Shown here: piece after piece, positions 1 through 64,000 of the stretch
Layout of the letters: each line of letters opens with the position of its first letter
Position numbering within the stretch: position 1 is the first letter of the stretch
Assembly: GCA_029561455.1 (NCBI GenBank)
Contig: JAKQIY010000068.1
Coordinates: forward strand, 434,001 to 498,000
Length of the DNA: 64,000 nt
Direction of reading: 5' to 3'
Source: a bacterium
GTDB lineage: Bacteria > Zhuqueibacterota > Zhuqueibacteria > Residuimicrobiales > Krinioviventaceae
Notes under the pieces: generated by a model
What the model was told of the DNA's origin: nothing
What the model saw: the letters and a program-made list of their open reading frames with translations, nothing else
Database searches by the model: none
Position numbers and translations under genes: made by a program

Positions 1-1
1 A

Positions 2-628
2 GAGCAAATTCAACGCGCCCTGGCTGAAAAAGATATCATGCTCAAAGAAATTCATCATCGGGTGAAAAACAATATGAACGTTATTACCAGTTTGCTCAAC
101 CTGCAGGCGGAAAGAATTGAAACCAGGGAGCAGGCAAAAGCTGCTTTTGAGGAAAGCCGTAACCGGGTTTATTCCATGGCGCTGGTTCACGATCAACTCT
201 ATAAATCCGCAGATTTCTCCAGCATCGACATGAAACCTTATATTTTTACTCTTGTTCAGAAACTGCAGCAGGCATACGTTGCAGATAAAAAAATAAACCT
301 GGATCTGAAAGTATTAAATGCTTTTTTGAATGTAAATATCGCGGTTCCCTGTGGCCTGATCCTCAATGAATTAATAACCAATGTTTTTAAACATGCTTTT
401 CAGGACAGGAAAACAGGCAATTTAATTGTTTATTTTCAGCCTTACCAGGATAGTATGTATGAATTGCAGGTTCAGGATGACGGGGCCGGTCTGCCGTCTG
501 ATTTTAATATTCACTCATTAACCACCCTGGGACTGAAATTAGTCACTATACTAACCGAACAAATTGATGGTGTTTTGGAAATTAAACGTGATGCTGGGAC
601 AACTTTTATCATCAGGTTCAAGAATTGA
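2..628 (+). CDS. Sensor histidine kinase, C-terminal part (HisKA_2 + HATPase), 5' truncated
   Basis: The reading frame is open from base 2, so the window holds only the C-terminal ~208 residues of a longer protein. The phosphoacceptor region reads LKEIHHRVKNNMNVI, the H-box of the HisKA_2 subfamily, and is followed by an HATPase domain with an N-box (LILNELITNVFKHAF) and a G1 box (VQDDGAGLP). The family autophosphorylates on His and passes the phosphate to a response regulator. Input domains lie outside the window, so the stimulus is unknown. A stem-loop at 676-705 separates it from the convergent DUF4249 gene. A second HisKA_2-type kinase lies near the other end of the window (59317-60339). 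The family call is secure; the biological role is not. Confidence 0.9.
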   Translation, partial: EQIQRALAEKDIMLKEIHHRVKNNMNVITSLLNLQAERIETREQAKAAFEESRNRVYSMALVHDQLYKSADFSSIDMKPYIFTLVQKLQQAYVADKKINLDLKVLNAFLNVNIAVPCGLILNELITNVFKHAFQDRKTGNLIVYFQPYQDSMYELQVQDDGAGLPSDFNIHSLTTLGLKLVTILTEQIDGVLEIKRDAGTTFIIRFKN

Positions 629-675
629 TTGCCTCGTAGAGTATATAAATATTAAAATATAAAAATCTGGGACAT

Positions 676-705
676 GTGCAAGGTAACTGGATAATTACCT
701 TGCAC
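676..705. terminator. Convergent stem-loop between kinase and DUF4249 gene
   Basis: An 11-bp perfect inverted repeat (gtgcaaggtaa at 676-686, ttaccttgcac at 695-705) with an 8-nt loop lies in the 90-bp convergent gap. A T-rich run follows on the minus strand about 12 nt after the stem, so it more likely ends the minus-strand receptor operon. Loose T-tract placement limits confidence. Confidence 0.55.
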
Positions 706-717
706 AATAAAGTAAGG

Positions 718-1596
718 TTATCTCATTATTACTTTTACCGAATCCACACAAATCGAGCCAAACACCCCTACCCCACCATTTATCTGGTTAAAATCTGTAC
801 CTGTCAACGCGGCCAATTCATTCTTGCGGGCATAATCATATAACATCCGGTCGATAGCCACAATTTTGATCATTGCCGTATCGGAAACAACATTCTTGGG
901 CCCATTCAGGTATTCATTATTAACATATTTAAGAGAGGCCGGTGATTTATAATATAAATCGTTTTCATCATTATAAATATTAATCCATTGCTCAGGGTAA
1001 TTTTGACCTTCGTGAGAAAAAGCATATCTTTTAATAAAAAAAGAAATACAATAAGCAACCGTTTTTTCATCATTATCATTCCATTTCACCAGCACATTCC
1101 TGATATCACTGCGTTTTATTCTACTAAAATTTTGTGGCACATAGATCTCCGGTAATTCAGGAACGGTTGTTTGACCGGTTGTATGACGGCCATCGGGAAC
1201 CGTAATCTTTAATTTATAGGTTTGCCCGGGTAGTACAGTCAACTCTTTGTTAAAATCAATATACATTCCGGGAATAACATAATCATAATCCCATTCATCA
1301 TAATCATAAAAGGATACAGGATTAATGCCTGTTTTGTACATCAATTCGGTGGTATCGGCAGCGCGCGACACTGTTACAATTGCATCTTTAACCACCAGCT
1401 TTTCCCGATCTATTTCGTAACTTTCATTCAGTTGCATGGTACGTTCCACCACCACAAACTTTTGAGAGTTATTGTTGGATATGATACCGAACACACTTAA
1501 TTCCGGTGTATAATTGGGCAAATAGACTTCTTCCTTGGTAGTAAATCCATTGCAGGAAACCAGCAATAAACATATAAATATCAATAAATATCGCAT
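718..1596 (-). CDS. DUF4249-family outer-membrane-associated lipoprotein
   Basis: The 292-residue product starts MRYLLIFICLLLVSCNG, a lipoprotein signal peptide with lipobox LVSC, so it should be lipid-anchored. The remainder (VYLPNYTPELSVFGII..., TYKLKITVPDG) matches my recollection of DUF4249, a family that usually sits beside TonB-dependent receptors in FCB bacteria; its function is not established. I chose ATG 1596 because GGAG stands 6 nt upstream. An ATG at 1608 overlaps the receptor stop codon (TAATG) but would put four residues before the signal peptide. It is the last gene of the sigma/FecR/receptor operon and probably a surface or periplasmic partner of the receptor. Confidence 0.78.
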   Translation of the reverse strand: MRYLLIFICLLLVSCNGFTTKEEVYLPNYTPELSVFGIISNNNSQKFVVVERTMQLNESYEIDREKLVVKDAIVTVSRAADTTELMYKTGINPVSFYDYDEWDYDYVIPGMYIDFNKELTVLPGQTYKLKITVPDGRHTTGQTTVPELPEIYVPQNFSRIKRSDIRNVLVKWNDNDEKTVAYCISFFIKRYAFSHEGQNYPEQWINIYNDENDLYYKSPASLKYVNNEYLNGPKNVVSDTAMIKIVAIDRMLYDYARKNELAALTGTDFNQINGGVGVFGSICVDSVKVIMR

Positions 1597-1607
1597 AACA
1601 GACTCCA

Positions 1608-4247
1608 TTAAAATTCAAAGTTAACGCCAATGGTCGGTACAAAGGGAAACATTCCAATCCCTTGCCGGGTAGGCGGCAATAATTTGCCGTCAGAATCAGT
1701 TTTTGAGTCCAGGTCATAATTATACATAAAAATATTCTTATTGTTGGATAAATTAATAATTTGCAAGAATGGCTGCATGGACCAGTGTTTAAATTGATAA
1801 TCGCGCGATACACTCACATCAAAACGGAAATAGTTCGGATAACGCTGCGAGGCTTTATCGGCTTTTACCGGTATAGGATAAGCAGTTACCGAATAGGGTT
1901 CATCATTAATCATGTAATTATTCTTCCAGCCGATGGTTGGGGTCTCCGGAAAACCGGTGGCAAAAGTCAGGCGGCTGCCCAACTGCCAGCGATCTGAAAC
2001 TTTATACCCGGCAACAAGGGTCAGGGAATGACGGCGATCGTAATTTGGATAATAGGAAATATATTCTTTTTTAAATTTGGCTCCTTCAATAAAATCCGAA
2101 GGTCGCCCGGTTTCTATAGTTTTACGCGTCCATGCCAGTGTATATCCAACCCAGCCGGTTAGTTTGCCGTATTGTTTGCGTAACAAGAACTCCATACCGG
2201 CAGCATGGCCCCACCCTGTTAAAAAATCGTCATTTTCACCCTTGTCTCCCAACTCATTTAAATCGAGTAAATCATCATAATCTTTATAATAGGCTTCAGC
2301 AGATAGCATATATTCATCATTATGGAACAGGTACTCTATACCGGCAATATAATGATTAGCCCGAACAGGTTTATAACGCTGATCTATCGGGAACCACAGA
2401 TCCAACAATCGCAGATAACTGAGAAAATCAATATCTTCGGGATTAAAAGTATAAAAATACTGGTGATAAACGCCAAACGAAGCTTTGAGGTTGATATTAT
2501 CCTGCAGGCGATAGCGGGCGCCGATACGCGGGTCGGCGCGGAAATAGTCGCCCAGGTTATAATAGGTCAAACGAACGCCGCTTTGAATATTGAATAAAGG
2601 CGAGATTTTCCAGTCATCCTGGATATAACTGGAATAGAACTGCGATTCACGCTGATAATCCATAAGTTTATATTCGTTGAACTTTAAAAAGATTTTAAAC
2701 CGTAACTGCTGGTATTGCAATCCGAGTTTCACTTCATGTTTTTCGGACATGAACCAGGTCATGTCGCCGTTTACAGCATAATCCTGGATCAAATCTTCCG
2801 CCCTGCCGTATTCATCAGCATAATCGCCGGTATACTTGACGCGAAAACGACTGCGGGTAAAAAGAAATTCGGAAAACAGTTTGGGATTAAATATGTACTG
2901 CCACTTTAAAGCCGTGGCAAAATTACCGAAACGTATATCAGTAATTTCATTTGTTTTACTAAACCGGCCGGTTCCGTCATTGTAATTGTAAACATCTTCT
3001 TCGACATGCAATATATCATCCCCATAAAAACCGCTCAAGGTGATTTTAGTGTTAGGCGAAAAGGAATAATTGACCTTACCGTTAAAATCATAAAAATAAT
3101 AAGGGAAATTGAAATCGGAATCCGCCATATTTCCACGAATAAAAGTATTGTACAAAACATCGAAATAAGTTCTGCGCCCACTTATTAAAAATGAGCCTTT
3201 CGGGATCGGGCCTTCCAGTAACAACCTGGAACTGAGCAGGCTGACGCTGCCTTTGCCATGAAATTGCTGGTTGTTACCGTCTTTGTTGGTTACCGATATC
3301 ACCGAAGACACGGCATTGCCATAGCGGGTCGGAAATCCGCCAAGTGATATATCCACACTTTTAATAGCGTCGGTATTAAAAGTGCTGAACACCCCGCCGA
3401 GATGGTATGGATTATAAATCCGCACATCATCCAGTAAAATAATATTTTCGGATGGGTTGCCGCCGCGTATATACAGGGCGCTGGAGAAATCACTCTGGGT
3501 GGTAACGCCGGGCAAGGTTTGTAAAGCACGAAACAGATCCGCTTCGACCAAAGCGGGCGCCGTCTGGATATCGCGGGGTAAAAGCTGCACATTGCTGAGT
3601 TCGATCTGATTTTCGAATTTCTCCCGCTCAGCTGTTTTGATTACCGTTTCCCCCATTAAAACGCTTGGAGTTAACTGGAAATCAAAGGTAATAATTTCAC
3701 CACCGGCAAAGTGCATCTCTTGTTGCGGGGCAGTATAGCCCAGCATCATTGCTTTAATTTTAAAATTACCATCGGGAATATTTGGTATGACATAATACCC
3801 ATTCTCATCAGCGGCATCACCGATATAAAGACCTTCAATAATGACATTAGTATATGGTATAGTCTCGCCATTTTGTGCATCCCGCACAAAGCCTTTCAAT
3901 GTATTATGCCGGATCTTTTTATTGCTTTTATCCACAGTGGGTGTAATGATATATTGCTGGCCCACTTTTTTCCAGGTAAGCGGAGTGGATTTTAACAGGA
4001 TATCAAGACCACCGGCAACCGACACTTTATCGGCCTGGGCGGTAATAATAATACCCCTGACATGTTTTTCCTGGTAAACGATAGGCAAGTCATATTTTTT
4101 TACAAGCTGGTTCAAAGCCAGCCGTAATTCTGTTTTATTAAATGAAAAAGAGATCAGCTTGTCAGATGTCTGCGCAAACAGGGCCCCGTTAACTGTCAGT
4201 ATCGGTATGAGCAGGAGATGTATCAAAAACAATGATTTGATTTTCAA
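1608..4247 (-). CDS. TonB-dependent receptor with N-terminal STN domain (TTG start)
   Basis: This 879-residue outer-membrane receptor imports a substrate using TonB energy. After a signal peptide (cleavage near ALFAQ) comes an STN domain (~30-100, ISFSFNKTELRLALNQLV), which receives or sends the FecR transmembrane signal. A carboxypeptidase-regulatory-like beta-sandwich follows (~120-200, LKGFVRDAQNGETIPYTNV), then the plug (~220-330, ALYIRGGNPSENIILLDD) and a barrel ending in the aromatic residues FEF. The start is TTG at 4247, preceded by AAGGAG with 7-nt spacing, and overlaps the end of fecR by 59 nt. Ligand cannot be read from sequence; iron complexes, sugars and peptides are all possible. 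The operon is sigma factor, FecR, receptor, DUF4249. Confidence 0.9.
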   Translation of the reverse strand: MKIKSLFLIHLLLIPILTVNGALFAQTSDKLISFSFNKTELRLALNQLVKKYDLPIVYQEKHVRGIIITAQADKVSVAGGLDILLKSTPLTWKKVGQQYIITPTVDKSNKKIRHNTLKGFVRDAQNGETIPYTNVIIEGLYIGDAADENGYYVIPNIPDGNFKIKAMMLGYTAPQQEMHFAGGEIITFDFQLTPSVLMGETVIKTAEREKFENQIELSNVQLLPRDIQTAPALVEADLFRALQTLPGVTTQSDFSSALYIRGGNPSENIILLDDVRIYNPYHLGGVFSTFNTDAIKSVDISLGGFPTRYGNAVSSVISVTNKDGNNQQFHGKGSVSLLSSRLLLEGPIPKGSFLISGRRTYFDVLYNTFIRGNMADSDFNFPYYFYDFNGKVNYSFSPNTKITLSGFYGDDILHVEEDVYNYNDGTGRFSKTNEITDIRFGNFATALKWQYIFNPKLFSEFLFTRSRFRVKYTGDYADEYGRAEDLIQDYAVNGDMTWFMSEKHEVKLGLQYQQLRFKIFLKFNEYKLMDYQRESQFYSSYIQDDWKISPLFNIQSGVRLTYYNLGDYFRADPRIGARYRLQDNINLKASFGVYHQYFYTFNPEDIDFLSYLRLLDLWFPIDQRYKPVRANHYIAGIEYLFHNDEYMLSAEAYYKDYDDLLDLNELGDKGENDDFLTGWGHAAGMEFLLRKQYGKLTGWVGYTLAWTRKTIETGRPSDFIEGAKFKKEYISYYPNYDRRHSLTLVAGYKVSDRWQLGSRLTFATGFPETPTIGWKNNYMINDEPYSVTAYPIPVKADKASQRYPNYFRFDVSVSRDYQFKHWSMQPFLQIINLSNNKNIFMYNYDLDSKTDSDGKLLPPTRQGIGMFPFVPTIGVNFEF

Positions 4248-5136
4248 AGTGGTACTCCTTATTTACAAGAATGCTGAGAGTTTTTAAAAGTTCATAAATA
4301 TCGCCGGCTTCAAATAAACCCGTCACTTCTGTTGCCGCCAGGGACTGGTCATCAATGCGGATTTGCACATTAAAACGGCGTTCAATTTCATCGCACACCT
4401 GGCGAAAAGTAGAGTTGTTAATGTTGATCTTGTTGTTCAGCCAGGCCGGGAATTGACCGAAAGCCAGGTATTGCGGCGCTTCCGGAAATTGTCCTGCCCG
4501 GCAGGAAGTATATTGCTGTGCAGTCAGGTATACACTGCTATCGCGGCCGGCATTATGAACAGTCAATTGTACCTGTCCTTTATTGACCGCGATTTCAATA
4601 CGGCTATTGCGTTCCCTTACATTGAATTCAGTGCCAATAACCCGGACAGTCCCGGTTTCAGTGCTGATGATGAAAGGATGCTTGGAGGCAGTAACCTGGA
4701 AACAAGCCTCGCCGGATAATTGTACGGTACGATTTTTTTTGTTAAAACCTTTCAACACCTGCAACCGGCTGTCATAATTTAACTGTACAAGCGATTGATC
4801 GGCTAATTCAATGGTTTTTTGTTGCCGGTAAGCGGTGCTAAATTCCATCACATCATTCGACCGGTTAAATAGATGATAAGCAAACAACACGGCTATACAA
4901 ACCATGCAAAATCCGATAGCCGGTTTCAGAAATAAATTATGACGTCTGTATGGGGAATGGGCAACAAATTCTTCCTGCCTGATCCGGCGCCGGATCAGAT
5001 CCCATTCTCCTTCAACATCGGGAGGATCGGGAAGTTTATAATAACCCGGCTCATTTATATCAACTGAGCGGGATGATTCCGATCCACCTAACGAATCTCG
5101 TTTGTTGCTGAATAACCTGTGAATGATGGAATTCAT
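4189..5136 (-). CDS. FecR-family anti-sigma factor
   Basis: The 315-residue inner-membrane protein holds the upstream ECF sigma factor inactive until the receptor signals. The cytoplasmic N-terminal part (~1-75) is followed by a single transmembrane segment at ~79-97 (IGFCMVCIAVLFAYHLF). Next is a periplasmic FecR beta domain with typical motifs (STAYRQQKTIELADQSLVQL, GTVRVIGTEFNVRE). The C-terminal ~70 residues (INNSTFRQVCDEIERRFNV...) resemble DUF4974, which contacts the receptor STN domain. GAGGAAC precedes ATG 5136. The 3' end overlaps the receptor gene by 59 nt, suggesting coupled translation. Confidence 0.9.
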   Translation of the reverse strand: MNSIIHRLFSNKRDSLGGSESSRSVDINEPGYYKLPDPPDVEGEWDLIRRRIRQEEFVAHSPYRRHNLFLKPAIGFCMVCIAVLFAYHLFNRSNDVMEFSTAYRQQKTIELADQSLVQLNYDSRLQVLKGFNKKNRTVQLSGEACFQVTASKHPFIISTETGTVRVIGTEFNVRERNSRIEIAVNKGQVQLTVHNAGRDSSVYLTAQQYTSCRAGQFPEAPQYLAFGQFPAWLNNKININNSTFRQVCDEIERRFNVQIRIDDQSLAATEVTGLFEAGDIYELLKTLSILVNKEYHFENQIIVFDTSPAHTDTDS

Positions 5137-5216
5137 AAGTTCCTCTCAAAAAAGGACAGCTGTGCGGCCGCATTGCTGTGAATTCACTATATATACGGCC
5201 ACGCGGCATTTTACAC

Positions 5217-5768
5217 CTATAAAAATTTATGAATTTTTTTACGAATTATATTTAAAGCATAGGTTAATTGATTTTCTACCGTTTTAATGCTGATATTTAG
5301 TAATCCGGCTATTTCAGGGGCAGTTTTATTTTCAAAACGGCTAAGCATAAAAACGGAACGGCATCGGGGCGGCAGGTAACGGTTGATAACCCGCACCAGA
5401 GCCTGTTGCAACTGCTGTACATGCACTTCATGACCAGGGTCGGGGGTATAGAATAAATCGGCGCCGGCTCTGCGTTCTTCACAGTGGCGCTCGATGACAC
5501 GACGATGCCGGTAATGGTCTTTTAACAGGTTTTCAGCAATAGTTACCATAAAAGACCAAAACGATCGATCAGGGTTCAGGCGTTGACGATTTTGCCAAAT
5601 GCGGATAAAGGCTTCCTGGGCAATATCGCGCGCTAAGTCATAATCACGGCAACGTATATATATATAACGGAACAGCGCCGGATGACAACCGGTAAACAAG
5701 TCATGAAAAGCGGACATATCGGATGATATGATTCCGGCGACCAACGATTTAATCTGTTCCTGATCCAT
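5217..5768 (-). CDS. ECF RNA polymerase sigma factor (FecI-like)
   Basis: The product has 183 residues. Region 2 lies at ~20-90 (ALFRYIYIRCRDYDLARDIAQEAFIRIW) and region 4 at ~125-180 (LPPRCRSVFMLSRFENKTAPEIAGLLNISIKTVENQL), the normal layout of a group 4 sigma factor. Its anti-sigma factor FecR begins 80 nt downstream, followed by the receptor, so it most likely directs transcription of this receptor operon. The linker is fairly long (about 35 residues). ATG 5768 is preceded by a purine-rich GGGAACCGG. Confidence 0.92.
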   Translation of the reverse strand: MDQEQIKSLVAGIISSDMSAFHDLFTGCHPALFRYIYIRCRDYDLARDIAQEAFIRIWQNRQRLNPDRSFWSFMVTIAENLLKDHYRHRRVIERHCEERRAGADLFYTPDPGHEVHVQQLQQALVRVINRYLPPRCRSVFMLSRFENKTAPEIAGLLNISIKTVENQLTYALNIIRKKIHKFL

Positions 5769-6130
5769 AATAACCGGTTCCCTGCTTGAATACCCAAGTG
5801 AAATGTGAATATTGTTAATTTAATAAAAAATCATAAAATTACCAAGAGGCAACAGCAATAATCCAGATTATAAAATAATTATTATAAACCAGGGGGAATT
5901 GGTTTTATTTCAAAAAGACGAGGAATATGCGGCAGGAATTACTAGACTAATGGATTCACAACCATGAACATACAGCCAATTGAGCAACTCCGGGGAAAGC
6001 CGGAATCATACTAAGCAGAAAAGAGTATTGCTTACAAATTGATTACAGGAAAAATCCACATTCATGTTCGCGTCACATTGCCCGGGGAATGGGCATAGAC
6101 AGGAACGAAAAATGGTCTAATCTGTCCGGA
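5769..6130. other. Intergenic, no gene seen
   Basis: An AT-rich 362-bp gap between the sigma-factor gene and the YjfB-like gene. It should hold the sigma-factor promoter. Short open frames here have no family features or good ribosome-binding sites. Confidence 0.5.
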
Positions 6131-6328
6131 TTACATATACAAATCAATATGGCCTTTGGGGGCAACATTGACATTGGATTGGTACATCATTTTCAACAGG
6201 GAATTGGCCTGCTGTTTAGACTGATCCAGAGTCTGCTTGACCACGGCCATAGAGATTTGCTCACGAACACTTGCGGCTTTCATATCGGCGGCTATTGAAG
6301 CCAAATTTGTCATATTACTTATATCCAT
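6131..6328 (-). CDS. YjfB-family putative motility protein (small)
   Basis: A 65-residue protein beginning MDISNMTNLASIAADM, followed by VREQISMAVVKQTLDQSKQQANSLL split over two helices. This matches my memory of YjfB (a short N-terminal segment, an A-rich helix, and a conserved K-x3-D-x6-A pattern ending in LL-M), described as a putative motility protein. ATG 6328 is chosen because family members begin with MDI; an in-frame ATG at 6382 would add 18 unrelated residues. No chemotaxis or flagellar genes occur in the window. It stands alone between the receptor operon and a toxin-antitoxin pair. Function is unknown. Confidence 0.7.
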   Translation of the reverse strand: MDISNMTNLASIAADMKAASVREQISMAVVKQTLDQSKQQANSLLKMMYQSNVNVAPKGHIDLYM

Positions 6329-6471
6329 ACGGTAATTATCGACACACCGGGGGAAAACTTGAGTATGAGGATATAAAAACATTCATGACTTTAACTCAAA
6401 AATAATCTTGATTCTAAATATTAATAATAATATATTAGTACGTGGAATAAGTATAATTTTAAGGCCCAATT

Positions 6472-6708
6472 ATGGTACAAGCAAAATTTAGTATTTGCGA
6501 ATCACATATTGAATTCTTGAAAAATCATTCTCAATTTGGATTTAAAGATAAAAGCGCTATGGTTCGGCTTGCTTTAGAAGAATTAAAAAGAAAGCTCGAT
6601 TTGAATGAATTAATTGTATCTGCTGAACTTTATTCTGAAATTTATAAATCTGATAAAGAATTAATTGATTTAACCGAAACAGCTCTTAGCAATTGGCCGG
6701 AAGAATGA
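6472..6708 (+). CDS. Antitoxin of MazF-type pair (probable ribbon-helix-helix)
   Basis: A 78-residue acidic protein with a basic, DNA-binding-like N-terminal half (VQAKFSICESHIEFLKNH, KSAMVRLALEELKRKLD) and an acidic C-terminal tail, the usual antitoxin build. It probably binds its own promoter through the N-terminus and neutralises the toxin through the tail. Its TGA overlaps the toxin ATG as ATGA, so the two are translationally coupled. A TATAAT lies at 6452-6457 and AAGG just before ATG 6472, although no good -35 is seen at the right spacing. The gene is clearly more AT-rich than its neighbours, consistent with recent acquisition. Confidence 0.8.
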   Translation: MVQAKFSICESHIEFLKNHSQFGFKDKSAMVRLALEELKRKLDLNELIVSAELYSEIYKSDKELIDLTETALSNWPEE

Positions 6709-7058
6709 TATTACAACGGGGTATGGTAATAAATGTAAATTTGAATCCGACATTGGGTTCTGAGACCGGAAAAATTCGTCCCTGCATTATTGTTACAAAT
6801 AACACATTTAATGAACGAATACCGGTAATACAAGTAGTTCCGTTAACTGCATGGAATGAAAAAAAAGCGAAAATAAAAACCAATGTGGTCATTGAACCAA
6901 CAGAAGAAAACGGTTTGACAAAATTATCTATTGCGGATTGTTTACAAACACGTCCAGTTGACATTCAAATACGAATGGAAAAGATAATTGGTAAAATATC
7001 CAAAGAAAAAATGCACATAATAGATTATGCTCTAAAAATTGTATTTGCACTGGACTAA
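6705..7058 (+). CDS. MazF/PemK-family mRNA endoribonuclease toxin
   Basis: The 117-residue product shows the PemK/MazF core: RGMVINVNLNPTLGSETGKIRP with the conserved G-x-E-x-G-K-x-R-P motif, then CIIVTNN and a V-x-P-L-T segment (VQVVPLTAW would be typical; here IQVVPLTAW). The family cleaves RNA at short sequence motifs and stalls growth until the antitoxin returns. ATG 6705 overlaps the antitoxin stop by 4 nt; an in-frame TTG 12 nt upstream is not needed. AT-rich composition matches the antitoxin and sets the pair apart from the flanking genes. Confidence 0.92.
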   Translation: MILQRGMVINVNLNPTLGSETGKIRPCIIVTNNTFNERIPVIQVVPLTAWNEKKAKIKTNVVIEPTEENGLTKLSIADCLQTRPVDIQIRMEKIIGKISKEKMHIIDYALKIVFALD

Positions 7059-7392
7059 AAGCATCAATTTCCCATATCTCCATTTGCTCTCTCCTCAATC
7101 TTTTATATAAAAAACAAAATATTGCCTGGTTACAAAAATTCAAAATCAGTTCCAAATTCCTTCACAAAAATTTTTTATTGCAATAGCAAAGAAAAATGAC
7201 TACTATGGATTGAGCATGCGTTTCGTTAAGAGCTTTTTAAATGGGTAATAAGTCATAGCAATAAACAATTTTTAGTTTTAAAAAAATGCAGAACATAACC
7301 TTGTACCATGCGTTTCTATTTTATTACCCGATTATACTGTAAACGATTTTCGGTATTAATGCACACTAGTCTTAATTGAAAGGAGTTATTGA
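7059..7392. other. Intergenic, no gene seen
   Basis: A 334-bp AT-rich stretch between the toxin gene and the sugar isomerase. It must hold the promoter of the 7393-9914 operon. No convincing sigma-70 pair or inverted repeat was identified. Confidence 0.45.
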
Positions 7393-8382
7393 ATGAACCG
7401 CAGAGATTTTCTTAAAAACACTGCCGGGGCGGCGCTTTTTACCGGAGCAATTCCGCTTTTAAAAAGTAATAGTTTGGCTGCTCAAAGAAAGTTGGATAAA
7501 ATCGGTTTGCAGCTTTACAGCGTCCGGCAGCTTATGCAACAGGATTTTACCGGCACGTTGACTCGCGTTGCTCAGGCCGGTTATGACGAGGTTGAATTTG
7601 CCGGTTATTACAATCAATCCCCTGAAGCAGTTAAAGCATTACTTCAGGAATTGAAAATCACCTCCCCCGCCAATCACTCTCAATATAACACCCTTAAAGA
7701 AGATACTATTGAACAAACCATTGCCGCCGCCAAAATCATCGGCCATAGCTATCTCATCTTACCCTCATTGCCTATGGAATTTCCGCGCGCGGGCGGGCAA
7801 CGCCCCCCTCAAGGCAGCCAGACGGGACAAACTTTGCCGGCAGATCAGCAGCCCCCAAAACCCGAAGGTCAGCAGGGACAACCTCCCCAGCAGCCTCAAC
7901 CCCGGCCCCGACCGCAGATGCCGGCGTTTACCCTGGAAAAAGTGAAAGAATTTGCCGCTATTTTCAACCGCGTCGGCGAAACCTGCAAAAAAGCCGGGCT
8001 GGGGTTTGCATATCATAACCACACTATGGAATTTCAGAAAATCGAAGGCAGCGAAGATATTATGTACGATGTGTTGCTAAAAGAAACCAACCCGGACTAT
8101 GTCGGTTATGAACTGGACCTGGGCTGGGCAGTCGCTGCCGGCGCCGATCCGCTGGCTTATTTTGAAAAATTTCCGGGACGTTTTCCCTTTTTCCATGTTA
8201 AAGATATGAATGCCGAAAAGCAATCAGTAATAGAAGGACAGGGTATTATTGACTTTGCGTCTATTTTTGCCCAATCTGCTAAAGCCGGTGTAAAATATTA
8301 CATCGTCGAATACGAGGGCCGCGAAGAACCCATGGCCAGTGTTGAAGCTTGTGTAAAATATTTAAAAAATTTGACCTTTTAA
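7393..8382 (+). CDS. Tat-exported sugar phosphate isomerase/epimerase-like TIM-barrel protein
   Basis: The 329-residue product begins MNRRDFLKNTAGAALF, a twin-arginine signal, so the folded protein is exported. The mature part is an AP-endonuclease-2-type TIM barrel (IGLQLYSVRQLM, GYDEVEFAGYY, YHNHTMEF, DLGWAVAAGADP, FHVKDM, IVEYEG), with the metal-binding His/Glu/Asp residues of xylose-isomerase-like sugar epimerases present. A Pro/Gln-rich insertion of about 45 residues (~135-180) interrupts the barrel between two strands. It forms an operon with the oxidoreductase 50 nt downstream, which carries a similar insertion. Such pairs often act on keto-sugars or sugar alcohols; the substrate is unknown. 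AAGGAG precedes ATG 7393. Confidence 0.85.
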   Translation: MNRRDFLKNTAGAALFTGAIPLLKSNSLAAQRKLDKIGLQLYSVRQLMQQDFTGTLTRVAQAGYDEVEFAGYYNQSPEAVKALLQELKITSPANHSQYNTLKEDTIEQTIAAAKIIGHSYLILPSLPMEFPRAGGQRPPQGSQTGQTLPADQQPPKPEGQQGQPPQQPQPRPRPQMPAFTLEKVKEFAAIFNRVGETCKKAGLGFAYHNHTMEFQKIEGSEDIMYDVLLKETNPDYVGYELDLGWAVAAGADPLAYFEKFPGRFPFFHVKDMNAEKQSVIEGQGIIDFASIFAQSAKAGVKYYIVEYEGREEPMASVEACVKYLKNLTF

Positions 8383-8432
8383 CTCTGCCGTTCTGATCAA
8401 GTGTGCACAAAATCATTAAAGGAGAAAGAGTA

Positions 8433-9914
8433 ATGGAATCGAAAAACAGTCAGGAAGGTCAGCAAAACAACCAATTATCCCGTCGGCAGTTTATCGGCCT
8501 GACCGGTGCGTCTATGGCTACGTTTACAATTGTACCGCGCCATGTATTAGGCGGTGACGGTTATACTGCGCCCAGCGATATGCTCAATATCGCCGGTATT
8601 GGTGTGGGCGGTATGGGTAAACGCAATATGATGTCGATATGTACACCGGAATCGATGTTGGAAAGTATGAAACAGCAACAACCACCGCAACCGCCGCCAA
8701 ACAATGAACCGGTCGATCCGGCCAGAGCCGAACGGCGCAACCGTTTCCGTGAACCAAAACACCTGGCCAACATTTATGCCCTGTGCGATGTTGATCAAGA
8801 GTACGCCGGTGAAACTATTAAATCCTATCCAAAAGCAAAAATATATCAAGACTATCGCAAGATGCTCGATGAAGAAAAAGAGATAGATGCGGTAGTTATC
8901 GCTACTCCGGATCACACTCATGCCGTCATTGCCATGTATGCGATGGAACGCAGCAAGCATGTTTTTTGTCAAAAGCCGTTAACCCGGACAATTTTTGAAG
9001 CCCGGGCCCTGGCCGAAGCGGCAAAAAAGTACAATCTCGTTACCCAAATGGGTAACCAGGGTCATGCCAGCGAAGAAGCCCGCCTGATCAAGGAATGGAT
9101 AATGGATGGCGCGATCGGCCAAGTCCATGAAGTTAAAGTCTGGACCAACCGGCCAATCTGGCCGCAGGGCGACCTGGCTCGTCCGGCAGAAACGCCTGTT
9201 CCCGCTAACCTGGACTGGAATTTATGGCTGGGGCCGGCACCGGAAAAACCTTATAATCCCGAAGTATGTCATTTCAAATGGCGCGGCTGGCGCGATTACG
9301 GCACCGGCGCTCTGGGCGATATGGGCGCGCATTTGATCGATCATCCGTTCTGGGCGCTCGATCTTGGGCTGCCGCTCAGCGTTCAGGCCAGTTCATCAAT
9401 TTACAGTAACGATGCCTGGCCCCTGGCGGAAATAGTGACCTATGAATTTGCCGCCCGCGGTGATATGCCCCCTGTGAAAATGACCTGGTATGACGGCGGG
9501 TTAATGCCTTCCCGTCCCGATGATCTGGAAGACGGCAGGTTTATGGGCACCGGCGGCAGCGGTGTATTCTATTATGGCGAAAAAGGGATGCTTATGCATG
9601 GCGACTATGGCAATTCGCCACGCCTGATCCCCGAAACTAAAATGAAGGATTACCAAAAACCGGAAAAGACTCTTCCCCGCTCTTCCGGGATACATGAAGA
9701 ATGGATCGAGGCTATTAAAAATGGTGGTAAATCTACTACCGATTTCTCTTATTCCAGCCTGTTAACCGAGACTATGCTGCTTGGTAATGTCGCAGTATTG
9801 ATGAAGCATAAAAATTCCAAGCTAAACTGGGATGCCGCGAACATGAAATTCACCAATATGGAAGAAGCTAATAATCTTCTCCATTATGAATACCGTAAAG
9901 GCTGGTCATTATAA
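8433..9914 (+). CDS. Tat-exported Gfo/Idh/MocA-family oxidoreductase
   Basis: A 493-residue NAD(P)-dependent oxidoreductase. A twin-arginine signal (SRRQFIGLTGASMATF) shows export in folded form with bound cofactor. The Rossmann motif is IAGIGVGGMGKRNM, and the catalytic-loop motif CQKPLTRTIFEARALAEAA contains the conserved Lys-Pro. The C-terminal substrate domain has the HLIDHPFWALDLG segment typical of exported members. A Pro/Gln/Asn-rich insertion (QQQPPQPPPNNEP) sits soon after the first Rossmann turn, echoing the upstream isomerase. ATG 8433 is preceded by AAAGGAGAAAGAG; a GTG at 8403 was rejected. Terminator follows at 9928-9966. Likely works with the isomerase on a periplasmic sugar. 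Confidence 0.9.
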   Translation: MESKNSQEGQQNNQLSRRQFIGLTGASMATFTIVPRHVLGGDGYTAPSDMLNIAGIGVGGMGKRNMMSICTPESMLESMKQQQPPQPPPNNEPVDPARAERRNRFREPKHLANIYALCDVDQEYAGETIKSYPKAKIYQDYRKMLDEEKEIDAVVIATPDHTHAVIAMYAMERSKHVFCQKPLTRTIFEARALAEAAKKYNLVTQMGNQGHASEEARLIKEWIMDGAIGQVHEVKVWTNRPIWPQGDLARPAETPVPANLDWNLWLGPAPEKPYNPEVCHFKWRGWRDYGTGALGDMGAHLIDHPFWALDLGLPLSVQASSSIYSNDAWPLAEIVTYEFAARGDMPPVKMTWYDGGLMPSRPDDLEDGRFMGTGGSGVFYYGEKGMLMHGDYGNSPRLIPETKMKDYQKPEKTLPRSSGIHEEWIEAIKNGGKSTTDFSYSSLLTETMLLGNVAVLMKHKNSKLNWDAANMKFTNMEEANNLLHYEYRKGWSL

Positions 9915-9927
9915 TACTAAAAATATA

Positions 9928-9966
9928 AACCGGCGCCGGAAAACAACGCGTGCGCCGGTTTTTTTC
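9928..9966 (+). terminator. Rho-independent terminator
   Basis: A 9-bp GC-rich stem (aaccggcgc at 9928-9936, gcgccggtt at 9952-9960) is followed directly by a T run to 9966. It ends the isomerase/oxidoreductase operon. Confidence 0.9.
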
Positions 9967-10143
9967 CATTATACGGTACAAGCATTTATGTTCAAGTTTT
10001 TCAGATACTCTGTTAGGAAATTCTGCGATATTATATCAGACCAACCATTATAGTAGATTTTTTTATTGCTTTAATAATAAAAAAACACTAAAATCTTGAA
10101 ATTGAATTAATCAATAAACATTATTATGTTTGAGGAAGTCGGG

Positions 10144-11463
10144 ATGAAAACGATTTCAGGAATTATCGTAACAGTATTTGTTACGTGTCTGTTATTCGTA
10201 ACAATATTTGCCGGTATTAGCAATGCACAAACAAAATTAACCGGTACGGAATTTTCATTTATATTACCACAACAAACCCAATGGCAAACCTCGGTTGCCG
10301 CTCCCTTCCAGGTGTCGGCATACAGCGGGCAATGCGATCTGGGAGTCGTGGCTTTTGGCGGCGAGGGTAATCGTAAATCCGTCTATATAAAAGATTTAGC
10401 GCTGGGCTCATGGCAAAGCTTTACAGAAGCGCCGTTCTCAGTATCCGGGTGCAGTGGCGGTAATGATTTTGGTCCGATTATTTTCGGCGGCGCTAATAAT
10501 CGCCAGGTAGCTTATATGCGTAAATATGCGGAAAATTTATGGAAAACCCTGGCAGATGCGCCATTCGACATACTCGATCTGACCGGTGATAATAATTTCG
10601 GCCCGGTCATTGTCGGCGGCCCCGATGGTAAAAAAATTGCCTTTATGCGCAAGTTTGCAGAGAATACCTGGGAATCGCTTCCCGACGCTCCCTTTAGTGT
10701 TCGTGCTATTGCCGGAAATAATGAAAAGGGTATCATTATAGCCGGCGGCAATGATAACCGGCAAATTGCCATATATAATATTTTACAACCGGCAAACTGG
10801 AAAGCGTTAGCCGATGCGCCTTTTTCAATTACAAGTTTATCCGGAACCTTTGATTACGGGCCAATTGTCATTGGCGGTTCCGACGGACGCCAGGTAGCCA
10901 TGATGACCAGCTATCGCGAAAACCGCTGGGATTATGGTGTACAAATACCGGTTGCGGTGAACAGCATTGCCGGCGCCAATAATACCGGCATGATCGTCTG
11001 TTCCCTGCAGGGTCATGGCAATGGCGTCGGTAGTGCATCCGGTCAGCAAAAACGTAAAACCGTTCTGAAAACAGCAGTGGTCGGGTTCAGTGAACGGGGG
11101 AACCTTGGCATTCAGGATGCAGGAGAAATTATAGCTGAATGGATGATCCCGGCGCTCAATAAAACCGGCGCTTTTGAAGTATACGAACGCCTGGCGCTGG
11201 ACAAGGTGGTGCAGGAACATGCGCTGGGACAAAGCGGCATGGTCAGCGATGAAGCCATGGCGCAAATTGGTAAATTGCGCGGCGTTCAGGTTATTATTAC
11301 CGGCAGTGTGATTAAATTCGGCGACGTCATTTCAGTTACCGCCAAAGTTATTGATGTGGAAACCGCTAAAATAATCGATACTGCTGATATTAAAGTATCT
11401 GATGTCAATGCCGTTTCCAATGAAATCGACAAACTGGCATGGGAATTAGCCAAAGAAAAATAA
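10144..11463 (+). CDS. Secreted beta-propeller-like repeat protein fused to a CsgG-like domain
   Basis: A signal peptide (MKTISGIIVTVFVTCLL...NAQ) precedes about six ~48-residue repeats over ~30-300. Each follows the pattern W-x4-APF-x7-G-x3-dfG-x3-GG-x2-RQVA-M (for example WKTLADAPFDILDLTGDNNF), probably one blade per repeat. A Gly/Ser/Gln linker leads to a C-terminal ~130-residue domain (VVGFSERGNLGIQDAGEII, AFEVYERLALDKVVQEH, GVQVIITGSVIKFGDVI, VTAKVIDVETAKI). That part is like CsgG and related periplasmic lipoprotein domains. ATG 10144 has GAGGAAG upstream; an ATG at 10126 lacks one. Function is unknown: CsgG itself is a curli secretion pore, but this copy has no lipobox or curli neighbours. 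Confidence 0.72.
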   Translation: MKTISGIIVTVFVTCLLFVTIFAGISNAQTKLTGTEFSFILPQQTQWQTSVAAPFQVSAYSGQCDLGVVAFGGEGNRKSVYIKDLALGSWQSFTEAPFSVSGCSGGNDFGPIIFGGANNRQVAYMRKYAENLWKTLADAPFDILDLTGDNNFGPVIVGGPDGKKIAFMRKFAENTWESLPDAPFSVRAIAGNNEKGIIIAGGNDNRQIAIYNILQPANWKALADAPFSITSLSGTFDYGPIVIGGSDGRQVAMMTSYRENRWDYGVQIPVAVNSIAGANNTGMIVCSLQGHGNGVGSASGQQKRKTVLKTAVVGFSERGNLGIQDAGEIIAEWMIPALNKTGAFEVYERLALDKVVQEHALGQSGMVSDEAMAQIGKLRGVQVIITGSVIKFGDVISVTAKVIDVETAKIIDTADIKVSDVNAVSNEIDKLAWELAKEK

Positions 11464-11514
11464 TTCCCGACCGGTTATTTTAAAAGAATATTTTGATTTG
11501 CTAAAGGGATTGAT

Positions 11515-13050
11515 ATGATGGTAAAATTATTCAAGACACTTTTCATTGCTTTTATGATCACTATTATTTCCAGTTTACCGCTTTTAAGCGCCGGCAATAC
11601 AATCAAACCGGTAACCCCCAATGCGTCACCCGAAGCCAAAGCCTTGCTGGAATTCATATATAGCATATCCGGCACCTACACTTTAACCGGGCAGCATAAT
11701 TATCCCAATACCAGGGATCGCAATTCGCAATATGCCGCCAGATATATCGGCAAAACCCCGGTATTGTGGAGTACCGATATGGGTTTTGCTAAAGATGGCG
11801 ATACGGATTCATACCTCGCCCGTCCCGATATTGTTAAAGAAGCGAAACGGCAGCACGAACTGGGTTCGATTGTAACCATCTGCTGGCACGCTGTACCTCC
11901 GACCGCCGATGAACCGGTCACATTTTCCCCCCGCAGTAACGCCAAACCGGAATCACTGGCAACCGTGCAGGGACAATTGTTGGATCAACAATTTAAAGAT
12001 GTACTTACGCCGGGAACAATGTTGTACAAACGCTGGTGCGCCCAGGTAGATTCAATTGCCGTATATTTGAAAAAAATGCAGGAACTGCATGTCCCCGTAT
12101 TGTGGCGTCCTTACCATGAAATGAACGGCGACTGGTTCTGGTGGGGCGGGCGGCATGGCAAATACGGCACTGCCGCGTTGTACCGGCAAATTTACGACCG
12201 CCTGGTCAACCATCATAAACTGAATAACCTGGTATGGGTATGGAGTATGGATCGTCCGAATAAACCGGCTATGCACTTTTCGCATTTTTATCCGGGCGAA
12301 AAATACCTGGATATTGTTGCACTTGATGTTTATGGCAGCGATTTTAATCAATCCTATTATGACAGCCTGGTGATTCTTGCCAAGGGTAAACCGGTAGTAC
12401 TTGGCGAAGTTGGCAACCCTCCTGCCCCGGAAATATTAAAAAACCAGCCGCGCTGGGCATTCTGGGTCGTGTGGGCAGGTATGGTTCGCAATACCACTAA
12501 AAAACAATATGAAATTCTGGCAAACGATTCGCGCATTTTATTCCAGGAGGATGAAGCATATATCAGGGCTATTGCCTCCTATCGCGCAGCCTGCGGATTG
12601 CCGCCGTTGCAAGTTAAAACCAAACCACCGGTCAATTTCTCCGGGGAATGGATTTTTAATGAAGAAAAAAGCAGTACCGATAATTTTGGCGGCGGTCAGG
12701 CAGTAAAAATGCTGATTACTCATAACGAATTAAATTTATCAATTCAACGTTTTTTTGTCGTCGAATGGGGCGATGACCGAATTATGGAAGAGATCTATAC
12801 TCTTGACGGTCAGGAGGTTAAAACCGAATACCGCAATATGCCGCGGATTACTACAGCAAAACTTTCACCAGATGGCAATACCCTGAATATCGAATCAAAA
12901 TCGTCCTATACCAGGGGCGAACAAAAAATTGAAATGACCAGCAAAGAGTTATGGACTTTGCAGGAAAACGGCGCCATATTATCGATTAAACAGACATCGT
13001 CATCGCCCAGAGGCGACCGGACCAGTATATTGATCTTTGATAAAAAATAA
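11515..13050 (+). CDS. Glycoside hydrolase family 26 (beta-mannanase-like), with C-terminal lipocalin-like domain
   Basis: A 511-residue secreted enzyme with a signal peptide (~1-25) and a GH26 TIM barrel (~40-355). The acid/base Glu is E202 in RPYHEMNGDWFWWGG and the nucleophile is E298 in VVLGEVGNPP. The Trp-rich context (VWVWSMDRP, AFWVVWAGMV) is typical of mannan-binding clefts. The last ~130 residues (FSGEWIFNEEKSS, LNLSIQRFFVVEWGDD, ELWTLQENGAILSIKQ) look like a small beta-barrel of the kind found alone in lipocalin-like proteins; its function is unknown. It is 51 nt downstream of the CsgG-fusion gene and possibly co-transcribed. GH26 members cut beta-1,4-mannan, and a few cut beta-1,3-xylan. 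Confidence 0.9.
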   Translation: MMVKLFKTLFIAFMITIISSLPLLSAGNTIKPVTPNASPEAKALLEFIYSISGTYTLTGQHNYPNTRDRNSQYAARYIGKTPVLWSTDMGFAKDGDTDSYLARPDIVKEAKRQHELGSIVTICWHAVPPTADEPVTFSPRSNAKPESLATVQGQLLDQQFKDVLTPGTMLYKRWCAQVDSIAVYLKKMQELHVPVLWRPYHEMNGDWFWWGGRHGKYGTAALYRQIYDRLVNHHKLNNLVWVWSMDRPNKPAMHFSHFYPGEKYLDIVALDVYGSDFNQSYYDSLVILAKGKPVVLGEVGNPPAPEILKNQPRWAFWVVWAGMVRNTTKKQYEILANDSRILFQEDEAYIRAIASYRAACGLPPLQVKTKPPVNFSGEWIFNEEKSSTDNFGGGQAVKMLITHNELNLSIQRFFVVEWGDDRIMEEIYTLDGQEVKTEYRNMPRITTAKLSPDGNTLNIESKSSYTRGEQKIEMTSKELWTLQENGAILSIKQTSSSPRGDRTSILIFDKK

Positions 13051-13064
13051 AAAAGAACCAACCA

Positions 13065-13092
13065 GAACAGGAGTTCATAAAAACTCCTGTTC
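13065..13092 (+). terminator. Stem-loop after the GH26 gene
   Basis: An 11-bp perfect stem (gaacaggagtt at 13065-13075, aactcctgttc at 13082-13092) with a 6-nt loop starts 15 nt after the GH26 stop. It lacks a clear T run, so it may be a transcript-stabilising hairpin or a weak terminator. Confidence 0.55.
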
Positions 13093-13280
13093 ATATATCA
13101 CAAGCGGATTAATTATATAATAACCGCGAAATATAAAATTTACCCTGACAAGATCAGATTATATCTTTAAACAATTTAACACATCAATTTTCGCTTTACA
13201 ATCCTTTTCTTTATTCACCCCATTGCAATGAATGACCTCCTGCACAGCAACAGTCAGTTAATAAAATGGAGAACGCCGAT

Positions 13281-13709
13281 ATGATGGAAAAATTTGCATT
13301 TATGATTGGCTCATGGGACCTGGAGTATCAAGTTCCCCAAAGCAGCTTTAGCAAAGCGGACACGGGATCTGGAGTGGGCGCCATTAAAAGGGCATTAAAC
13401 GATAAATATGTCAATTTTGATTACGAATGCACGCTATCGGGAGGAGAAGCCAGAGCGCATGGCATATTTGCCTGGGATGGTAGCATAAATATCTACCGGT
13501 ATTGGTGGTTTGAAGATTCCGGCAGTTATATGCAGGCAACCTGCGATTTTCTAAAAGACGGTCTGCTGTTTATGAACTGGGAGAACAGCCTGCTAAAGCA
13601 AACCTTTCAACAGGTTAACCCGAATAAGATCATTCTGAGTATGGACAGTCCGGATAATGAAGGGAATTATGAGCAAGTGCTCAAAGTGATAATGACCCGC
13701 AGTAAATAA
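13281..13709 (+). CDS. DUF1579-like small cytoplasmic protein
   Basis: A 142-residue protein with no signal peptide. The opening (MMEKFAFMIGSWDLEY), the central beta-strands (HGIFAWDGSINIYRYWWF) and the ending fit DUF1579-type lipocalin-like barrels, which begin with a phenylalanine-rich 'L-x-G-x-W' strand. Function is unknown; some relatives have been suggested to bind hydrophobic ligands. The start at 13281 (ATGATG) has GGAG at 9-nt spacing; ATG 13266 is also possible. It has its own terminator at 13760-13788 and is likely a single-gene unit. Confidence 0.65.
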   Translation: MMEKFAFMIGSWDLEYQVPQSSFSKADTGSGVGAIKRALNDKYVNFDYECTLSGGEARAHGIFAWDGSINIYRYWWFEDSGSYMQATCDFLKDGLLFMNWENSLLKQTFQQVNPNKIILSMDSPDNEGNYEQVLKVIMTRSK

Positions 13710-13759
13710 TACCGGAAATATTAATGCTAATGGAACCAGGCAATATAATTGTTTAAAGC

Positions 13760-13788
13760 GGTTCCGGGGTAATCCGGAACCACTTTTT
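13760..13788 (+). terminator. Rho-independent terminator
   Basis: An 8-bp stem (ggttccgg at 13760-13767, ccggaacc at 13774-13781) is followed by a T run at 13783-13788. It ends the DUF1579-like gene and lies between convergent genes. Confidence 0.85.
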
Positions 13789-13798
13789 TAACATCAGG

Positions 13799-14935
13799 TT
13801 ATTTTATCAAGATCACTTTACTGGTTAACTGCACTTTATCAGCAGGAATTTCCATACGGTAAACATATACACCACTGGGTACAACCATACTGTTATTATC
13901 TGTGCCATCCCACCTGGCCGTATAAAGACCGGCGCTCATTTTTTCATCCACCAGGGACTTGACCAACTGACCACGCATATTATAAATATTTAATATAACA
14001 TTAGCCGGTTTGGATAGTCTATATTGTATATTGGTATTCATGTTAAAAGGATTCGGGTAACTGTGAAACAACTCATATTCAACCGGGATGCCATTTTTTG
14101 TAAATAAATTACGTGAGGTTACAGATGTCAAGGTGCGATCAATAATTCTTACCCGGTCAAAAAAGATATCAATCGTATTTCCGGCGATATTAAATTTAAA
14201 CACATTACCGGGATCGGTAAATGTATTCACAAATGTATAGGGACCGTATTCACCCGCGCCATCAATTACGACATCTTCGGCATAATAGGTTGTCCAGGGA
14301 TCCTGATTCATTTGCATGGCAATTTGGATTGTTTTTCTTTCTTCGGCATCACTATAAAACCAAATCTCATAAGTGTGATCGGGGACTAACGGCACATTCT
14401 GCCATAACTGGATATGCCAGTTTTCAGTACTGCCATTTGTTATATCAATATAAATATAACTTGAATCTTCAAAATACATATCATTGTAAATATGCGCAGT
14501 TGATGCAGCGCCCTGGTTATTTTGTAATTGCCAGGGAGCTATATTAATATCAAAATCACCATTTTTAAGTACATCACCGTTGCTAACATTGCCAACCCGA
14601 ATATGGATTGTATCGGAATCCGCTTGATTATTATCGGTGTCGCGAACACGGGCAAACACATTATAATTTCCGGATTTTACATTTTTCCATACATAAGATA
14701 ATGGATCGCCGGTAGCTTTGCCAATTACCGTATTACCATAATAAAAACGAATATCTTTAAAAGTTCCACTTGTGAGAAGCGGGGTAGCTGTAAGAGTAAT
14801 ATTGGACTTGGCGCTATAAGTAGCATCTCCGGATGGATTTGTCATCGTAACGCTTAAATCGGCAAATGCAAATTGCGCGGTAAAGATTACCAGTACAATC
14901 ATTAATAATGATCTGTGTAACAATGAGCGTGTCAT
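13799..14935 (-). CDS. Secreted carbohydrate-binding protein with sorting domain (tandem paralogue 1)
   Basis: A 378-residue secreted protein. After the signal peptide (ending near QFAFA) comes an Ig-like domain (~27-115, ITLTATPLLTSGTFKDIRFYYG, FARVRDTDNNQADSD). Next is a CBM4/9-like jelly roll (~120-270, NGDFDINIAPWQLQNN, WHIQLWQNVPLVPDHTYEIW). The C-terminal sorting domain (~295-378) reads SYPNPFNMNTNIQYRLSKP and ends KVILIK. It has no catalytic residues that I recognise and is probably a cell-surface or released glycan-binding protein. GGAGG precedes ATG 14935. It shares its whole domain order with the next two genes, so the three arose by tandem duplication. Confidence 0.85.
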   Translation of the reverse strand: MTRSLLHRSLLMIVLVIFTAQFAFADLSVTMTNPSGDATYSAKSNITLTATPLLTSGTFKDIRFYYGNTVIGKATGDPLSYVWKNVKSGNYNVFARVRDTDNNQADSDTIHIRVGNVSNGDVLKNGDFDINIAPWQLQNNQGAASTAHIYNDMYFEDSSYIYIDITNGSTENWHIQLWQNVPLVPDHTYEIWFYSDAEERKTIQIAMQMNQDPWTTYYAEDVVIDGAGEYGPYTFVNTFTDPGNVFKFNIAGNTIDIFFDRVRIIDRTLTSVTSRNLFTKNGIPVEYELFHSYPNPFNMNTNIQYRLSKPANVILNIYNMRGQLVKSLVDEKMSAGLYTARWDGTDNNSMVVPSGVYVYRMEIPADKVQLTSKVILIK

Positions 14936-15062
14936 AGTAATTACCTCCGTTTTGGATTAATCGCCTATCTTTAAACAAGTGTCATTAAACATAACGGATA
15001 ATTTATTATTAATCTCATCAAAAACAAGATTTTTGTTGTTTGACATTATTTTAAATAATAAA

Positions 15063-15086
15063 TGCCACCCGTGTATACGGGTGGCA
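15063..15086 (-). terminator. Terminator hairpin after tandem paralogue 2
   Basis: An 8-bp perfect stem (tgccaccc at 15063-15070, gggtggca at 15079-15086) is followed on the minus strand by TTTATTATTT. It lies 36 nt after the stop of the 15122-16267 gene. Confidence 0.75.
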
Positions 15087-15121
15087 AAAAACACTATCAC
15101 AAGTAATAAACGTGACCGTTA

Positions 15122-16267
15122 TTATTTAACCAATAAAACCTTACGGGTTAACTGTACATTTTCCGCCGGTATATTCATCTTAAAAATGTAAACACCACTG
15201 GGGACAACGAAATTTCCATTATCGGTTCCATCCCAATTAGCGGTATACAGACCGGCATTAACTTTTTCATTAACAAGTGATTTTACCAGTTGTCCCTGTA
15301 TGTTATAAACGTCCAGAACAACATCTGCGGTTTTGGAAAGACGATACTGAATGCTGGTGTTCATATTAAACGGGTTGGGGTAATTGTTCATTAATTCAAA
15401 AGTATTTATCGAGCCTGTTGTGGGATATAATTTATGTGAAGATACCGATGTTAATGTACGGTCAATAACCTGAACTTCATCAAAATAAATATCGATTGTA
15501 TTACCGCCTACACAGAATTTGAACTGGCTGGTGGGATCATCCGCAAGACAATCATACATAACCGGTCCATATAATGCGGCGCCATCGATTTCCACGCTTT
15601 GCCACAAATAGGTTGAATAATCATCATGGCTTTCCTGCATGGCAACTGTGATGGTCTTTTTTTCTTCAGAGTCTGCCATAAAGTAAACTTCATAGGTATG
15701 TTCGGCTAAAATTGGAAATGTTTGCAATAACTGAACATGCCAGTCGGCCGTGCCACCATTGGTTATATCAATATAAGCATAGGCGGAATCATTAAAATAC
15801 ATGTCCATTCTACGCTGAAGAGTTGCAGCCCCACCTTCATTGCCTTGAATGGACCAGGGAGCAGCGGTAAGATCGAAACCACCATTAATAATTTTATCTC
15901 CCCGGCTGACATTACCTACCCGAACATGAATAGGATCGGAATCTACCTGGTTACCGTCAGTATCGCGTACCCGGGCAAAAATATCGTAATTTCCAGACCT
16001 GGCATTTTCCCAGGTATATGAATAGGTTGGCAGGGAACCGACGCCTTTACCGATAATAGCGGTACCGTAATAAAACCGCACATCACGAAAAGTTCCGCTT
16101 GTGAGTTGAATATCAGCGGTCAGAGTGATAGGTTGTCCTACCGGAAAAACAGTTTCATCAGCAGGATTTGTCATTATAACAATAATATCGGCAAATAACA
16201 GTTGATATGGCGCAATAAAGATAGCCAAAACAAAAAGGAACAGAAATCTCATCGCATTTTTTGACAT
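15122..16267 (-). CDS. Secreted carbohydrate-binding protein with sorting domain (tandem paralogue 2)
   Basis: A 381-residue protein of the same build as its neighbours: signal peptide, Ig-like domain with TSGTFRDVRFYYGTAIIGKG, jelly roll with NGGFDLTAAPWSIQGNEGG and WHVQLLQTFPILAEHTYEVY, and sorting domain NNYPNPFNMNTSIQYRLSKT ending KVLLVK. The jelly roll differs from paralogues 1 and 3 in the ligand-facing loops (AMQESHDDYSTYLWQSV against AMQMNQDPWTTYYAEDV), suggesting different glycan ligands. GGAGG precedes ATG 16267. It has its own terminator, so it is probably transcribed separately. Confidence 0.85.
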   Translation of the reverse strand: MSKNAMRFLFLFVLAIFIAPYQLLFADIIVIMTNPADETVFPVGQPITLTADIQLTSGTFRDVRFYYGTAIIGKGVGSLPTYSYTWENARSGNYDIFARVRDTDGNQVDSDPIHVRVGNVSRGDKIINGGFDLTAAPWSIQGNEGGAATLQRRMDMYFNDSAYAYIDITNGGTADWHVQLLQTFPILAEHTYEVYFMADSEEKKTITVAMQESHDDYSTYLWQSVEIDGAALYGPVMYDCLADDPTSQFKFCVGGNTIDIYFDEVQVIDRTLTSVSSHKLYPTTGSINTFELMNNYPNPFNMNTSIQYRLSKTADVVLDVYNIQGQLVKSLVNEKVNAGLYTANWDGTDNGNFVVPSGVYIFKMNIPAENVQLTRKVLLVK

Positions 16268-16447
16268 GATAATAACCTCCGCTTTTAAATATTGTATGTT
16301 AATAATTTAACCAAGTATCACGAATTATAAAGATTGAATTTATACCCATTTTCCAGACAAAACTTTACATTAACATCTTATTATAAAAAATAATTAATAA
16401 AAAAGCAAAATAAAAAAACCTGAATAGAACTTTTTGCTTTTTTAATA

Positions 16448-16473
16448 ACACCGCCTGTATAAACAGGCGGTGT
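16448..16473 (-). terminator. Terminator hairpin after tandem paralogue 3
   Basis: An 11-bp perfect stem (acaccgcctgt at 16448-16458, acaggcggtgt at 16463-16473) with a 4-nt loop sits just after the stop at 16484. TTATT follows on the minus strand, a weak T tract. Confidence 0.7.
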
Positions 16474-16483
16474 CTGGTATTTA

Positions 16484-17632
16484 TTATTTCAGGAGTAATG
16501 CTTTATGAGTCAACTGTACTTTATCGGCCGGTATTTCCATACTAAAAATATAAACACCGCTGGGCATTACCAAACCGTTATTATCGAGGCCATCCCATTG
16601 CGCGGTAAACAAACCGGCAGCGACATGCTGATTGATTAAATTCCTGATCAGTTGTCCATTGACATTGTAAATGTTTATCATCATCCCTGCAGGCTTGGAC
16701 AGTCGATATTGAATATTAGTACATAGGTTGAAGGGATTGGGATAATTACGCAATAATTCATAGTGTGATATCTGGCCGTTATGGGATGACAGATCCCGCG
16801 AGGTTACCGATGTCATAGTACGGTCAATTATACGAACACGATCGAAAAAGCAATCAATGTTATTACCACCGATATTAAATTTGAACAGATTTGTCGGATC
16901 ATCAAAGGTATTTACAAAAGTATATGGTCCAAATTCAGCTGCGCCATCGATTTCAACTTGTTCACTAAAATAAACGGTGTAGGGATCATGATTCATCTGG
17001 TAAGTCAAACTGATTGTCTTTTTTTCTTCAGCATCGGTATAAAACCATAACTCATAAGTATGATCAGGCACCAGGGGTACGAGATGTTGTAACTGAATAT
17101 GCCAATCTGCGGTGCTGCCGTTAGTAACATCAATATAAACATAATTGGTATCTTCAAAATACATATCGCTATAGACATAACCGGTAGAAGTTGCGCCTTC
17201 ATAGTTTGAAAGCACCCACGGTGCAAGGCTATAGTCAAAATCGCCGTTCATAATCACATCGCCATGACTAATATTACCCACATGGATCAGGATAGAATCG
17301 GAATCAACCTGGTTGCCATCAGTATCACGTACACGGGCAAAAACATAGTAATTACCGGACTTGACATTTTCCCAGGTAAAAGAATAAGTGGGAAGTGAAC
17401 CGTTAGCCTTACCCATTGATCTGTTGTTATAAAATAACCGGCAGTCGCGAAATGAGCCTTCCGTTAACTCAACATTGGCGGTGAAGGTAATATCCGACCC
17501 AACCTGGAATGAAGTTCCGGAAGCCGGATTGGTTAAATTGACTGTTATAGCAGCACGGGTTTGTTTTACAGGAATAAAAGCCAATGAAACCAGCACAGTC
17601 ACAAACAATAATTGTAACAAACGTTTTTTCAT
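16484..17632 (-). CDS. Secreted carbohydrate-binding protein with sorting domain (tandem paralogue 3)
   Basis: A 382-residue protein with the same layout: signal peptide (MKKRLLQLLFVTVLVSLAF), Ig-like domain (TFTANVELTEGSFRDCRLFY), jelly roll (MNGDFDYSLAPWVLSNYEGA, WHIQLQHLVPLVPDHTYELW) and sorting domain (RNYPNPFNLCTNIQYRLSKP). It ends KALLLK. ATG 17632 is preceded by GGAGG; an ATG at 17647 overlaps that site and is rejected. It looks closer to paralogue 1 than to 2 in the jelly roll (PYTFVNTFDDPTNLFKFNI against PYTFVNTFTDPGNVFKFNI). Confidence 0.85.
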   Translation of the reverse strand: MKKRLLQLLFVTVLVSLAFIPVKQTRAAITVNLTNPASGTSFQVGSDITFTANVELTEGSFRDCRLFYNNRSMGKANGSLPTYSFTWENVKSGNYYVFARVRDTDGNQVDSDSILIHVGNISHGDVIMNGDFDYSLAPWVLSNYEGATSTGYVYSDMYFEDTNYVYIDVTNGSTADWHIQLQHLVPLVPDHTYELWFYTDAEEKKTISLTYQMNHDPYTVYFSEQVEIDGAAEFGPYTFVNTFDDPTNLFKFNIGGNNIDCFFDRVRIIDRTMTSVTSRDLSSHNGQISHYELLRNYPNPFNLCTNIQYRLSKPAGMMINIYNVNGQLIRNLINQHVAAGLFTAQWDGLDNNGLVMPSGVYIFSMEIPADKVQLTHKALLLK

Positions 17633-17902
17633 AAGACTATCCTCCATATTATTAATTTACAATCTAATTCTACATTTATTATATAACCTTGATCAGAGAA
17701 AATTTGTTTCATACTGTCACTTATGAAAACAAGAATTAATTCTCCGACCACTAGTAGAAAGTATAGAAAAAAAATCAAAAAGTAAAATAAAAAATTGTAA
17801 AGAAATGTTTCATAACTTACTTTGAAACAGGAATAATAATCTGTCTTCTTGAAGATATGAGCATCAGGGGAATTAAAGAAAAAATCAGGTATGCGATGTA
17901 AT

Positions 17903-17934
17903 AAAAAAACCCGCTACTTATAATCTGTAGCGGG
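17903..17934 (-). terminator. tRNA-Ala terminator
   Basis: An 8-bp stem (cccgctac at 17910-17917, gtagcggg at 17927-17934) is followed on the minus strand by seven T (17903-17909). It lies 12 nt after the tRNA 3' end. Confidence 0.88.
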
Positions 17935-17945
17935 CCCTGATTTTG

Positions 17946-18018
17946 TGGAGCTAAGGAGGATCGAACTCCTGACCTTTTGACTGCCAGTCAAACGCTCTCC
18001 CAGCTGAGCTATAGCCCC
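17946..18018 (-). tRNA. tRNA-Ala (anticodon GGC)
   Basis: On the minus strand the cloverleaf runs from acceptor GGGGCTA to TAGCTCC plus discriminator A (73 nt). The D arm contains AGCTCAGCTGGGAGAGC. The anticodon stem TTTGA/TCAAA encloses loop CTGGCAG, giving anticodon GGC, which reads GCC/GCU. The T arm contains the GTTCGATCC segment. The 3' CCA is not encoded; CAAAA follows the discriminator, so CCA must be added enzymatically. It is transcribed alone, with a promoter and a terminator of its own. Confidence 0.96.
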
Positions 18019-18033
18019 ATTTCAAGTGACAAT

Positions 18034-18062
18034 AAATTAGTTATTTTAATCAATAAAGTCAA
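18034..18062 (-). promoter_or_regulatory. Sigma-70 type promoter of tRNA-Ala
   Basis: On the minus strand TTGACT (18057-18062) and TAATTT (18034-18039) are separated by 17 nt. The -10 lies 15 nt upstream of the mature tRNA 5' end, leaving room for a short leader. Confidence 0.6.
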
Positions 18063-18291
18063 GTTTTAATTTTTACAATCAAGGTTAAGCAACAACGTCC
18101 ATCTTTCATATTTATTAAAAAAACACCAACTGTAACGGAATTGTAGAACAACAAACTTTGTTTAAATGTTAAATTTATTTTCAACAGTTTTAAAAAATCA
18201 AAGAAAAGTTTGTGTTTGCTTTACTTTTGGGTAAAATCACCACCCTGGTATATGGGTTAATTAATTTTTAGTATTAAAAAAGGAAACTGGT

Positions 18292-20703
18292 ATGAAACAT
18301 TTTATTCAAGTTATATTTTTTATCCTGGTCACTTTCTTTCTATTCAACCAGGCTGCCGCAGGCGGATGGCAAACCCAGAAGACCCACTGGCCAAGGACTA
18401 TATATGAAGCGGCCGATATGACAATCATCAAACAACATCTGGCTGCCGCACAACAAGGTAAAGAGCCTTACAAAACATTATGGGATCGTATCCAGGCCAA
18501 AGCCAATACTCCATTACAACTGGGCAACAAAAGCTGGGGAACACAAAATGCCAATGCCAGCATAATCAAAGCGCGGGCATTTATCTATGCAGCTACCGGC
18601 GATCAAAACATGCTCAAGACCATCAATGACGAAATGACAAGTTTTTATACCGGTGAGGAAATTCCGGAATATGGATTAAAAGGACTCTCGTTTAATATCA
18701 CCAGGATGAAAAACCTGAAATCATCGGTCATGCAATCCATCCACATGGCGCAATCATTAACCCTGCATGTTCAGGCCTATGATATTCTCAAAGGCGCTGG
18801 TTATAATTTTGGGGGCGCGGAAACTAAAGTAGTAAATAATATTGCCACCCTGGCAAAGCGCTTGTATGATATGTCGAACTGGCTTTCCAGCGGCGCTAAA
18901 ACTGCCAACCTGCTGGTGGAAGATGTGGAAGAACAAAATAATTTTCAATTAAAAATATCCTCGGCGCTCGGCCTGGCATGTATTTGCTTGAATAACAATG
19001 CCGCAGCGGACAAGTGGATCGGTCGAGCCATGTCCAAATTCTGGCAGGTATATAATTACCAAACCACCCCAAAAGGCGGATATGGCGAAGGACCGTTTTA
19101 TTTTGTTTATGCCGGTTTAAATTTTTTACCCTTTTTCAAGGCATATAACCTGTTCCTGGACGGTCAATCCGCTACGTATGAAAACTACCAGGTTCCCAAT
19201 TTTATAATGAATGACCGTGTGGCAGCGACATTCGACTGGCATGTAAAAATACGCATGCCTAACGGCGACCGACCCGGTTATGATGATGGCTATTATACAC
19301 CTTTTCCTACTGCGATATTGCTTACCGCTCCGGGTATGGCCGGTTATTCGGAAAATATCACAAAAAAATTAAATCCCGCGTTATTAACATGGGACTGGCT
19401 GAATACCGAAAAAATGACCGAAGGTTATGAAAATAAGTATTTTTCCGAATTCGCCAACCTCGATTTGACTGTCGATATTTTTTGCAATTTTGACGCCTCA
19501 ATTACCGCCGCGGAGCCTTCCCTGCCTCCCTCCCAGTTCCTGCCGGAAGCCGGTAATGTGGTATTCCGCAGCGGCTGGGATAAAAACGCAGTCTATTTCC
19601 ACATGCTGGGTGAAAACGGCCCCATGCGCGCTTCCGGCGGTGTGCACGAGCACCCGGACGCCGGCAGTTTTGTAATTTATGCGTATGGCGAACTATTGGC
19701 CGCCGATGCCGGTTATCCCGGCTATCCGCAGCATGACAAGGTAAATCAAGCCAAAAACCATAGTGTGCTGCTGGTTGATGGAAACGGCCCGACAACCGAT
19801 GCATACTTGGGAAACTTTTTCGATACCCCGGCGCTGGATGGCGCCTCCGTCACTATGTCCTATGGCGGCGCCGATATTATCCGTAATGTGTTTTTTGTGG
19901 ATAACAAGTATTTTATTATTAACGATCAGTTAACCGCCGCTGTTTCACATAATTATACGTGGCTGCTGCACGGTTTTGCCGGGGGAACATTGGCCAATAG
20001 TTCCTTTGCTGCTGCAAGCAATGGCGGCACGTGGAAAAGGGCTAAAGCCAGTTTGGAAAGCCGGGTATTTTCCTGGCCGGGGCAGGCAGTATATGAAAAT
20101 GATGGTGATTATCATTCCATTCAGTTTGCCGGTGATAAAGAATTACCAAAGCATAGCCTGCTGCGCGTTAAACAAACCGGCACAAAGAGTTATTATACAG
20201 CAATGGTATATCCCTCGGCAGCAGGGATGACTGCGCCGGAAGTTAAAAACCTGGGCGGCGCATCCGGTGCCGGATTTTTAATTACTGGCAAAAGCGGAGA
20301 CTGGCTGGTCAATATGGTACGCGGCGATTCCGCCAGGGTTCGCCTGAAAACAGCCATAAAAGATGTTGCTATTGCCGCTACTGACGGCGTTATAGCTATT
20401 GTCGGCAAAAGCACAAGCGATTTCCCGGCCCGGATTACCTATATGAAAAACGGTAAAAATATTTTCCTTGATAAAACAGCTATTGTGGGCGCAGATAAAG
20501 TATGTACTTTAGCATTAAGTTTTGATGATACTAAGAAAATATATAATGGCTATTATGACGGCGCTGCCGGTACGACTACAATATCATTATTATGGACCCG
20601 TACAATGCCTCAAGTAACCGGGGCGAAAAGTTACCGATTTATTTCCAAAACTAAAACCCTGGAACTGGATTTTGACGCTCCGGGATATTTTACGATCAAT
20701 TAA
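18292..20703 (+). CDS. Secreted heparinase II/III-family polysaccharide lyase
   Basis: An 803-residue protein with a signal peptide (cleavage after NQAAAG) and the (alpha/alpha) toroid plus beta-sandwich layout of heparinase II/III-like lyases. The N-terminal helical part (~30-400) is followed by the heparinase II/III C-terminal signature: NVVFRSGWDKNAVYFHMLGE, GGVHEHPDAGSFVIYAYGE, LLAADAGYPGYP and NHSVLLVDGNG. These lyases cleave uronic-acid-containing polysaccharides (heparin, alginate, ulvan) by beta-elimination. The substrate cannot be told from sequence; related families include PL12, 15, 17 and 21. It is a single-gene unit with GGAAAC before ATG 18292 and a terminator after it. Confidence 0.83.
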   Translation: MKHFIQVIFFILVTFFLFNQAAAGGWQTQKTHWPRTIYEAADMTIIKQHLAAAQQGKEPYKTLWDRIQAKANTPLQLGNKSWGTQNANASIIKARAFIYAATGDQNMLKTINDEMTSFYTGEEIPEYGLKGLSFNITRMKNLKSSVMQSIHMAQSLTLHVQAYDILKGAGYNFGGAETKVVNNIATLAKRLYDMSNWLSSGAKTANLLVEDVEEQNNFQLKISSALGLACICLNNNAAADKWIGRAMSKFWQVYNYQTTPKGGYGEGPFYFVYAGLNFLPFFKAYNLFLDGQSATYENYQVPNFIMNDRVAATFDWHVKIRMPNGDRPGYDDGYYTPFPTAILLTAPGMAGYSENITKKLNPALLTWDWLNTEKMTEGYENKYFSEFANLDLTVDIFCNFDASITAAEPSLPPSQFLPEAGNVVFRSGWDKNAVYFHMLGENGPMRASGGVHEHPDAGSFVIYAYGELLAADAGYPGYPQHDKVNQAKNHSVLLVDGNGPTTDAYLGNFFDTPALDGASVTMSYGGADIIRNVFFVDNKYFIINDQLTAAVSHNYTWLLHGFAGGTLANSSFAAASNGGTWKRAKASLESRVFSWPGQAVYENDGDYHSIQFAGDKELPKHSLLRVKQTGTKSYYTAMVYPSAAGMTAPEVKNLGGASGAGFLITGKSGDWLVNMVRGDSARVRLKTAIKDVAIAATDGVIAIVGKSTSDFPARITYMKNGKNIFLDKTAIVGADKVCTLALSFDDTKKIYNGYYDGAAGTTTISLLWTRTMPQVTGAKSYRFISKTKTLELDFDAPGYFTIN

Positions 20704-20734
20704 TCTGTTATACATATTCCCCATGCTACAGGTA

Positions 20735-20766
20735 AAAGCCGGTATCAGTTTCAAGATACCGGCTTT
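20735..20766. terminator. Bidirectional terminator
   Basis: A 12-bp perfect stem (aaagccggtatc at 20735-20746, gataccggcttt at 20755-20766) lies between the convergent lyase and patatin genes. The A/T ends of the stem provide a short T run on each strand. Confidence 0.8.
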
Positions 20767-20794
20767 ATAATTTCAGAGATTCACATCATGAATT

Positions 20795-23008
20795 TTAAAA
20801 ACCATGACCGATAGTCAGATCCGAACTAATGTCGTGGTTCAGATTATTCACTGCTATAGATACCTTGACCACTCCGAAAGGCAGATCCAACCCATAGGTT
20901 AAACCGAGTCCTAGCACCGTTTTATCATGGCGGAAAAGACGTTTAAAATTGTCATTAAACTTGCCGCCATTGAGAGTAAGGGTTAAATAATTAAGCGGAT
21001 AAACTTCATATTGAATTGCCATACGCGCGACCAGAACATTGCGGGCAGTTATTTCCATATTATCCAGTCCCAAAAACGGAAACATGTAATTTTGCAGTGG
21101 ATGAAAACCGCCGAAAAAGAATTTCTGTTCGCGGGGTATAGATTTGCCATGGCTATAACCGGATACATAATTCGTAATCACTGTTGCAGCGGATGTGATC
21201 CTGCGGGCGTTGGAATAGTTGAATATATAGCGTTCAAAGGAAGAGTTGTCCCCAGCCGGCATGGTGTTGAATCTTTTCGCTTCAAGATATAACTGGCCGC
21301 CGCTATGAGGGAACTCGGAATTGTCAAAGGTATCAAATTCAAGGTAGGCAAGATAATTACGGTAATCATAATTAATGTTTTCCTGGCACCAGGCTTGAGG
21401 AATTATACTGGGGCGCAGCACATTTCTTTGCCGCTGTAGTTTGGCCCCAAAAGAAACCGTATTGGATATAATAGTTCTGATCGATAAATCTCCGTTAAAA
21501 TCGGTAAGTTTATACCGGGCAATACGTGTATTATCCTGGTAATAATCATGTTCATAATCACGTATACTGTAATTCATACCGATACCGATGCCGGGCCAGA
21601 GATTGGTTGGGAAAAAATAAGAGCCGTCTAATTTACTGTTGCGTCCCAAGCGGTTATCAAAGCATAACCTGGAGCCATGTCCGAACATATTCCTAAAGGT
21701 CACATTCAACAGGAATCCAGCATCGTGTTTACTGGAATAATTAAAACCAAAATTTATATAGTCGGTCGATTTTTCCACGACATGGAGCACCAGGCGGCAG
21801 CCTCCGGATTCCGGTTTCAACTGGTATGTTAGCCGCTGAAAGAACTGGCTGCCGTACAACCGGTTAATGGCATTATTCAGGTCGGTCATCGAAATGCGAC
21901 AGGGAGGTTTAATATTAAGCCGGGACTGGACAAATTGCTTCGATACCCTGTGCAGTCCGTCAATCTGCAGGCCGGTGAGATTGATTTCGGTAATATTGGT
22001 AAATGGCAGCGGCGCTTTTTCCATAACCCGATATTTTTTTAAAGAATCGGCCAGGGCAACAAGTTGCGGTAGAATTTTGCGGGCGGCAATCTCTCCGCTT
22101 TTAATCAAGGTATCGGCGCGTGAAAAATCCATAATGGTAAATTCATCTATATCGGGATGTATAACCAGATCACAAAGGGGCAATTGCTGCTCGACATTGG
22201 TTTTTACCTGGTAATTGATGGTCTGCACCATGACGCTTAAAACGGAATTGAGTTTGTCGCTGCTCAACAGTGCATCGGATACATCGACGGCAATAACAAA
22301 AGTAGCGCCCATATCCAGGGCGTCGCTCACGGGCAGGTTGCGGGCGGTACCGCCATCGATGAGCATGCGACCGTCTATTTCCACCGGGGTAAAAACGGAT
22401 GGAATAGCCATACTGGCGCGAATTGCATCTGGTAAAAACCCCTGACTCAAAACAACCGGTTCATTAGTTTCAATATCGGCAGCCAGGCAGCGAAATGCCC
22501 TGGGGAATTCTGCAAAATTTTCCACGTGATGATAAGGCAAAGTTAGCTTGGTCAATAGGGTAGAAATTTTTTGTCCTACGATCAACCCGGAAGGCAATAC
22601 AATCTTGTTTTTATAAATGGGAAAACCACCGACAAACTTGCGGGAATCATCCTTTTCCAGGAACGGCAGATCGCTGCGGGCAGGAGCGTCGTCAAACAGG
22701 TCGATCCAGTCAATTTCTTTGACAATCTTTTCCAGGGCTTGTGCGTCATAACCAATCGCATACAAGCCGCCGATAATAGAGCCCATGCTGGTGCCGGTAA
22801 CAATATCAAAATCCAGGCCTGCCTCTTCCAGAACTTTGATAACGCCAATATGCGCCAGCCCTTTGGCGCCGCCGCCGCTTAACACCAGAGCCATTTTGGT
22901 ATCCTGTGAAAAAGGCGTTCCGGCGTATCCCGGTTTAAAGGTCATAACAACCGTTAAAACACAAAAGAAAATCGGCGCACAAATCCAAGACAAGATGATT
23001 TTTTTCAT
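20795..23008 (-). CDS. Patatin-like phospholipase with C-terminal outer-membrane barrel (PlpD-like)
   Basis: A 737-residue protein with a signal peptide, then a patatin domain (~38-240): oxyanion motif SGGGAKGLAHIG, nucleophile Ser in GTSMG, and the Asp of the dyad in LIDGGTARNLP. A POTRA-like segment (~345-415, INLTGLQIDGLHRVSKQFVQSRLNI) and a 16-strand-type BamA/TpsB-like barrel (~430-737) ending in GHGF follow, so the C-terminal residue is the Phe used for barrel insertion. PlpD-type proteins are surface or secreted phospholipases; the role here is unknown. GGAAC precedes ATG 23008. It is monocistronic. Confidence 0.9.
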   Translation of the reverse strand: MKKIILSWICAPIFFCVLTVVMTFKPGYAGTPFSQDTKMALVLSGGGAKGLAHIGVIKVLEEAGLDFDIVTGTSMGSIIGGLYAIGYDAQALEKIVKEIDWIDLFDDAPARSDLPFLEKDDSRKFVGGFPIYKNKIVLPSGLIVGQKISTLLTKLTLPYHHVENFAEFPRAFRCLAADIETNEPVVLSQGFLPDAIRASMAIPSVFTPVEIDGRMLIDGGTARNLPVSDALDMGATFVIAVDVSDALLSSDKLNSVLSVMVQTINYQVKTNVEQQLPLCDLVIHPDIDEFTIMDFSRADTLIKSGEIAARKILPQLVALADSLKKYRVMEKAPLPFTNITEINLTGLQIDGLHRVSKQFVQSRLNIKPPCRISMTDLNNAINRLYGSQFFQRLTYQLKPESGGCRLVLHVVEKSTDYINFGFNYSSKHDAGFLLNVTFRNMFGHGSRLCFDNRLGRNSKLDGSYFFPTNLWPGIGIGMNYSIRDYEHDYYQDNTRIARYKLTDFNGDLSIRTIISNTVSFGAKLQRQRNVLRPSIIPQAWCQENINYDYRNYLAYLEFDTFDNSEFPHSGGQLYLEAKRFNTMPAGDNSSFERYIFNYSNARRITSAATVITNYVSGYSHGKSIPREQKFFFGGFHPLQNYMFPFLGLDNMEITARNVLVARMAIQYEVYPLNYLTLTLNGGKFNDNFKRLFRHDKTVLGLGLTYGLDLPFGVVKVSIAVNNLNHDISSDLTIGHGF

Positions 23009-23235
23009 TACGGTTCCTGTTATTTAATTACATTTTTACCCGTACCTAATGGATCAAATCGGGTCGGGGAAATTTATGCCAGATAATTAAAAAAGTGAGA
23101 CGTTCAGGATACGTTTAAACAACGTGAATGTTTCTGTAAAAATCCAGATAAATACTGTAATATCATTACCGGTTAAAACCAAGTTCAGAAAAATTCATAT
23201 CTAATATTTGTCCCCGGTTCCGGGCTACGACCGGG

Positions 23236-24480
23236 CTATTTAAAGACGCTGGGAACAAATCCTGCCTGGATTTTTGCCGCGATCATCTGGGCTATCTCTT
23301 TGCGGGTCAGGCCGAAATATTTAACGCCCAGGGTGAATAACAAATCAATTTCACCTTTATTAACAGAATCATCCGCCAGAGCGATATCGATTAGGAATGC
23401 AAACAAATTAAAGCGTTCGCCAGGATTCATCTTAACAATCGCAACCAGGGATTGCGCAAACAGGTTCTCAACCTTACCTGATTTGACTATGGAATCCAGG
23501 AACTCTTGCGGCGATATAGTGAAATTTGCCAGGGTATACAAAATAGAGGTCATTTCCTCTTCATTGATCTGCTCATCCACCCCGGCGATGATGAGGCCGC
23601 CGGCAGCGATGAAATTTTTGCGATGCACGCCGATCTCCGAGTCATCGATGGTGTACAACAACTCACATAACTTTTGCACGCCGGTATTCAGGGCGGCGTC
23701 GCTGTATTTTTTATCGTCGTTTGCATAATTCCGGAACAAGTCCGATTCGCTGAACAACCGTAACGCTTTTACGCGCACCGGGTTGACCGGATGGTCAAAA
23801 TATTGGACGGTTTTGGTTTGCTGCATTTTTACAACCTGATTTTCCACTTCGGCCAGGTATTCCTGCGGTGAAAAAGCAATCCGGGTCGTATCCAGTCCCG
23901 ATGACAGTTTAAAGAAATTGGTTACACATTTATCCATAATGGGACTGGCAATATAGCCGAACCGGTCGGCGGTTAACTCGGAGACTTTTTTCCATAATTG
24001 AATTTTATTGTAAAATATCAAAGGAATAGGATTATCTTCAGTAAACAGGAACTCGAATATTCGTAACAGATCGGAATTGCCGGTGATCAAATGACCGATC
24101 TCATGTCCCAATACAAACATGAGTTCATCGTCATCCAGCTTTTCCACCAGCCCGGAATTGAGAACGATTATATGGCTGTGGCTTTCTTCGGCGCGGTATA
24201 TGGAAAACGCATTCAACGTCGGTTCGTTGGCGATGAAATAATCGGTCTTGTCGGTAAATCCCAGTCGTTCCTGCACCTGTTGGCACAGGGAATACAGTTT
24301 AGGTGACAGGTTTTGGGAGATTTTAAAATTCATGCCTTCAAATATGGATTTGACGTTTTCCTTTTGCGGTTCGATTTGTGCTTCGTTAAGCAGCTTTTTA
24401 ATGATTTTCCCCTCAAAGGTTTTATATAACTCGTCGCTTAATTGCCGTTCCAGACCGATGCGAATATTGTCATAATTCAT
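23236..24480 (-). CDS. Soluble M48-type zinc metallopeptidase fused to a TerB-like domain
   Basis: A 414-residue protein with no signal peptide or membrane segment. The peptidase part (~60-265) holds the zinc motif HEIGH in ELMFVLGHEIGHLITG, the third ligand Glu in SELTADRFGY, and the upstream substrate strand AFSIYRAEESHSHIIVLNSG. The C-terminal part (~285-410) is alpha-helical with acidic NEEEMTS and DDSVNKGEIDLLFTLGVKYF, resembling TerB-like domains. Most bacterial M48 enzymes (HtpX, LoiP, BepA) are membrane-bound or periplasmic, so a cytoplasmic form is less usual. GGAGA precedes ATG 24480. Substrate unknown. Confidence 0.8.
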   Translation of the reverse strand: MNYDNIRIGLERQLSDELYKTFEGKIIKKLLNEAQIEPQKENVKSIFEGMNFKISQNLSPKLYSLCQQVQERLGFTDKTDYFIANEPTLNAFSIYRAEESHSHIIVLNSGLVEKLDDDELMFVLGHEIGHLITGNSDLLRIFEFLFTEDNPIPLIFYNKIQLWKKVSELTADRFGYIASPIMDKCVTNFFKLSSGLDTTRIAFSPQEYLAEVENQVVKMQQTKTVQYFDHPVNPVRVKALRLFSESDLFRNYANDDKKYSDAALNTGVQKLCELLYTIDDSEIGVHRKNFIAAGGLIIAGVDEQINEEEMTSILYTLANFTISPQEFLDSIVKSGKVENLFAQSLVAIVKMNPGERFNLFAFLIDIALADDSVNKGEIDLLFTLGVKYFGLTRKEIAQMIAAKIQAGFVPSVFK

Positions 24481-24633
24481 TTCATTCTCCGCGAGTTGAC
24501 TAGTCGATGCAGATATTCTATAAAAAGTATATTCATCTATTTACAGGTGATAACCCTGAGATATAAATTCGCTATATCATCATTAAAATACAAGCAAAAA
24601 AAGCAGGAAATCCCCCTTTTATTCAAACTATCT

Positions 24634-25122
24634 TTATTTGCGAACCAGTCTCTCCCTTGTATAACTGATTAAACCGCCGGCGTTCATTACCGCCTGACGC
24701 GAACCGGAAAGCGGTATAACCGTAAATGATTTGCCGGTAGTTTTATTCACAATGCGGTTGTCCGCAACGACAAGCTCATCGCCCTCTGTCGCCTCAATGT
24801 CCGGTGCAGTTAGTGCCTGCAAGCCCAGGTTGACGGCGTTTTGTAAGAATATACGGGCATAACTTTTTGCGACAATCACCAGTTCATGTCCCTTTAAACA
24901 CGATACCGCCTGTTCGCGCGACGAACCGCAGCCAAAGTTATTCCCAGCGATTATGATGCTGCCCTGCGGGAATTTTTTGTCATTCAATTGCTTGTTGAAT
25001 TCTTTATAATCCGCAAATGCAAACGCCGGGGTTTCAGTGGGCAATACTGTCGCCATAAACCGACCCGGATAAATAGTATCGGTGGAAATATCATCGCCAA
25101 ATTTTATAATTACTTGCGCCAT
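24634..25122 (-). CDS. Aconitase-superfamily hydro-lyase small subunit (LeuD/HacB-like)
   Basis: The 162-residue swivel subunit starts MAQVIIKFGDDISTDTI and carries the family motif GNNFGCGSSREQA. With the LeuC-like subunit upstream it should form a [4Fe-4S] enzyme that moves a hydroxyl group on a branched tricarboxylate or isopropylmalate-type acid. The substrate-recognition loop after the TD motif reads YPGRFMATV, which matches neither the YLVY/YLVM type I associate with isopropylmalate nor the YLRT type of archaeal homoaconitase, so substrate is open. ATG 25122 has AGGAG at 7-nt spacing; GTG 25125 is rejected. It is the last gene of the operon starting at 33376. Confidence 0.85.
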   Translation of the reverse strand: MAQVIIKFGDDISTDTIYPGRFMATVLPTETPAFAFADYKEFNKQLNDKKFPQGSIIIAGNNFGCGSSREQAVSCLKGHELVIVAKSYARIFLQNAVNLGLQALTAPDIEATEGDELVVADNRIVNKTTGKSFTVIPLSGSRQAVMNAGGLISYTRERLVRK

Positions 25123-25125
25123 CAC

Positions 25126-26418
25126 TTATCTCCTTTCCTCACGGGGATCGGTAATTTTGCCGGTAATGGCGGAAACAGCCGCCGTTGCCGGAGAACACAG
25201 GTAGACCTCAGCATTGGGGTTGCCCATTCTGCCTTTAAAATTACGATTAGTCGTCGCCAGGGCGGTTTCGCCATCGGCCAGCGCTCCCTGGTGCACGCCC
25301 AGGCAGCAACCGCAGCCGGGGTTCATGATTACAGCGCCGCTGGCCGCCAGATCGGCAATATAGCCTTTTTGCAACGCTTGCCGGTAAATACGTCCCGAAG
25401 CCGGGAACACCAGCATACGCACATTATCCGCCACTTTTTTGCCTTTTAATATCCGGGCGGCAATTTCCAGGTCGTCCAAACGGCCATTGGTGCAGGAACC
25501 GATGACGATCTGGTGCAACGTCTTTCCCGCGACCTCGCGTACCGGCTTGACATTATCTACGGTATGGGGACAGGCGGCCTGCGGTTCCATGTTGGTCACA
25601 TCAATATCCACTGTTTGTTCATATACAGCGTCAGGGTCAGGCAATACCGGTTCGATGGGCTCCTGCACTTCCGCCTCCTGCTGCAGATAACGTATGGTTT
25701 CCGCATCCGCCGGAATGATGCCGGTCGTAGCGCCGGCTTCAACCGACATATTGGCCAGGGTGAGCCGACCGGATACCGACATCTTTTCAATGACCGGCCC
25801 ATGGAATTCCAGCGCCCGGAACGTTGCACCATTGGCGGTCAACATGCCGATGAGGTACAGAATAATATCTTTGGGATAGATATAACCGGGCAGTTTACCG
25901 CTCACGTTTACCCTGATAGTTGCCGGTACTTCCAGGTTCAGGATCGCGCCCAAACACCACACACTGGCCATCTCCGTAGCGCCAATACCCATAGCAAAGG
26001 CGCCCATTGCGCCGTGGCTGGTCGTGTGCGAGTCTGTGCCCAGCACCAGGCTGCCGGGATGCACATAACCATACTCCGGCAATACCTGGTGACAAATGCC
26101 GCCGACATCGCCGCGGATTTCATGAAATTTCGTTATGCCCTGTGCGGCAACAAATTCGCGGATTTTCTTTTGGTTATTGGCGGTTTTTGAACTCTCCGCC
26201 GGGACGCGATGGTCAAAAATGATAGTAATATTATCGGGATTCCAGACCCGCGGTGTTAAACCTGTGCCCTGGTATATTTCCAAAAACTGGTTGATGACCA
26301 GCGCCGCATTCTCATGCGACATCGCCAGGTCGACCGCAGGTTCAACTATATCGCCCGGCCTTACCTGGTTCTTACCGGATTTAAAGGCCAGTATTTTTTC
26401 TGCTATGGTCATGCCCAT
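25126..26418 (-). CDS. Aconitase-superfamily hydro-lyase large subunit (LeuC/HacA-like)
   Basis: The 430-residue catalytic subunit has the three iron-sulfur cysteines in the usual places: IGSCTNGRLDDL (first) and NPGCGCCLGVHQG (the C-x2-C pair). TDSHTTSHGAMGAFAMGIGATEM is the expected active-site segment. At this length it belongs to the ~420-residue LeuC/HacA subfamily shared by isopropylmalate and homoaconitate enzymes. ATG 26418 has GGAG upstream; frames back to 26523 overlap CaiB and lack homology. No leuA or other leucine genes are near. The neighbours (ALDH7, dehydrogenase, lyase, CoA-transferase) favour a homoaconitate- or citraconate-type substrate in a catabolic pathway. Confidence 0.88.
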   Translation of the reverse strand: MGMTIAEKILAFKSGKNQVRPGDIVEPAVDLAMSHENAALVINQFLEIYQGTGLTPRVWNPDNITIIFDHRVPAESSKTANNQKKIREFVAAQGITKFHEIRGDVGGICHQVLPEYGYVHPGSLVLGTDSHTTSHGAMGAFAMGIGATEMASVWCLGAILNLEVPATIRVNVSGKLPGYIYPKDIILYLIGMLTANGATFRALEFHGPVIEKMSVSGRLTLANMSVEAGATTGIIPADAETIRYLQQEAEVQEPIEPVLPDPDAVYEQTVDIDVTNMEPQAACPHTVDNVKPVREVAGKTLHQIVIGSCTNGRLDDLEIAARILKGKKVADNVRMLVFPASGRIYRQALQKGYIADLAASGAVIMNPGCGCCLGVHQGALADGETALATTNRNFKGRMGNPNAEVYLCSPATAAVSAITGKITDPREERR

Positions 26419-26437
26419 AGGTGATCTCCATATAAAA

Positions 26438-27631
26438 TTAAATAATTCCCTGTTCTTTAAAAGCAGATAATTGTTCATCAGTATAGCCAGCCTGGCGCAA
26501 AATATCTTTGGTATGCTCGGCAAGTCTTGGCGGCGCTGACTCTATTTTCCCGGGTGTGGCGGAAAATTTGGCAGTCAAATTGAACAACGGTAAATCTCCC
26601 AGTTCGGCATCTTTTACTGTAGCAAGCGTCTGCCGGTGTTGCACCTGCGCGGCGTGCAGCGCCTGGTCGAGACTGAGAATTGCGCCGGAGGGCACATCAT
26701 GATTATTAAGAATCTCCACCCATTCATCGGTGGTTTTTGATACCAGTTTTTCTTCCAGCAACGGGGTCAGAGCTTTACGGTTCTTTTTGCGGTTATCCCG
26801 CTCCTGGAAACGCGGATCGGTCTTTAATTCCGGCACACCTAACAGGTCGGCCACACTCTCCCACTGTTCCTGTTTATTTGCGGCAATATTAATATAGCCG
26901 TCCCTGGTTTTAAAAGTGCCCGAAGGCGCGGCGGTAAAATTGTCATTACCCAGCAAGGTCGGCGGCTGCCCACCGATGAGCAGATTGGCGGCCACCCAGC
27001 CGAGCAGCGGCATAATGGAATCAAGCAGAGCGATATCGATAAATTGTCCTTCGCCGGTCTTTTCCCGGTTATATAGAGCTGCCATTATAGCAAATGCCGC
27101 ATTCAAGCCGCCGACAGTGTCGCACACAGGAAAGCCGCAGCGCAGTGGATTCAGAGTCTCATCACCGTTAATATCCATCACGCCACTCAAGCCCTGAATG
27201 ATCTGGTCATAAGCCGGTTTTTCGGCATCCGGGCCGGTTTGCCCGAACCCGGAGATGGCGCAATAAACCAGGCGGGGATTGATCTTCTGCAAAGCCTCAT
27301 AACCGAGCCCCAGACGCGTCATCACATCGGGACGAAAATTTTCAACAACCACATCGGCGGTTTTAACTAATGTACGGAAAATTTCCTTGCCCTGATCGTG
27401 TTTTAAATTCAGGGTAACCGATTTCTTGTTGGCATTCTGGGCCAGAAAACTGGTGCCCATCAGTTTTTTATTCAGATCCGGCACACAGCCAAGCTTGCGC
27501 GCCAGGTCGCCCTCTTTCGGATTCTCGATCTTGATCACTTCAGCGCCCAGTAACGCCAAATGCAAAGTACAAAACGGGCCCGAAAGCACATTGGTCAGGT
27601 CCAGAACGCGGATATGTTCCAGTAATTTCAT
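26438..27631 (-). CDS. CaiB/BaiF (type III) CoA-transferase
   Basis: A 397-residue family III CoA-transferase: N-terminal VLDLTNVLSGPFCTLHLALLG, the catalytic Asp in KPAYDQIIQGLSGVM, and the GFGQTGP motif. These enzymes move CoA from a donor such as succinyl-CoA onto a carboxylic acid through an aspartyl-CoA intermediate. Known relatives act on oxalate, carnitine, itaconate, citramalate, or glutarate/3-hydroxy-3-methylglutarate. It begins 8 nt after the lyase gene, so it likely makes the CoA ester that the lyase cleaves. AAGGAG precedes ATG 27631. Confidence 0.9.
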   Translation of the reverse strand: MKLLEHIRVLDLTNVLSGPFCTLHLALLGAEVIKIENPKEGDLARKLGCVPDLNKKLMGTSFLAQNANKKSVTLNLKHDQGKEIFRTLVKTADVVVENFRPDVMTRLGLGYEALQKINPRLVYCAISGFGQTGPDAEKPAYDQIIQGLSGVMDINGDETLNPLRCGFPVCDTVGGLNAAFAIMAALYNREKTGEGQFIDIALLDSIMPLLGWVAANLLIGGQPPTLLGNDNFTAAPSGTFKTRDGYINIAANKQEQWESVADLLGVPELKTDPRFQERDNRKKNRKALTPLLEEKLVSKTTDEWVEILNNHDVPSGAILSLDQALHAAQVQHRQTLATVKDAELGDLPLFNLTAKFSATPGKIESAPPRLAEHTKDILRQAGYTDEQLSAFKEQGII

Positions 27632-27639
27632 AACACCAT

Positions 27640-28566
27640 TTACTCCTTAACAATAGCCGGTATGCCGGCTTTTAAAAGTCTTCCTGATAATTCACGGTTC
27701 AATTCCAGGGCGACATCCTTACTTAGCTGCAACAGGATTTCCAGGTCTGGCAATCCACTAAATCCTTCACGTTGAAAAAGATAAACCAAGTCTTCGGTGC
27801 AGACATTGCCGGAACCGATTTTTGTAAAGGGACAGCCGCCGAGGTTGCCGAAGGCCGTTTCAAATACGGTAACCCCACTTTGCAATGCGGCGTAACAATT
27901 GACTATACCGGCGCCAAAGGTATCGTGGAAATGGCAGGCGCATTCCACATTCTTGTCCAATTCCTGAATGCGTCCGAATAACTCCATAACCTGGGTGGGA
28001 TAAGCATATCCCGCCGTATCGGCAAGACTGATGGACAATAACCCGGCGTCCAAATATTGCTTGACAATATCCAGTACGGTCTGCTCCGGCACCCGACCTT
28101 CAAAGCCGCAGCCAAAAGCGGATTGTACCGAAACCTGCACCTTCTTTCCTTCCGCCAGCGCCTTTTTGGCCATGGGAATGATACGACTCACGGCTTCTGC
28201 AGTGGACATGCCAGTGTTTTTAAGGCTGTGGGTATTGCTGGCCGATACACCCATGCAAAACATATCCACGCCGCAGGCCAGGCCGCGCTCCAGTCCCTTT
28301 TCATTCAATACCAGCGCTGAAAGAATAACATTTTTCGGCTTTTTCCCGGAGGCGTTGAGTTCGGCAAATAACCGGTCGGTATCTGCCATTTGCGGCACTT
28401 TATCGGGGTGCACAAACGAGCCGACCTGGATCATGGGTAATCTCGCGGCAAACAGCATTTCCAACCAATGTTGTTTCTTTTCCAGGGAAACGATCTGCTT
28501 TTCATTCTGCAGGCCGTCGCGCAAGCCCACTTCATGAATGATGATTTTATTTTTTACAGTTTGCAC
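27640..28566 (-). CDS. HMG-CoA-lyase-like enzyme (GTG start)
   Basis: A 308-residue TIM-barrel lyase of the HMGL family: EVGLRDGLQNE (residues ~12-22, catalytic Arg and Asp), metal ligands in CHFHDTFGAG, and the C-terminal flexible loop Cys in GGCPFTKIGSGNVCTED. The active-site set is that of true 3-hydroxy-3-methylglutaryl-CoA lyase (acetyl-CoA plus acetoacetate), not of citrate-synthase-like isopropylmalate synthases, which use the free product. The enzyme could cleave another tertiary 3-hydroxyacyl-CoA such as citramalyl-CoA or homocitryl-CoA. The start is GTG 28566 with GAGG 7 nt upstream, overlapping the dehydrogenase by 13 nt. Confidence 0.88.
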   Translation of the reverse strand: MQTVKNKIIIHEVGLRDGLQNEKQIVSLEKKQHWLEMLFAARLPMIQVGSFVHPDKVPQMADTDRLFAELNASGKKPKNVILSALVLNEKGLERGLACGVDMFCMGVSASNTHSLKNTGMSTAEAVSRIIPMAKKALAEGKKVQVSVQSAFGCGFEGRVPEQTVLDIVKQYLDAGLLSISLADTAGYAYPTQVMELFGRIQELDKNVECACHFHDTFGAGIVNCYAALQSGVTVFETAFGNLGGCPFTKIGSGNVCTEDLVYLFQREGFSGLPDLEILLQLSKDVALELNRELSGRLLKAGIPAIVKE

Positions 28567-29672
28567 GCTACCGCCTCGGCCATTTCCATCGTAGTATTTT
28601 TCCCGCCCATATCATAGGTGCGGGTTTGGCCTTCTTTAATGACAGCGGCAACCGCAGATTCAAGACGATCTGCCTTGTCTTTTTCACCAAGATAATCGAG
28701 CATCAGTTTGGCGGCGAGCAGCATAGCCAATGGATTCACTTTATTCATGCCCGCATATTTCGGGGCGCTGCCGTGCGTGGGCTCAAAAACCGCATAGTTA
28801 TCACCAATATTGCCGCTGGACGCAAAGCCCAATCCGCCAACCAGCTGCGCCGCCAGGTCGGAAATAATATCGCCAAACATGTTTTCTGCCACCAGCACGC
28901 CATAGGTTTCGGGATTTTTCACCAGCCACATGCACATGGCGTCGATATTAGTTTCCCAGAGATCAATGCCGGGATAATTTTTTGCTACGTCGCGGGCGCA
29001 GCGGGTCATTAATCCGCCGGTTTCGCGCAGCACATTCGGTTTTTCCACCAGGGTTACGGATTTGTAGCCATATTTTTTGGCATACATAAAAGCTTCATTA
29101 ACGATATTGGTGCAGCCGGTTTTGGTCATAATCCGGGTGGACAACGCAATTTCAGTGAGCGGCACATCTTTAAAGCTTTTCATTTTATTATTATTAGCCA
29201 GCAGTACATCGAACACCGCTTGCGGTAAAGGATGGAACTCGACACCGGCATACAGGCCTTCGGTATTTTCGCGGAATACCACCAGGTCGATATTCTCCTT
29301 ATAATTTAGGGGATTACCCGGGTAAGCCTTGCAGGGCCGCAGGTTGGTACGCAAGTTGAAAAGCTGGCGCAGTTTAACTATGGGTGAAAAATATTCAAAA
29401 CCCTTGTTTTGCAATTCCGGCAGCAGTTCCCGGGCAGCTTCGTCTTTGGGTTTGGAAGTAATTGCCCCGAACAATGCAGCATCGGTATTTTTTAGTATTT
29501 GTATGGTACGGTCCGGCAGGGCGTTGCCTTCTTTTATCCAGAATTCCCAGCCAATATCGCCATGAATGTATTCAGCATCAAGAGCCAGTTTGTCCAACAC
29601 ATGCCGGGCGGCATTCATTACATCGATGCCGATGCCGTCACCCGGCAGCCAGGCAATTTTATATTTCGCCAT
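28554..29672 (-). CDS. Isocitrate/isopropylmalate/homoisocitrate dehydrogenase family enzyme
   Basis: A 372-residue NAD(P)-dependent beta-decarboxylating dehydrogenase: LPGDGIGIDVM at the N-terminus, the arginine triad region LRQLFNLRTNLRP, VVFRENTEGLYAGVEF, the catalytic Lys in LVEKPNVLRETGG, and GDIISDLAAQLVGGLG. It converts a 2-hydroxy-3-carboxy acid to a 2-oxoacid plus CO2, reversibly. RENTEGLY is shared by isocitrate and homoisocitrate enzymes, so substrate cannot be fixed by eye. Together with the LeuC/LeuD-like pair it forms the middle steps of a 2-oxoacid chain-length pathway. AAAGGG precedes ATG 29672. Confidence 0.88.
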   Translation of the reverse strand: MAKYKIAWLPGDGIGIDVMNAARHVLDKLALDAEYIHGDIGWEFWIKEGNALPDRTIQILKNTDAALFGAITSKPKDEAARELLPELQNKGFEYFSPIVKLRQLFNLRTNLRPCKAYPGNPLNYKENIDLVVFRENTEGLYAGVEFHPLPQAVFDVLLANNNKMKSFKDVPLTEIALSTRIMTKTGCTNIVNEAFMYAKKYGYKSVTLVEKPNVLRETGGLMTRCARDVAKNYPGIDLWETNIDAMCMWLVKNPETYGVLVAENMFGDIISDLAAQLVGGLGFASSGNIGDNYAVFEPTHGSAPKYAGMNKVNPLAMLLAAKLMLDYLGEKDKADRLESAVAAVIKEGQTRTYDMGGKNTTMEMAEAVACKL

Positions 29673-29687
29673 AGTATTACCCTTTAT

Positions 29688-31019
29688 TTACGTGGTTATT
29701 TTTTTGAAAATTTTTTCCAGTATATCCAGACAACAATCAATATGCTCTTTTTCCACAATCAAAGCCGGGGCAAAACGCACCGAGTTGGGCCCACAGCCGA
29801 GAATGATGAGACCCTCGTAAAACGCCAGTTCCAGTATCTTGTTGCGGATTGCCGGGTTGGCTTTGATGCTCTCGCGATCGGTTACGATCTCCATACCCAC
29901 CATCAAACCCATACCGCGTACATCGCCAATAAAATCATAGTCCGGTTGCAGCTTTTTGAGTCGTTCCAGTAAATAGGCGCCCTGCTTGGCAGCGTTTTCC
30001 ACCAGGCCGTTTTCGATCAACTCGATAGTTTTCAAAGCGGCGGCGCACGAAACCGGGTTGCCGCCAAATGTGGAGGCGTGGGAACCATACGGCCAGTTCA
30101 TTACCTCGGCTTTGGCAATGATCGCGCCCAGCGGCATTCCGGAGGCTATGCCCTTGGCTATGCACATAATATCCGGTTCGAGCCCGAAATGCTCGCTGGC
30201 AAACATTTTACCGGTGCGGCCCATACCGCACTGGATTTCATCGGCCACAATCAGGAACCCATGCTTTTTTGACAATTCCTGTAAACGGGTGACATATTCT
30301 TTGGGAGGCACAATATAGCCGCCCTCGCCCTGGATCGGCTCAAAAAACACCGCGGCAATTTCACTGGGCGGCACGGTTTTTTCAAAAATAGTCTCTTCCA
30401 GGTATTTAACACATTCGAAGCGACAAAAACCATACTTTTGCCCAAACATACAGCGATAGCAATAAGGATAAGGAATGTGCGTAACATCCGGTAACAAGGG
30501 CGAAAAACCCGCCTTTTGTACGATCTTGCTGCCGGTTAAGGATAATGCGCCATAGGTGCGGCCGTGAAAGGCGCCGGTATAGGCCAGCAGTCGGGTGCGA
30601 TGGGTGTTATAGCGCGACAATTTGATGGCCGCCTCGACCGATTCCGCGCCGGAATTGGTAAAAAACACCCGTTTGTTCGAACCGCCGGGCGCCAGTTCAC
30701 TCAGCTTTTTGGCCAGGTTGGATTGCACCTGGTAATAAAAATCCGTGCCGGACATGTGGATGAGCTTTTCCGCCTGGTCTTTAATGGCCTGCACAACCTC
30801 GGGATGACAATGGCCGGTGGAACACACTGCAATGCCGCTGCAAAAATCCAGAAACTCATTGCCGTCGATGTCTATCAGCTTCATGCCTTCGCCCCGTTCC
30901 GCCACGCAGGGGAAATCACGGGTATAGGAAGGAGAAACATACTGCTTATCGGTTTTAATGATCTGTTCAGCTTGAGGACCGGGAAGTTTTGTACGTAAAT
31001 GTGGTAAGGAGTATGCCAT
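29688..31019 (-). CDS. Class III aminotransferase (omega-amino acid: lysine/ornithine/GABA type)
   Basis: A 443-residue fold-type I PLP enzyme. The Schiff-base Lys is in IAKGIASGMPLGA, the cofactor Asp in IVADEIQCGMGRTGK, and the other-subunit phosphate segment in SHASTFGGNPVSCAAA. A Cys-rich segment (YPYCYRCMFGQKYGFC) is typical of a subset often annotated GABA or acetylornithine aminotransferase, whose members are known to act on ornithine, lysine or as racemases. Next to ALDH7, lysine 6-aminotransferase is the natural guess, giving 2-aminoadipate semialdehyde. ATG 31019 is preferred (GAGAAAGG 8 nt upstream) to ATG 31037, which overlaps the previous gene. Confidence 0.88.
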   Translation of the reverse strand: MAYSLPHLRTKLPGPQAEQIIKTDKQYVSPSYTRDFPCVAERGEGMKLIDIDGNEFLDFCSGIAVCSTGHCHPEVVQAIKDQAEKLIHMSGTDFYYQVQSNLAKKLSELAPGGSNKRVFFTNSGAESVEAAIKLSRYNTHRTRLLAYTGAFHGRTYGALSLTGSKIVQKAGFSPLLPDVTHIPYPYCYRCMFGQKYGFCRFECVKYLEETIFEKTVPPSEIAAVFFEPIQGEGGYIVPPKEYVTRLQELSKKHGFLIVADEIQCGMGRTGKMFASEHFGLEPDIMCIAKGIASGMPLGAIIAKAEVMNWPYGSHASTFGGNPVSCAAALKTIELIENGLVENAAKQGAYLLERLKKLQPDYDFIGDVRGMGLMVGMEIVTDRESIKANPAIRNKILELAFYEGLIILGCGPNSVRFAPALIVEKEHIDCCLDILEKIFKKITT

Positions 31020-31033
31020 ATTCGTGACCTTTC

Positions 31034-32578
31034 TCAATCAAATTTAATACCTTGCGCCAGTACAGTGGTGCGGCTCCAGTTAATTGTGTTTGTCTGACGA
31101 CGCATATAAGCTTTCCAGGCATCCGAGCCGCTTTCTCGTCCCCCGCCGGTCTCTTTTTCACCGCCAAAAGCCAGACCTATCTCTGCGCCACTGGTGCCCA
31201 AATTTACATTTGCAATACCGCAATCGGAACCGGCATGGCTGAGATATTGTTCAGCTTCGATGAGATCGTTGGTAAATATCGCTGAACTCAGGCCCTGCGT
31301 CACATCATTCTGAATATGGATAGCGTTACCGAGGTCGCCTTTATATTTAATGAGGTATAGGATGGGCGCAAAGGTCTCTTCCTGGACAATGGCGAAATGG
31401 TTCTCTACTTCGGCAATAGCGGGAGTAACATAACAGCCGCCGGGGTATTTTTCGCCGGAAAGTTTCTCCCCGCCATAAATAATGCTTCCGCCCTGGCTTT
31501 TAATATCACGCAAGGCGTTCATCATTACATCCACCGCAGCGGTATTGACCAGCGGGCCCATCAGGATATTCTCATTCAGGGGACTGCCGATAGTGATGCG
31601 GGTATAATAATTCTGCAACAATTCTTTAAACTTTTCATATACGGATTCGGCAATAATCACCCGACGGGTGGTCGTGCAGCGCTGCCCGGCAGTACCGACC
31701 GCGCCGAACAACACGTTTTTTGCCGCCAATTCCAGATCGGCATGCGGGGTGATGATAATAGCGTTATTACCGCCCAGTTCCAGTATGGTCTTGCCGAGCC
31801 GTTCGCTGACGATTTGTGCAATATGTTTACCCAACCGCGTCGAGCCGGTATAACTGATCAGGCCGATGCGTTTGTCGTTATTGAACAGGTCGCCGATTTC
31901 CGAACCTTTGCCGGTCACCAAAGTAGATACTGCCGCAGGGGCATGGTTTTCCTGCAATACCCGCGCAAATATTTTCTGACAGGCAATAGCGGTTAACGGC
32001 GTAGGACTCGCCGGTTTCCATACACACACATCGCCGCACACCAGGGCCAAAGTCAAATTCCAACTCCACACCGCCACCGGAAAATTAAATGCGGAAATAA
32101 TACCAACCACACCCAATGGATGCCATTGTTCGTACATACGGTGCTGCGGGCGTTCGCTATGTGTTTGCACGCCATACAACATGCGGGACTGGCCGCAGGC
32201 ATAATCGCAAATGTCGATCATTTCCTGCACTTCACCCAAACCTTCCTGGATGGATTTACCCATCTCCAGCGTTACAAGTTTGCCCAGGGCCGGTTTCTTT
32301 TCGCGCAGGGCAACGCCTAGCTGGCGAATGATCTCGCCGCGTTTGGGCGCCGGTATTAAACGCCATTGTGCAAAAGCTGCCTGCGCTTTTTGAATGACCT
32401 GGTCATAGTCATCCTTATTGGCCGTTTTAACAGAGGCAATGACCTGACCGGTTATGGGGGTAGTTACCTGAATTTCCCTGCCATGGCCGAACCAGTGTTC
32501 GCCATCGCACACGCCGTCGTTGACATCACTTAAATCCAGGTTGCGAAAGACATTTGCAATTTCTTTGTTAATGTCCAT
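31034..32578 (-). CDS. ALDH7-family 2-aminoadipate semialdehyde (piperideine-6-carboxylate) dehydrogenase
   Basis: A 514-residue NAD-dependent aldehyde dehydrogenase. Many segments are those of the antiquitin (ALDH7) group rather than generic ALDHs: YEQWHPLGVVGIISAFNFP, GTAGQRCTTTRR with the catalytic Cys, ILELGGNNAIII with the catalytic Glu, GSDCGIANVNLGTSGAE, and GGGRESGSDAWKAYMRRQTN. ALDH7 oxidises 2-aminoadipate 6-semialdehyde (in equilibrium with piperideine-6-carboxylate) to 2-aminoadipate in lysine catabolism. This is the strongest clue to the operon's substrate. AGGAG precedes ATG 32578, 9 nt after the regulator gene. Confidence 0.93.
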   Translation of the reverse strand: MDINKEIANVFRNLDLSDVNDGVCDGEHWFGHGREIQVTTPITGQVIASVKTANKDDYDQVIQKAQAAFAQWRLIPAPKRGEIIRQLGVALREKKPALGKLVTLEMGKSIQEGLGEVQEMIDICDYACGQSRMLYGVQTHSERPQHRMYEQWHPLGVVGIISAFNFPVAVWSWNLTLALVCGDVCVWKPASPTPLTAIACQKIFARVLQENHAPAAVSTLVTGKGSEIGDLFNNDKRIGLISYTGSTRLGKHIAQIVSERLGKTILELGGNNAIIITPHADLELAAKNVLFGAVGTAGQRCTTTRRVIIAESVYEKFKELLQNYYTRITIGSPLNENILMGPLVNTAAVDVMMNALRDIKSQGGSIIYGGEKLSGEKYPGGCYVTPAIAEVENHFAIVQEETFAPILYLIKYKGDLGNAIHIQNDVTQGLSSAIFTNDLIEAEQYLSHAGSDCGIANVNLGTSGAEIGLAFGGEKETGGGRESGSDAWKAYMRRQTNTINWSRTTVLAQGIKFD

Positions 32579-32587
32579 AGTCTGCTC

Positions 32588-33376
32588 CTATGGTTTATAA
32601 ATGTCCCTTAATATTGAAAAGTCATTACCAAAAATGGTTTTGACTTGTGATTCCAGTCTATTGATCATTTTCCAGCTATAAATTTCATGTTTAATAAAAT
32701 CTTTGGCAACGCCAACCAGGCTCTCGTTGGCAGTGAGCACACCGATATTGGATTTATTCTCCGCAATAATCGCTTGCAAAAGATAAGCGCTGTCCATCAC
32801 CATCGTAAATTCACGTCCCCCCTTTTCCATGATCTTTTCTTTTTCCAGCAGGTGATGATAGATTATACCGAAATCCAGCGGTAGTGTGCCATATTGAATG
32901 ATAACGATCTTTTTATCGCGCTGCTGTTGCAATTCCGGCAGCAGATCCTGCAATTCTTCATCCCAGCAAAACAGCAATATTTCTTCACGGCAGGATAATA
33001 TCAGTTCACGGGCTTTGTTGATCAGATCCTGGCGGGAATTAATATCCCAAATATAATGCGACCCCAAGCCCTTGGCGCGCGGCAAGTGCTTTTTAAGCAG
33101 GCTGATGGAAGCGGCGGTCTCATCCTGAAATTTTTTCAGCAGAATGTCGATATCCTGGGGAATATACTTGACCGGCTCGGTTTGCACCGGGGTGATGACC
33201 GATTTATCCAGCAATTTACTGATCACTTCATAGATTTTGGAAGGCGGTATACCCGAATTCTTGGCCAGTTCATAACCGGTAACGGGACTTTTATTGACGA
33301 GGGCAATGTAGGCTTTGGATTCCCAGGTGGAAAAGCCGAACCGGGCAAGATTTTCGGAAATAATTGAAATGGGCAT
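32588..33376 (-). CDS. TrmB-family transcriptional regulator
   Basis: A 262-residue regulator with an N-terminal TrmB winged helix (~5-75, FGFSTWESKAYIALVNKSPVTG, YELAKNSGIPPSKIYEVISKLL) and a C-terminal effector domain (~110-262) of the phospholipase-D-like type (ILLFCWDEELQDLLPELQ). TrmB proteins mostly respond to small molecules, sugars in archaea. As first gene of the eight-gene catabolic operon, with a palindrome just downstream of the promoter -10, it probably controls itself and the operon. ATG 33376 has AGGAG at 5-nt spacing; an upstream GTG at 33382 is rejected. Confidence 0.88.
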   Translation of the reverse strand: MPISIISENLARFGFSTWESKAYIALVNKSPVTGYELAKNSGIPPSKIYEVISKLLDKSVITPVQTEPVKYIPQDIDILLKKFQDETAASISLLKKHLPRAKGLGSHYIWDINSRQDLINKARELILSCREEILLFCWDEELQDLLPELQQQRDKKIVIIQYGTLPLDFGIIYHHLLEKEKIMEKGGREFTMVMDSAYLLQAIIAENKSNIGVLTANESLVGVAKDFIKHEIYSWKMINRLESQVKTIFGNDFSILRDIYKP

Positions 33377-33391
33377 AGCCACTCCTGCTAT

Positions 33392-33409
33392 TAACTACCT
33401 ATGTAGTTA
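33392..33409 (-). promoter_or_regulatory. Palindromic candidate TrmB operator
   Basis: A perfect 7-bp inverted repeat (taactac at 33392-33398, gtagtta at 33403-33409, 4-nt spacer) touches the -10 element and covers the expected transcription start and leader, ideal for repression. It ends 15 nt upstream of the regulator start codon. Confidence 0.6.
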
Positions 33410-33437
33410 TTATAGTAAATTTCCGGGGAATTGTCAA
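33409..33437 (-). promoter_or_regulatory. Consensus sigma-70 promoter of the eight-gene operon
   Basis: On the minus strand a perfect TTGACA (33432-33437) and a perfect TATAAT (33409-33414) are 17 nt apart. It lies 32 nt upstream of the TrmB-like start codon and reads into the operon. The very strong core suggests a tightly repressed, inducible operon. Confidence 0.85.
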
Positions 33438-33529
33438 GGGGAATTTTGCAAAGGCGGTATTATATAATTGATAATAATAGCTTGTGTGAGGTACAGAAGT
33501 AATATTGAATCTTGTTTATCCTTCGTGTT

Positions 33530-33580
33530 CTTTGTGTCCTTCGTGGTTCAATCTTTTCATTTTACCCGAAGGACACGAAG
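33530..33580. repeat. 'CTTCGTGTCCTTCG' inverted-repeat element
   Basis: Bases 33530-33543 (ctttgtgtccttcg) pair with 33567-33580 (cgaaggacacgaag) over 14 positions with a single G-T pair. A further copy of the motif (ccttcgtgttctttg) begins at 33520. It follows the 3' end of the 33611-36469 gene by about 30 nt, with no T tract. From memory, similar motifs recur in genomes of several environmental bacterial phyla; their nature is unknown to me. Confidence 0.55.
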
Positions 33581-33610
33581 AAGAAATTTTTCAAAGAATA
33601 ATCTAATAAC

Positions 33611-36469
33611 CTACTTGATCAGCATCATCTTTCTCATATCCGTAAAGCCCTCGGCGTCCATGCGCAGGAAATACAGGCCTGATGAAAGTTTATTACCCGC
33701 ATCATCAGTCCCGTCCCACACAACTTGATAATTACCCGGATACTGATAATCTTCACACAAAATCTTGACACATGAGCCCTGAGTATTAAGAATAGTCATT
33801 TTAACTTTTGACAGATTCGGCAACTTGTAGATAATATTTGTGACAGGATTAAAGGGATTCGGATAGTTTTGCATTAACGCATACTGTTGTGGTAATTGAG
33901 TGGCAGGTTTTAAATCAGTTGTAATTGATGTTGTAAAGGTCATATCCTCACCATACGATGTTCCGGCAGTACTGTTCGCTTTTACCCGGTAATGAAAAGT
34001 AACATTCGACTCCAAACCATTCAAGACGGCGCTAACTGCGGTAGTATTCGTACCGGAAATCGGACTATTGGCCGCAATAATTTCACTGCTATAATCAGCA
34101 GTCAAACCATATTGGAATGTTACAGTTGACGAAATACCGTTTGCATTTACAAAGCCATTTAAAGTAGCGGAAGAATCCGTAACATTCGTTGCCGCGGAAG
34201 TAATTACAAAAGCAGGGTTACCGATAGTTGCAAACGTTGCATCCTCACCAAAAGTTGTACCGCCAGAATTAGTTGCCAAAACCCGGTAATGAAAAGTAGT
34301 ATTGGGAGTCAAACCGTTTAACGATGCCTGAACTGAGGTTGTCTCTGTGCCGGTAACAGGACTACTGGCGGCTGTTATTTCACTGCCATAACTTTCAGAT
34401 ACACCATATTGAAATTTTACGATTGCTGAGACTCCATTTGGATTTACATAGCCGTTTAAAATGGCGGTGGATTGAGTTATATTTGTTGCCGGGGATGTGA
34501 ATACAAAAGGAAGATTTGCAGTGGTGGTAAAAATGGCATCATCGCCAAAAGATTTACCCCCGGAATTGGTAGCAACCACACGATAATGATAAATAGTGTT
34601 GGGTGTTAAGCCAGATATTTCAGCACTTACATTTGTTAAAGCAGTACCGCTCACCGGACTGTTAAAGGCGTATATTTCACTCCCGTAATTTTCTGATGTT
34701 CCATATTGAAAAATTACGGATGTGGATTGATTGTTGGCATTAACCTTGCCATTCACAGAGGCTGTGGTTTGGGTTACATTTGTCGCCGGGAAAGTAGTAA
34801 CGACCGGCGCTTTGGCAGTTGGCGTAAAAGTGAAATCATCACCATAGGATGTACCGGCTGAATTGGTCGCAACAACCCGGAAGTGATATAGAGAGTCGGC
34901 TAACAGGTTTGATATATCAACATGGACAAGTGAAAAAGTAGTGCCATTGAGCGGACTGTTAATGGCAAACACTTCATTACTATAATTTGTCGATATTCCA
35001 TATTGAAATTTTACAGTTGTTGGCAAGCCTCTGGCATTAACACGACCATTTAACCGGGCGGTTGTAAGGGTAACATCCGTAGCTTCACTGGTGATAGCGA
35101 CAGGCTCACAATTTTCACAAGTATTGCCAGCTAAAAGAACTGCTGTGCCAAACAAAGAAGCGTCCTGCCAGGAATTATTGTCATTACTCCACCACCTGGT
35201 CTCGCCACTGCGGTACAAGCTGGGATCATCCTGGTCGTTGAACTGGACTTCAAAACCAATGAACATATCTTCCTCAGGTGTCCAGCCAAGTTCTGAATAC
35301 GGTATTTTCCACTCCATAGTCCAACCCCACTCGGTCACCTGGCAAGCATAATCGGCAGCAGGGGTATCGGAGAATAAACGGCGCAATTGCTTGTCATTTA
35401 TATCATAGGGAATACCGTCGTTTGTAAAATCATTTTTGCTATTGTCTCCGTCAAAATATAATTCAAAGCCATCTTTTTCCCAGTCGCCTCCAACTTCCGT
35501 GCTGATTATGTCATCACGGACATTGGCAAAGAAATAGAAATAGTTATCATCCCACATTACCCGGAAATCGAAATCCATATCGTTCCAGTCATCAACTCTT
35601 TCATAGATGTTCCAGGTATCATCCGGGACATAGGCATTTTGAGTAATATATGTATTACTGGAGAAATCCGGTGAAACATCCCAAATTTCCTCCATAACAC
35701 CATCAATTTGCGGCTCTGCAGGCGCTTTGATAATTCGTAGTACTTCTCCTGCAATATAGTCATCAAGGGCAGCGGTGCCGAAAATGCTGGGATCATACCA
35801 GGAATTGTTGGAAACGTCCCACCAGCGCCAACCGGAATTGCGTATACCGGTATCATTATCATTATTTTGAATCTCAAAACCAAATTCCCATTCTTCAGCC
35901 GGTATAATCTGTAAATCGGCAAGGGGTATAGACATTTCCATAAAGTAACCAATATCTGTAAAGGTAAAAACGAATACGATCCCTGAATTATCCATACCCC
36001 AGTCTCCACCGGAATTACCATACCCACGATCTATATCAGTACCATATAAATATGTTGTATTGATACGTAATTGCACATCATCATAACCATCAAAAAATTG
36101 AGGCGCTTTAGAATTATCAGCATCAAAATATAACTCGATGCCATCCTGGTCCCAGGGGTTAGCAGCATCAGAATTTATAATATCATCATGGAAAATAAAA
36201 AACCCATACAGATTTTCATCATCATAAAGTAATTTAAATTGACCCCATAAATCAAACCAGTCATCCGGGGGATTATCGCTATCCAATGCTTTTGTCATAA
36301 CCGTATTGGTTACACTGTACCAGATAGGGTCCATTTCGCCGTCTATCACTGGCGGTACTTCAGCCCTGGGTATTTGGAGTATCGAATTCACGTCCAGGGT
36401 GGCTTGTAAAGATGTAGCCAGGGAAAAAATCACAACAAACAAAATTACCAATAAAGAACAGGATCTCAT
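33611..36469 (-). CDS. Large secreted protein: two CBM9-like domains, four Fn3-like modules, sorting domain
   Basis: A 952-residue protein with a signal peptide. Two carbohydrate-family-9-like (DOMON-type) domains follow at ~30-230 (PPVIDGEMDPIWYSV, DDENLYGFFIFHDD) and ~240-440 (EPQIDGVMEEIWDV, DWEKDGFELYFDGDNSKND). Four ~95-residue Fn3-like modules span ~455-845, each opening with an ATxVT..TA.LNG pattern and ending YHYRV-x5-GT-x-YG. The sorting domain is MQNYPNPFNPVTNI ending KMMLIK. It is the largest of four paralogues and is separated from the other three by 545 bp, so it is transcribed on its own. GGAGG precedes ATG 36469. Likely a surface or released glycan-binding protein; no catalytic domain seen. 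Confidence 0.85.
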   Translation of the reverse strand: MRSCSLLVILFVVIFSLATSLQATLDVNSILQIPRAEVPPVIDGEMDPIWYSVTNTVMTKALDSDNPPDDWFDLWGQFKLLYDDENLYGFFIFHDDIINSDAANPWDQDGIELYFDADNSKAPQFFDGYDDVQLRINTTYLYGTDIDRGYGNSGGDWGMDNSGIVFVFTFTDIGYFMEMSIPLADLQIIPAEEWEFGFEIQNNDNDTGIRNSGWRWWDVSNNSWYDPSIFGTAALDDYIAGEVLRIIKAPAEPQIDGVMEEIWDVSPDFSSNTYITQNAYVPDDTWNIYERVDDWNDMDFDFRVMWDDNYFYFFANVRDDIISTEVGGDWEKDGFELYFDGDNSKNDFTNDGIPYDINDKQLRRLFSDTPAADYACQVTEWGWTMEWKIPYSELGWTPEEDMFIGFEVQFNDQDDPSLYRSGETRWWSNDNNSWQDASLFGTAVLLAGNTCENCEPVAITSEATDVTLTTARLNGRVNARGLPTTVKFQYGISTNYSNEVFAINSPLNGTTFSLVHVDISNLLADSLYHFRVVATNSAGTSYGDDFTFTPTAKAPVVTTFPATNVTQTTASVNGKVNANNQSTSVIFQYGTSENYGSEIYAFNSPVSGTALTNVSAEISGLTPNTIYHYRVVATNSGGKSFGDDAIFTTTANLPFVFTSPATNITQSTAILNGYVNPNGVSAIVKFQYGVSESYGSEITAASSPVTGTETTSVQASLNGLTPNTTFHYRVLATNSGGTTFGEDATFATIGNPAFVITSAATNVTDSSATLNGFVNANGISSTVTFQYGLTADYSSEIIAANSPISGTNTTAVSAVLNGLESNVTFHYRVKANSTAGTSYGEDMTFTTSITTDLKPATQLPQQYALMQNYPNPFNPVTNIIYKLPNLSKVKMTILNTQGSCVKILCEDYQYPGNYQVVWDGTDDAGNKLSSGLYFLRMDAEGFTDMRKMMLIK

Positions 36470-37014
36470 AAGACCTCCTTTAAATGATGTTTTTATGTAA
36501 TTTAGTAAGCTGTTTTTATTTTAGTAGCAATTAATACTTTGATTAAAGAACAACTTTAATAACCAGGTGATGATCTGGTTAGTATATCAATCATAAAAAT
36601 TAAGGTATAACAAAGAAATAAATTGACAGTTATTAAAGAATTCTTTAAATAGAGGGGCAGAGAATATCAAGCAAAGTGGAGGAAAAATTTATTAAATTCT
36701 TTTTTTATCAGTAAAAATTATATTCGATACGTCACGATTTTTCTTAATATGGGGTCGATTTCTTTATATATTGATCCCAAAATATTCTTCACAACAAAAA
36801 AGCGGGAAAGTAAATTTCATGGTAATGGATTTATTTATCATCAGATTCAATAAATTGAATTTTTTGCTACAATTATTAATCGTGTCCTTTTTACTAGAAA
36901 AATTATAAGTAAAAATGACATCTTAATTCCCAGTAAAAAATGTAATCAGATCCGAGTTCTGCAATTAAGCAGGTATGTATAGTTATAGTTAATACCTGTT
37001 ACGAAATTCACCTC
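36470..37014. other. 545-bp intergenic, AT-rich, no gene
   Basis: It contains the promoter of the 952-residue paralogue on one side and the 3' end of the three-gene paralogue operon on the other. Apart from the stem-loop at 36970-36998, I see no open frame with coding character. Confidence 0.5.
36970..36998 (-). terminator. Stem-loop after the CBM9 paralogue operon
   Basis: caggtat (36970-36976) pairs with atacctg (36992-36998) about 16 nt after the stop at 37015. The T tract is weak. Confidence 0.45.
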
Positions 37015-39282
37015 CTACTTGACCAGCATGATCTTTTTCATATCCGTAAAGCCATCGGCGTCCATGCGCAGGAAATACAGGCCTGATGCTACTTGAGCGC
37101 CCGATTCGTCCGCGCCTTCCCATAACAGTGGATAGCGGCCGGGGCCCTGCGCGCCGGTGAACAGCGTCCGCACCAGTTCGCCTTGCAGGTTATAGATCAT
37201 GATCTTAACATGCGAGTTCACCGGCAACTCATAAACAATATTCGTCACCGGGTTGGCGGGATTGGGGAAATTCTGCTGCAAGGAGAATTGCTGGGGTACA
37301 GGCAAGCTGGCGGCAATATCAGTCGATTCCAAAGTAGTAAACGTCATATCCCGGCCATAAGCCGTGCCGGCGGTACTGGAGGTCACAACCCGGTAATGAT
37401 ATGTTGTGTTGGCAGTTAAACCTGTCACATTTGCGCTTACCAGGGTGGTGATTGTATCGGTAACTGTACTATTTACTGCCGAATACTGTTTATCATAATT
37501 TAAAGACTCACTATATTGAAATATTACAGTGGTTGGAATCCCTTTAGCATTTACCTCGCCATGTAATACGGCGGTAGTTGGCGATATATCGGTTGCCGTT
37601 TGCGTCTGCACTACGGGTAAATCGGGAGAGGTGGTAAAGGATGTACCATAGGTATAGGTTTTATACGAACCCCAGTTAGCTATTACCCGATAATAATAAG
37701 TAGTATTTGGGATTAAATCGAACAAATCTGCATATGCCTCTTTATTTAATGCATTAATGACAGGGCTGTTGGCAGCGATTATTTCCTTACCATAATGTGG
37801 ATTGTTACCCCATTGAAATTTAACTCCGGTCGGTATTCCTTCATAAACCACCTTCACATAACAGTTAATCCGGGCAGATATACTGGTTACATCAGTAGCT
37901 TCACACACTTGCACATCAGGCCAACAATTGCCACAACAATATCCAGATACTACAATTGCAGTACCAAACATTGAAGCATCCTGCCAGGTATTATTATCAT
38001 TACCCCACCACCTGGCAATGCCGCTTCGTAGTAAAGCAGGATCATCCTGGTCATTTAATTGTACCTCAAATCCAATAATGTTATCATAAGGATCAAAGCC
38101 CAGATCAGTTAATGGGATCCTCCATTCCATAGTCCAACCCAATTCAGTTCTTTGGCAAGCGCAATCATCAGTCGGTGTATCGCTAAAAATCTGGCGTAGA
38201 TGTTTATCATTATCATCATAAGGAATACCATTATGGGTAAAATCATTTTTACTGTTGTCACCGTCAAAAAATAGTTCAATGCCGTCTTTTTGCCAATCTT
38301 CTCCTGCTTCTGTGCTGATCATGTCATCGCGGACAGTGGCAAAAAAATACAAATAATAATCGTGTGTCATAACACGAAAATTAAAATCCATATCATTCCA
38401 GTCATCAACACGTTCATAAATATTCCAGGCTTCATCAGGGATATAAGCATTATGAGTTACAAAAGTATTACTGGAATAATCCGGTATACCCTGCCAGGCA
38501 TCATCCAAATAACCGTCAATAACAGGTTCTGAAAATGAAGGTTCAATTCTTAAAGTATCACTGGCAATATAACCGTTCCAATAAGTAAAACCAAATTTAC
38601 TGGCATCAAACCAGGAACTATCGGTAGAACTCCACCACCGCCAGCCGGAATCACGTACTCCTGTATCACTATCATTGATCTGCACTTCAAGACCGATTTC
38701 ATCATTATAATGCGCATCAAGTTGCAGTGCGTAAAGTGGAATAGAGATTTCAAGATTATAGCCAAGTTCGGTCTGTTGAAATGCGAAAACTATACCGGAA
38801 TTATCAAAACCCCAGTTGAAGCCATTATTACCATAATATGCTTCAACATCAGTACCACTCAGCCATTCTGTATTGATGCGTAACTGCACATCATTAACAC
38901 CATCATAAACACCTTCAGTATAGGAATTATCAGAATTAAAAAAAAGATCAATGCCGTCCTGATCCGTTGAATTGGCGTTTGTTGAATTGATACTGTCATC
39001 ATGGATAATAAAAAAACCGTAAAGGTTCAGATCATCATGCATTAATTTAAATTTTCCCCACAAATCGAACCAGTTATCTGGTGCAGCTTCTTTTTCCAGG
39101 GGTTTGGTCATTATAGAATTCGTAACACTGTACCAGATCGGGTCCATTTTCCCATCGATTACTGGTGCAAAGCTTGCACTAGGAATCAATTGCAATAATT
39201 CAGCATCAAAGGAAGCGTATATTGAGTTGACCTGGAACAATACCACAATCAACATAACCAGAATAAAAGTTAGACGATACAT
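37015..39282 (-). CDS. Secreted protein: two CBM9-like domains, two Fn3-like modules, sorting domain
   Basis: A 755-residue paralogue of the 952-residue protein. CBM9-like domains lie at ~25-230 (APVIDGKMDPIWYSV, IDLFFNSDNSYTEG) and ~235-440 (EPVIDGYLDDAWQGI, DWQKDGIELFFDGDNSKND). Two Fn3-like modules follow (EATDVTSISARINCY; ATDISPTTAVLHGEV), then a sorting domain with QQNFPNPANPVTNI ending KKIMLVK. In this sorting domain Ala replaces the usual Phe of PNPFN, a change shared with the next two genes. It is the last gene of a three-gene operon starting at 43569. GGGAGG precedes ATG 39282. Confidence 0.85.
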   Translation of the reverse strand: MYRLTFILVMLIVVLFQVNSIYASFDAELLQLIPSASFAPVIDGKMDPIWYSVTNSIMTKPLEKEAAPDNWFDLWGKFKLMHDDLNLYGFFIIHDDSINSTNANSTDQDGIDLFFNSDNSYTEGVYDGVNDVQLRINTEWLSGTDVEAYYGNNGFNWGFDNSGIVFAFQQTELGYNLEISIPLYALQLDAHYNDEIGLEVQINDSDTGVRDSGWRWWSSTDSSWFDASKFGFTYWNGYIASDTLRIEPSFSEPVIDGYLDDAWQGIPDYSSNTFVTHNAYIPDEAWNIYERVDDWNDMDFNFRVMTHDYYLYFFATVRDDMISTEAGEDWQKDGIELFFDGDNSKNDFTHNGIPYDDNDKHLRQIFSDTPTDDCACQRTELGWTMEWRIPLTDLGFDPYDNIIGFEVQLNDQDDPALLRSGIARWWGNDNNTWQDASMFGTAIVVSGYCCGNCWPDVQVCEATDVTSISARINCYVKVVYEGIPTGVKFQWGNNPHYGKEIIAANSPVINALNKEAYADLFDLIPNTTYYYRVIANWGSYKTYTYGTSFTTSPDLPVVQTQTATDISPTTAVLHGEVNAKGIPTTVIFQYSESLNYDKQYSAVNSTVTDTITTLVSANVTGLTANTTYHYRVVTSSTAGTAYGRDMTFTTLESTDIAASLPVPQQFSLQQNFPNPANPVTNIVYELPVNSHVKIMIYNLQGELVRTLFTGAQGPGRYPLLWEGADESGAQVASGLYFLRMDADGFTDMKKIMLVK

Positions 39283-39323
39283 ATTGACCTCCCAAAATCA
39301 AGTACCAATAATTTTTATGCACA

Positions 39324-41585
39324 CTATTTGATCAGCATGATCTTTTTCATATCCGTAAAGCCATCGGCGTCCATGCGCAGGAAATACAGGCCTGATGCTA
39401 CTTGAGCGCCCGATTCGTCCGCGCCGTCCCATAACAGCGGATAGCGGCCGGGGCCCTGCGCGCCGGTGTACAGCGTCCGCACCAGTTCGCCTTTGAGGTT
39501 ATAGACGGTGATATTGACATTTGACCCAACCGGCAGCTCATAAACAATGTTCGTCACCGGGTTGGCGGGATTGGGAAAATTCTGCTGTAAAGAGAATTGC
39601 TGCGGTACAGGCATGGTTGGTGCAATATCAGTCGATTCTAAAGTCGTAAACGTCATATACCGACTATAAGCCGTGCCGGCGGTACTGGTGGTCACAACTC
39701 TATAATAATAAGTTAAATTCGGAAACAGGCTGGTCAACCTGGCTTTTACAGAAGAAAAGCCTGTATTTGTAAGCGGACTTTCAAAAGCAGGTATTTCATT
39801 TCCATAATCAATCCATCTGCCATACTGAAATGTTACCGTTGCTGGCGTTTCTTTTATATCAACCTCACCCTGTAATAGCGCAGTTGTTGAAGTAATTTCG
39901 GTTGCCGGTAAAGAATGAACGACCGGCAAAACGGATGAGGTTGTAAATGTTTTATCTTCTCCATCAACATCACAAAACAATTGAAACGCATTCACCCGGT
40001 AATGATAGGTGGTATTGGGCAACAAATCTGTAAGTTCAGCAAAAACAGGAAGTGTTATATTTCCAATAATGGGACAATGGATAGCTGTTATCTCTTTATC
40101 ATAATCTGAAGTGAGTCCATATTGAAATTTAATCATTGTTCCTGAATCACCATTATGGACAATACCATTCAAGCGGCATGACGTCTCTGTTATATCGGTT
40201 GCATCACATGTAATTGGAACAAGGTCACATCCAGAATCACAGACTGGGGGAATGTAAGCAGTTCCAAACATGGAAGCATCCAGCGAGGCATTATTATCAT
40301 TACCCCACCAGCGCATAGCGCTGCTGCGCAACAACGCCGGATCGTCCTGATCGTTTAACTGCACATCAAATCCAAATTCACTGTTCCATTCCGGTGTCCA
40401 GCCCAGTTCCGAATAAGGTATTCGCCATTCCATGGTCCAGCCCGACTTGGTTACCTGGCAGGCACAATCATTGGTCGGAATATCGCTAAAAACCTGGCGA
40501 TAATGCCGATCATTATCATCATAAGGAATTCCTTCATTAGTAAAATCATTTTTACTGTTATCGCCGTCAAAGTAGAACTCGATTCCATCCTTTTCCCAGT
40601 CCTCTCCGGCTTCGGTACTAATAATGTCGTCATAGACATTGGCAAAAAGATAAAAACAATATGAACCGTACATAATACGAAAATCAAAATATGCATCTTT
40701 CCAATCTTCGAGTCGTTCATAGATATTCCAGGCATCTGGAATGTATGCAGTCTGAGTAACATAATTATGACCTGAAAAAACAGGGGCTTCACTCCATGAT
40801 TCTTCCATAATACCATCAATTACAAAATCAATGTATGATTTTATAATAGGTAATTTCCCATCAATAGTCATATAATCCATCCCGGCGCTGCCCCAAATAC
40901 TGGGGTTTTGCCAGGAATTGCCGCTGCTGCTCCACCATTTCCACTCAGCGGAACGGGCATCTCCATCATTATCGTTGATCTGTACTTCAAAACCGAAATC
41001 CCAACCGACGGTCCCTTCCATCATTAAATTGGTAAGTGGAATGACGCTTTCCAGAGCATACCCAAATTCGGTAAATTTGAACGCCCAATCTATACCGGAT
41101 CTGGCAAAGGGGGCAGACGGCCACTCTCCAGTTGTGCCAAAGCCGGTTTCCGGATGAATACCGTCCGGCACCCATTGGGTATTGAAACGTAGCTGGATAT
41201 CATCCAGAGTGTCAAAAGTTTCCATTTTGCTGTTATCGGCATCAAAATAGAGTTCGATTCCATCTTGTTCCCAAGTGTTGACAGCTTCCGGCTGAATAAC
41301 ATCATCATGGACATCAATGAACAGGTAGAGATTGCTATCGTCCCATAATAATTTTACTTTACCCCACACATCGAACCAGTCATCAATTGTATAACCGGTG
41401 ACCAATTTTTCCAGCAGCAGGTTGCTTACACAGTACCACACCGGGTCCATTTCACCGTCAATGACCGGCGGCACTTCCGCTTTGGGGAACCAGTAAGTAG
41501 AATCGGCATCCAGAGTGGCCTGGGCAGCTCCGGTATGCAACAGAATAATTACCAAAGCGATCAGCAATAAAGTAAAACGATACAT
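39324..41585 (-). CDS. Secreted protein: two CBM9-like domains, two Fn3-like modules, sorting domain
   Basis: A 753-residue paralogue. CBM9-like domains: PPVIDGEMDPVWYCVSNL and DGIMEESWSEAPVFSGHNY, each followed by the KDGIEFYFDGDNSKND type acidic loop. The Fn3-like modules open DATDITETSCRLNG and ATEITSTTALLQGEV. The sorting domain has QQNFPNPANPVTNI ending KKIMLIK. The first domain is closest to that of the 41596-43569 protein (same ADSTYWFPK opening and HPETGFG against HPEAGFG). It starts 10 nt after the preceding gene's stop, with GGGAGG before ATG 41585. Confidence 0.85.
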   Translation of the reverse strand: MYRFTLLLIALVIILLHTGAAQATLDADSTYWFPKAEVPPVIDGEMDPVWYCVSNLLLEKLVTGYTIDDWFDVWGKVKLLWDDSNLYLFIDVHDDVIQPEAVNTWEQDGIELYFDADNSKMETFDTLDDIQLRFNTQWVPDGIHPETGFGTTGEWPSAPFARSGIDWAFKFTEFGYALESVIPLTNLMMEGTVGWDFGFEVQINDNDGDARSAEWKWWSSSGNSWQNPSIWGSAGMDYMTIDGKLPIIKSYIDFVIDGIMEESWSEAPVFSGHNYVTQTAYIPDAWNIYERLEDWKDAYFDFRIMYGSYCFYLFANVYDDIISTEAGEDWEKDGIEFYFDGDNSKNDFTNEGIPYDDNDRHYRQVFSDIPTNDCACQVTKSGWTMEWRIPYSELGWTPEWNSEFGFDVQLNDQDDPALLRSSAMRWWGNDNNASLDASMFGTAYIPPVCDSGCDLVPITCDATDITETSCRLNGIVHNGDSGTMIKFQYGLTSDYDKEITAIHCPIIGNITLPVFAELTDLLPNTTYHYRVNAFQLFCDVDGEDKTFTTSSVLPVVHSLPATEITSTTALLQGEVDIKETPATVTFQYGRWIDYGNEIPAFESPLTNTGFSSVKARLTSLFPNLTYYYRVVTTSTAGTAYSRYMTFTTLESTDIAPTMPVPQQFSLQQNFPNPANPVTNIVYELPVGSNVNITVYNLKGELVRTLYTGAQGPGRYPLLWDGADESGAQVASGLYFLRMDADGFTDMKKIMLIK

Positions 41586-41595
41586 AATGACCTCC

Positions 41596-43569
41596 CTATT
41601 TTATCAGCATGATCTTTTTCATATCCGTAAAGCCATCGGCGTCCATGCGCAGGAAATACAGGCCTGATGCTACTTGAGCGCCCGATTCGTCCGCGCCGTC
41701 CCATAACAGCGGATAGCGGCCGGCACCTTGCTCGCCATTATAAAGCGTCCGCACCAGTTCGCCTTGCAGGTTATAGACGGTGATCTTGACATGAGAACCA
41801 ACCGGCAATTCATAAACAATGTTCGTCACCGGGTTAGCGGGATTGGGGAAATTCTGCTGTAAAGAGAATTGCTGAGGTAAGGGGATGGTTGTTGAAATAT
41901 CCGTAGAACTCAAAGTTGTAAAGGTCATATCTTCACCACTACCGGTATGACAGGAACTGCTGGCGACAAAACGGTAATGATAGGTTGTATCTGGAATAAG
42001 ATCATGTAAATCACCAGAGAATATCATTTCATATTTATTTTTAATGGGTGAATCGGTAATTATAATCTCCGAGCCGTAAGAGGTAGTGGTTCCATATTGA
42101 AACCGCAAATTAGTAGGGTAGCTATCAATATAAGCCATACCGTATACCCGTGCGGAAGTGGAGGTAATATCGGTTGCTTCCATAGTTATCGCAATTGGCC
42201 AGCACTCATTGCAACAACAACATCCCTGGATATTTATAACTGCAGTACCCAGCATGGAAGCATCCAGCCAGGCATAATGGTCGGTTCCCCACCATCTCAT
42301 GATGCCGCTGCGTTTTAATGCCGGGTCATCCTGATCATTCAACTGCACATCAAAACCGATTTCCAAACCTCTTTCCGGGTTCCAGCCGAGGTCGGTATAA
42401 GGAACACGCCACTCCATGGTCCAGCCGGTTTCAGTACGTTGACAGGCATAATCATCGGCGGGAATATCACTGAAAACCCGACGCAGTTGCCGGTCGTTGG
42501 CATCATAAGGTATACCCTCATTTAAATAATCATTTTTACTGTTGTCTCCGTCAAAGTAGAGTTCAATACCATCCTTTTCCCATTCTTCACCAGCTTCAAT
42601 AGAGATAATATCATCATAGACGGTGGTAAAGAGGAAAAAAAACTCTTCATTGCTCATTACCCGAAAATCAAAGTACATATCTTTCCAGTCATCAACCCTT
42701 TCGTAAATATTCCAGTCATCGGGAACATTGGCAGTTTGTGTGACATAATTATGGGCGGAAAAAACCGGACAATGCTCCCATGCATCATCCAAAATCCCAT
42801 CAATAACCGGTTCATCGTAAGCACCTTCAACCGGCAAGCTTCCATCAGTAGAGATATTATCCATCCCGGCGCTACCCCAAATACTCGGTAGCTGCCAGGA
42901 ATTGCCGCTGGTGCTCCACCATTTGTATTCGGCGGAACGGGCATCTCCATCATTGTCATTGATCTGTACTTCAAAACCAAAATCCCAATCTGAAACGCCT
43001 TCCATCAGCAAATTAGCCAGAGGTATGCATCCTTCCAGCACGTACCCAAAATCGGTAAATCTGAATACCCAATCTATACCGGTTCTGTCAAAGGGAGCAG
43101 CCGGCCATTCCCCCATTCCGCCAAAACCGGCTTCCGGATGAATACCGTCCGGTACCCAATCAGTATTAAAACGTAACTGTATATCATCAATCGTGTCAAA
43201 AGTTTCACACTTACTGTTATCAGCATCAAAATACAGTTCAACGCCATCTTGTTCATAGGTGTTGGTCGCGTCCGGCTGGATAACATCATCATGAACATCG
43301 ATGAACAAGTATAAATGGCTATCGTCCCATAATAATTTTACCCTGGCCCACACATCGAACCAGTCATCGATTGCATAACCGGTCACCAATTTTTCCAGTA
43401 CCAGGTTGGTTACACTGTACCACACCGGGTCCATTTCGCCGTCGATGATTGGCGGTTCACTTGTTTTTGGAAACCAGTAAGTAGAATCGGCATCCAGAGT
43501 GGCCTGGGCAGCATTAACCTGGGACAATGCAATAACAGCAATTATCAAAATAACCGGAAACCGTAACAT
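41596..43569 (-). CDS. Secreted protein: two CBM9-like domains, one Fn3-like module, sorting domain
   Basis: A 657-residue protein, the shortest of the four paralogues. It has a signal peptide (MLRFPVILIIAVIALSQ), CBM9-like domains (PPIIDGEMDPVWYSV; EPVIDGILDDAWEHC), a single Fn3-like module (EATDITSTSARVYGM), and a sorting domain (QQNFPNPANPVTNI) ending KKIMLIK. ATG 43569 has GGGAGG directly upstream; an in-frame ATG at 43623 would place 18 residues before the signal peptide. It is first in the operon and reads away from the CotH gene across a 495-bp divergent gap. Confidence 0.85.
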   Translation of the reverse strand: MLRFPVILIIAVIALSQVNAAQATLDADSTYWFPKTSEPPIIDGEMDPVWYSVTNLVLEKLVTGYAIDDWFDVWARVKLLWDDSHLYLFIDVHDDVIQPDATNTYEQDGVELYFDADNSKCETFDTIDDIQLRFNTDWVPDGIHPEAGFGGMGEWPAAPFDRTGIDWVFRFTDFGYVLEGCIPLANLLMEGVSDWDFGFEVQINDNDGDARSAEYKWWSTSGNSWQLPSIWGSAGMDNISTDGSLPVEGAYDEPVIDGILDDAWEHCPVFSAHNYVTQTANVPDDWNIYERVDDWKDMYFDFRVMSNEEFFFLFTTVYDDIISIEAGEEWEKDGIELYFDGDNSKNDYLNEGIPYDANDRQLRRVFSDIPADDYACQRTETGWTMEWRVPYTDLGWNPERGLEIGFDVQLNDQDDPALKRSGIMRWWGTDHYAWLDASMLGTAVINIQGCCCCNECWPIAITMEATDITSTSARVYGMAYIDSYPTNLRFQYGTTTSYGSEIIITDSPIKNKYEMIFSGDLHDLIPDTTYHYRFVASSSCHTGSGEDMTFTTLSSTDISTTIPLPQQFSLQQNFPNPANPVTNIVYELPVGSHVKITVYNLQGELVRTLYNGEQGAGRYPLLWDGADESGAQVASGLYFLRMDADGFTDMKKIMLIK

Positions 43570-44064
43570 AATACCTCCCAAATTTTTGAACCCGTCTGGC
43601 CCGCTAAATAGGGTAATATCCACAGCAGGTTTGGAAAAGATTATTCACAAAAACAGTATTACAAAATGCACTTTTAATAATGATCACTATTGCTGCGTAT
43701 GTGGAGTAATACTTGTTCATATACCCGCACAAAAAAAGTGAGATGCATTATTGCATCAAAAAAAATCGCCCGTGTCAGGAACAAATTCCTGGTTAAATAT
43801 ATTAAATTAGTAGTTGTTTGTCAATTCTTTTTTCAAAAATATCAAAAATTTACGGATTATTAATTGAAATCATAAATGACAAACCAGGCAATAACACAAC
43901 CGATCCGGGGTGAACAAGATGGTTGTTTTTTTTATAGCAATCTCGTATATTCGTCAATGCCGGCTCTTGCAGGCGCGGGCAAATTTGCGTTTACCAATTC
44001 TAACCAATTTCATATAATTAATAACCGGAAAAATATCCACAAACCAGAGATTGCGGACCGATAA
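43570..44064. other. 495-bp divergent promoter region
   Basis: It separates the minus-strand CBM9 operon from the plus-strand CotH/sulfatase genes and must hold both promoters. It is AT-rich. I see no convincing sigma-70 pair or inverted repeat, and the open frame at 43876-44064 is not credible as a gene. Confidence 0.5.
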
Positions 44065-46368
44065 ATGAACCGAACGACTACCAACCCAGGATATAAAATT
44101 CAAATAATGACCGGATACGGGCTAGTGCTCGCCACCCTGTTGCTGTTTATCACCAACTCTCCAGCCATCGCTGCACAGCAGGAAGTGATAATACTGCCCG
44201 AATCGGCGGACAAGCTGGTTCTGATCCCGGGATCAAGTATCGGTAATGACTGGCGCAATAACCTGGAAATAGAAGAGGACGGCTGGCTGCTGTGCATGGG
44301 CGCTCCGGGGGGAGTTGGTTTTGATCTTGAAAAAAAATATGACCAGTTTATCAGCCTGGATGTCAGCGATTATATGTCCTTGTCCGCTGAATTCCCTTCG
44401 ACCACCTGTTATATCCGCATTAAATTCGAGTTAACCGGCGAACAAGTAGATGATATATCCCTGTTATTGTTAAAAATACGTTATGACGACGGATTTGTCC
44501 TGTATTTAAACGGGGAGCGGATTGCTGCCGCCAATGCGCCAAACCGCCTCAACTGGGATTCTCATGCCACAGCGCAACATGATGGCGCAGAACCCGTCGA
44601 ATACAATATCACTTTGTTTAAAGAACTGCTGGTTGCCGGAGAAAACCTGCTGGCCATTCAGGGTTTGAACAATTCGTCCAGCGATCCGGACTTTCTGATC
44701 CTGCCGCAACTCGTCTCCGCGCCCAGTCCGTTTAGCGATACGACCAAATCCAATTTACCCCTGGTGTTCATCGATACCGAAGACCAGGAAATTCCCCAGG
44801 ATTATCGCATCCCGGCATACATGGGAGTTATCGACAACGGCCGGGATCAATGGCATTCTCTGCAGGATTCACTCAACAATTATAATGGCCGTATCAATAT
44901 TGAAGTGCGCGGCTCCAGTTCCGCTGGCTGGCAAAAAAAACAATATGGTTTGGAAACCCAGGATGAAAACGGCAATAACCTGAACACCCCGCTGCTCGGC
45001 CTGCCGGAGGAAAACGACTGGATATTGAACGCTCCCTATATCGACAAATCCCTGCTGCGTAATGTGCTCACCTACCGGTTGGCGCGGGATATGGGTCGTT
45101 ATGCTTCCCGCACGCGGTATTGTGAACTGTTCCTGAACGAGGACTATAAGGGTATTTACATTTTAATGGAAAAGATCAAACGCGATAACAATCGCGTGGA
45201 TATTGCGGCGCTTGATTCAACAGATGTAGAAGGCATTCAGGTAACCGGTGGGTACATTCTAAAAATCGACAAATCCGGCGATGACGGTTTTGCTTCTGCC
45301 TACCGGCCTGCAAACGGACTGAACCGGACGATTTTTTACCAATATCATTACCCGGCCGATGATGAAATCCTGCCGCAGCAAAAAGAGTATATTCAAAACT
45401 TTATCAGGGAATTTGAAGACTGTATGGCCGGGGAGAACTATAACGACCCGGATTCCGGCTATCAAAAATATATCGATATGGATTCGTTCATTGATTTTAT
45501 CATTATCAATGAACTGGCCAAGAATGTGGATGGTTACCGGATCAGCACCTTTCTCTATAAAGAACGAGATAAAAAGAACCAGCTTGGACTGCTTTACGCC
45601 GGTCCGGTGTGGGATTTTAACCTCGGTTATGGCCTGGCGAATTATTATGACGGCGAAGACACCGACGACTGGATGCTGGAAGAGTTGTCGTTTGGCGAGG
45701 GAATCCAGGGAGACGGCTCGCATGTGCCCTTTTGGTGGAGCAAACTGTTTCACGACCCGGCCTTTTCGCGACAATTCAGGCAGCGCTGGCATACGCTGCG
45801 CGCTGATGTGTTGGCTATTGACCGGATCCATCAGTTCATCACTGCCTGCGCCGATACCCTCGACGCCGCTCAGGAGCGGAATTTCACTATCTGGACCGGT
45901 CCGGGAGAGCCGCGTAGTTTTGGCGACGGCTTTTGGCCGGTGCCGGATATATTTTACTCATTTTCAACTTACCAGGATGAAGTGGATTATTTAAAAGCCT
46001 GGATTGAAGAGCGTATAATCTGGATTGATGAGAATATCGACCATATAACCGCCATCACCGGCCCGGAAAAACAGTTGCCTTTGACATTGCAGCTTGCCCA
46101 AAATTCACCCAATCCGTTCAACAGCGAAACCCGGATAGAATTTTGTCTGCCCACTGCCACCACGGTTTGCCTTGAAATATACAATGTTCAGGGTCAAAAA
46201 ATCAAAACCCTGGTGAACCGCCGGGAACCCGCCGGAACTGTAACTGTTAAATGGGACGGTCTGGATGAGTACGGAAGACCGGCCGCCAGCGGCATGTATT
46301 TCTGCCGCCTGAGCGATGGCGGCAATTCCAGCCTGGCTATAACCAGAAAAATGCTGTTGCTTAAATAG
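44065..46368 (+). CDS. Secreted CotH-kinase-family protein with sorting domain
   Basis: A 767-residue protein. The signal segment (MTGYGLVLATLLLF...AIAAQQ) is followed by a jelly-roll-like region (~80-225, IRYDDGFVLYLNGERIAAANA). The CotH domain (~245-640) shows EVRGSSSAGWQKKQYGLET, DKSLLRNVLTYRLARDMG, CELFLNEDYKGIYILMEKI and the metal-binding GPVWDFNLGYG. The sorting domain has NSPNPFNSETRI ending KMLLLK. CotH of Bacillus spores is an atypical protein kinase; secreted homologues in Gram-negatives have unknown targets. A start at 44107 would give a better-placed signal peptide; neither start has a clear ribosome site. It is followed 64 nt later by a sulfatase. Confidence 0.85.
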   Translation: MNRTTTNPGYKIQIMTGYGLVLATLLLFITNSPAIAAQQEVIILPESADKLVLIPGSSIGNDWRNNLEIEEDGWLLCMGAPGGVGFDLEKKYDQFISLDVSDYMSLSAEFPSTTCYIRIKFELTGEQVDDISLLLLKIRYDDGFVLYLNGERIAAANAPNRLNWDSHATAQHDGAEPVEYNITLFKELLVAGENLLAIQGLNNSSSDPDFLILPQLVSAPSPFSDTTKSNLPLVFIDTEDQEIPQDYRIPAYMGVIDNGRDQWHSLQDSLNNYNGRINIEVRGSSSAGWQKKQYGLETQDENGNNLNTPLLGLPEENDWILNAPYIDKSLLRNVLTYRLARDMGRYASRTRYCELFLNEDYKGIYILMEKIKRDNNRVDIAALDSTDVEGIQVTGGYILKIDKSGDDGFASAYRPANGLNRTIFYQYHYPADDEILPQQKEYIQNFIREFEDCMAGENYNDPDSGYQKYIDMDSFIDFIIINELAKNVDGYRISTFLYKERDKKNQLGLLYAGPVWDFNLGYGLANYYDGEDTDDWMLEELSFGEGIQGDGSHVPFWWSKLFHDPAFSRQFRQRWHTLRADVLAIDRIHQFITACADTLDAAQERNFTIWTGPGEPRSFGDGFWPVPDIFYSFSTYQDEVDYLKAWIEERIIWIDENIDHITAITGPEKQLPLTLQLAQNSPNPFNSETRIEFCLPTATTVCLEIYNVQGQKIKTLVNRREPAGTVTVKWDGLDEYGRPAASGMYFCRLSDGGNSSLAITRKMLLLK

Positions 46369-46432
46369 TGCAGAAGATCATTTCTCACTCTGATGAAATG
46401 CTGAAAAATTGTAACGCCAATATTAAGGATAA

Positions 46433-47893
46433 ATGATGCCCCGTAAAACCATAACCCGCCGTACTTTTATGCAAACCCTGGGCAGCAGCGCCGCGGTGCT
46501 GAGTCTGCCCCTTGCTCAATGCAGTAAAAACGACAAGCGCTTGCCCAATATCATCCTCATCCTTGCCGATGATATGGGATACGGTGATCTGTCATGCCTG
46601 AACCGGGACTCGAAAATTCCTACTCCCAACATGGATCGAATTGCCGGTGAAGGCGTGATTTTCACCGACGCCCATAGCGGTTCGGCAGTGTGCACGCCAA
46701 CCCGCTATGGACTGTTAACCGGTCAATACTGCTGGCGCACGGAACTGAAAAAAGGAGTTTTGTGGGGTTATGATCCTTTGCTGATAGATGTAAACAGAAT
46801 AACCCTGGCTTCACTGTTGAAACAGAACGGTTATGTGACCGCCGGCATCGGCAAATGGCATTTGGGCCTGGGCGCCGAAAAACCGGTCGATTACAGCAAA
46901 CCCCTGCGGCCGGGCCCGAATGAACTGGGCTTTGACTATTATTTTGGCATCCCCGCCTCGCTGGATATGGAACCTTACCTCTATTTTGAAAACGATCACG
47001 TGGTCGGTTTACCTATAGAAGAAACCGGCGGTGGTAATCGTGACAGCGACGGCTACTGGCTGTCCGGTCAGATTATGCCGGGATTCAGACACATAGACGT
47101 CCTCCCTACCCTCACCCAAAAAGCAACGGCGTTCCTTGACGATCATGCCGCGTCCAAACCGGGCGCGCCATTCTTTTTATATTTACCCTTGTCCGCCCCG
47201 CACGATCCCTGGGTTCCGGCCCCGGAATTTGCCGGTAAAAGTAAAGCCGGCCGGTATGGGGACTTTGTCGCCCAGGTCGATGGCACTGTGGGCCAGTTAT
47301 TACAAACTCTGGAGCGACTTGAAATGGCCGAGAACACCCTGATCATTGTCACCAGCGATAATGGTGCGGATGTGCGCTTTCTCGATCCCGCTTTTGGTCA
47401 TAAAGGAAACTTCAAGTTCCGGGGACAAAAATCCGATATCTGGGACGGCGGACACCGTATTCCCTTTATCGCCCGCTGGCCGAAACATATCAAACCCGGT
47501 TCGGTCTGCGCCAACCTCTTGTGCCTGACCGATATGCTGGCTACTGTGGCGGCGATTGTCGGTGTTGAAATGCCCGCCAACGCCGGCGAGGACAGTTTCA
47601 ATCAACTCCCCGCTTTATTGGACCGGGCACCGATAACCCCGGTGCGCGAAGCGGTTGTACACCATTCCAGCGAAGGGATGTTTGCCATCCGCAAAGGGAA
47701 CTGGAAGCTGATAGCGGGACGCGGTTCCGGCGGCTGGACCGACCGGGGCAAGCAAAGCGACCCGCCGGGACAGTTATACGATATGAGCGCCGATATAAAC
47801 GAGCGGCAAAATCTATATGAAAACTACCCGGATATTGTTAAAGAGTTGACTGCTCTGCTCGATCAATATATTCGCGAGGGGCGCAGCAGATAA
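46433..47893 (+). CDS. Exported arylsulfatase (S1 family, Cys-type)
   Basis: A 486-residue sulfatase. The N-terminus combines a twin-arginine-like motif (TRRTFMQTLGSSAAVL) with a possible lipobox (LPLAQC). The metal-binding ILADDMGYGDLSC and the formylglycine motif CTPTR (in GSAVCTPTRYGLLTGQY) define the S1 family; a separate formylglycine-generating enzyme is needed and is not in the window. The later metal site SDNGAD is also present. It should remove sulfate esters from a polysaccharide such as a sulfated algal or animal glycan. The start is the ATG pair at 46433, with AAGGAT upstream. Confidence 0.92.
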   Translation: MMPRKTITRRTFMQTLGSSAAVLSLPLAQCSKNDKRLPNIILILADDMGYGDLSCLNRDSKIPTPNMDRIAGEGVIFTDAHSGSAVCTPTRYGLLTGQYCWRTELKKGVLWGYDPLLIDVNRITLASLLKQNGYVTAGIGKWHLGLGAEKPVDYSKPLRPGPNELGFDYYFGIPASLDMEPYLYFENDHVVGLPIEETGGGNRDSDGYWLSGQIMPGFRHIDVLPTLTQKATAFLDDHAASKPGAPFFLYLPLSAPHDPWVPAPEFAGKSKAGRYGDFVAQVDGTVGQLLQTLERLEMAENTLIIVTSDNGADVRFLDPAFGHKGNFKFRGQKSDIWDGGHRIPFIARWPKHIKPGSVCANLLCLTDMLATVAAIVGVEMPANAGEDSFNQLPALLDRAPITPVREAVVHHSSEGMFAIRKGNWKLIAGRGSGGWTDRGKQSDPPGQLYDMSADINERQNLYENYPDIVKELTALLDQYIREGRSR

Positions 47894-48317
47894 CAACAGG
47901 GATGGCCCCCGGCCATCCCTATCGCACCAACAGCAAATTCTATTTAATTCAGGGCTGCACACAATAAATCTATGCTATAAAGCATGGGGACAATAATGAT
48001 GCATTACCAAAGCAAAAGTAAACCGCCCGGCTCTTACCGGTTTTCCGGAGTAACAAGTTCATATCTTTGGGTTTTATATAATGCAACATTGTAAAAGTTG
48101 CAATGTCAGAATGAATGTTAAAATATTGAGCCGCCGGACGGGCAGTTTGCATTCCCGGAAAAGGATTTAAATTTACAGCCTTTCCGGCGGCCTATTCCTT
48201 CAATAACCAAAGTTAATTAGTTATCATATAATCTATTTTACTTGAATTACAAAAATTAACATTTTTGAATATTGCGAAATTAAGGGCTGCCAAAGGGCAG
48301 CCCTTCACCAAAAGATA
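47894..48317. other. 424-bp intergenic with several hairpins, no gene
   Basis: After the sulfatase stop lies a 10-bp stem (agggatggcc 47898-47907, ggccatccct 47911-47920) without T tract. Further on gccgccgga (48130-48138) pairs with tccggcggc (48183-48191) across a 44-nt loop. A third, perfect 10-bp stem (48282-48291 with 48296-48305) is followed by TTAATTT on the minus strand and probably ends the decayed gene next door. Short open frames here do not look coding. Confidence 0.5.
48282..48305 (-). terminator. Terminator-like hairpin after the decayed gene
   Basis: aagggctgcc (48282-48291) pairs perfectly with ggcagccctt (48296-48305) around a 4-nt loop, followed on the minus strand by TTAATTTCG. 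It sits 13 nt past the remnant's TAG at 48318-48320. Confidence 0.6.
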
Positions 48318-48552
48318 CTACCGAAGCAGCATCATTTTTTAAGGTTTTTTCGATTCCATTTGCCGGGTAAAAGAACATCACCGGCGATACCGGCCTGTTT
48401 ACATTCCGGCAAGAGAATCTGAGCATTAATCTCTGCTTAACACCTCCTGTATGGCCGGCATTAAGCGGATTAGCAAGTAATTCAGGCCAGAGTCCTGAAT
48501 AATTGTTAATCTGAAAAAAACTGTAGCGCATAACCTTAATCTTATAATACAA
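48318..48552 (-). pseudogene. Decayed secreted-protein gene: sorting-domain remnant
   Basis: The minus strand reads FFYPANGIEKTLK in one frame. One extra A in the A run near 48335 shifts it; removing that base gives KMMLLR followed by TAG (48318-48320), the normal end of a sorting domain (compare KMMLIK, KMLLLK elsewhere here). Upstream there is no signal peptide and no complete domain, only degraded sequence back to about 48552. A copy of the chitin-locus operator motif lies just upstream (48568-48587) and a terminator-like hairpin just downstream. The likeliest origin is a small or internally deleted chitin-responsive secreted protein gene. Confidence 0.5.
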
Positions 48553-48567
48553 TGATAAATTTATTAG

Positions 48568-48587
48568 TTCATTGAATAAACATATTA
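48568..48587 (-). promoter_or_regulatory. Candidate ROK operator, copy at the decayed gene
   Basis: Bases 48568-48587 match 17 of 20 positions of the chitinase upstream site (54104-54123), including an identical ttcattgaat block. It lies just upstream of the decayed gene. Confidence 0.45.
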
Positions 48588-48690
48588 GTAAAACACGTCT
48601 CTTTTTTCAATTATTTACCTGTCTCCACACATAAAATTTCATTGTTTGAAAACTCTTGGTCGGTCTACAGTCTTACAATCATGCGGCTCC

Positions 48691-48723
48691 CCCCTGTTCA
48701 TTTCAGTAAGATATGAACAGGGG
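48691..48723 (-). terminator. Stem-loop after the chitin operon
   Basis: cccctgttcat (48691-48701) pairs perfectly with atgaacagggg (48713-48723), 12 nt after the GH20 stop. No T tract follows, so it may act in transcript stability or Rho-dependent ending. Confidence 0.6.
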
Positions 48724-48734
48724 TACTGCGCATA

Positions 48735-50786
48735 TCAATGTCCGGCGGTATACCTGACCAGTTTCTCTATGCCGGGTATCACCATGAGTTCCGTTTGTGC
48801 GCGGGGTGCGCCAGCTTGTTTCAAAATTGACAGTTGTTCATCCAACCATTTTTTATCCGGACGTTTGTGTTGTCCAATATTATCCAGGGCTGTCAAGCCA
48901 ATGGCAGCACAGTTGGCGAGATCTAAAGAAAGCGATTCAATTTCCGCCAATATCGGGCTGGTTTTAATCACGGGTAGCAATTTGTCATGATTATCTTTCC
49001 ATATTTGCAGGTGTTGCTTTAAAATTTCTGCGCTATGCTCCCCTCTGGCAGGTTCTGCCAGGTAATTATCGACCAGTTCACAAAATTCCCTGGCCACAGG
49101 CGCATCGGCAATAGCGGCATCGACAACCCGGGTTAACGGCGAATAGGACGTATAATCCCGCTGCGCGCCGCGGGTGTAAATCTTCACGGGTTCCAGTAAC
49201 TCAACCAGGGTTTGCAGGGGAACAATATCCTGGTTATTGGTCAAACGGCGCAGCATCATATCATGATTTTTAATATGGGTCAAGCCCAATTCTTCCAACC
49301 GGAAGCTGGTAATGTTTAAACGCCGAAACATATCGGCAAGATCGCGTACCGTTCCCGGCGACCAGAGCCGTTCGGCTATGGCAGCCGTGCGCGGCCAGAT
49401 ACGGGAATCAACGGTCTCCGGGGAAACATATTCAGCCCACATAGTCGCCTCGCCGCCGAGAATACATTGTTTTTCCTGATCGGTCAACGGCATATCGGCA
49501 GGCATCGGGTCATTCAGGTAATGGAAGGCGGTCGGTTGCATCAGATCAATATAATATCCATTGGATAAAATAGTCCGGTACCCCTGCCGGGCCGCATCGA
49601 TCAATGATTCCCGGCCCCGCCAGGATTGAATAACTATACTTTTTGGCATACCGGGATGCAATATTTCATCCCAGCCGACCATCTTTTTGTGATTTTTTTC
49701 CAGAATTGCCAGCAAGCGGCCATTGAAATAACTTTGCAAGGTATGATTATCTTTGATATTATTGGCTTGCATAAAAGCCTGAATGTCAGGATTGGTATCC
49801 CATTGTTTGCCGCTGTTTTCATCGCCGCCGATGTGCATATAATCATCCGGGAACAAGGTGCAGATTTCTGCAAAAAACCGGTCGAAGAAAGTATAGGTTG
49901 CCTCAATAGTGGGATTAAAAGTCGGGTCGAATACTCCCCATTTGCGTTCAATGGTGTACGGGCCCGGGGCGCTGGCCAGTTCCGGAAAAGCGACCAGCCA
50001 ACTGGTGGCATGACCGGGAATATCAAATTCCGGCATTACCCTGATACCGCGGTTGGCGGCATATTGAATTATATCCTTTATCTGGGCCTGGGTGTAATAC
50101 AGCCCGTCGGAACCTTGCAGATGCAATTGTGGAAAGGTATTACATTCAACGCGGAAACCCTGATCCTCACTAAGATGCCAGTGCATAACATTCAGCTTGA
50201 CTGCCGCCATGCCGTCAAGGTTACGTTTTACCATATCCACCGGCATAAAGTGGCGACAGGCATCGATCATCAAACCGCGCCAGGGAAACCGGGGCCGGTC
50301 GTTGATTTCCACAGTATGGAAAAAGTATCCTTTTTCATCAGCATCGAGCAATTGCAACAGGGTTTCGAGTCCCCGCATCGCGCCAATATCGGTAGCTGCA
50401 TTCAATGTTACGGCAGTTTCAGTTACCAGGAGTTGGTAAGATTCATCTTCGCCCAGTTCTACCTTGCCGGGTCGTTGTACATTGATTTCCATCCGGGGAT
50501 GTTCACATTTACTGCTTCTGGTAATAAAATCCTGCGGCAGAAACAACCCTGTGCGTCCGGCCAGGCGACGCAAGGTATTGGTAGTGTATTCATAGATACG
50601 GTTATCGGGATTGCCCTGCACCAGGGCGGTAAATTGCTCATCAAGACGAAAACTGGAATGGGTTTGCACAACTTGTTCCGGGATCGGCATCAGGTTCAAT
50701 TCCTGAGCCGCCTGTGTAAGGTTGGCGGTTACGAGTATGCAGCCGGTTAACATGAGTAATATCCATTGGGTTATTATATTCTTCAT
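48735..50786 (-). CDS. Secreted beta-N-acetylhexosaminidase (GH20)
   Basis: A 683-residue enzyme with signal peptide, a GH20b-type alpha/beta domain (~30-150, MPIPEQVVQTHSSFRL, YQLLVTETAVTLNA) and the GH20 TIM barrel (~155-500). Diagnostic segments are FPWRGLMIDACRHFMP, MHWHLSEDQGFRVE and the catalytic Asp-Glu in YMHIGGDENSGKQW. It releases terminal GlcNAc from chitin oligosaccharides using the acetamido group of the substrate. About 180 C-terminal residues form a helical tail. It is the third gene of the operon chitinase, symporter, hexosaminidase, 12 nt after the symporter. GGAAC precedes ATG 50786. Confidence 0.93.
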   Translation of the reverse strand: MKNIITQWILLMLTGCILVTANLTQAAQELNLMPIPEQVVQTHSSFRLDEQFTALVQGNPDNRIYEYTTNTLRRLAGRTGLFLPQDFITRSSKCEHPRMEINVQRPGKVELGEDESYQLLVTETAVTLNAATDIGAMRGLETLLQLLDADEKGYFFHTVEINDRPRFPWRGLMIDACRHFMPVDMVKRNLDGMAAVKLNVMHWHLSEDQGFRVECNTFPQLHLQGSDGLYYTQAQIKDIIQYAANRGIRVMPEFDIPGHATSWLVAFPELASAPGPYTIERKWGVFDPTFNPTIEATYTFFDRFFAEICTLFPDDYMHIGGDENSGKQWDTNPDIQAFMQANNIKDNHTLQSYFNGRLLAILEKNHKKMVGWDEILHPGMPKSIVIQSWRGRESLIDAARQGYRTILSNGYYIDLMQPTAFHYLNDPMPADMPLTDQEKQCILGGEATMWAEYVSPETVDSRIWPRTAAIAERLWSPGTVRDLADMFRRLNITSFRLEELGLTHIKNHDMMLRRLTNNQDIVPLQTLVELLEPVKIYTRGAQRDYTSYSPLTRVVDAAIADAPVAREFCELVDNYLAEPARGEHSAEILKQHLQIWKDNHDKLLPVIKTSPILAEIESLSLDLANCAAIGLTALDNIGQHKRPDKKWLDEQLSILKQAGAPRAQTELMVIPGIEKLVRYTAGH

Positions 50787-50798
50787 TGTTGTTCCTTT

Positions 50799-52700
50799 TT
50801 ACTTGTTCAAACTGGCAAAGCCGCGTTTTTTCAGATCATAATAAATAATGGCGGCGGCAATAGCGCCTACCAGGCAAAAGATAAAACCGCTAACAAATTG
50901 TAAAAGAACTAGTTTTCCAATACCAAACAGGAAAGAATAGACAAGAACTACACCACAAAACCAGTCCAGAAACAAGCGGCCAAAACCACTGTCGCTTTTC
51001 ACATCGGGTAAATTTTGAGTAATCCGTTTCCAACCGAGGCCGCCGGGGTGAACCCGGCGATAAAACTTTTCCAAAACGCTATCCGGCACTGGTTTGGTAA
51101 TAAATGTAACCACCAGCCATACCAGGGTAGTACCCAGCACAATGGGATACAGGGTAATGGGCGAAGCAAGGCCGAATACATTTTTCGCAATTGGATAGAT
51201 GATAAGCGGAGCGATCATCGCGGATATTTCCGACCAGGCATTAATTCGCCACCAGAACCAGCGCAAGATCAGCACGGCGCCCATTCCGGCGCTGGCGTTA
51301 ATAATGAACTCCCAGGCGCCGGATATAGTTGTTAAAAAATACCGGGTAATAAATAGTGAAAAAGCGATCATAACAATTATACCAAGACGTGATACCAGCA
51401 CATAATGATTTTCTTTGGCAGACGGCTTGATAAAACGCCGGTAAAAGTCATTGATTAAATACGATGTGCCCCAATTCAATTGCGAGGCAATGGTAGACAT
51501 GTACGCAGCCAGGAACACCGCGATCAACAAGCCCAGCAAACCGGCAGGTAAATAGCGAACCATTAATTTAGGGTACATAACGCCGGGATCAACTGTATTT
51601 TCATATTTTTCATAAAAATCCAGAAAAGCCTGATCTTGTTTATCCATTGTAGTAAGCGGCACTTTATTAACATACACCTGCACAACCCGGTCGTATAAAG
51701 CTGGATTTTCAGTTTGCAGGGCGCTTGGACTTTCCGCGCGGGGTAAAATGACCAGGGCAGCCAAGGCGACGAGAATCCAGGGCCAGGGACGCACCGCATA
51801 ATGTGCTATTGTAAACCATAATGTGGCAAACAGGCTATGCTTTTCATCTTTGGCCGACATCATACGTTGCGCAATATAACCACCGCCGCCGGGGTCGGCG
51901 CCAGGATACCAACTGGACCACCATTGTAAACCGATATGAGCGATAAATGCACCGGCCGATAGAGCCAGAACTCCGCCGGTTACTCCGCCAATCGTCATTT
52001 TACCAATGCGGGGGAAAAAGTCCAAAACCTGGGGCGCCAGGTGCTGCCGCAAAGCGACCAGACCGCCAACCTGGGGTAATTGCACGACCACAATTGCCAG
52101 AATAATGCATCCCAGCATGGCAAAGGCAAATTGAAAACTGTCGGTTCGGGCGGTGCCCAAAAGACCTGATGCTGAAGAATAAATCGCAACAATTACAGCC
52201 GTAATCACAACCAGCCAGAAAGAATCAAATCCGGGTATGGTAACATAAAAGATCTTTTGCATGGCTTTGTGAACCCAGCCCATAACAATGGCATTCATGA
52301 ACAAACCGAGATACAGGGCGCGAAAACCTCTGAGAACGGCGGCGGCTTTGCCGGAGTAGCGCAGTTCTACAAATTCCACATCGGTCATAATCCCGGCGCG
52401 GCGCCACAAGCGGGCAAAAAAGAATACTGTCAGCATACCACCGATAGCCAGGTTCCACCACAGCCAGTTACCGGCTATGCCGTTTCGGGCGACCAGTTCG
52501 GTTACCGCCAGGGGCGTATCGGCGGCAAAAGTAGTAGCCACCATTGCCGTACCGGCCAGGTACCAGGGCAGGTTACGGCCCGACAAAAAGAACTCGCCGG
52601 TGTCCTTTCCCGCCCGTTTTGAATAATAAGCAGCAATTCCGAAAATGATAATGAAAAAAGTTATAATGACCGAAATATCCAAAAGCTGTAATTGATGCAT
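50799..52700 (-). CDS. Sodium:solute symporter (SSS family), probably for GlcNAc or chitobiose
   Basis: A 633-residue inner-membrane transporter with about 14 hydrophobic helices. SSS features include GEFFLSGRNLPWYLAGTAMV near the N-terminus and MSTIASQLNWGTSYLINDFY in the helix 8-9 region. A soluble loop at ~320-370 (VYVNKVPLTTMDKQDQAF) is longer than in the sugar symporters I know. Placement between chitinase (8 nt) and hexosaminidase (12 nt) points to uptake of the products, GlcNAc or chitobiose, driven by sodium. No PTS or ABC importer occurs in the locus. GGGAG precedes ATG 52700. Confidence 0.88.
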   Translation of the reverse strand: MHQLQLLDISVIITFFIIIFGIAAYYSKRAGKDTGEFFLSGRNLPWYLAGTAMVATTFAADTPLAVTELVARNGIAGNWLWWNLAIGGMLTVFFFARLWRRAGIMTDVEFVELRYSGKAAAVLRGFRALYLGLFMNAIVMGWVHKAMQKIFYVTIPGFDSFWLVVITAVIVAIYSSASGLLGTARTDSFQFAFAMLGCIILAIVVVQLPQVGGLVALRQHLAPQVLDFFPRIGKMTIGGVTGGVLALSAGAFIAHIGLQWWSSWYPGADPGGGGYIAQRMMSAKDEKHSLFATLWFTIAHYAVRPWPWILVALAALVILPRAESPSALQTENPALYDRVVQVYVNKVPLTTMDKQDQAFLDFYEKYENTVDPGVMYPKLMVRYLPAGLLGLLIAVFLAAYMSTIASQLNWGTSYLINDFYRRFIKPSAKENHYVLVSRLGIIVMIAFSLFITRYFLTTISGAWEFIINASAGMGAVLILRWFWWRINAWSEISAMIAPLIIYPIAKNVFGLASPITLYPIVLGTTLVWLVVTFITKPVPDSVLEKFYRRVHPGGLGWKRITQNLPDVKSDSGFGRLFLDWFCGVVLVYSFLFGIGKLVLLQFVSGFIFCLVGAIAAAIIYYDLKKRGFASLNK

Positions 52701-52708
52701 AATACTCC

Positions 52709-54061
52709 CTACTTGATTAATATCATTTTGCCGGTTCTATCATATTCCGGAGTTGACAACTTGTATAAATAAATACCGGAGGGTAGATTATCCGCATAAA
52801 AGCGAACGTTGTGACGCTGCGGTGGTTGAATGGAATCGACCAGATTGCTCACCAGGCGACCGTTCGTATCAAATACATCGATACGAACAGGTAAGGTTTG
52901 AAAAATTTCGTAACAAATAACAGAGCTTGCATTGAATGGATTGGGATAGTTTTGTAACAACCCAAAAGTATCAACTTGTCGGGGTTTAGACTCTACACCA
53001 GTGGCAATTTGTCCGATAGCGTTTAACAGGGGTTGCTGGTCACTGATTACATCTCCCCCTAAGGCCCAGATCATAACACCGGCGATCTTTTTGTCGAGCG
53101 CGTATTTAAATTTAGCGGTAACCGAAGTGGAATCATCATAGGTGATAAACAATGTTCGGCTGGTATTGAGTAAATAAGGCGCCTGGGCGACGTTATCCCA
53201 ATAGCGCGTCCAGCCATTACCGATCAGGGGGAAAATATCGCAGAAATTCAGATCGGTACCGCCGGTAGCCGGGCCATATAACAGTGAAGCATTGAATTGA
53301 CGACCATAAAAGGGAATGCCAATAAGGATTTTTTCTTTGGGAACGCCTCGGGTACCGGTAAGATAATAGTAACCTTCGTTTACGGAGCCGCACTGATCTC
53401 CGCCGGAAGAATATAAAGGAGAATTATGCCCGGCATGATCTGTCCAACTGCCATGAAAATCATAGGTCATACATCCGAACCAGTCTATTGAACTGGTTAA
53501 AGAATCGTAATCGATCCATTGACCTGCCCAGGAACCGGCGGTGACTGCCATCGAGATGATCAAATTTTGTTCCGTAGTATTAAAAGCCGCGCGCATTTCC
53601 TTTACCAGGCTGACAAGATTTTTTTTATCGGCAGCATTGGCCGGATGTTCCCAATCGATATCGACGCCATCATAATTATTTCGCAGACAAAAGGTTATAA
53701 TATTGTTTATAAACGTCTCACGGCTTTGCGCAGATGCCGCCATTACCGGGAATCCATCGGAGCCGCCCCACCCTCCCAATGCAAAGGTGATTTTTTTTCC
53801 GGCGGCGTGTACTTTAGTATTAAGCTGCGGATAGATAAAATCGGCATCATAGTTAAGCAACCCATCACTGCCGGGAATAACAAACGAGTGAATAACATGA
53901 GTAAGATTATTCATCGCCAGGTTTTGAGCGGCCAACGTTGATTTTTGCCAAGAAGGGTAATAACCTGCCACAATGGTTTCAGTATATGTAGTCGCCGGCA
54001 ACAGGAATAATATAATAAAGAAAATAGGTAAAACAGCTAATATGGTTTTTTTTAAGGACAT
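52709..54061 (-). CDS. Secreted chitinase (GH18) with sorting domain
   Basis: A 450-residue enzyme with signal peptide (MSLKKTILAVLPIFFIIL) and a GH18 barrel (~30-345): VAGYYPSW at strand 1, ITFALGGWGGS at strand 3, and the catalytic motif YDGVDIDWEHP (D-x2-D-x-D-x-E, with Glu as acid). YDFHGSWTDHAGHNSPL and GVMIWALGGD complete the cleft. A sorting domain (LQNYPNPFNASSVI) ends KMILIK. It should cut chitin outside the cell into products used by GH20 and the symporter. ATG 54061 gives a proper signal peptide; a GTG at 54082 is less likely. A palindromic operator lies 30-64 nt upstream. Confidence 0.93.
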   Translation of the reverse strand: MSLKKTILAVLPIFFIILFLLPATTYTETIVAGYYPSWQKSTLAAQNLAMNNLTHVIHSFVIPGSDGLLNYDADFIYPQLNTKVHAAGKKITFALGGWGGSDGFPVMAASAQSRETFINNIITFCLRNNYDGVDIDWEHPANAADKKNLVSLVKEMRAAFNTTEQNLIISMAVTAGSWAGQWIDYDSLTSSIDWFGCMTYDFHGSWTDHAGHNSPLYSSGGDQCGSVNEGYYYLTGTRGVPKEKILIGIPFYGRQFNASLLYGPATGGTDLNFCDIFPLIGNGWTRYWDNVAQAPYLLNTSRTLFITYDDSTSVTAKFKYALDKKIAGVMIWALGGDVISDQQPLLNAIGQIATGVESKPRQVDTFGLLQNYPNPFNASSVICYEIFQTLPVRIDVFDTNGRLVSNLVDSIQPPQRHNVRFYADNLPSGIYLYKLSTPEYDRTGKMILIK

Positions 54062-54090
54062 AAGATTTGTTTCCACTTTCACAGGTCGTA

Positions 54091-54125
54091 TTCAATATAT
54101 TCATTCATTGAATTAATATATTGAA
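54091..54125 (-). promoter_or_regulatory. Palindromic operator of the chitin operon
   Basis: An 11-bp perfect inverted repeat (ttcaatatatt 54091-54101, aatatattgaa 54115-54125) flanks a 13-nt centre. Bases 54096-54112 are identical over 17 nt, on the opposite strand, to 59084-59100 upstream of the NagB-deacetylase gene. It lies between chitinase and the ROK regulator and is the best candidate operator for that regulator. Confidence 0.65.
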
Positions 54126-54182
54126 TATTACAAAAAAAACTCTTACATGTCAAGGACAATTTTATAATTTTCGAAAAAAAAA

Positions 54183-55340
54183 TTATATAAACAATTTTCG
54201 CAGGAACAACGAGGAAGCTCCTAACGATACGGAATAGATACCAATATCGGAAAAACGGATATCTGGCATAATAATACCAATCGGGAAAATACTTTTCAAA
54301 CTATTCTTAACATTTTTAGTAATATAATCATAGATTAGCTCTCTGGCTTCGGTTATATCACCGCCAATGACGATCAGGTCTGGATTTAAAAATTCAACAA
54401 TGCGGATAATTTCCGCAACGATAAATTTGCTGAAACACTTGAGCACATAATTGGAAATGTGGCAATTTTGTTTGCCATAAAGAATAACTTCCGAGAGAGA
54501 GACATTGCCGGTTTTATGCAAACAGGCGGCCAGCGGTTGGTCGTCGCCGTACTTTTTTATCCCCTTTTCAATTAATTTACGCAGCGCGGGTAATTTTACA
54601 AAAATTTCACCCGCCGTACCCTGGGCTCCTTCATAGAGGGTGCCGTTCAACAACATCCCGGCGCCCATTTCGCGGATTTTTTCATTCAAGGTTAAAAAAA
54701 CCACATTCGGTGGTAAAGGTTCCGGGGAATCGAGATGCCACCACACTCCGAGCGCGCCGGCGTTTGCGTCGTTAACTATTTCAACGGGCAGCGCCAGCGA
54801 ATCGGCCAGTTGTTTTTGTAAAGCTATATTATGTAAATTCAGGCGGCGGGAATAATGCACCAACCCATGGGTACGGTCAACCAGTCCGGGTAAGGCAACT
54901 CCCACGCCGATCAGTTTTTCTTTGGGTATGTTTAATTTTTCGATGGTTTCTTTTATTAGTATAGCGGCAGTTGCCGCTGTTTTGTCACCATACAAATCGA
55001 CAAAATCTACAATATGCTGTTGATGAATAACCTGGCAGGCAAAATTTATCACCGTAATACGGAATTCATAAGGTATTAATTCCACTCCCACAATAAAACC
55101 ACGATCCGGCTCAAGGCTCCATAAGGTTGGCGGTTTGCCGGCGGAACCAGGTAATGAGCCTACACGACTCACTTTAATAAAACCTGCCTTTTGCAACGAA
55201 CGTAAAATATAAACCAATGTGGATGGCTGGTACTTGGTGATGCGGGATAATTCAGCGCCGGAAATTTCCTTGTGACAACGGATTGTATTTAATACAATTT
55301 TATGACTGGGTATTTTTATCTGAAAAGACTTGGCAATCAT
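54183..55340 (-). CDS. ROK-family transcriptional regulator (NagC/XylR-like)
   Basis: A 385-residue regulator with N-terminal winged helix (~10-70, NTIRCHKEISGAELSRITKY, STLVYILRSLQKAGFIKV) and a ROK sugar-binding domain. The ROK half has GVGVALPGLVDRTHG and GTAGEIFVKLP, but the usual E-x-G-H motif reads E-I-F-V and the C-x-C-G-x2-G-C zinc motif is absent, so the sensor domain is degenerate. It may sense a different ligand, or none. Adjacent to the chitinase operon and ROK kinase, it is the obvious local regulator. caatgaat at 55369-55376, near its own start, may be a partial operator. The start codon ATG 55340 has only a weak ribosome site. Confidence 0.88.
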   Translation of the reverse strand: MIAKSFQIKIPSHKIVLNTIRCHKEISGAELSRITKYQPSTLVYILRSLQKAGFIKVSRVGSLPGSAGKPPTLWSLEPDRGFIVGVELIPYEFRITVINFACQVIHQQHIVDFVDLYGDKTAATAAILIKETIEKLNIPKEKLIGVGVALPGLVDRTHGLVHYSRRLNLHNIALQKQLADSLALPVEIVNDANAGALGVWWHLDSPEPLPPNVVFLTLNEKIREMGAGMLLNGTLYEGAQGTAGEIFVKLPALRKLIEKGIKKYGDDQPLAACLHKTGNVSLSEVILYGKQNCHISNYVLKCFSKFIVAEIIRIVEFLNPDLIVIGGDITEARELIYDYITKNVKNSLKSIFPIGIIMPDIRFSDIGIYSVSLGASSLFLRKLFI

Positions 55341-55424
55341 CAGGGTTCCCGCTTTATAGATCAGTTACCAATGAATTTTAAATAATATAATACAACAAAA
55401 AATTTATCAAGTCAATAACCGCTA

Positions 55425-56396
55425 TTAAAATTTTTCACTAATCTGCATGGCCAGACATGCCGAACCAACCAATCCGGCATTTTCGCCAAGATGCGCCGGC
55501 ACCAGGGTAATAGTTTCAAAATTAGTTTTAAAAGCAATTTGAGCCAGCGTTTCGCGCGCCGGTTTAAAGATCAATTCTCCGGCATTGGATATCCCCCCGC
55601 CGATTACGACCCGCTCCAGATTTAACAGGTTGGCAACATTGCCCAGTCCCACACCCAAACTCTCACCCACTTCCTGAAACAGTAAAAGCGCGGTTTTATC
55701 GCCTTTAACTGCGGCATTGTAAATATCTTCCGGGGTTATATTATGCGGTTCGATTTCCCGTAGTATAGAACGGGGATAGTCAACGAGTAATTCTTTGATT
55801 CGGCGTTGAATGCCATATTTTCCGACAAATGCTTCTACACAACCACGACGACCGCAGGCGCACAAGGGTCCATCCTTCTGGATTATCGTATGGCCGAACT
55901 CGCCGGCAGCGCTGCGAGATCCATGATAGATTGCGCCGTTCAGGATCAATCCACTGCCCACACCCGAACCCAGGGTGACCATCAGCATTTCAGTTACTCC
56001 CCGGCCGGCGCCAAACTTATATTCACCTAACGCGGCCAGGTTCGCATCATTGTCAACTGATACTTTAAAATCCAGGCGCTTTTCAAGTTCATAGCCAATT
56101 TTTACATTTTTCCAGCCGGGAAAATTAGAGGCTTCGACCAACATTTGATTTTTGATATCTATCAAACCGGGAACGCCAATACCAAATCCTTTGACAACAA
56201 AATCACTGCCGGCTGCATGTATCAATTCCCGGGTATAGCCGGCAATTTTATCAAATACATATTTATAACCAAATGGAATTTCTGAATCTAACTTTTTTTG
56301 TAAATGGATTGTTCCATTTGCTAATACCAGGCCAAATTTGATATTCGTACCACCCAAATCCATACCAATCCAGGCAGCCTGTTTTTGAACATTCAC
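55425..56396 (-). CDS. ROK-family sugar kinase, probably N-acetylglucosamine kinase
   Basis: A 323-residue kinase. ATP site GMDLGGTNIKFGLV, catalytic Asp in SVDNDANLAALGE, E-x-G-H motif in AAGEFGHTI, and the zinc motif CACGRRGCVEAF are all intact, unlike in the neighbouring ROK regulator. Such kinases phosphorylate glucose, GlcNAc or ManNAc at O6. In this locus GlcNAc to GlcNAc-6-phosphate is the expected step, feeding the NagB-deacetylase fusion. GGAG precedes ATG 56396. An imperfect palindrome lies upstream (56440-56461). Confidence 0.88.
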   Translation of the reverse strand: MNVQKQAAWIGMDLGGTNIKFGLVLANGTIHLQKKLDSEIPFGYKYVFDKIAGYTRELIHAAGSDFVVKGFGIGVPGLIDIKNQMLVEASNFPGWKNVKIGYELEKRLDFKVSVDNDANLAALGEYKFGAGRGVTEMLMVTLGSGVGSGLILNGAIYHGSRSAAGEFGHTIIQKDGPLCACGRRGCVEAFVGKYGIQRRIKELLVDYPRSILREIEPHNITPEDIYNAAVKGDKTALLLFQEVGESLGVGLGNVANLLNLERVVIGGGISNAGELIFKPARETLAQIAFKTNFETITLVPAHLGENAGLVGSACLAMQISEKF

Positions 56397-56439
56397 TTGA
56401 ACTCCGCTATATAAAATTTATTACACAACATCAAGATAT

Positions 56440-56461
56440 TTCAAAAATAATATTTTTGGAA
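56440..56461 (-). promoter_or_regulatory. Imperfect palindrome upstream of ROK kinase
   Basis: ttcaaaaata (56440-56449) pairs with tatttttggaa (56451-56461) with one extra G. It is A/T-rich like the chitin operator but has no extended identity to it. Possible operator. Confidence 0.35.
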
Positions 56462-56557
56462 ATATAAATTACAAAGTAGTTAATTTTGCAATAATTTTTT
56501 CTTTAAACAAGAAAATAATCAAGTCGGGACAATATTTTTAAATACCGATATTTTTTA

Positions 56558-58939
56558 TTATAAATCCGGCTCATCACTATTACTGGATTCAATTTTATTG
56601 CGTAACTCGATGGTATGTTCATAAAATTCAGCAAGATCCATTTTCACCAGAAAACACAAACCATGACTGGCCCGCAAGCGCGGGTGAGAATTCCCGGTAA
56701 AAAATTCTTCACCCAGACAGGTTTTCATTATCTGAAATTGTTCTGCCTGAATTCTTTGCGCCAAACGTGAAAACGGACCATCATATTCGTAACTTGGGAA
56801 TGAAGCATCCCGCTGGGAACCAAAGGAATTCCGGAAAGTACTTTTCAAGACTTCCATAGAATTTAAAGAAACCGGTACAAAGACATTTACTTCAGCAGGA
56901 TGAAAACGATACCAGACATTTCGATAGCCCCATACTTCTATATTGGAAATATTGGTTTCATTTTCATAAATCTTGAGAGCCTCGGCAACAGCCTGCATTA
57001 CCTTGTAATGGGTATCGGGGCCGCTGCCCTCCGGGTCAAAAGCCACCGACACCACATCCGGCTTGATCTTGTGGATCAACTGGGTGAGCGGCCGCACATC
57101 GCGATCGATTTCCGGTTCTTCGGTAAAGATCTCTCCCTTGTAAAATCCGAGCCGCAAATGGTTAACCGACCGGGAATCAAAACCGAAATGCGCCCATAAT
57201 ACATCCGCTTCCCATTCTCTGATCATCCCTTTAAGCTGCTGAATATAGGCAAGATCTTTTTTACCGGGGTATTGGGTGGAAAAATAATCGATCAATTCAT
57301 TGATGCGATCTTTTAAATGCGTCAGGCTGTCTTCTTCAAACAGGAACACCAGGTCGCGTAAAATTCTGCGGGCGTTGGCTTCATCTTTGAGCGATTCGCT
57401 ATAGTTGGCAATACCATCCAGGTATCGGGATACATCGCGGTTACGGTAATTTTCATTAGCCGGGTTGAAATAGCCCTCAGTCATGAGACGGGCAAAATTC
57501 GGGGTATCGATAAATTTCAACAGATTACGAAGCATATTTAAAACATAATGATTGGTTACGGCATTAAAACCGCTGGTCATATAATTGAAAAAATGCTTGT
57601 TTAATGGGGTACGCACCAAATGATAGATATAGGGTAAATATCCCAGCATGATATCATCATGATGCGGGGCAGTGTGCATAAATGTTTTATTCTCAATAGT
57701 CTCCAGGCCACGCTGTAATTTGTTGATCAAAGAGGCTTCAACCTGGGACAAGACTGTTTTATAATTGTCGCCGCACATTTTTAAAACCGCACGGCTAAAC
57801 CGGTTAGCTTGCAGCTCTTTAAAGCTGAGATCCCGAATTCGTTTACCCTTTTCAAGCGACAGATCAATAATTACTTTCTCGATCTGCACCTGGGATAGGG
57901 TTACCGATTTGCATAAATCTTCATATTGACGTTCCACCAGCCGTGAAGCGGCGCCATGCGTCAGGTAGAAACGGGCATTAGGTTGGCGCTGTAAACAGGT
58001 GGCCGGATACAGGTTATTCTCTTCGTTTTCTACAGACTGGGCAATGATCCTGGCTTTTGCTTCACCCGCAGCGATTATAATTGATACAGCGTTTTTATTA
58101 AAAGTAATAGTCGACAAACCGACGGTTATCACCAACCGGTTTTTGGAAACTTCAATACCGCCAAGGTCGGTTGCGGCAGCAGCCTGGGTTTCATAATTCG
58201 TCGCCGTTAACCGGGTCGTTGAATAATGATCAGAACCGCGTATATTAAAAGCAATGTGGCCGTCCGGTCCAATGCCACCCAGGAAAAAGCCGATCCCGCC
58301 AATTTCTCTGATCTTACGCTCATAATCGGAACAATATTGATCGACAGCTTCAATAACGTTCTTTTGTATTTGCTCCACGCTATTCTGGGCATGCCGGGTC
58401 CGCAGACCGAGGTCGACAATATCATTCGGAAAGACATCTTTGAGGGACATTCCGACCGGCACGCCTACATCCTGGCAATTGATCAGCATGGCCTTTTGCG
58501 GATTAAGACCGAATCCCTGGATGTAAAACTTTTTAACATAATAATGAAAACTGTTATGTTGTTGGGGATTGATTGGATAGAATTCATCTATTTGTATAAA
58601 ATGCAGACCAGACATCACTGGTTTCTTTTCCGGGTTAATGCCATTTTCCTGCAGATCTTGTTGTACTTGCGGCAAATGCCACTTGTCCAGGTACCAGGTT
58701 ACCCATTTAATAAAATGTTCCGGGGTTTTACCGGTTGGTAAAGAGATAACGCCATTCGGATTCTCCTGTACCCATTCCAGGAAACGTAACGCCGTTAATT
58801 TGCCCAGAGCAGGGAAATTTTCCACCTCGACGATCTTAATTTTTTCAGTGGGTGTGTACCAAAACTTTCTACCTGACCGTTCCAGGAAGACTTGTTCAAC
58901 CATGGATTGGATTTTATTGATAGTGTTTTTTTTGATCAT
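56558..58939 (-). CDS. Glucosamine-6-phosphate deaminase (NagB) fused to PIG-L/LmbE-type deacetylase
   Basis: A 793-residue two-domain protein. Residues ~35-330 form a NagB-like deaminase: SLPTGKTPEHFIKW, IQIDEFYPI (catalytic Asp/Glu), GIGPDGHIAFN and the lid LSTITFNKNAVSIIIAAGEAK. Residues ~400-790 form a PIG-L zinc deacetylase: TAPHHDDIMLGY (His-Asp-Asp), FGFDSRSVNHLRLGFYKGE and DVVSVAFDPEGSGPDTHYKV. NagB turns glucosamine-6-phosphate into fructose-6-phosphate and ammonia; the PIG-L half probably deacetylates GlcNAc-6-phosphate in place of NagA, which is absent. ATG 58939 is chosen over GTG 58951; neither has a strong ribosome site. The shared operator motif lies ~145 nt upstream. Confidence 0.87.
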   Translation of the reverse strand: MIKKNTINKIQSMVEQVFLERSGRKFWYTPTEKIKIVEVENFPALGKLTALRFLEWVQENPNGVISLPTGKTPEHFIKWVTWYLDKWHLPQVQQDLQENGINPEKKPVMSGLHFIQIDEFYPINPQQHNSFHYYVKKFYIQGFGLNPQKAMLINCQDVGVPVGMSLKDVFPNDIVDLGLRTRHAQNSVEQIQKNVIEAVDQYCSDYERKIREIGGIGFFLGGIGPDGHIAFNIRGSDHYSTTRLTATNYETQAAAATDLGGIEVSKNRLVITVGLSTITFNKNAVSIIIAAGEAKARIIAQSVENEENNLYPATCLQRQPNARFYLTHGAASRLVERQYEDLCKSVTLSQVQIEKVIIDLSLEKGKRIRDLSFKELQANRFSRAVLKMCGDNYKTVLSQVEASLINKLQRGLETIENKTFMHTAPHHDDIMLGYLPYIYHLVRTPLNKHFFNYMTSGFNAVTNHYVLNMLRNLLKFIDTPNFARLMTEGYFNPANENYRNRDVSRYLDGIANYSESLKDEANARRILRDLVFLFEEDSLTHLKDRINELIDYFSTQYPGKKDLAYIQQLKGMIREWEADVLWAHFGFDSRSVNHLRLGFYKGEIFTEEPEIDRDVRPLTQLIHKIKPDVVSVAFDPEGSGPDTHYKVMQAVAEALKIYENETNISNIEVWGYRNVWYRFHPAEVNVFVPVSLNSMEVLKSTFRNSFGSQRDASFPSYEYDGPFSRLAQRIQAEQFQIMKTCLGEEFFTGNSHPRLRASHGLCFLVKMDLAEFYEHTIELRNKIESSNSDEPDL

Positions 58940-59316
58940 GGCTTTATTCACTTTAATTCATTACGGTTTTGACACGGATTAAAGAAAATTGTAATACTAG
59001 TAGATATTTTCCCTTTGTATTATTACAACACACCATAAATTTCAAATATACAGGGGAAAAGTGATTTTACAAAAATAAATTTGTTCAATGAATGAATATA
59101 ATATTTATTTTTTCAATTGTCAATAAAAAAGAATAGTTTTGAAACAGAAAAGTACAAGTAAGGATAGGATTATAGAGGGAAACTATAAATAGTTGTTATG
59201 ATATTGATGTATCTGATTATAAAATCAAACTAATTTGCAAAAAAGATTTAGAGAGCTAAATTAATAATATAATCATCAATTACAAGAATAATCACTATAT
59301 TAGTAAAACAGGTGAG
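58940..59316. other. 377-bp intergenic with operator, no gene
   Basis: It contains the promoter and operator of the NagB-deacetylase gene and the 3' flank of the kinase gene at 59317. It is AT-rich and otherwise without recognisable content. Confidence 0.5.
59084..59100 (-). promoter_or_regulatory. Shared chitin-regulon operator motif
   Basis: ttcaatgaatgaatata is the exact reverse complement of 54096-54112, at the centre of the chitinase palindrome. A 17-nt identity in non-coding DNA of one locus is unlikely by chance, although both regions are AT-rich. Confidence 0.6.
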
Positions 59317-60339
59317 TTAGTTAAATTTATTTACCGGGGAAATAATGAAAGAAAATGAAACACCAGCAGTAGACTCAAAATTTACTTGACCCCCTAACTG
59401 ATTGGCAATCAATGAATACACCAGCATAAATCCCATAGAACTGGCTCGCGATGGGTCGATATCAGCTAGACCTACCCCATTATCTTTAACAACAATATGG
59501 ATTTTATCTTTATGTTGTTGTAAAGAAACAAGTAAACGAGCATCCCCGTGCCAATTTTCGGGATAGGCGTGTAAAAAGGTATTGGAAATAATCTCGTTCA
59601 AAGCCAGACCAATTGGAATTGCCTGGTCGATTGGCATTTGTACAGTATCCAATAAAAGTTCAGGCTGTATTTTTGATGAAGCGGGAGCATACGATAAATA
59701 TAAATAATTAACCAGCTTTTGAATAAAAACATTCAAGTCAATCACCGCAGTATTGATCGATTGGTTCATTATTTCATAAGACATACCAATAACTTTGATT
59801 CGGTTCTCATGAGTTCGCAGCAGGGTCAGATTATCTTTATTTTGCTGTAAACTGATTTGTAAACTTGTCAAGCTGGAGATGATTTGTAATGTATTACGGA
59901 TACGATGCTGAACATCAAGAAGATGTGTTTTGTAAAGATTTTCCAGCCTGGTAAATTCAATTTCCCGTTGCTTGCGGGTTTCGACCAGTGCTTCAATTTT
60001 GTCCAGAGTTTTCATCATATCACGAATATTAACCGGTTTTCGGAAAAAAGCAAAAACCCCGAAATTGACAGCATCAATGATATTATTAATTTCTGCATAA
60101 CCGGTAAACAAAATTACCGGGGTGCCGGGTTTTTGTTTTTGAATGGCGCATAAAAATTCGACACCATTCATTTTCGGCATTTTGTAGTCGGTAATTACTG
60201 TATCGAATTCATAATTTATAAAATTTTGCAAGGCAAGTTCGGGCTGATCAAAACAAGTACAGTCATGACCTGAGGGCTCTATGGCTTCTTTTAAACTTTG
60301 TAAAACAGTAGATTGATCGTCAACAATCATTATTTTCAT
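59317..60339 (-). CDS. REC-histidine kinase hybrid (REC + HisKA_2-like + HATPase)
   Basis: A 340-residue cytoplasmic protein. The receiver domain comes first (~1-115): MIVDDQ, phospho-Asp in VITDYKMP, Thr in ILFTGYAE, Lys in FRKPVN. After a short coiled linker the kinase part has its H-box at LLDVQHRIRNTLQI and an HATPase with ALNEIISNTFLHA and VKDNGVGL. The order receiver-then-kinase, without sensor or membrane segment, suggests a phosphorelay middleman controlled by another kinase. The PAS kinase and NtrC-type regulator next door are natural partners. Confidence 0.87.
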   Translation of the reverse strand: MKIMIVDDQSTVLQSLKEAIEPSGHDCTCFDQPELALQNFINYEFDTVITDYKMPKMNGVEFLCAIQKQKPGTPVILFTGYAEINNIIDAVNFGVFAFFRKPVNIRDMMKTLDKIEALVETRKQREIEFTRLENLYKTHLLDVQHRIRNTLQIISSLTSLQISLQQNKDNLTLLRTHENRIKVIGMSYEIMNQSINTAVIDLNVFIQKLVNYLYLSYAPASSKIQPELLLDTVQMPIDQAIPIGLALNEIISNTFLHAYPENWHGDARLLVSLQQHKDKIHIVVKDNGVGLADIDPSRASSMGFMLVYSLIANQLGGQVNFESTAGVSFSFIISPVNKFN

Positions 60340-60788
60340 TATCGGGACCAGATATTAAAGCTATAGGTTGTTTCAGGTCTAATCATTGCAGGGCAGACAA
60401 GAAAAAACAGCAACAAGAATAATTTAAACCCGGCGCAAAAGAACCATACCTCACCCACAAAAAAAACCATTCAGAATCTCCGCAATTTGCACCGGGTATA
60501 AACATTAATTATAGTATTGGTTATGTGAATAAAGAACAGTTTTAGTGACCTGATAAAGATAGTAACAAAACATGCAAAAAAAGTGCTTATCAGGTAATAA
60601 TGCCGGCAATTACCAGGCATTACAGGTGGGTTAAGGCATATATTATGCCATAGAGGGGTGTATAAAAGAAATGATGTTACTGGTTGATTTTATTGAATTT
60701 TTAGCAGTAATAACAAAAAATCAACCTGCGTGTAATATTACAAATCAGTGTCTAGAAATGATTTTTGTATACTATTTTGTATAATTGT
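60340..60788. other. 449-bp intergenic, no gene
   Basis: AT-rich gap between the REC-kinase and NtrC-type genes. It holds the REC-kinase promoter and the 3' flank of the NtrC-type gene. No clear hairpin or coding frame was seen. Confidence 0.45.
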
Positions 60789-62237
60789 CTAATTCTCCAG
60801 TCTTTTCAGGTATGTATGCAATACCCGCAAAGAAATCCCCAAATAACTTGCGGTTTTGGTTTTATTTTGATTAAATCTTTCCATCGCCATACGAATAATA
60901 TTCAGTGTATACTGGTTAATATCCAACCGCTCTTCCGGCAGGTTAAATTGTTCAAAAGAATTATTGTCAAGCAACGGTTCTGCTTTGACAATTGAGCCTT
61001 TTAACAGGTTATCCAGGTGTTTTATATCTATCACCGAATCTTCCCACAAGAGAGCAATCCGTTCAATTGTACTTTTTAATTCGCGGACATTTCCGGGCCA
61101 GTTATAGTTAATTAATCTTTTTTCAGCATCATGGCTAATACTTTTAAATGAAGTTTTATTGACAATTAACAATTGATCCAGGAACATCTGTGCCAGGGGA
61201 ATAATCTCTTCTTTTCTTTCGCGCAAAGGCGGTATGCGAACATAACCTACATTTAAACGGAAAAACAAGTCTTCACGAAAAGTTCCTTCTTTTACCTGCT
61301 CCTGTACATTGCGGTTGGTAGAACAAATTATCCGGGCATTGCAGTTTAGTTTTTTTAATCCCCCAACCTTGTAATATTCTTTTTCCTGGATCACACGTAA
61401 AAGTTTAGCCTGGTGTTCGACCGGCATTTCGGTAATTTCATCCAACAGAATCGTACCCTCACCGGTTAGTTCCAGTTTGCCTTTTTGTCCCTTGGGATTG
61501 CCACCCGTAAAAGCGCCGGATTCATACCCAAACAATTCACTTTCAAACAAGCCTGAATTGATCGCCGCGCAGTTGAGAGCAATAAAAGGGGTAATAATAT
61601 CTCCGTTGCCGTAATGGATGAACTTTGCCACCATTTCCTTGCCGGTGCCGGTCTCTCCTTCCAGCAAAACCGGGATATCAGGATTACGATGCAATTTTTC
61701 TGCAGTAGCAAATACTTTTTTTAAAGAGTCGGAAAAAATTCCAATATCGGCCGTACCAATTACCTGAATTAAAGCTTTGCGCACCTCGGTCAGTTCTTTT
61801 TCAATTTCACTTGTAGCTTGTTTGACCTGTTCTTTAAATTCACGAGTCAGTTTTTTATTTTCCTGTTTCAGATCGAGGTATTCGGAAACACGGTCGATGA
61901 TCTGTTTTAATTCATTTATATCAATTGGTTTTAGAAGATAATCATAGGCTCCGTCTTTCATCGCCGTAACAGCGCGTTTAAGATCGCCATGCCCGGTAAA
62001 TAATATTACCTGGACTTCTTCAATATTTTTATCACCCTTGATGGCTTTAAGCAAGTCATAGCCATCCATATAGGGCATTTGAATATCGGATAAAACCAAA
62101 TGAACCGGATTTTTTTTTAAATACAGTAACGCGTCGCGGCCATTGCCGGATTCCACTACCTGGTGACCGAGATAACTTAAAAATGCTTTGATACTTTCCC
62201 GTATTTGCTGATTATCTTCAACCAGTAAAATGATCAT
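60789..62237 (-). CDS. Sigma-54-dependent response regulator (NtrC family)
   Basis: A 482-residue activator. The receiver domain (~1-120) has VEDNQ, phospho-Asp in VLSDIQMPYMDG, ILFTGHGD and LLKPID. A coiled-coil linker (~122-155) is followed by the AAA+ domain (~165-400): Walker A GETGTGKE, sigma-54 contact loop GAFTGGNP, Walker B TILLDEITEMP, and Arg finger in REDLFFRLNV. A Fis-type helix-turn-helix ends the protein (NKTKTASYLGISLRVLHTYL). It activates sigma-54 promoters when phosphorylated, most likely by the kinase encoded 13 nt upstream. GGGAG precedes ATG 62237. Confidence 0.93.
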   Translation of the reverse strand: MIILLVEDNQQIRESIKAFLSYLGHQVVESGNGRDALLYLKKNPVHLVLSDIQMPYMDGYDLLKAIKGDKNIEEVQVILFTGHGDLKRAVTAMKDGAYDYLLKPIDINELKQIIDRVSEYLDLKQENKKLTREFKEQVKQATSEIEKELTEVRKALIQVIGTADIGIFSDSLKKVFATAEKLHRNPDIPVLLEGETGTGKEMVAKFIHYGNGDIITPFIALNCAAINSGLFESELFGYESGAFTGGNPKGQKGKLELTGEGTILLDEITEMPVEHQAKLLRVIQEKEYYKVGGLKKLNCNARIICSTNRNVQEQVKEGTFREDLFFRLNVGYVRIPPLRERKEEIIPLAQMFLDQLLIVNKTSFKSISHDAEKRLINYNWPGNVRELKSTIERIALLWEDSVIDIKHLDNLLKGSIVKAEPLLDNNSFEQFNLPEERLDINQYTLNIIRMAMERFNQNKTKTASYLGISLRVLHTYLKRLEN

Positions 62238-62250
62238 TGTGTACTCCCTC

Positions 62251-63999
62251 TTATTTTGAACCCAAAGTTATTCTGAATAAAGCGCCACCGGTTTTTACAT
62301 TTTCCGCAGTAATTGCTGCGCCAATGCTGCTGAGAATATTTTGCACAATTGCCAACCCCAAACCCATCCCGTCCTTGCCAATTTTTGTTGTATAAAAAGG
62401 ATCAAAAATACGGGTAATATTATCTTCGGAAATTCCCGGCCCATTATCTTCCACTTCAATAATACAAGAATCATTTTGCAAACGGGTACTCAGGATAATT
62501 GTTTTATCCTCTTTTTCCAGAGAATCCAAAGCATACATGGCATTAATGGTAAGATTGATGAGTACCTGTTCCATTGGAGTTTCATGGGCAAGAATAAACG
62601 GCGCCGGCTCGTGCAGTTTTAATACTACTTTGATGCGGTGTGATTGCAGTTGCTGACCGATAAGGGTCAGGATATTATCAATAATAGAGTTAATATTAAT
62701 TTGCGCCGGCGGCGGCGCCTGGTCAATTTGTGCCAGGGAGCGCATATGTTTAATTATATTGTCGATTTTATCAGCTTCCCGGGAAATAAATTGTAAATTT
62801 TGTTCGAGGTTCTTTTTCATCAATTCCGGATTTTCTTCTCCCCAATATAAAAGGCTATCGACTTTGATTTTCAAGGCAGTAAGCGGTTGGTTAATCTCAT
62901 GTGAAATGCCGGCAGCCAGCGTCCCCAGCGAGGCCAGGCGTGATGCACGGTCAGCCAGTTGCAGGGCATCTTCCTTCATTTTTCGTTCCGATATATCATG
63001 GAGAACCGCAAGCAATAAAGTATTTGTTTCAGAATCATAAAAAATTGGAGTGCTGGTGATCTCATAATATTTATTACCAATTTTTTCCTCTTTCCTGGCA
63101 AAGGATGTTTTGTAATGTAAGATATTTTTAAAATCTTTTATTACTAATTTTGCATATCCTGAGGGCATTATTTTATCAAGGTCTAGCCCTTCAACTTTAT
63201 CTTTACGGCCAATTTCATTTAAAAACGCATGATTGACAGCAATGGTAATAAATTTTTTATTATCAAATTTTGCCAATAATATCATATCCTTAACACTGTT
63301 AAAAATCATGGCCAGCCGTCTTTCACTATGCTGTAAATCTTCTTCAGCTTTTTTTCTTTTAGTAATATCGATATTGATTCCTAAAATACCCAACATACGA
63401 TCGCCATCTTTGATAGGTGCAATAATATTCTGATAGGTACAGGGATTACCGGCAGGGTCGTGAAATTCAACTTCTTCGTCGATTACTTGTCCAGCATAAG
63501 CCCGGGCATTATTACATTGCCAAAATTCTTTAATATCGGATGGTACATCCACTTCTTCAGGTATTTTACCGGTTAAATCATTCCAGATATTTATTGAATA
63601 TTTGTTTTGTAAAAAACATTTTCCATTATTATCCCTGGCCCAAAGCTCAAAAGGGAAATTATCAATAACCGACCGGAGCAGCACATCTTGTTCACGTAGT
63701 GTAACTTCGATTTTTTTATTTTCACTTATATCTGAATGGGTGCCCACCATACGTAAAACTTTACCGGACTGGTTTTTTTGTACGGTTTTTGCCCGTGAGC
63801 GAATCCAGATCCATTGATTATCCCTGGTTCGTAGCCGGAATTCATTAGATATATAATCTAGCGGCTTATCTTTCAACTGCTGCAAATCAGTCTTTACCCT
63901 GCTAAGATCATCCGGATGCATTAATGAATACAAGGTATCGAGGTTATGAGGATAAGAGTCAGGAGGGTAACCAAGCATTGTAAACCAGCGTGGACTAAA
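62251..63999 (-). CDS. PAS-domain sensor histidine kinase (NtrB-like), 5' truncated by the window
   Basis: The frame stays open to the window end (FSPRWFTMLGYPPDSY), so the N-terminus is missing; at least 583 residues are visible. Three PAS-type domains with PAC motifs (RLRTRDNQWIWIRSRAKTV; FELWARDNNGKC; KDMILLAKFDNKKFI) precede the kinase core. The H-box is LGTLAAGISHEINQPLTALK, the N-box NLTINAMYALDSL, and the G-boxes VEDNGPGI and GKDGMGLGLAIV. No transmembrane segment is seen in the visible part, so it may be a cytoplasmic sensor. It sits 13 nt from the NtrC-type regulator and is its probable partner. Confidence 0.92.
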   Translation of the reverse strand, partial: FSPRWFTMLGYPPDSYPHNLDTLYSLMHPDDLSRVKTDLQQLKDKPLDYISNEFRLRTRDNQWIWIRSRAKTVQKNQSGKVLRMVGTHSDISENKKIEVTLREQDVLLRSVIDNFPFELWARDNNGKCFLQNKYSINIWNDLTGKIPEEVDVPSDIKEFWQCNNARAYAGQVIDEEVEFHDPAGNPCTYQNIIAPIKDGDRMLGILGINIDITKRKKAEEDLQHSERRLAMIFNSVKDMILLAKFDNKKFITIAVNHAFLNEIGRKDKVEGLDLDKIMPSGYAKLVIKDFKNILHYKTSFARKEEKIGNKYYEITSTPIFYDSETNTLLLAVLHDISERKMKEDALQLADRASRLASLGTLAAGISHEINQPLTALKIKVDSLLYWGEENPELMKKNLEQNLQFISREADKIDNIIKHMRSLAQIDQAPPPAQININSIIDNILTLIGQQLQSHRIKVVLKLHEPAPFILAHETPMEQVLINLTINAMYALDSLEKEDKTIILSTRLQNDSCIIEVEDNGPGISEDNITRIFDPFYTTKIGKDGMGLGLAIVQNILSSIGAAITAENVKTGGALFRITLGSK

Positions 64000-64000
64000 A

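Follow-up and report, generated by a model that had tools for sequence, protein, structure and literature searches.

The window analyzed here, a 64,000-nt stretch of contig JAKQIY010000068.1 (GCA_029561455.1), contains four tandem genes on the same strand, designated g1 to g4; coordinates given below are positions within this window unless a contig is named. The first, g1 (33611..36469, minus strand), encodes a 952-aa protein with two CBM9_1 domains, Fn3-like/purple-acid-phosphatase-N repeats, and a T9SS type A sorting tail. Two CBM9_1 domains, an Fn3-like segment, and a T9SS sorting tail are likewise encoded by g2 (37015..39282, minus strand; 755 aa) and g3 (39324..41585, minus strand; 753 aa). 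The fourth gene, g4 (41596..43623, minus strand; a 675-aa ORF from a GTG), has two CBM9_1 domains and the sorting tail; Fn3-like linkers are present only in g1–g3. In the alignment, an internal ATG of g4 (at MLRFP) lines up with the starts of g1–g3, and the N-termini of all four proteins are hydrophobic by eye. The surrounding genes are those of carbohydrate use: GH26, GH20, GH18, a sulfatase, a heparinase-like protein, a sodium:solute symporter, and ROK proteins. A divergent neighbor (44065–46368) encodes a CotH-kinase-like protein with a T9SS tail of its own, which is not homogenized with those of the CBM9 genes.

The sorting tails occupy 33611..33898 in g1, 37015..37302 in g2, 39324..39611 in g3, and 41596..41883 in g4, all on the minus strand. 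A TIGR04183-like domain was detected at the extreme C-terminus of all four proteins (25.2, 31.9, 32.8, and 33.9 bits; NCBIfam cut-off, 23), and PF18962 scored 25.5–27.3 bits on the tails, i.e., around its cut-off of 27. Judged as T9SS type A sorting domains (TIGR04183/PF18962), the four tails surpass the NCBIfam cut-off, and the domain itself is ordinary. The same genome encodes the PorU sortase (879 bits; cut-off, 420) and the SprA translocon (a sum of 897 bits across the frame; cut-off, 200). It also has no fewer than 150 sorting tails, and the loci examined here contained 158 tail ORFs. Given the sorting domain and the presence of PorU and SprA, g1–g4 are predicted to be secreted T9SS cargo, and their tails would serve the export of the CBM9 proteins.

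The 3′ ends of these genes are strikingly alike at the nucleotide level. A 93-nt block that encodes GADESGAQVASGLYFLRMDADGFTDMKKIML is identical in g2 (37024..37116), g3 (39333–39425), and g4 (41605–41697), exactly as had been claimed. The original prediction also put the identity between g3 and g4 at 119 nt; the two are indeed identical, but the true length is 121 nt (39331..39451 and 41603..41723, minus strand), as the match extends 2 nt further left and includes the 93-nt block. In g1, a 65-nt block (33620..33684, minus strand) matches g2–g4 with three mismatches, again precisely as predicted; these read D/E, K/R, and I/M, so that all three are nonsynonymous. The identity ends within the coding sequence, with the last two codons and the stop differing among the genes (GTCAAGTAG, ATCAAATAG, ATAAAATAA, and ATCAAGTAG), and the intergenic DNA of g1–g4 is unrelated. 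Over the tail as a whole, the last 286 nt of g2 are approximately 92% identical to g3 and 90% identical to g4. The tail of g1 is about 57% identical at the amino-acid level, and its nucleotide-level sharing covers only the last ~23 codons. The chance that two independent codings of the 31-aa peptide encoded here would coincide is approximately 4e-13, given this gene set’s codon usage. In pairwise run tests, the longest identical run had a permutation p of ≤ 1e-4. These tests replaced a Sawyer-type test of silent-site runs that took three or four genes at once; the latter has little power here, since three of the genes do not vary at all within the key block.

To compare synonymous divergence by domain, pS was scanned in 40-codon windows along the gene alignment. 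In the gene bodies, it was approximately 0.5–0.99 in most windows, which is near saturation. In the last 40 columns, the values were 0.04–0.11 among g2, g3, and g4, and 0.31–0.43 between g1 and the other three. The wide upstream divergence that had been claimed alongside the conserved ends is borne out, and the low pS is limited to the tail, not spread equally along the whole genes. Codon choice tells the same story: at conserved degenerate residues in the last 40 columns, identical codons were used at 32/34, 32/34, and 35/36 positions in the g2/g3/g4 pairs, and at 143/281, 120/242, and 209/331 (~50–63%) in the bodies of the same pairs. One exception to the saturation of the bodies is the first CBM9 of g3 and g4 (40794–43456), which is ~80% identical at the amino-acid level with a pS of 0.29 to ~0.55; the second CBM9 is saturated. 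This first domain is a second segment, older or of a different age, that was probably exchanged.

The segments of these genes also have conflicting phylogenies. In approximately unbiased (AU) tests, the topology of the tail was rejected for the first CBM9 (p = 2e-7), and that of the first CBM9 was rejected for the tail (p = 7e-4); the second CBM9 did not discriminate between them. A fifth relative on contig C76 (L085) is itself a composite: its first CBM9 is 70–72% identical to those of g3 and g4, its second is nearest to that of g1 (70%), and its tail is just 30–38% identical to that of any of g1–g4. Within the tails of g2, g3, and g4, similarity declines gradually across ~120 codons, and sites at which one gene is the odd one out are clustered. 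Because the odd gene changes from cluster to cluster, these data suggest several overlapping tracts of different ages.

Is this pattern peculiar to the CBM9 genes? Across the genome, near-identical segments (≥ 50 nt and 92% identity) were found in 42 pairs involving 37 of the 158 cargo genes; most were same-strand neighbors, and the segment often lay in the tail. Per base, shared segments were about seven times as frequent in the last 270 nt as in the upstream sequence, a difference due in part to the higher protein conservation of the tail. One candidate duplicate, an “identical 91 nt” at L074, turned out to be one piece of DNA read in two overlapping frames; it is counted among the 42 pairs, and the count is therefore slightly inflated. 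At four sets of genes (L083, L123, L070, and L152/L132), a segment in or near the tail had a pS of 0.07–0.20 against 0.54–0.72 in the body. At L083, the tail value was 0.07 and the body value 0.63; at L123, a pS of 0.10 was found at codons 80–120 from the end. The passengers at L070 are unlike (a beta-propeller vs. no known domain), with a pS of 0.10 in the tail and 0.72 in the body. L152 and L132, which lie on different contigs and carry M10 and S8 protease passengers, respectively, had a pS of 0.06 over the last 30 codons and ~0.70 in the body. Upstream segments have been exchanged as well at L083, L084, and L078. Across 48 testable neighbor pairs, codon identity was 0.576 in the tail vs. 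0.488 in the body (p = 0.0007, although the pairs are not independent); among the 23 neighbor pairs whose bodies are clearly homologous, the excess in the tail amounted to only a trend (p = 0.098). Homogenization was absent from array L071 and from a tandem trio of T9SS genes in the window itself (13799–17647; Big_7, CBM_4_9, and sorting tail), which serves as a negative control. L081 and L160 also share 164 nt, but this match sits at the ends of contigs and could stem from the assembly.

A genome of the same family but a different genus (G006), assembled in five contigs, yielded four pairs with near-identical segments by the same criterion of ≥ 50 nt and 92% identity. In three of them (L194, L204, and L198/L211), the last 60 codons had a pS of 0.00–0.10 and the bodies were 27–52% identical at the amino-acid level; the passengers at L204 are a GLUG-repeat protein and a 165-aa ORF. 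The remaining pair, L213/L224, was rejected as a tail-limited case, as it is instead a near-whole-gene duplicate (body, 93% amino-acid identity; pS, 0.18). A short motif, AAAACCGGACAAAC, occurs downstream of several dispersed T9SS genes in the two genera (L152 and L132; L213/L224 of G006), in one case also in reverse complement, and is absent from the 64,000-nt window; possible identities are a terminator and a REP-like repeat.

We conclude that the 3′ ends of g1–g4 have very probably been homogenized by repeated short-tract ectopic homologous recombination, that is, by segmental gene conversion between neighbors in direct orientation. Local synonymous divergence far below that of the rest of the gene, to a degree that amino-acid constraint does not account for, and conflicting segment phylogenies, the hallmarks of segmental gene conversion, were both found. 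The case is built on saturated synonymous divergence in the bodies next to near-zero divergence in the tails, on the conflicting domain trees, on the mosaic odd-one-out sites, and on the recurrence of the pattern in further arrays and in G006; all of these support the prediction that the tail has undergone gene conversion or exchange. The prediction was too narrow in confining exchange to a tail cassette, as upstream segments move too (those at the three loci named above and probably also the g3 and g4 copies of the first CBM9). Nor does homogenization extend to T9SS arrays in general, since the trio in the same window has none.

The most serious competitor to gene conversion is a recent duplication or fusion by unequal crossing-over that placed one tail on different, pre-existing bodies. 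Near-identical tails on unlike passengers (L152/L132, L204, and L070) are what such capture would produce, and the relative on C76 pairs a first CBM9 like that of g3 and g4 with a different tail. However, a single capture fits poorly with the gradual fall-off over ~120 codons and the mixed odd-one-out sites in g2–g4. Moreover, in g1 only the last ~23 codons are shared and the rest of the tail is its own; therefore, a tract within a resident tail was replaced. We regard capture as possible but doubtful as the explanation for g1–g4.

Alternatively, if the 3′ ends carried a regulatory or RNA signal or an overlapping reading frame, or if codon bias were strong, constraint on the nucleotides themselves could have frozen the synonymous sites there. 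Those sites are almost invariant in three of the genes, and g1 differs over its 65 nt only nonsynonymously. Yet the other T9SS tails of the genome encode the same residues in other ways: tail pairs on different contigs (n = 11,874) used identical codons at a fraction of only 0.416 of conserved residues, and there is thus no general freezing of tail codons. Same-strand neighbors less than 3 kb apart averaged 0.572. Opposite-strand neighbors averaged 0.409, but there are only 8 such pairs by which to judge a preference for direct orientation. Fractions above 0.7 were found in 11 of 54 neighbors vs. 11 of the 11,874 other-contig pairs. Many pairs classed as other-contig join C43 and C80, which are probably a single array. 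As for the block itself, the suggested search of the genome found near-identical copies in g1–g4 only, with none elsewhere in the 5.85-Mb assembly. Among 19 relatives, 18 had no match to the block in their DNA, and the nineteenth had a single match of 55 nt at 80%. Other arrays, furthermore, are homogenized to different sequences, sometimes upstream of the tail, and in g1–g4 the identity stops a few codons short of the stop. Constraint is accordingly a very unlikely explanation.

We hold it to be just as improbable that repeat copies were collapsed or misjoined in a short-read assembly. Such assemblies do falter at these sequences: contigs C80 and C43 are broken within a T9SS tail, where the end of the former overlaps the start of the latter by 81 exact nt. 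Because of that overlap, the T9SS genes at G000:C80:166466-183350 (L084) and G000:C43:1-17051 (L079/L080/L087) are probably one array of more than 12 cargo genes that was split by the assembler. The copies in g1–g4, by contrast, are placed apart in a 540-kb contig, with private flanks and tail variants, neither of which a collapse would give; a misjoin might permute flanks but cannot make identity at three places. The occurrence of the same phenomenon in the five contigs of G006 also disfavors an artefact. Finally, a dedicated cassette-switching system (a site-specific recombinase, shufflon, or retroelement) has only the modular appearance of the genes in its favor and is the least credible of all, given that the scanned ORFs of the window include no recombinase, transposase, or reverse transcriptase domain, that the locus lacks inverted repeats of ≥ 40 nt, that tract ends vary and do not fall at a single site, and that no silent cassettes were seen.

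If segmental gene conversion is responsible, the likeliest process would be RecA-type ectopic recombination acting in short tracts between directly repeated neighbors. The sorting tail is the most protein-conserved segment among the cargo and presumably retains the runs of identical sequence on which homologous recombination depends. Conversion that begins in the tail would renew this identity, raising the chance of more conversion there. The sequence data show the exchange itself; that it depends on RecA, starts in the tail, or brings an advantage is inferred. Homogenization of the tails and the occasional re-assortment of passengers and tails would both be by-products of recombination, possibly tolerated because any tail fits the one secretion machine. 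As for the original proposal that a homogenized tail would let passengers be swapped, transfers of a tail from one kind of passenger to another have taken place both here and in G006, but swapping as the function of homogenization is not demonstrated. It appears to be a consequence or an opportunity, and nothing indicates selection for it.

There are precedents for such exchange. In Porphyromonas gingivalis, hagA, rgpA, and kgp carry identical repeats within and between genes, for which gene conversion by homologous recombination has been proposed (PMC5266723). The gingipains and HagA resemble the products of g1–g4 in being T9SS-exported, modular surface proteins with shared identical stretches (PMC5266723). 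In that host-associated pathogen, the shared repeats described are adhesin domains, studied by comparing strains (PMC5266723); here, in contrast, the shared part is the sorting tail of CBM9 proteins, and dozens of cargo genes in one genome are involved. Prokaryotic paralogues such as tufA and tufB undergo concerted evolution by gene conversion (PMC6053082) and, like the ends of g1–g4, attain synonymous and nonsynonymous identity through it (PMC6053082). Conversion of tufA/tufB is full-length over long times (PMC6053082), whereas that of g1–g4 is segmental, with the remainder of the genes saturated. Strict concerted evolution would make paralogues within one species more alike than their orthologues across species; no orthologous g1–g4 cluster turned up among the relatives searched, and a search of the GTDB species collection with g3 gave no confirmed hit. 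Our search of the literature found nothing on tail-limited conversion across a T9SS secretome, and only P. gingivalis as a precedent; the search was incomplete and is weak evidence of novelty.

In T9SS-bearing bacteria, export tails of a single type may be shared by hundreds of cargo genes. A more speculative extension, which we think rather unlikely to hold, is that the conserved sorting tail serves this bacterial lineage as a recombination hub across the genome, seeding exchange between cargo genes, keeping tails uniform, and allowing new passengers to be joined to a functional export signal. In practice, a tree or an annotation built on sorting tails blends different histories, and short-read assemblies break at T9SS tails. 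If the tails do seed recombination, this would help to explain how T9SS secretomes gain and re-assort passenger domains; were the hub reading true, it would mean a faster evolution of a secretome of more than 150 cargo proteins.

Follow-up and report, generated by a model that had tools for sequence, protein, structure and literature searches.

A predicted ROK-family repressor and a putative palindromic operator shared by chitinase and NagB/PIG-L genes in a candidate-division-KSB1-type bacterium

In the 64,000-nt window (the whole stretch of DNA analysed here), the same palindromic sequence precedes a gene for a GH18 chitinase and a gene for a NagB-like deaminase fused to a PIG-L-like deacetylase. 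We consider this shared sequence quite probably the operator of the neighbouring ROK protein (54183-55340), a predicted sugar-responsive repressor. In a bacterium of the candidate-division-KSB1 type, the locus is best read as that of a ROK repressor, probably autoregulated, which would control a chitin/GlcNAc regulon.

The sequence-only reading had reported an identical 17-mer upstream of both genes, and it is there: TATATTCATTCATTGAA lies at 54096-54112 on the plus strand, and its exact reverse complement occupies 59084-59100. The claim that the chitinase copy sits in a palindrome also held. The palindrome is imperfect, spanning 39 bp (54089-54127) with 36 of the 39 positions symmetric, and its outer arms are not conserved in the sister genome G001. 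The bounds of the 17-mer are corrected here: the predicted operator core is 13-21 bp, being TTCA-N5-TGAA inside a 21-bp palindrome. Read on the minus strand, the chitinase operator is TTAATTCAATGAATGAATATA (54096-54116; core TTCAATGAATGAA at 54100-54112), with one mismatch to TTNNTTCANTSANTGAANNAA, and the NagB/PIG-L operator is TATATTCATTCATTGAACAAA (59080-59100; core 59084-59096), with one mismatch to the consensus.

Both sites occur at promoter-like patterns of the form TTGACA-17-TA(A/T)(A/T)(A/T)T, again on the minus strand. For the chitinase, TTGACA-17-TAATAT (54125-54153) lies directly upstream of the operator, and the equivalent position in G001 reads TTGACA-17-TATTAT. For the NagB/PIG-L gene the pattern is TTGACA-17-TATATT (59095-59123), and its -10 hexamer overlaps the operator core. 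In both units TTnnTTCAnTSAnTGAAnnAA thus coincides with the -10 box or follows it closely on the downstream side, and a dimer attached there would occupy the -10/start region. ROK regulators are described as able to act either way (PMC9599254), but here the sites lie on the -10 box or after it, not upstream of the -35, and activation or dual regulation by the protein is therefore improbable.

The predicted functions of the genes, all on the minus strand, together form a chitin/GlcNAc set. The chitinase (52709-54082; PF00704, PF18962) has a GTG start and carries a secretion-system sorting tail. An in-frame ATG further downstream is a possible alternative start. The sodium:solute symporter (50799-52700; PF00474) likely belongs to the chitinase transcription unit, whose last gene is a GH20 beta-N-acetylhexosaminidase (48735-50786; PF00728); the order chitinase-symporter-GH20 is kept in G001 and G004. 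The NagB/PIG-L fusion (56558-58951) has matches to PF01182, PF02585 below cut-off, and to NF002557 at E 2.5e-64, also below cut-off. We dropped the idea of its PIG-L domain as the sole GlcNAc-6P deacetylase; a nagA match just over cut-off exists in the genome (G000:C74). The ROK sugar kinase (55425-56396; PF00480 over residues 10-318, NCBIfam kinase models below their cut-offs) is, by context, probably a GlcNAc kinase.

How far could chance account for such a pair of sites? The longest word common to the two intergenic regions is 17 nt; 300 dinucleotide-preserving shuffles gave none longer than 14. When the whole window is shuffled (30 shuffles), a mean of 1.8 repeated 17-mers remains (range 0-7), so word length alone is not evidence. 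The real window holds 280, and many of the 60 printed fall in paralogous genes at 33.6-41.7 kb. Taken on its own, the core TTCATTGAA is found 102 times in the genome vs 54 for the reversed pattern. The weight of the case rests on the comparative evidence, length alone proving little. Since the site is conserved at the same genes in relatives, overlaps promoters and gives low reversed-control counts, it is very improbable that AT-rich intergenic DNA yielded the shared 17-mer and palindrome by chance. The 13-mer TTCATTCATTGAA is found three times in the whole genome (the two window sites and G000:C43:59735; reversed control 0), and TTGACA-N{17,42}-TTCANTGAAYNAA matches the genome only at the chitinase and NagB/PIG-L sites.

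A motif was built and scanned across the genome and relatives, with low counts for the reversed patterns, and it is not equally common in random genome DNA. The consensus TTnnTTCAnTSAnTGAAnnAA derives from 27 aligned sites. Only the chitinase and NagB/PIG-L sites come within one mismatch of it in the 5.85-Mb genome, and it is not independent of the sites that shaped it, since the 27 include both of these, count two places in two registers each, and hold seven Bacteroidetes-labelled sites picked with TGAAYA. At 15 of 23 distinct candidate sites, an exact TTGACA is followed after 16-17 bp by a -10-like hexamer, which either overlaps the site or stops no more than 11 nt short of it. The internal T and A are present in 26 and 25 of the 27 consensus sites and both in 51 of 132 background sites; neither this comparison nor a figure of 32/311 is used as evidence, because the background includes loci fetched with the patterns. 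A first model, the single-centre palindrome TTCATTCANTGAATGAA, fits the window and G006 but needs 3-4 mismatches in G005, G008 and G075; it was replaced because TTCA-N5-TGAA fits all of these exactly.

Promoter plus operator occurs 26 times in 82 genomes of the phylum (reversed control 0), and is present in 9 of the 11 genomes with an orthologue of the ROK regulator vs 8 of the 71 without one (p 3.7e-6). The orthologous chitinase in G001 has the same operator site upstream, and TTCA-N5-TGAA also precedes the NagB/PIG-L gene in G001, G003, G004, G005, G006, G008, G040 and G075. Upstream of NagB/PIG-L genes (last 300 nt plus 30 nt), it was found in 8 of 13 regions from orthologue-bearing genomes (11 genomes) vs 4 of 53 others (Fisher p 8e-5), and TTCA ranks first of 256 half-sites at N5. 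The 66 regions are what remained of 76 rows after 10 without a usable N-terminus were omitted; G013 and G021, nearly devoid of upstream DNA, and three more short regions count as negatives. In these counts the genomes are related and not independent, and both the N5 core and the threshold of 42% identity for an 'orthologue' were settled with part of the data already in view. The NagB/PIG-L genes of G065, G070 and G071, which have the orthologue, lack TTCA-N5-TGAA upstream, as does the second NagB/PIG-L copy in G001. The sequence-only reading's small chitin/GlcNAc regulon, with an operator fitting a ROK regulator, is thus supported by promoter position and by conservation at the same genes. It gains further from the co-occurrence with ROK orthologues and from the presence of this palindrome ahead of distant ROK genes.

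Among 25 homologue loci, 11 have TTCA-N5-TGAA in the 220 nt that precede the ROK gene vs 1 of 16 remote ROK controls (hand-picked from remote hits; L268, having no upstream DNA, was dropped from 26 loci), and the pattern ranks first of 3072 half-site/spacer combinations. Seven of the 11 are labelled Bacteroidetes or a group within it. The operator is clear ahead of the ROK gene or its unit in G040, G071 and eight loci from other records. The other 14 loci, including G001, G075, G005, G008 and the Ignavibacteria/Melioribacteraceae loci, have no palindrome directly upstream of the ROK gene. In the window the operator precedes the regulator only via the NagB/PIG-L unit; with gaps of 161 and 84 nt among NagB/PIG-L, kinase and regulator, a single transcript for the three is putative. 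The 'caatgaat' noted earlier near the ROK start is indeed located there (55369-55376, 28 nt before the start codon at 55340). As an operator it is at best a half-site, ATTCATTG, in a region with no full palindrome, beside a weak promoter-like TTGACT-17-TATTAT (55387-55415; together 55369-55415, minus strand).

A real operator might still answer to another regulator, for instance a ROK paralogue from elsewhere in the genome or the NtrC-type/two-component proteins whose genes lie upstream (59317-63978); we regard this as unlikely. In G003 (91% complete, in 980 contigs) the site is present and no ROK protein was matched at E 0.001. Of the bins with a TTGACA-associated site L259 is the most distant, and there histidine-kinase-like and NtrC-like genes directly follow the ROK gene; in L274 a histidine-kinase-like gene adjoins it. 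The genome itself has four further ROK-query matches, including a near-full-length paralogue at C29:188971, beside which a related site TTTGTTCAATAACTAAACAAA lies on a TTGACA-17-TATAAT promoter. Against this, the promoters are sigma-70-like (the scan was for a sigma-70-type pattern), and L269, L270 and L275 have the palindrome directly upstream of ROK with no match to the window's two-component proteins in the fetched stretch.

The neighbouring ROK protein, our preferred regulator, has 385 residues and matches PF00480 above cut-off (E 2.1e-26). From its ROK domain and winged helix-turn-helix it is assigned, on sequence and model, to the DNA-binding branch of the family. In the model (mean pLDDT 86) helices 11-23, 28-35 and 39-51 and the following strands form the N-terminal winged helix-turn-helix; a MarR hit was below cut-off. 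In Foldseek the model aligns to HTH-ROK repressors, and a palindromic operator overlapping promoters of sugar genes was found in silico. The ROK zinc motif, a cysteine/histidine CxCGxxGCxE, is common in the family and not obligatory. It is missing from every one of the 11 rows of the regulator alignment, which does not deny family membership; the adjacent ROK kinase carries it as CACGRRGCVE. Lmo0178 of Listeria presumably serves a different sugar system from that of the window regulator. It is the nearest fold match, including the operator-bound form (PDB 5f7p/5f7q/5f7r; best match 5f7q), at 22% identity in the fold alignment. The regulator has the HTH-ROK architecture of NagC and Mlc, which in Escherichia coli regulate the use of GlcNAc or glucose; on NCBIfam scores it is an orthologue of neither (76.9 bits vs a cut-off of 650 for the NagC equivalog NF047937; 57.3 vs 530 for the Mlc model).

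Several further sites deserve mention. At 48568-48587, 17 of 20 positions do match the chitinase site, as had been stated, and the 'decayed gene' said to lie behind it shows no detectable homology: a three-frame reading of 48280-48552, tblastn of four CBM9/sorting-tail proteins and blastn to stretches of G001, G004 and C43 gave nothing significant. The segment may be a gene remnant. This third candidate operator is weak (48560-48584, minus strand; two overlapping registers, both with 2 mismatches to the consensus), and a plausible promoter, TTGAAA-17-TAATAT (48582-48610, minus strand), adjoins it. On another contig, a gene for a surface protein with CBM9 repeats (G000:C43:90167) is a likely further predicted target. 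Rejected as targets were C43:59735, where the exact 13-mer adjoins zinc-ribbon genes and no TTGACA-type promoter was found; C67:12603, without TTGACA; and C4:138460, C26:224481, C29:70802, C67:242105 and C69:110399 (2 mismatches to the first model), all inside called reading frames.

Comparable ROK systems are known. ChiR of Thermotogales is described as a ROK regulator of chitobiose use whose binding is abolished by chitobiose and not by GlcNAc; like the predicted system here it controls chitobiose/GlcNAc catabolic genes, but its described target is an ABC-transporter operon with nagAB, whereas the genes predicted to be controlled here encode a symporter, a GH18 enzyme with a sorting tail and a NagB/PIG-L fusion (PMC3750489). 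NagR of Bifidobacterium, a ROK repressor that regulates GlcNAc/milk-oligosaccharide use, likewise has palindromic operators at promoters (10 of 11 overlap the -10 or -35), and its gene adjoins nagK and nagB; it belongs to another phylum, and its set as reported has separate nagA, nagB and ABC transporters (PMC9599254). CsnR of Streptomyces lividans is a ROK repressor of a chitosanase gene; its palindromic box, too, lies at a promoter whose gene encodes a secreted hydrolase of an amino-sugar polymer; its target and actinobacterial host differ, and we liken it by description, not by operator letters (PMC3048496). RokB of Streptomyces coelicolor, reported to bind TTTGTTC-N11-GAACAAA, shares its half-site with the Bacteroidetes-labelled loci, although these are spaced TTTGTTC-N7-GAACAAA and RokB acts on other genes (PMC4856308). 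NanR (BT0433) of Bacteroides thetaiotaomicron, a predicted ROK regulator for sialic acid/GlcNAc, resembles our regulator by description only, in having an amino-sugar regulon (PMC3878776). Neither this operator nor a chitin regulon in KSB1 was described among the titles and abstract openings searched.

We therefore envisage the following scheme. Without chitin, the ROK dimer would block both the chitinase-symporter-GH20 unit and the putative NagB/PIG-L-ROK kinase-ROK regulator unit; since the regulator gene lies in the latter, the protein would limit its own synthesis. Products of chitin degradation, be it chitobiose, GlcNAc or GlcNAc-6-phosphate, would enter via the symporter and bind the ROK domain, and the protein would be released from DNA.

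More tentatively, and with some doubt, one ROK subfamily may have kept an operator close to TTnnTTCAnTSAnTGAAnnAA together with its own gene (in KSB1-type bacteria, a UASB270 bin and Bacteroidetes bins) while the regulon was rewired; with the usual ROK zinc site lost, it might sense an unphosphorylated amino-sugar oligomer, not GlcNAc-6-phosphate. The accompanying genes are chitin/GlcNAc genes in the KSB1-type bacteria, and a TonB receptor, an M1 peptidase and a second ROK protein in the one Bacteroidetes locus examined.

In closing, as related bacteria carry the same switch, we see here a credible but ordinary control of sugar use in a little-known bacterial group. For an uncultured lineage that carries genes for chitin degradation, this provides a concrete predicted regulon, with exact operator coordinates and a predicted repressor. 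The motif may be used to find chitin-use genes in related metagenome bins, and the candidate ROK regulator-operator pair could be traced across phyla.

We consider it probable that the sequence shared by the regions upstream of the GH18 chitinase and NagB/PIG-L genes is the operator of the neighboring ROK protein, which would act as a sugar-responsive repressor. The genome concerned (5.85 Mb, 85 contigs) has as its closest named relative a bin of the same genus, labelled candidate division KSB1, in which the ROK-regulator locus is 71% identical. The cluster is entirely on the minus strand and comprises, in order of transcription, a NagB-like/PIG-L fusion (56558-58951), a ROK kinase (55425-56396), the ROK regulator (54183-55340), the chitinase with a sorting tail (52709-54082), a sodium:solute symporter (50799-52700) and a GH20 hexosaminidase (48735-50786). 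Since the Pfam and NCBIfam scores of the fusion fall below cut-off, its enzyme names are based on weak matches.

The sequence-only reading had drawn attention to a 17-mer before the chitinase gene (54096-54112) with an inverted copy before the NagB/PIG-L gene (59084-59100), to a 39-bp palindrome around it, and to a 17/20 match at 48568-48587. All are present where they were placed. Repeated 17-mers are unremarkable in 64 kb (1.8 expected by shuffling), and the decisive evidence is therefore comparative. The longest word common to the two intergenic regions is 17, vs. at most 14 in 300 shuffled pairs. In G001, a genome of the same phylum, the 39-bp palindrome is not conserved, the inner part alone being retained. 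The third candidate site (48560-48584), next to a TTGAAA promoter, is a weak match with two mismatches in each of two registers, and the putative decayed gene said to follow it had no homology in the comparisons made. The caatgaat reported before the ROK regulator is at best a half-site and follows a promoter-like sequence. Another exact TTCA-N5-TGAA is intergenic at 48638-48650, immediately before the third candidate promoter.

Promoter-like sequences are found on the minus strand in both regions: TTGACA-17-TAATAT for the chitinase and TTGACA-17-TATATT for NagB/PIG-L, the -10 of the latter overlapping the repeated sequence. We compared 23 distinct candidate sites of this genome and its relatives. 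In 15 of them a -10-like hexamer either overlaps the site or stops no more than 11 nt short of it, and is preceded at 16-17 bp by an exact TTGACA; the remaining eight, which lack this arrangement, include the third window site (TTGAAA) and the NagB/PIG-L site of the genome G004 (TTGCAA). A protein bound at a promoter-overlapping site would block the polymerase, as is likewise argued for NagR of Bifidobacterium (PMC9599254).

The 82 genomes of the phylum provided 66 usable NagB/PIG-L upstream regions. Allowing up to three mismatches, TTCATTCANTGAATGAA occurs in 7 of the 13 regions whose genomes have a ROK orthologue vs. 4 of the 53 others (Fisher p 5e-4); for 100 palindromes permuted without change of composition, the averages were 0.17 (maximum 4) and 0.26 (maximum 3), respectively. 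TTCA-N5-TGAA outperformed it (8/13 vs. 4/53; p 8e-5), N5 being the best of 16 spacers and the half-site ranking first of 256 at that spacer. The orthologue set consists of 11 genomes with a ROK match of at least 42% identity, a cut that coincides with a gap in the list (next 34%) but was chosen after the list was seen. G002 and G007, of the same family, lack both the orthologue and the site upstream of NagB/PIG-L. G003 has the site but no ROK match in its 980-contig assembly; the opposite exceptions, with the orthologue and no site, are G065, G070, G071 and the second NagB/PIG-L copy of G001.

Across the 82 genomes, TTGACA-N{17,42}-TTCANTGAAYNAA gave 20 matches vs. 2 when reversed; the window's genome accounts for exactly two of the 20, the chitinase and NagB/PIG-L sites. 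TTGACA-N{14,40}-TTCA-N5-TGAAYNAA gave 26 vs. 0 reversed, and was present in 9 of the 11 orthologue genomes vs. 8 of the other 71. In orthologue genomes the downstream genes include NagB/PIG-L, chitinase, CBM9/sorting-tail and ROK genes; several matches within reading frames are probably due to chance. In the window's genome this pattern misses the chitinase site, which has a different right flank, and finds the NagB/PIG-L site and C43:90167, upstream of the gene for a protein of 1179 aa that has a sorting tail in addition to four CBM9 stretches. In G004, a CBM9/sorting-tail gene heads the operator-bearing chitinase unit. The consensus TTnnTTCAnTSAnTGAAnnAA, derived from 27 aligned sites that include the window's own two, has only these two in the genome at up to one mismatch, and 41 at up to two (reversed control, 9). 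Four adjacent minus-strand genes at 33611-43623 encode similar long secreted proteins with shared repeats and sorting-tail-like ends, by eye candidates for the CBM9 type; no consensus operator lies nearby at up to two mismatches. Further promoter-plus-operator matches in regulator-bearing genomes (L250, G004:C31:34688; L241, G005:C186:1628; L235, G075:C92:18119; L234, G071:C30:1076) are known; the first reading frames after them, where present, are not recognizably chitin genes by eye.

In part of the homologue loci the motif also accompanies the ROK gene itself. These loci were gathered from a separate genome collection by means of the aligned regulator and orthologue sequences. Of the 25 loci having upstream DNA, 11 carry TTCA-N5-TGAA no more than 220 nt before the ROK gene, which ranks it first of 3072 half-site/spacer combinations (the runner-up, an A-tract, has 7 loci); of 16 remote ROK controls, one carries it. 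The 14 loci without it include four of this phylum and those of Ignavibacteria/Melioribacteraceae. Eight of the 11 positives come from other records, one from the UASB270 bin and seven from bins with the label Bacteroidetes or that of a subgroup, the seven appearing closely related among themselves. In these seven the site is TTTGTTCA-N5-TGAACAAA or close to it, and precedes the matched ROK gene start by 25-27 nt. In the one Bacteroidetes locus examined the neighbors are not chitin genes, so that the common element is the regulator with its site. The RokB site, TTTGTTC-N11-GAACAAA (PMC4856308), has a similar half-site with a spacing unlike that of these loci. Elsewhere in the window's genome (C29:186624-190143; L352:4625-8144), the gene of a 423-aa ROK paralogue and that of a homologue of the CBM9/sorting-tail protein of G001 and G004 diverge from each other; the latter is followed by a larger gene, TonB receptor-like by eye. 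The stretch between the divergent genes holds TTGACA-17-TATAAT, which overlaps TTTGTTCAATAACTAAACAAA; this appears to be a second pairing of ROK protein and operator, with a related motif.

The operator could instead belong to another regulator, such as a two-component or NtrC-type protein. A two-component cluster (59317-63978), with a response regulator-histidine kinase, an NtrC-type activator and another kinase-like gene, sits directly upstream of the NagB/PIG-L gene. Two of the distant homologue loci have two-component genes beside the ROK gene; at one of them, L259, these are histidine-kinase-like and NtrC-like genes downstream of it. This counts slightly in favor of the alternative. We hold the ROK assignment as probable and ownership by another regulator as unlikely.

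The predicted ROK repressor combines a ROK domain with a helix-turn-helix, and the best match of its structure model (mean pLDDT 86) is the operator-bound form of Lmo0178, a Listeria ROK repressor. The window's STLVYILR, putatively the recognition helix, is near-invariant among orthologues and similar in remoter homologues. ROK proteins usually carry a zinc motif; it is missing in all 11 orthologue rows of the alignment. Thermotoga ChiR responds to chitobiose, not GlcNAc (PMC3750489); the NagR of Bifidobacterium responds to GlcNAc and also to the phosphates of GlcNAc (PMC9599254). The chitin/GlcNAc regulon proposed in the sequence-only reading is supported in silico, and would be a new example of a type of regulon already known.
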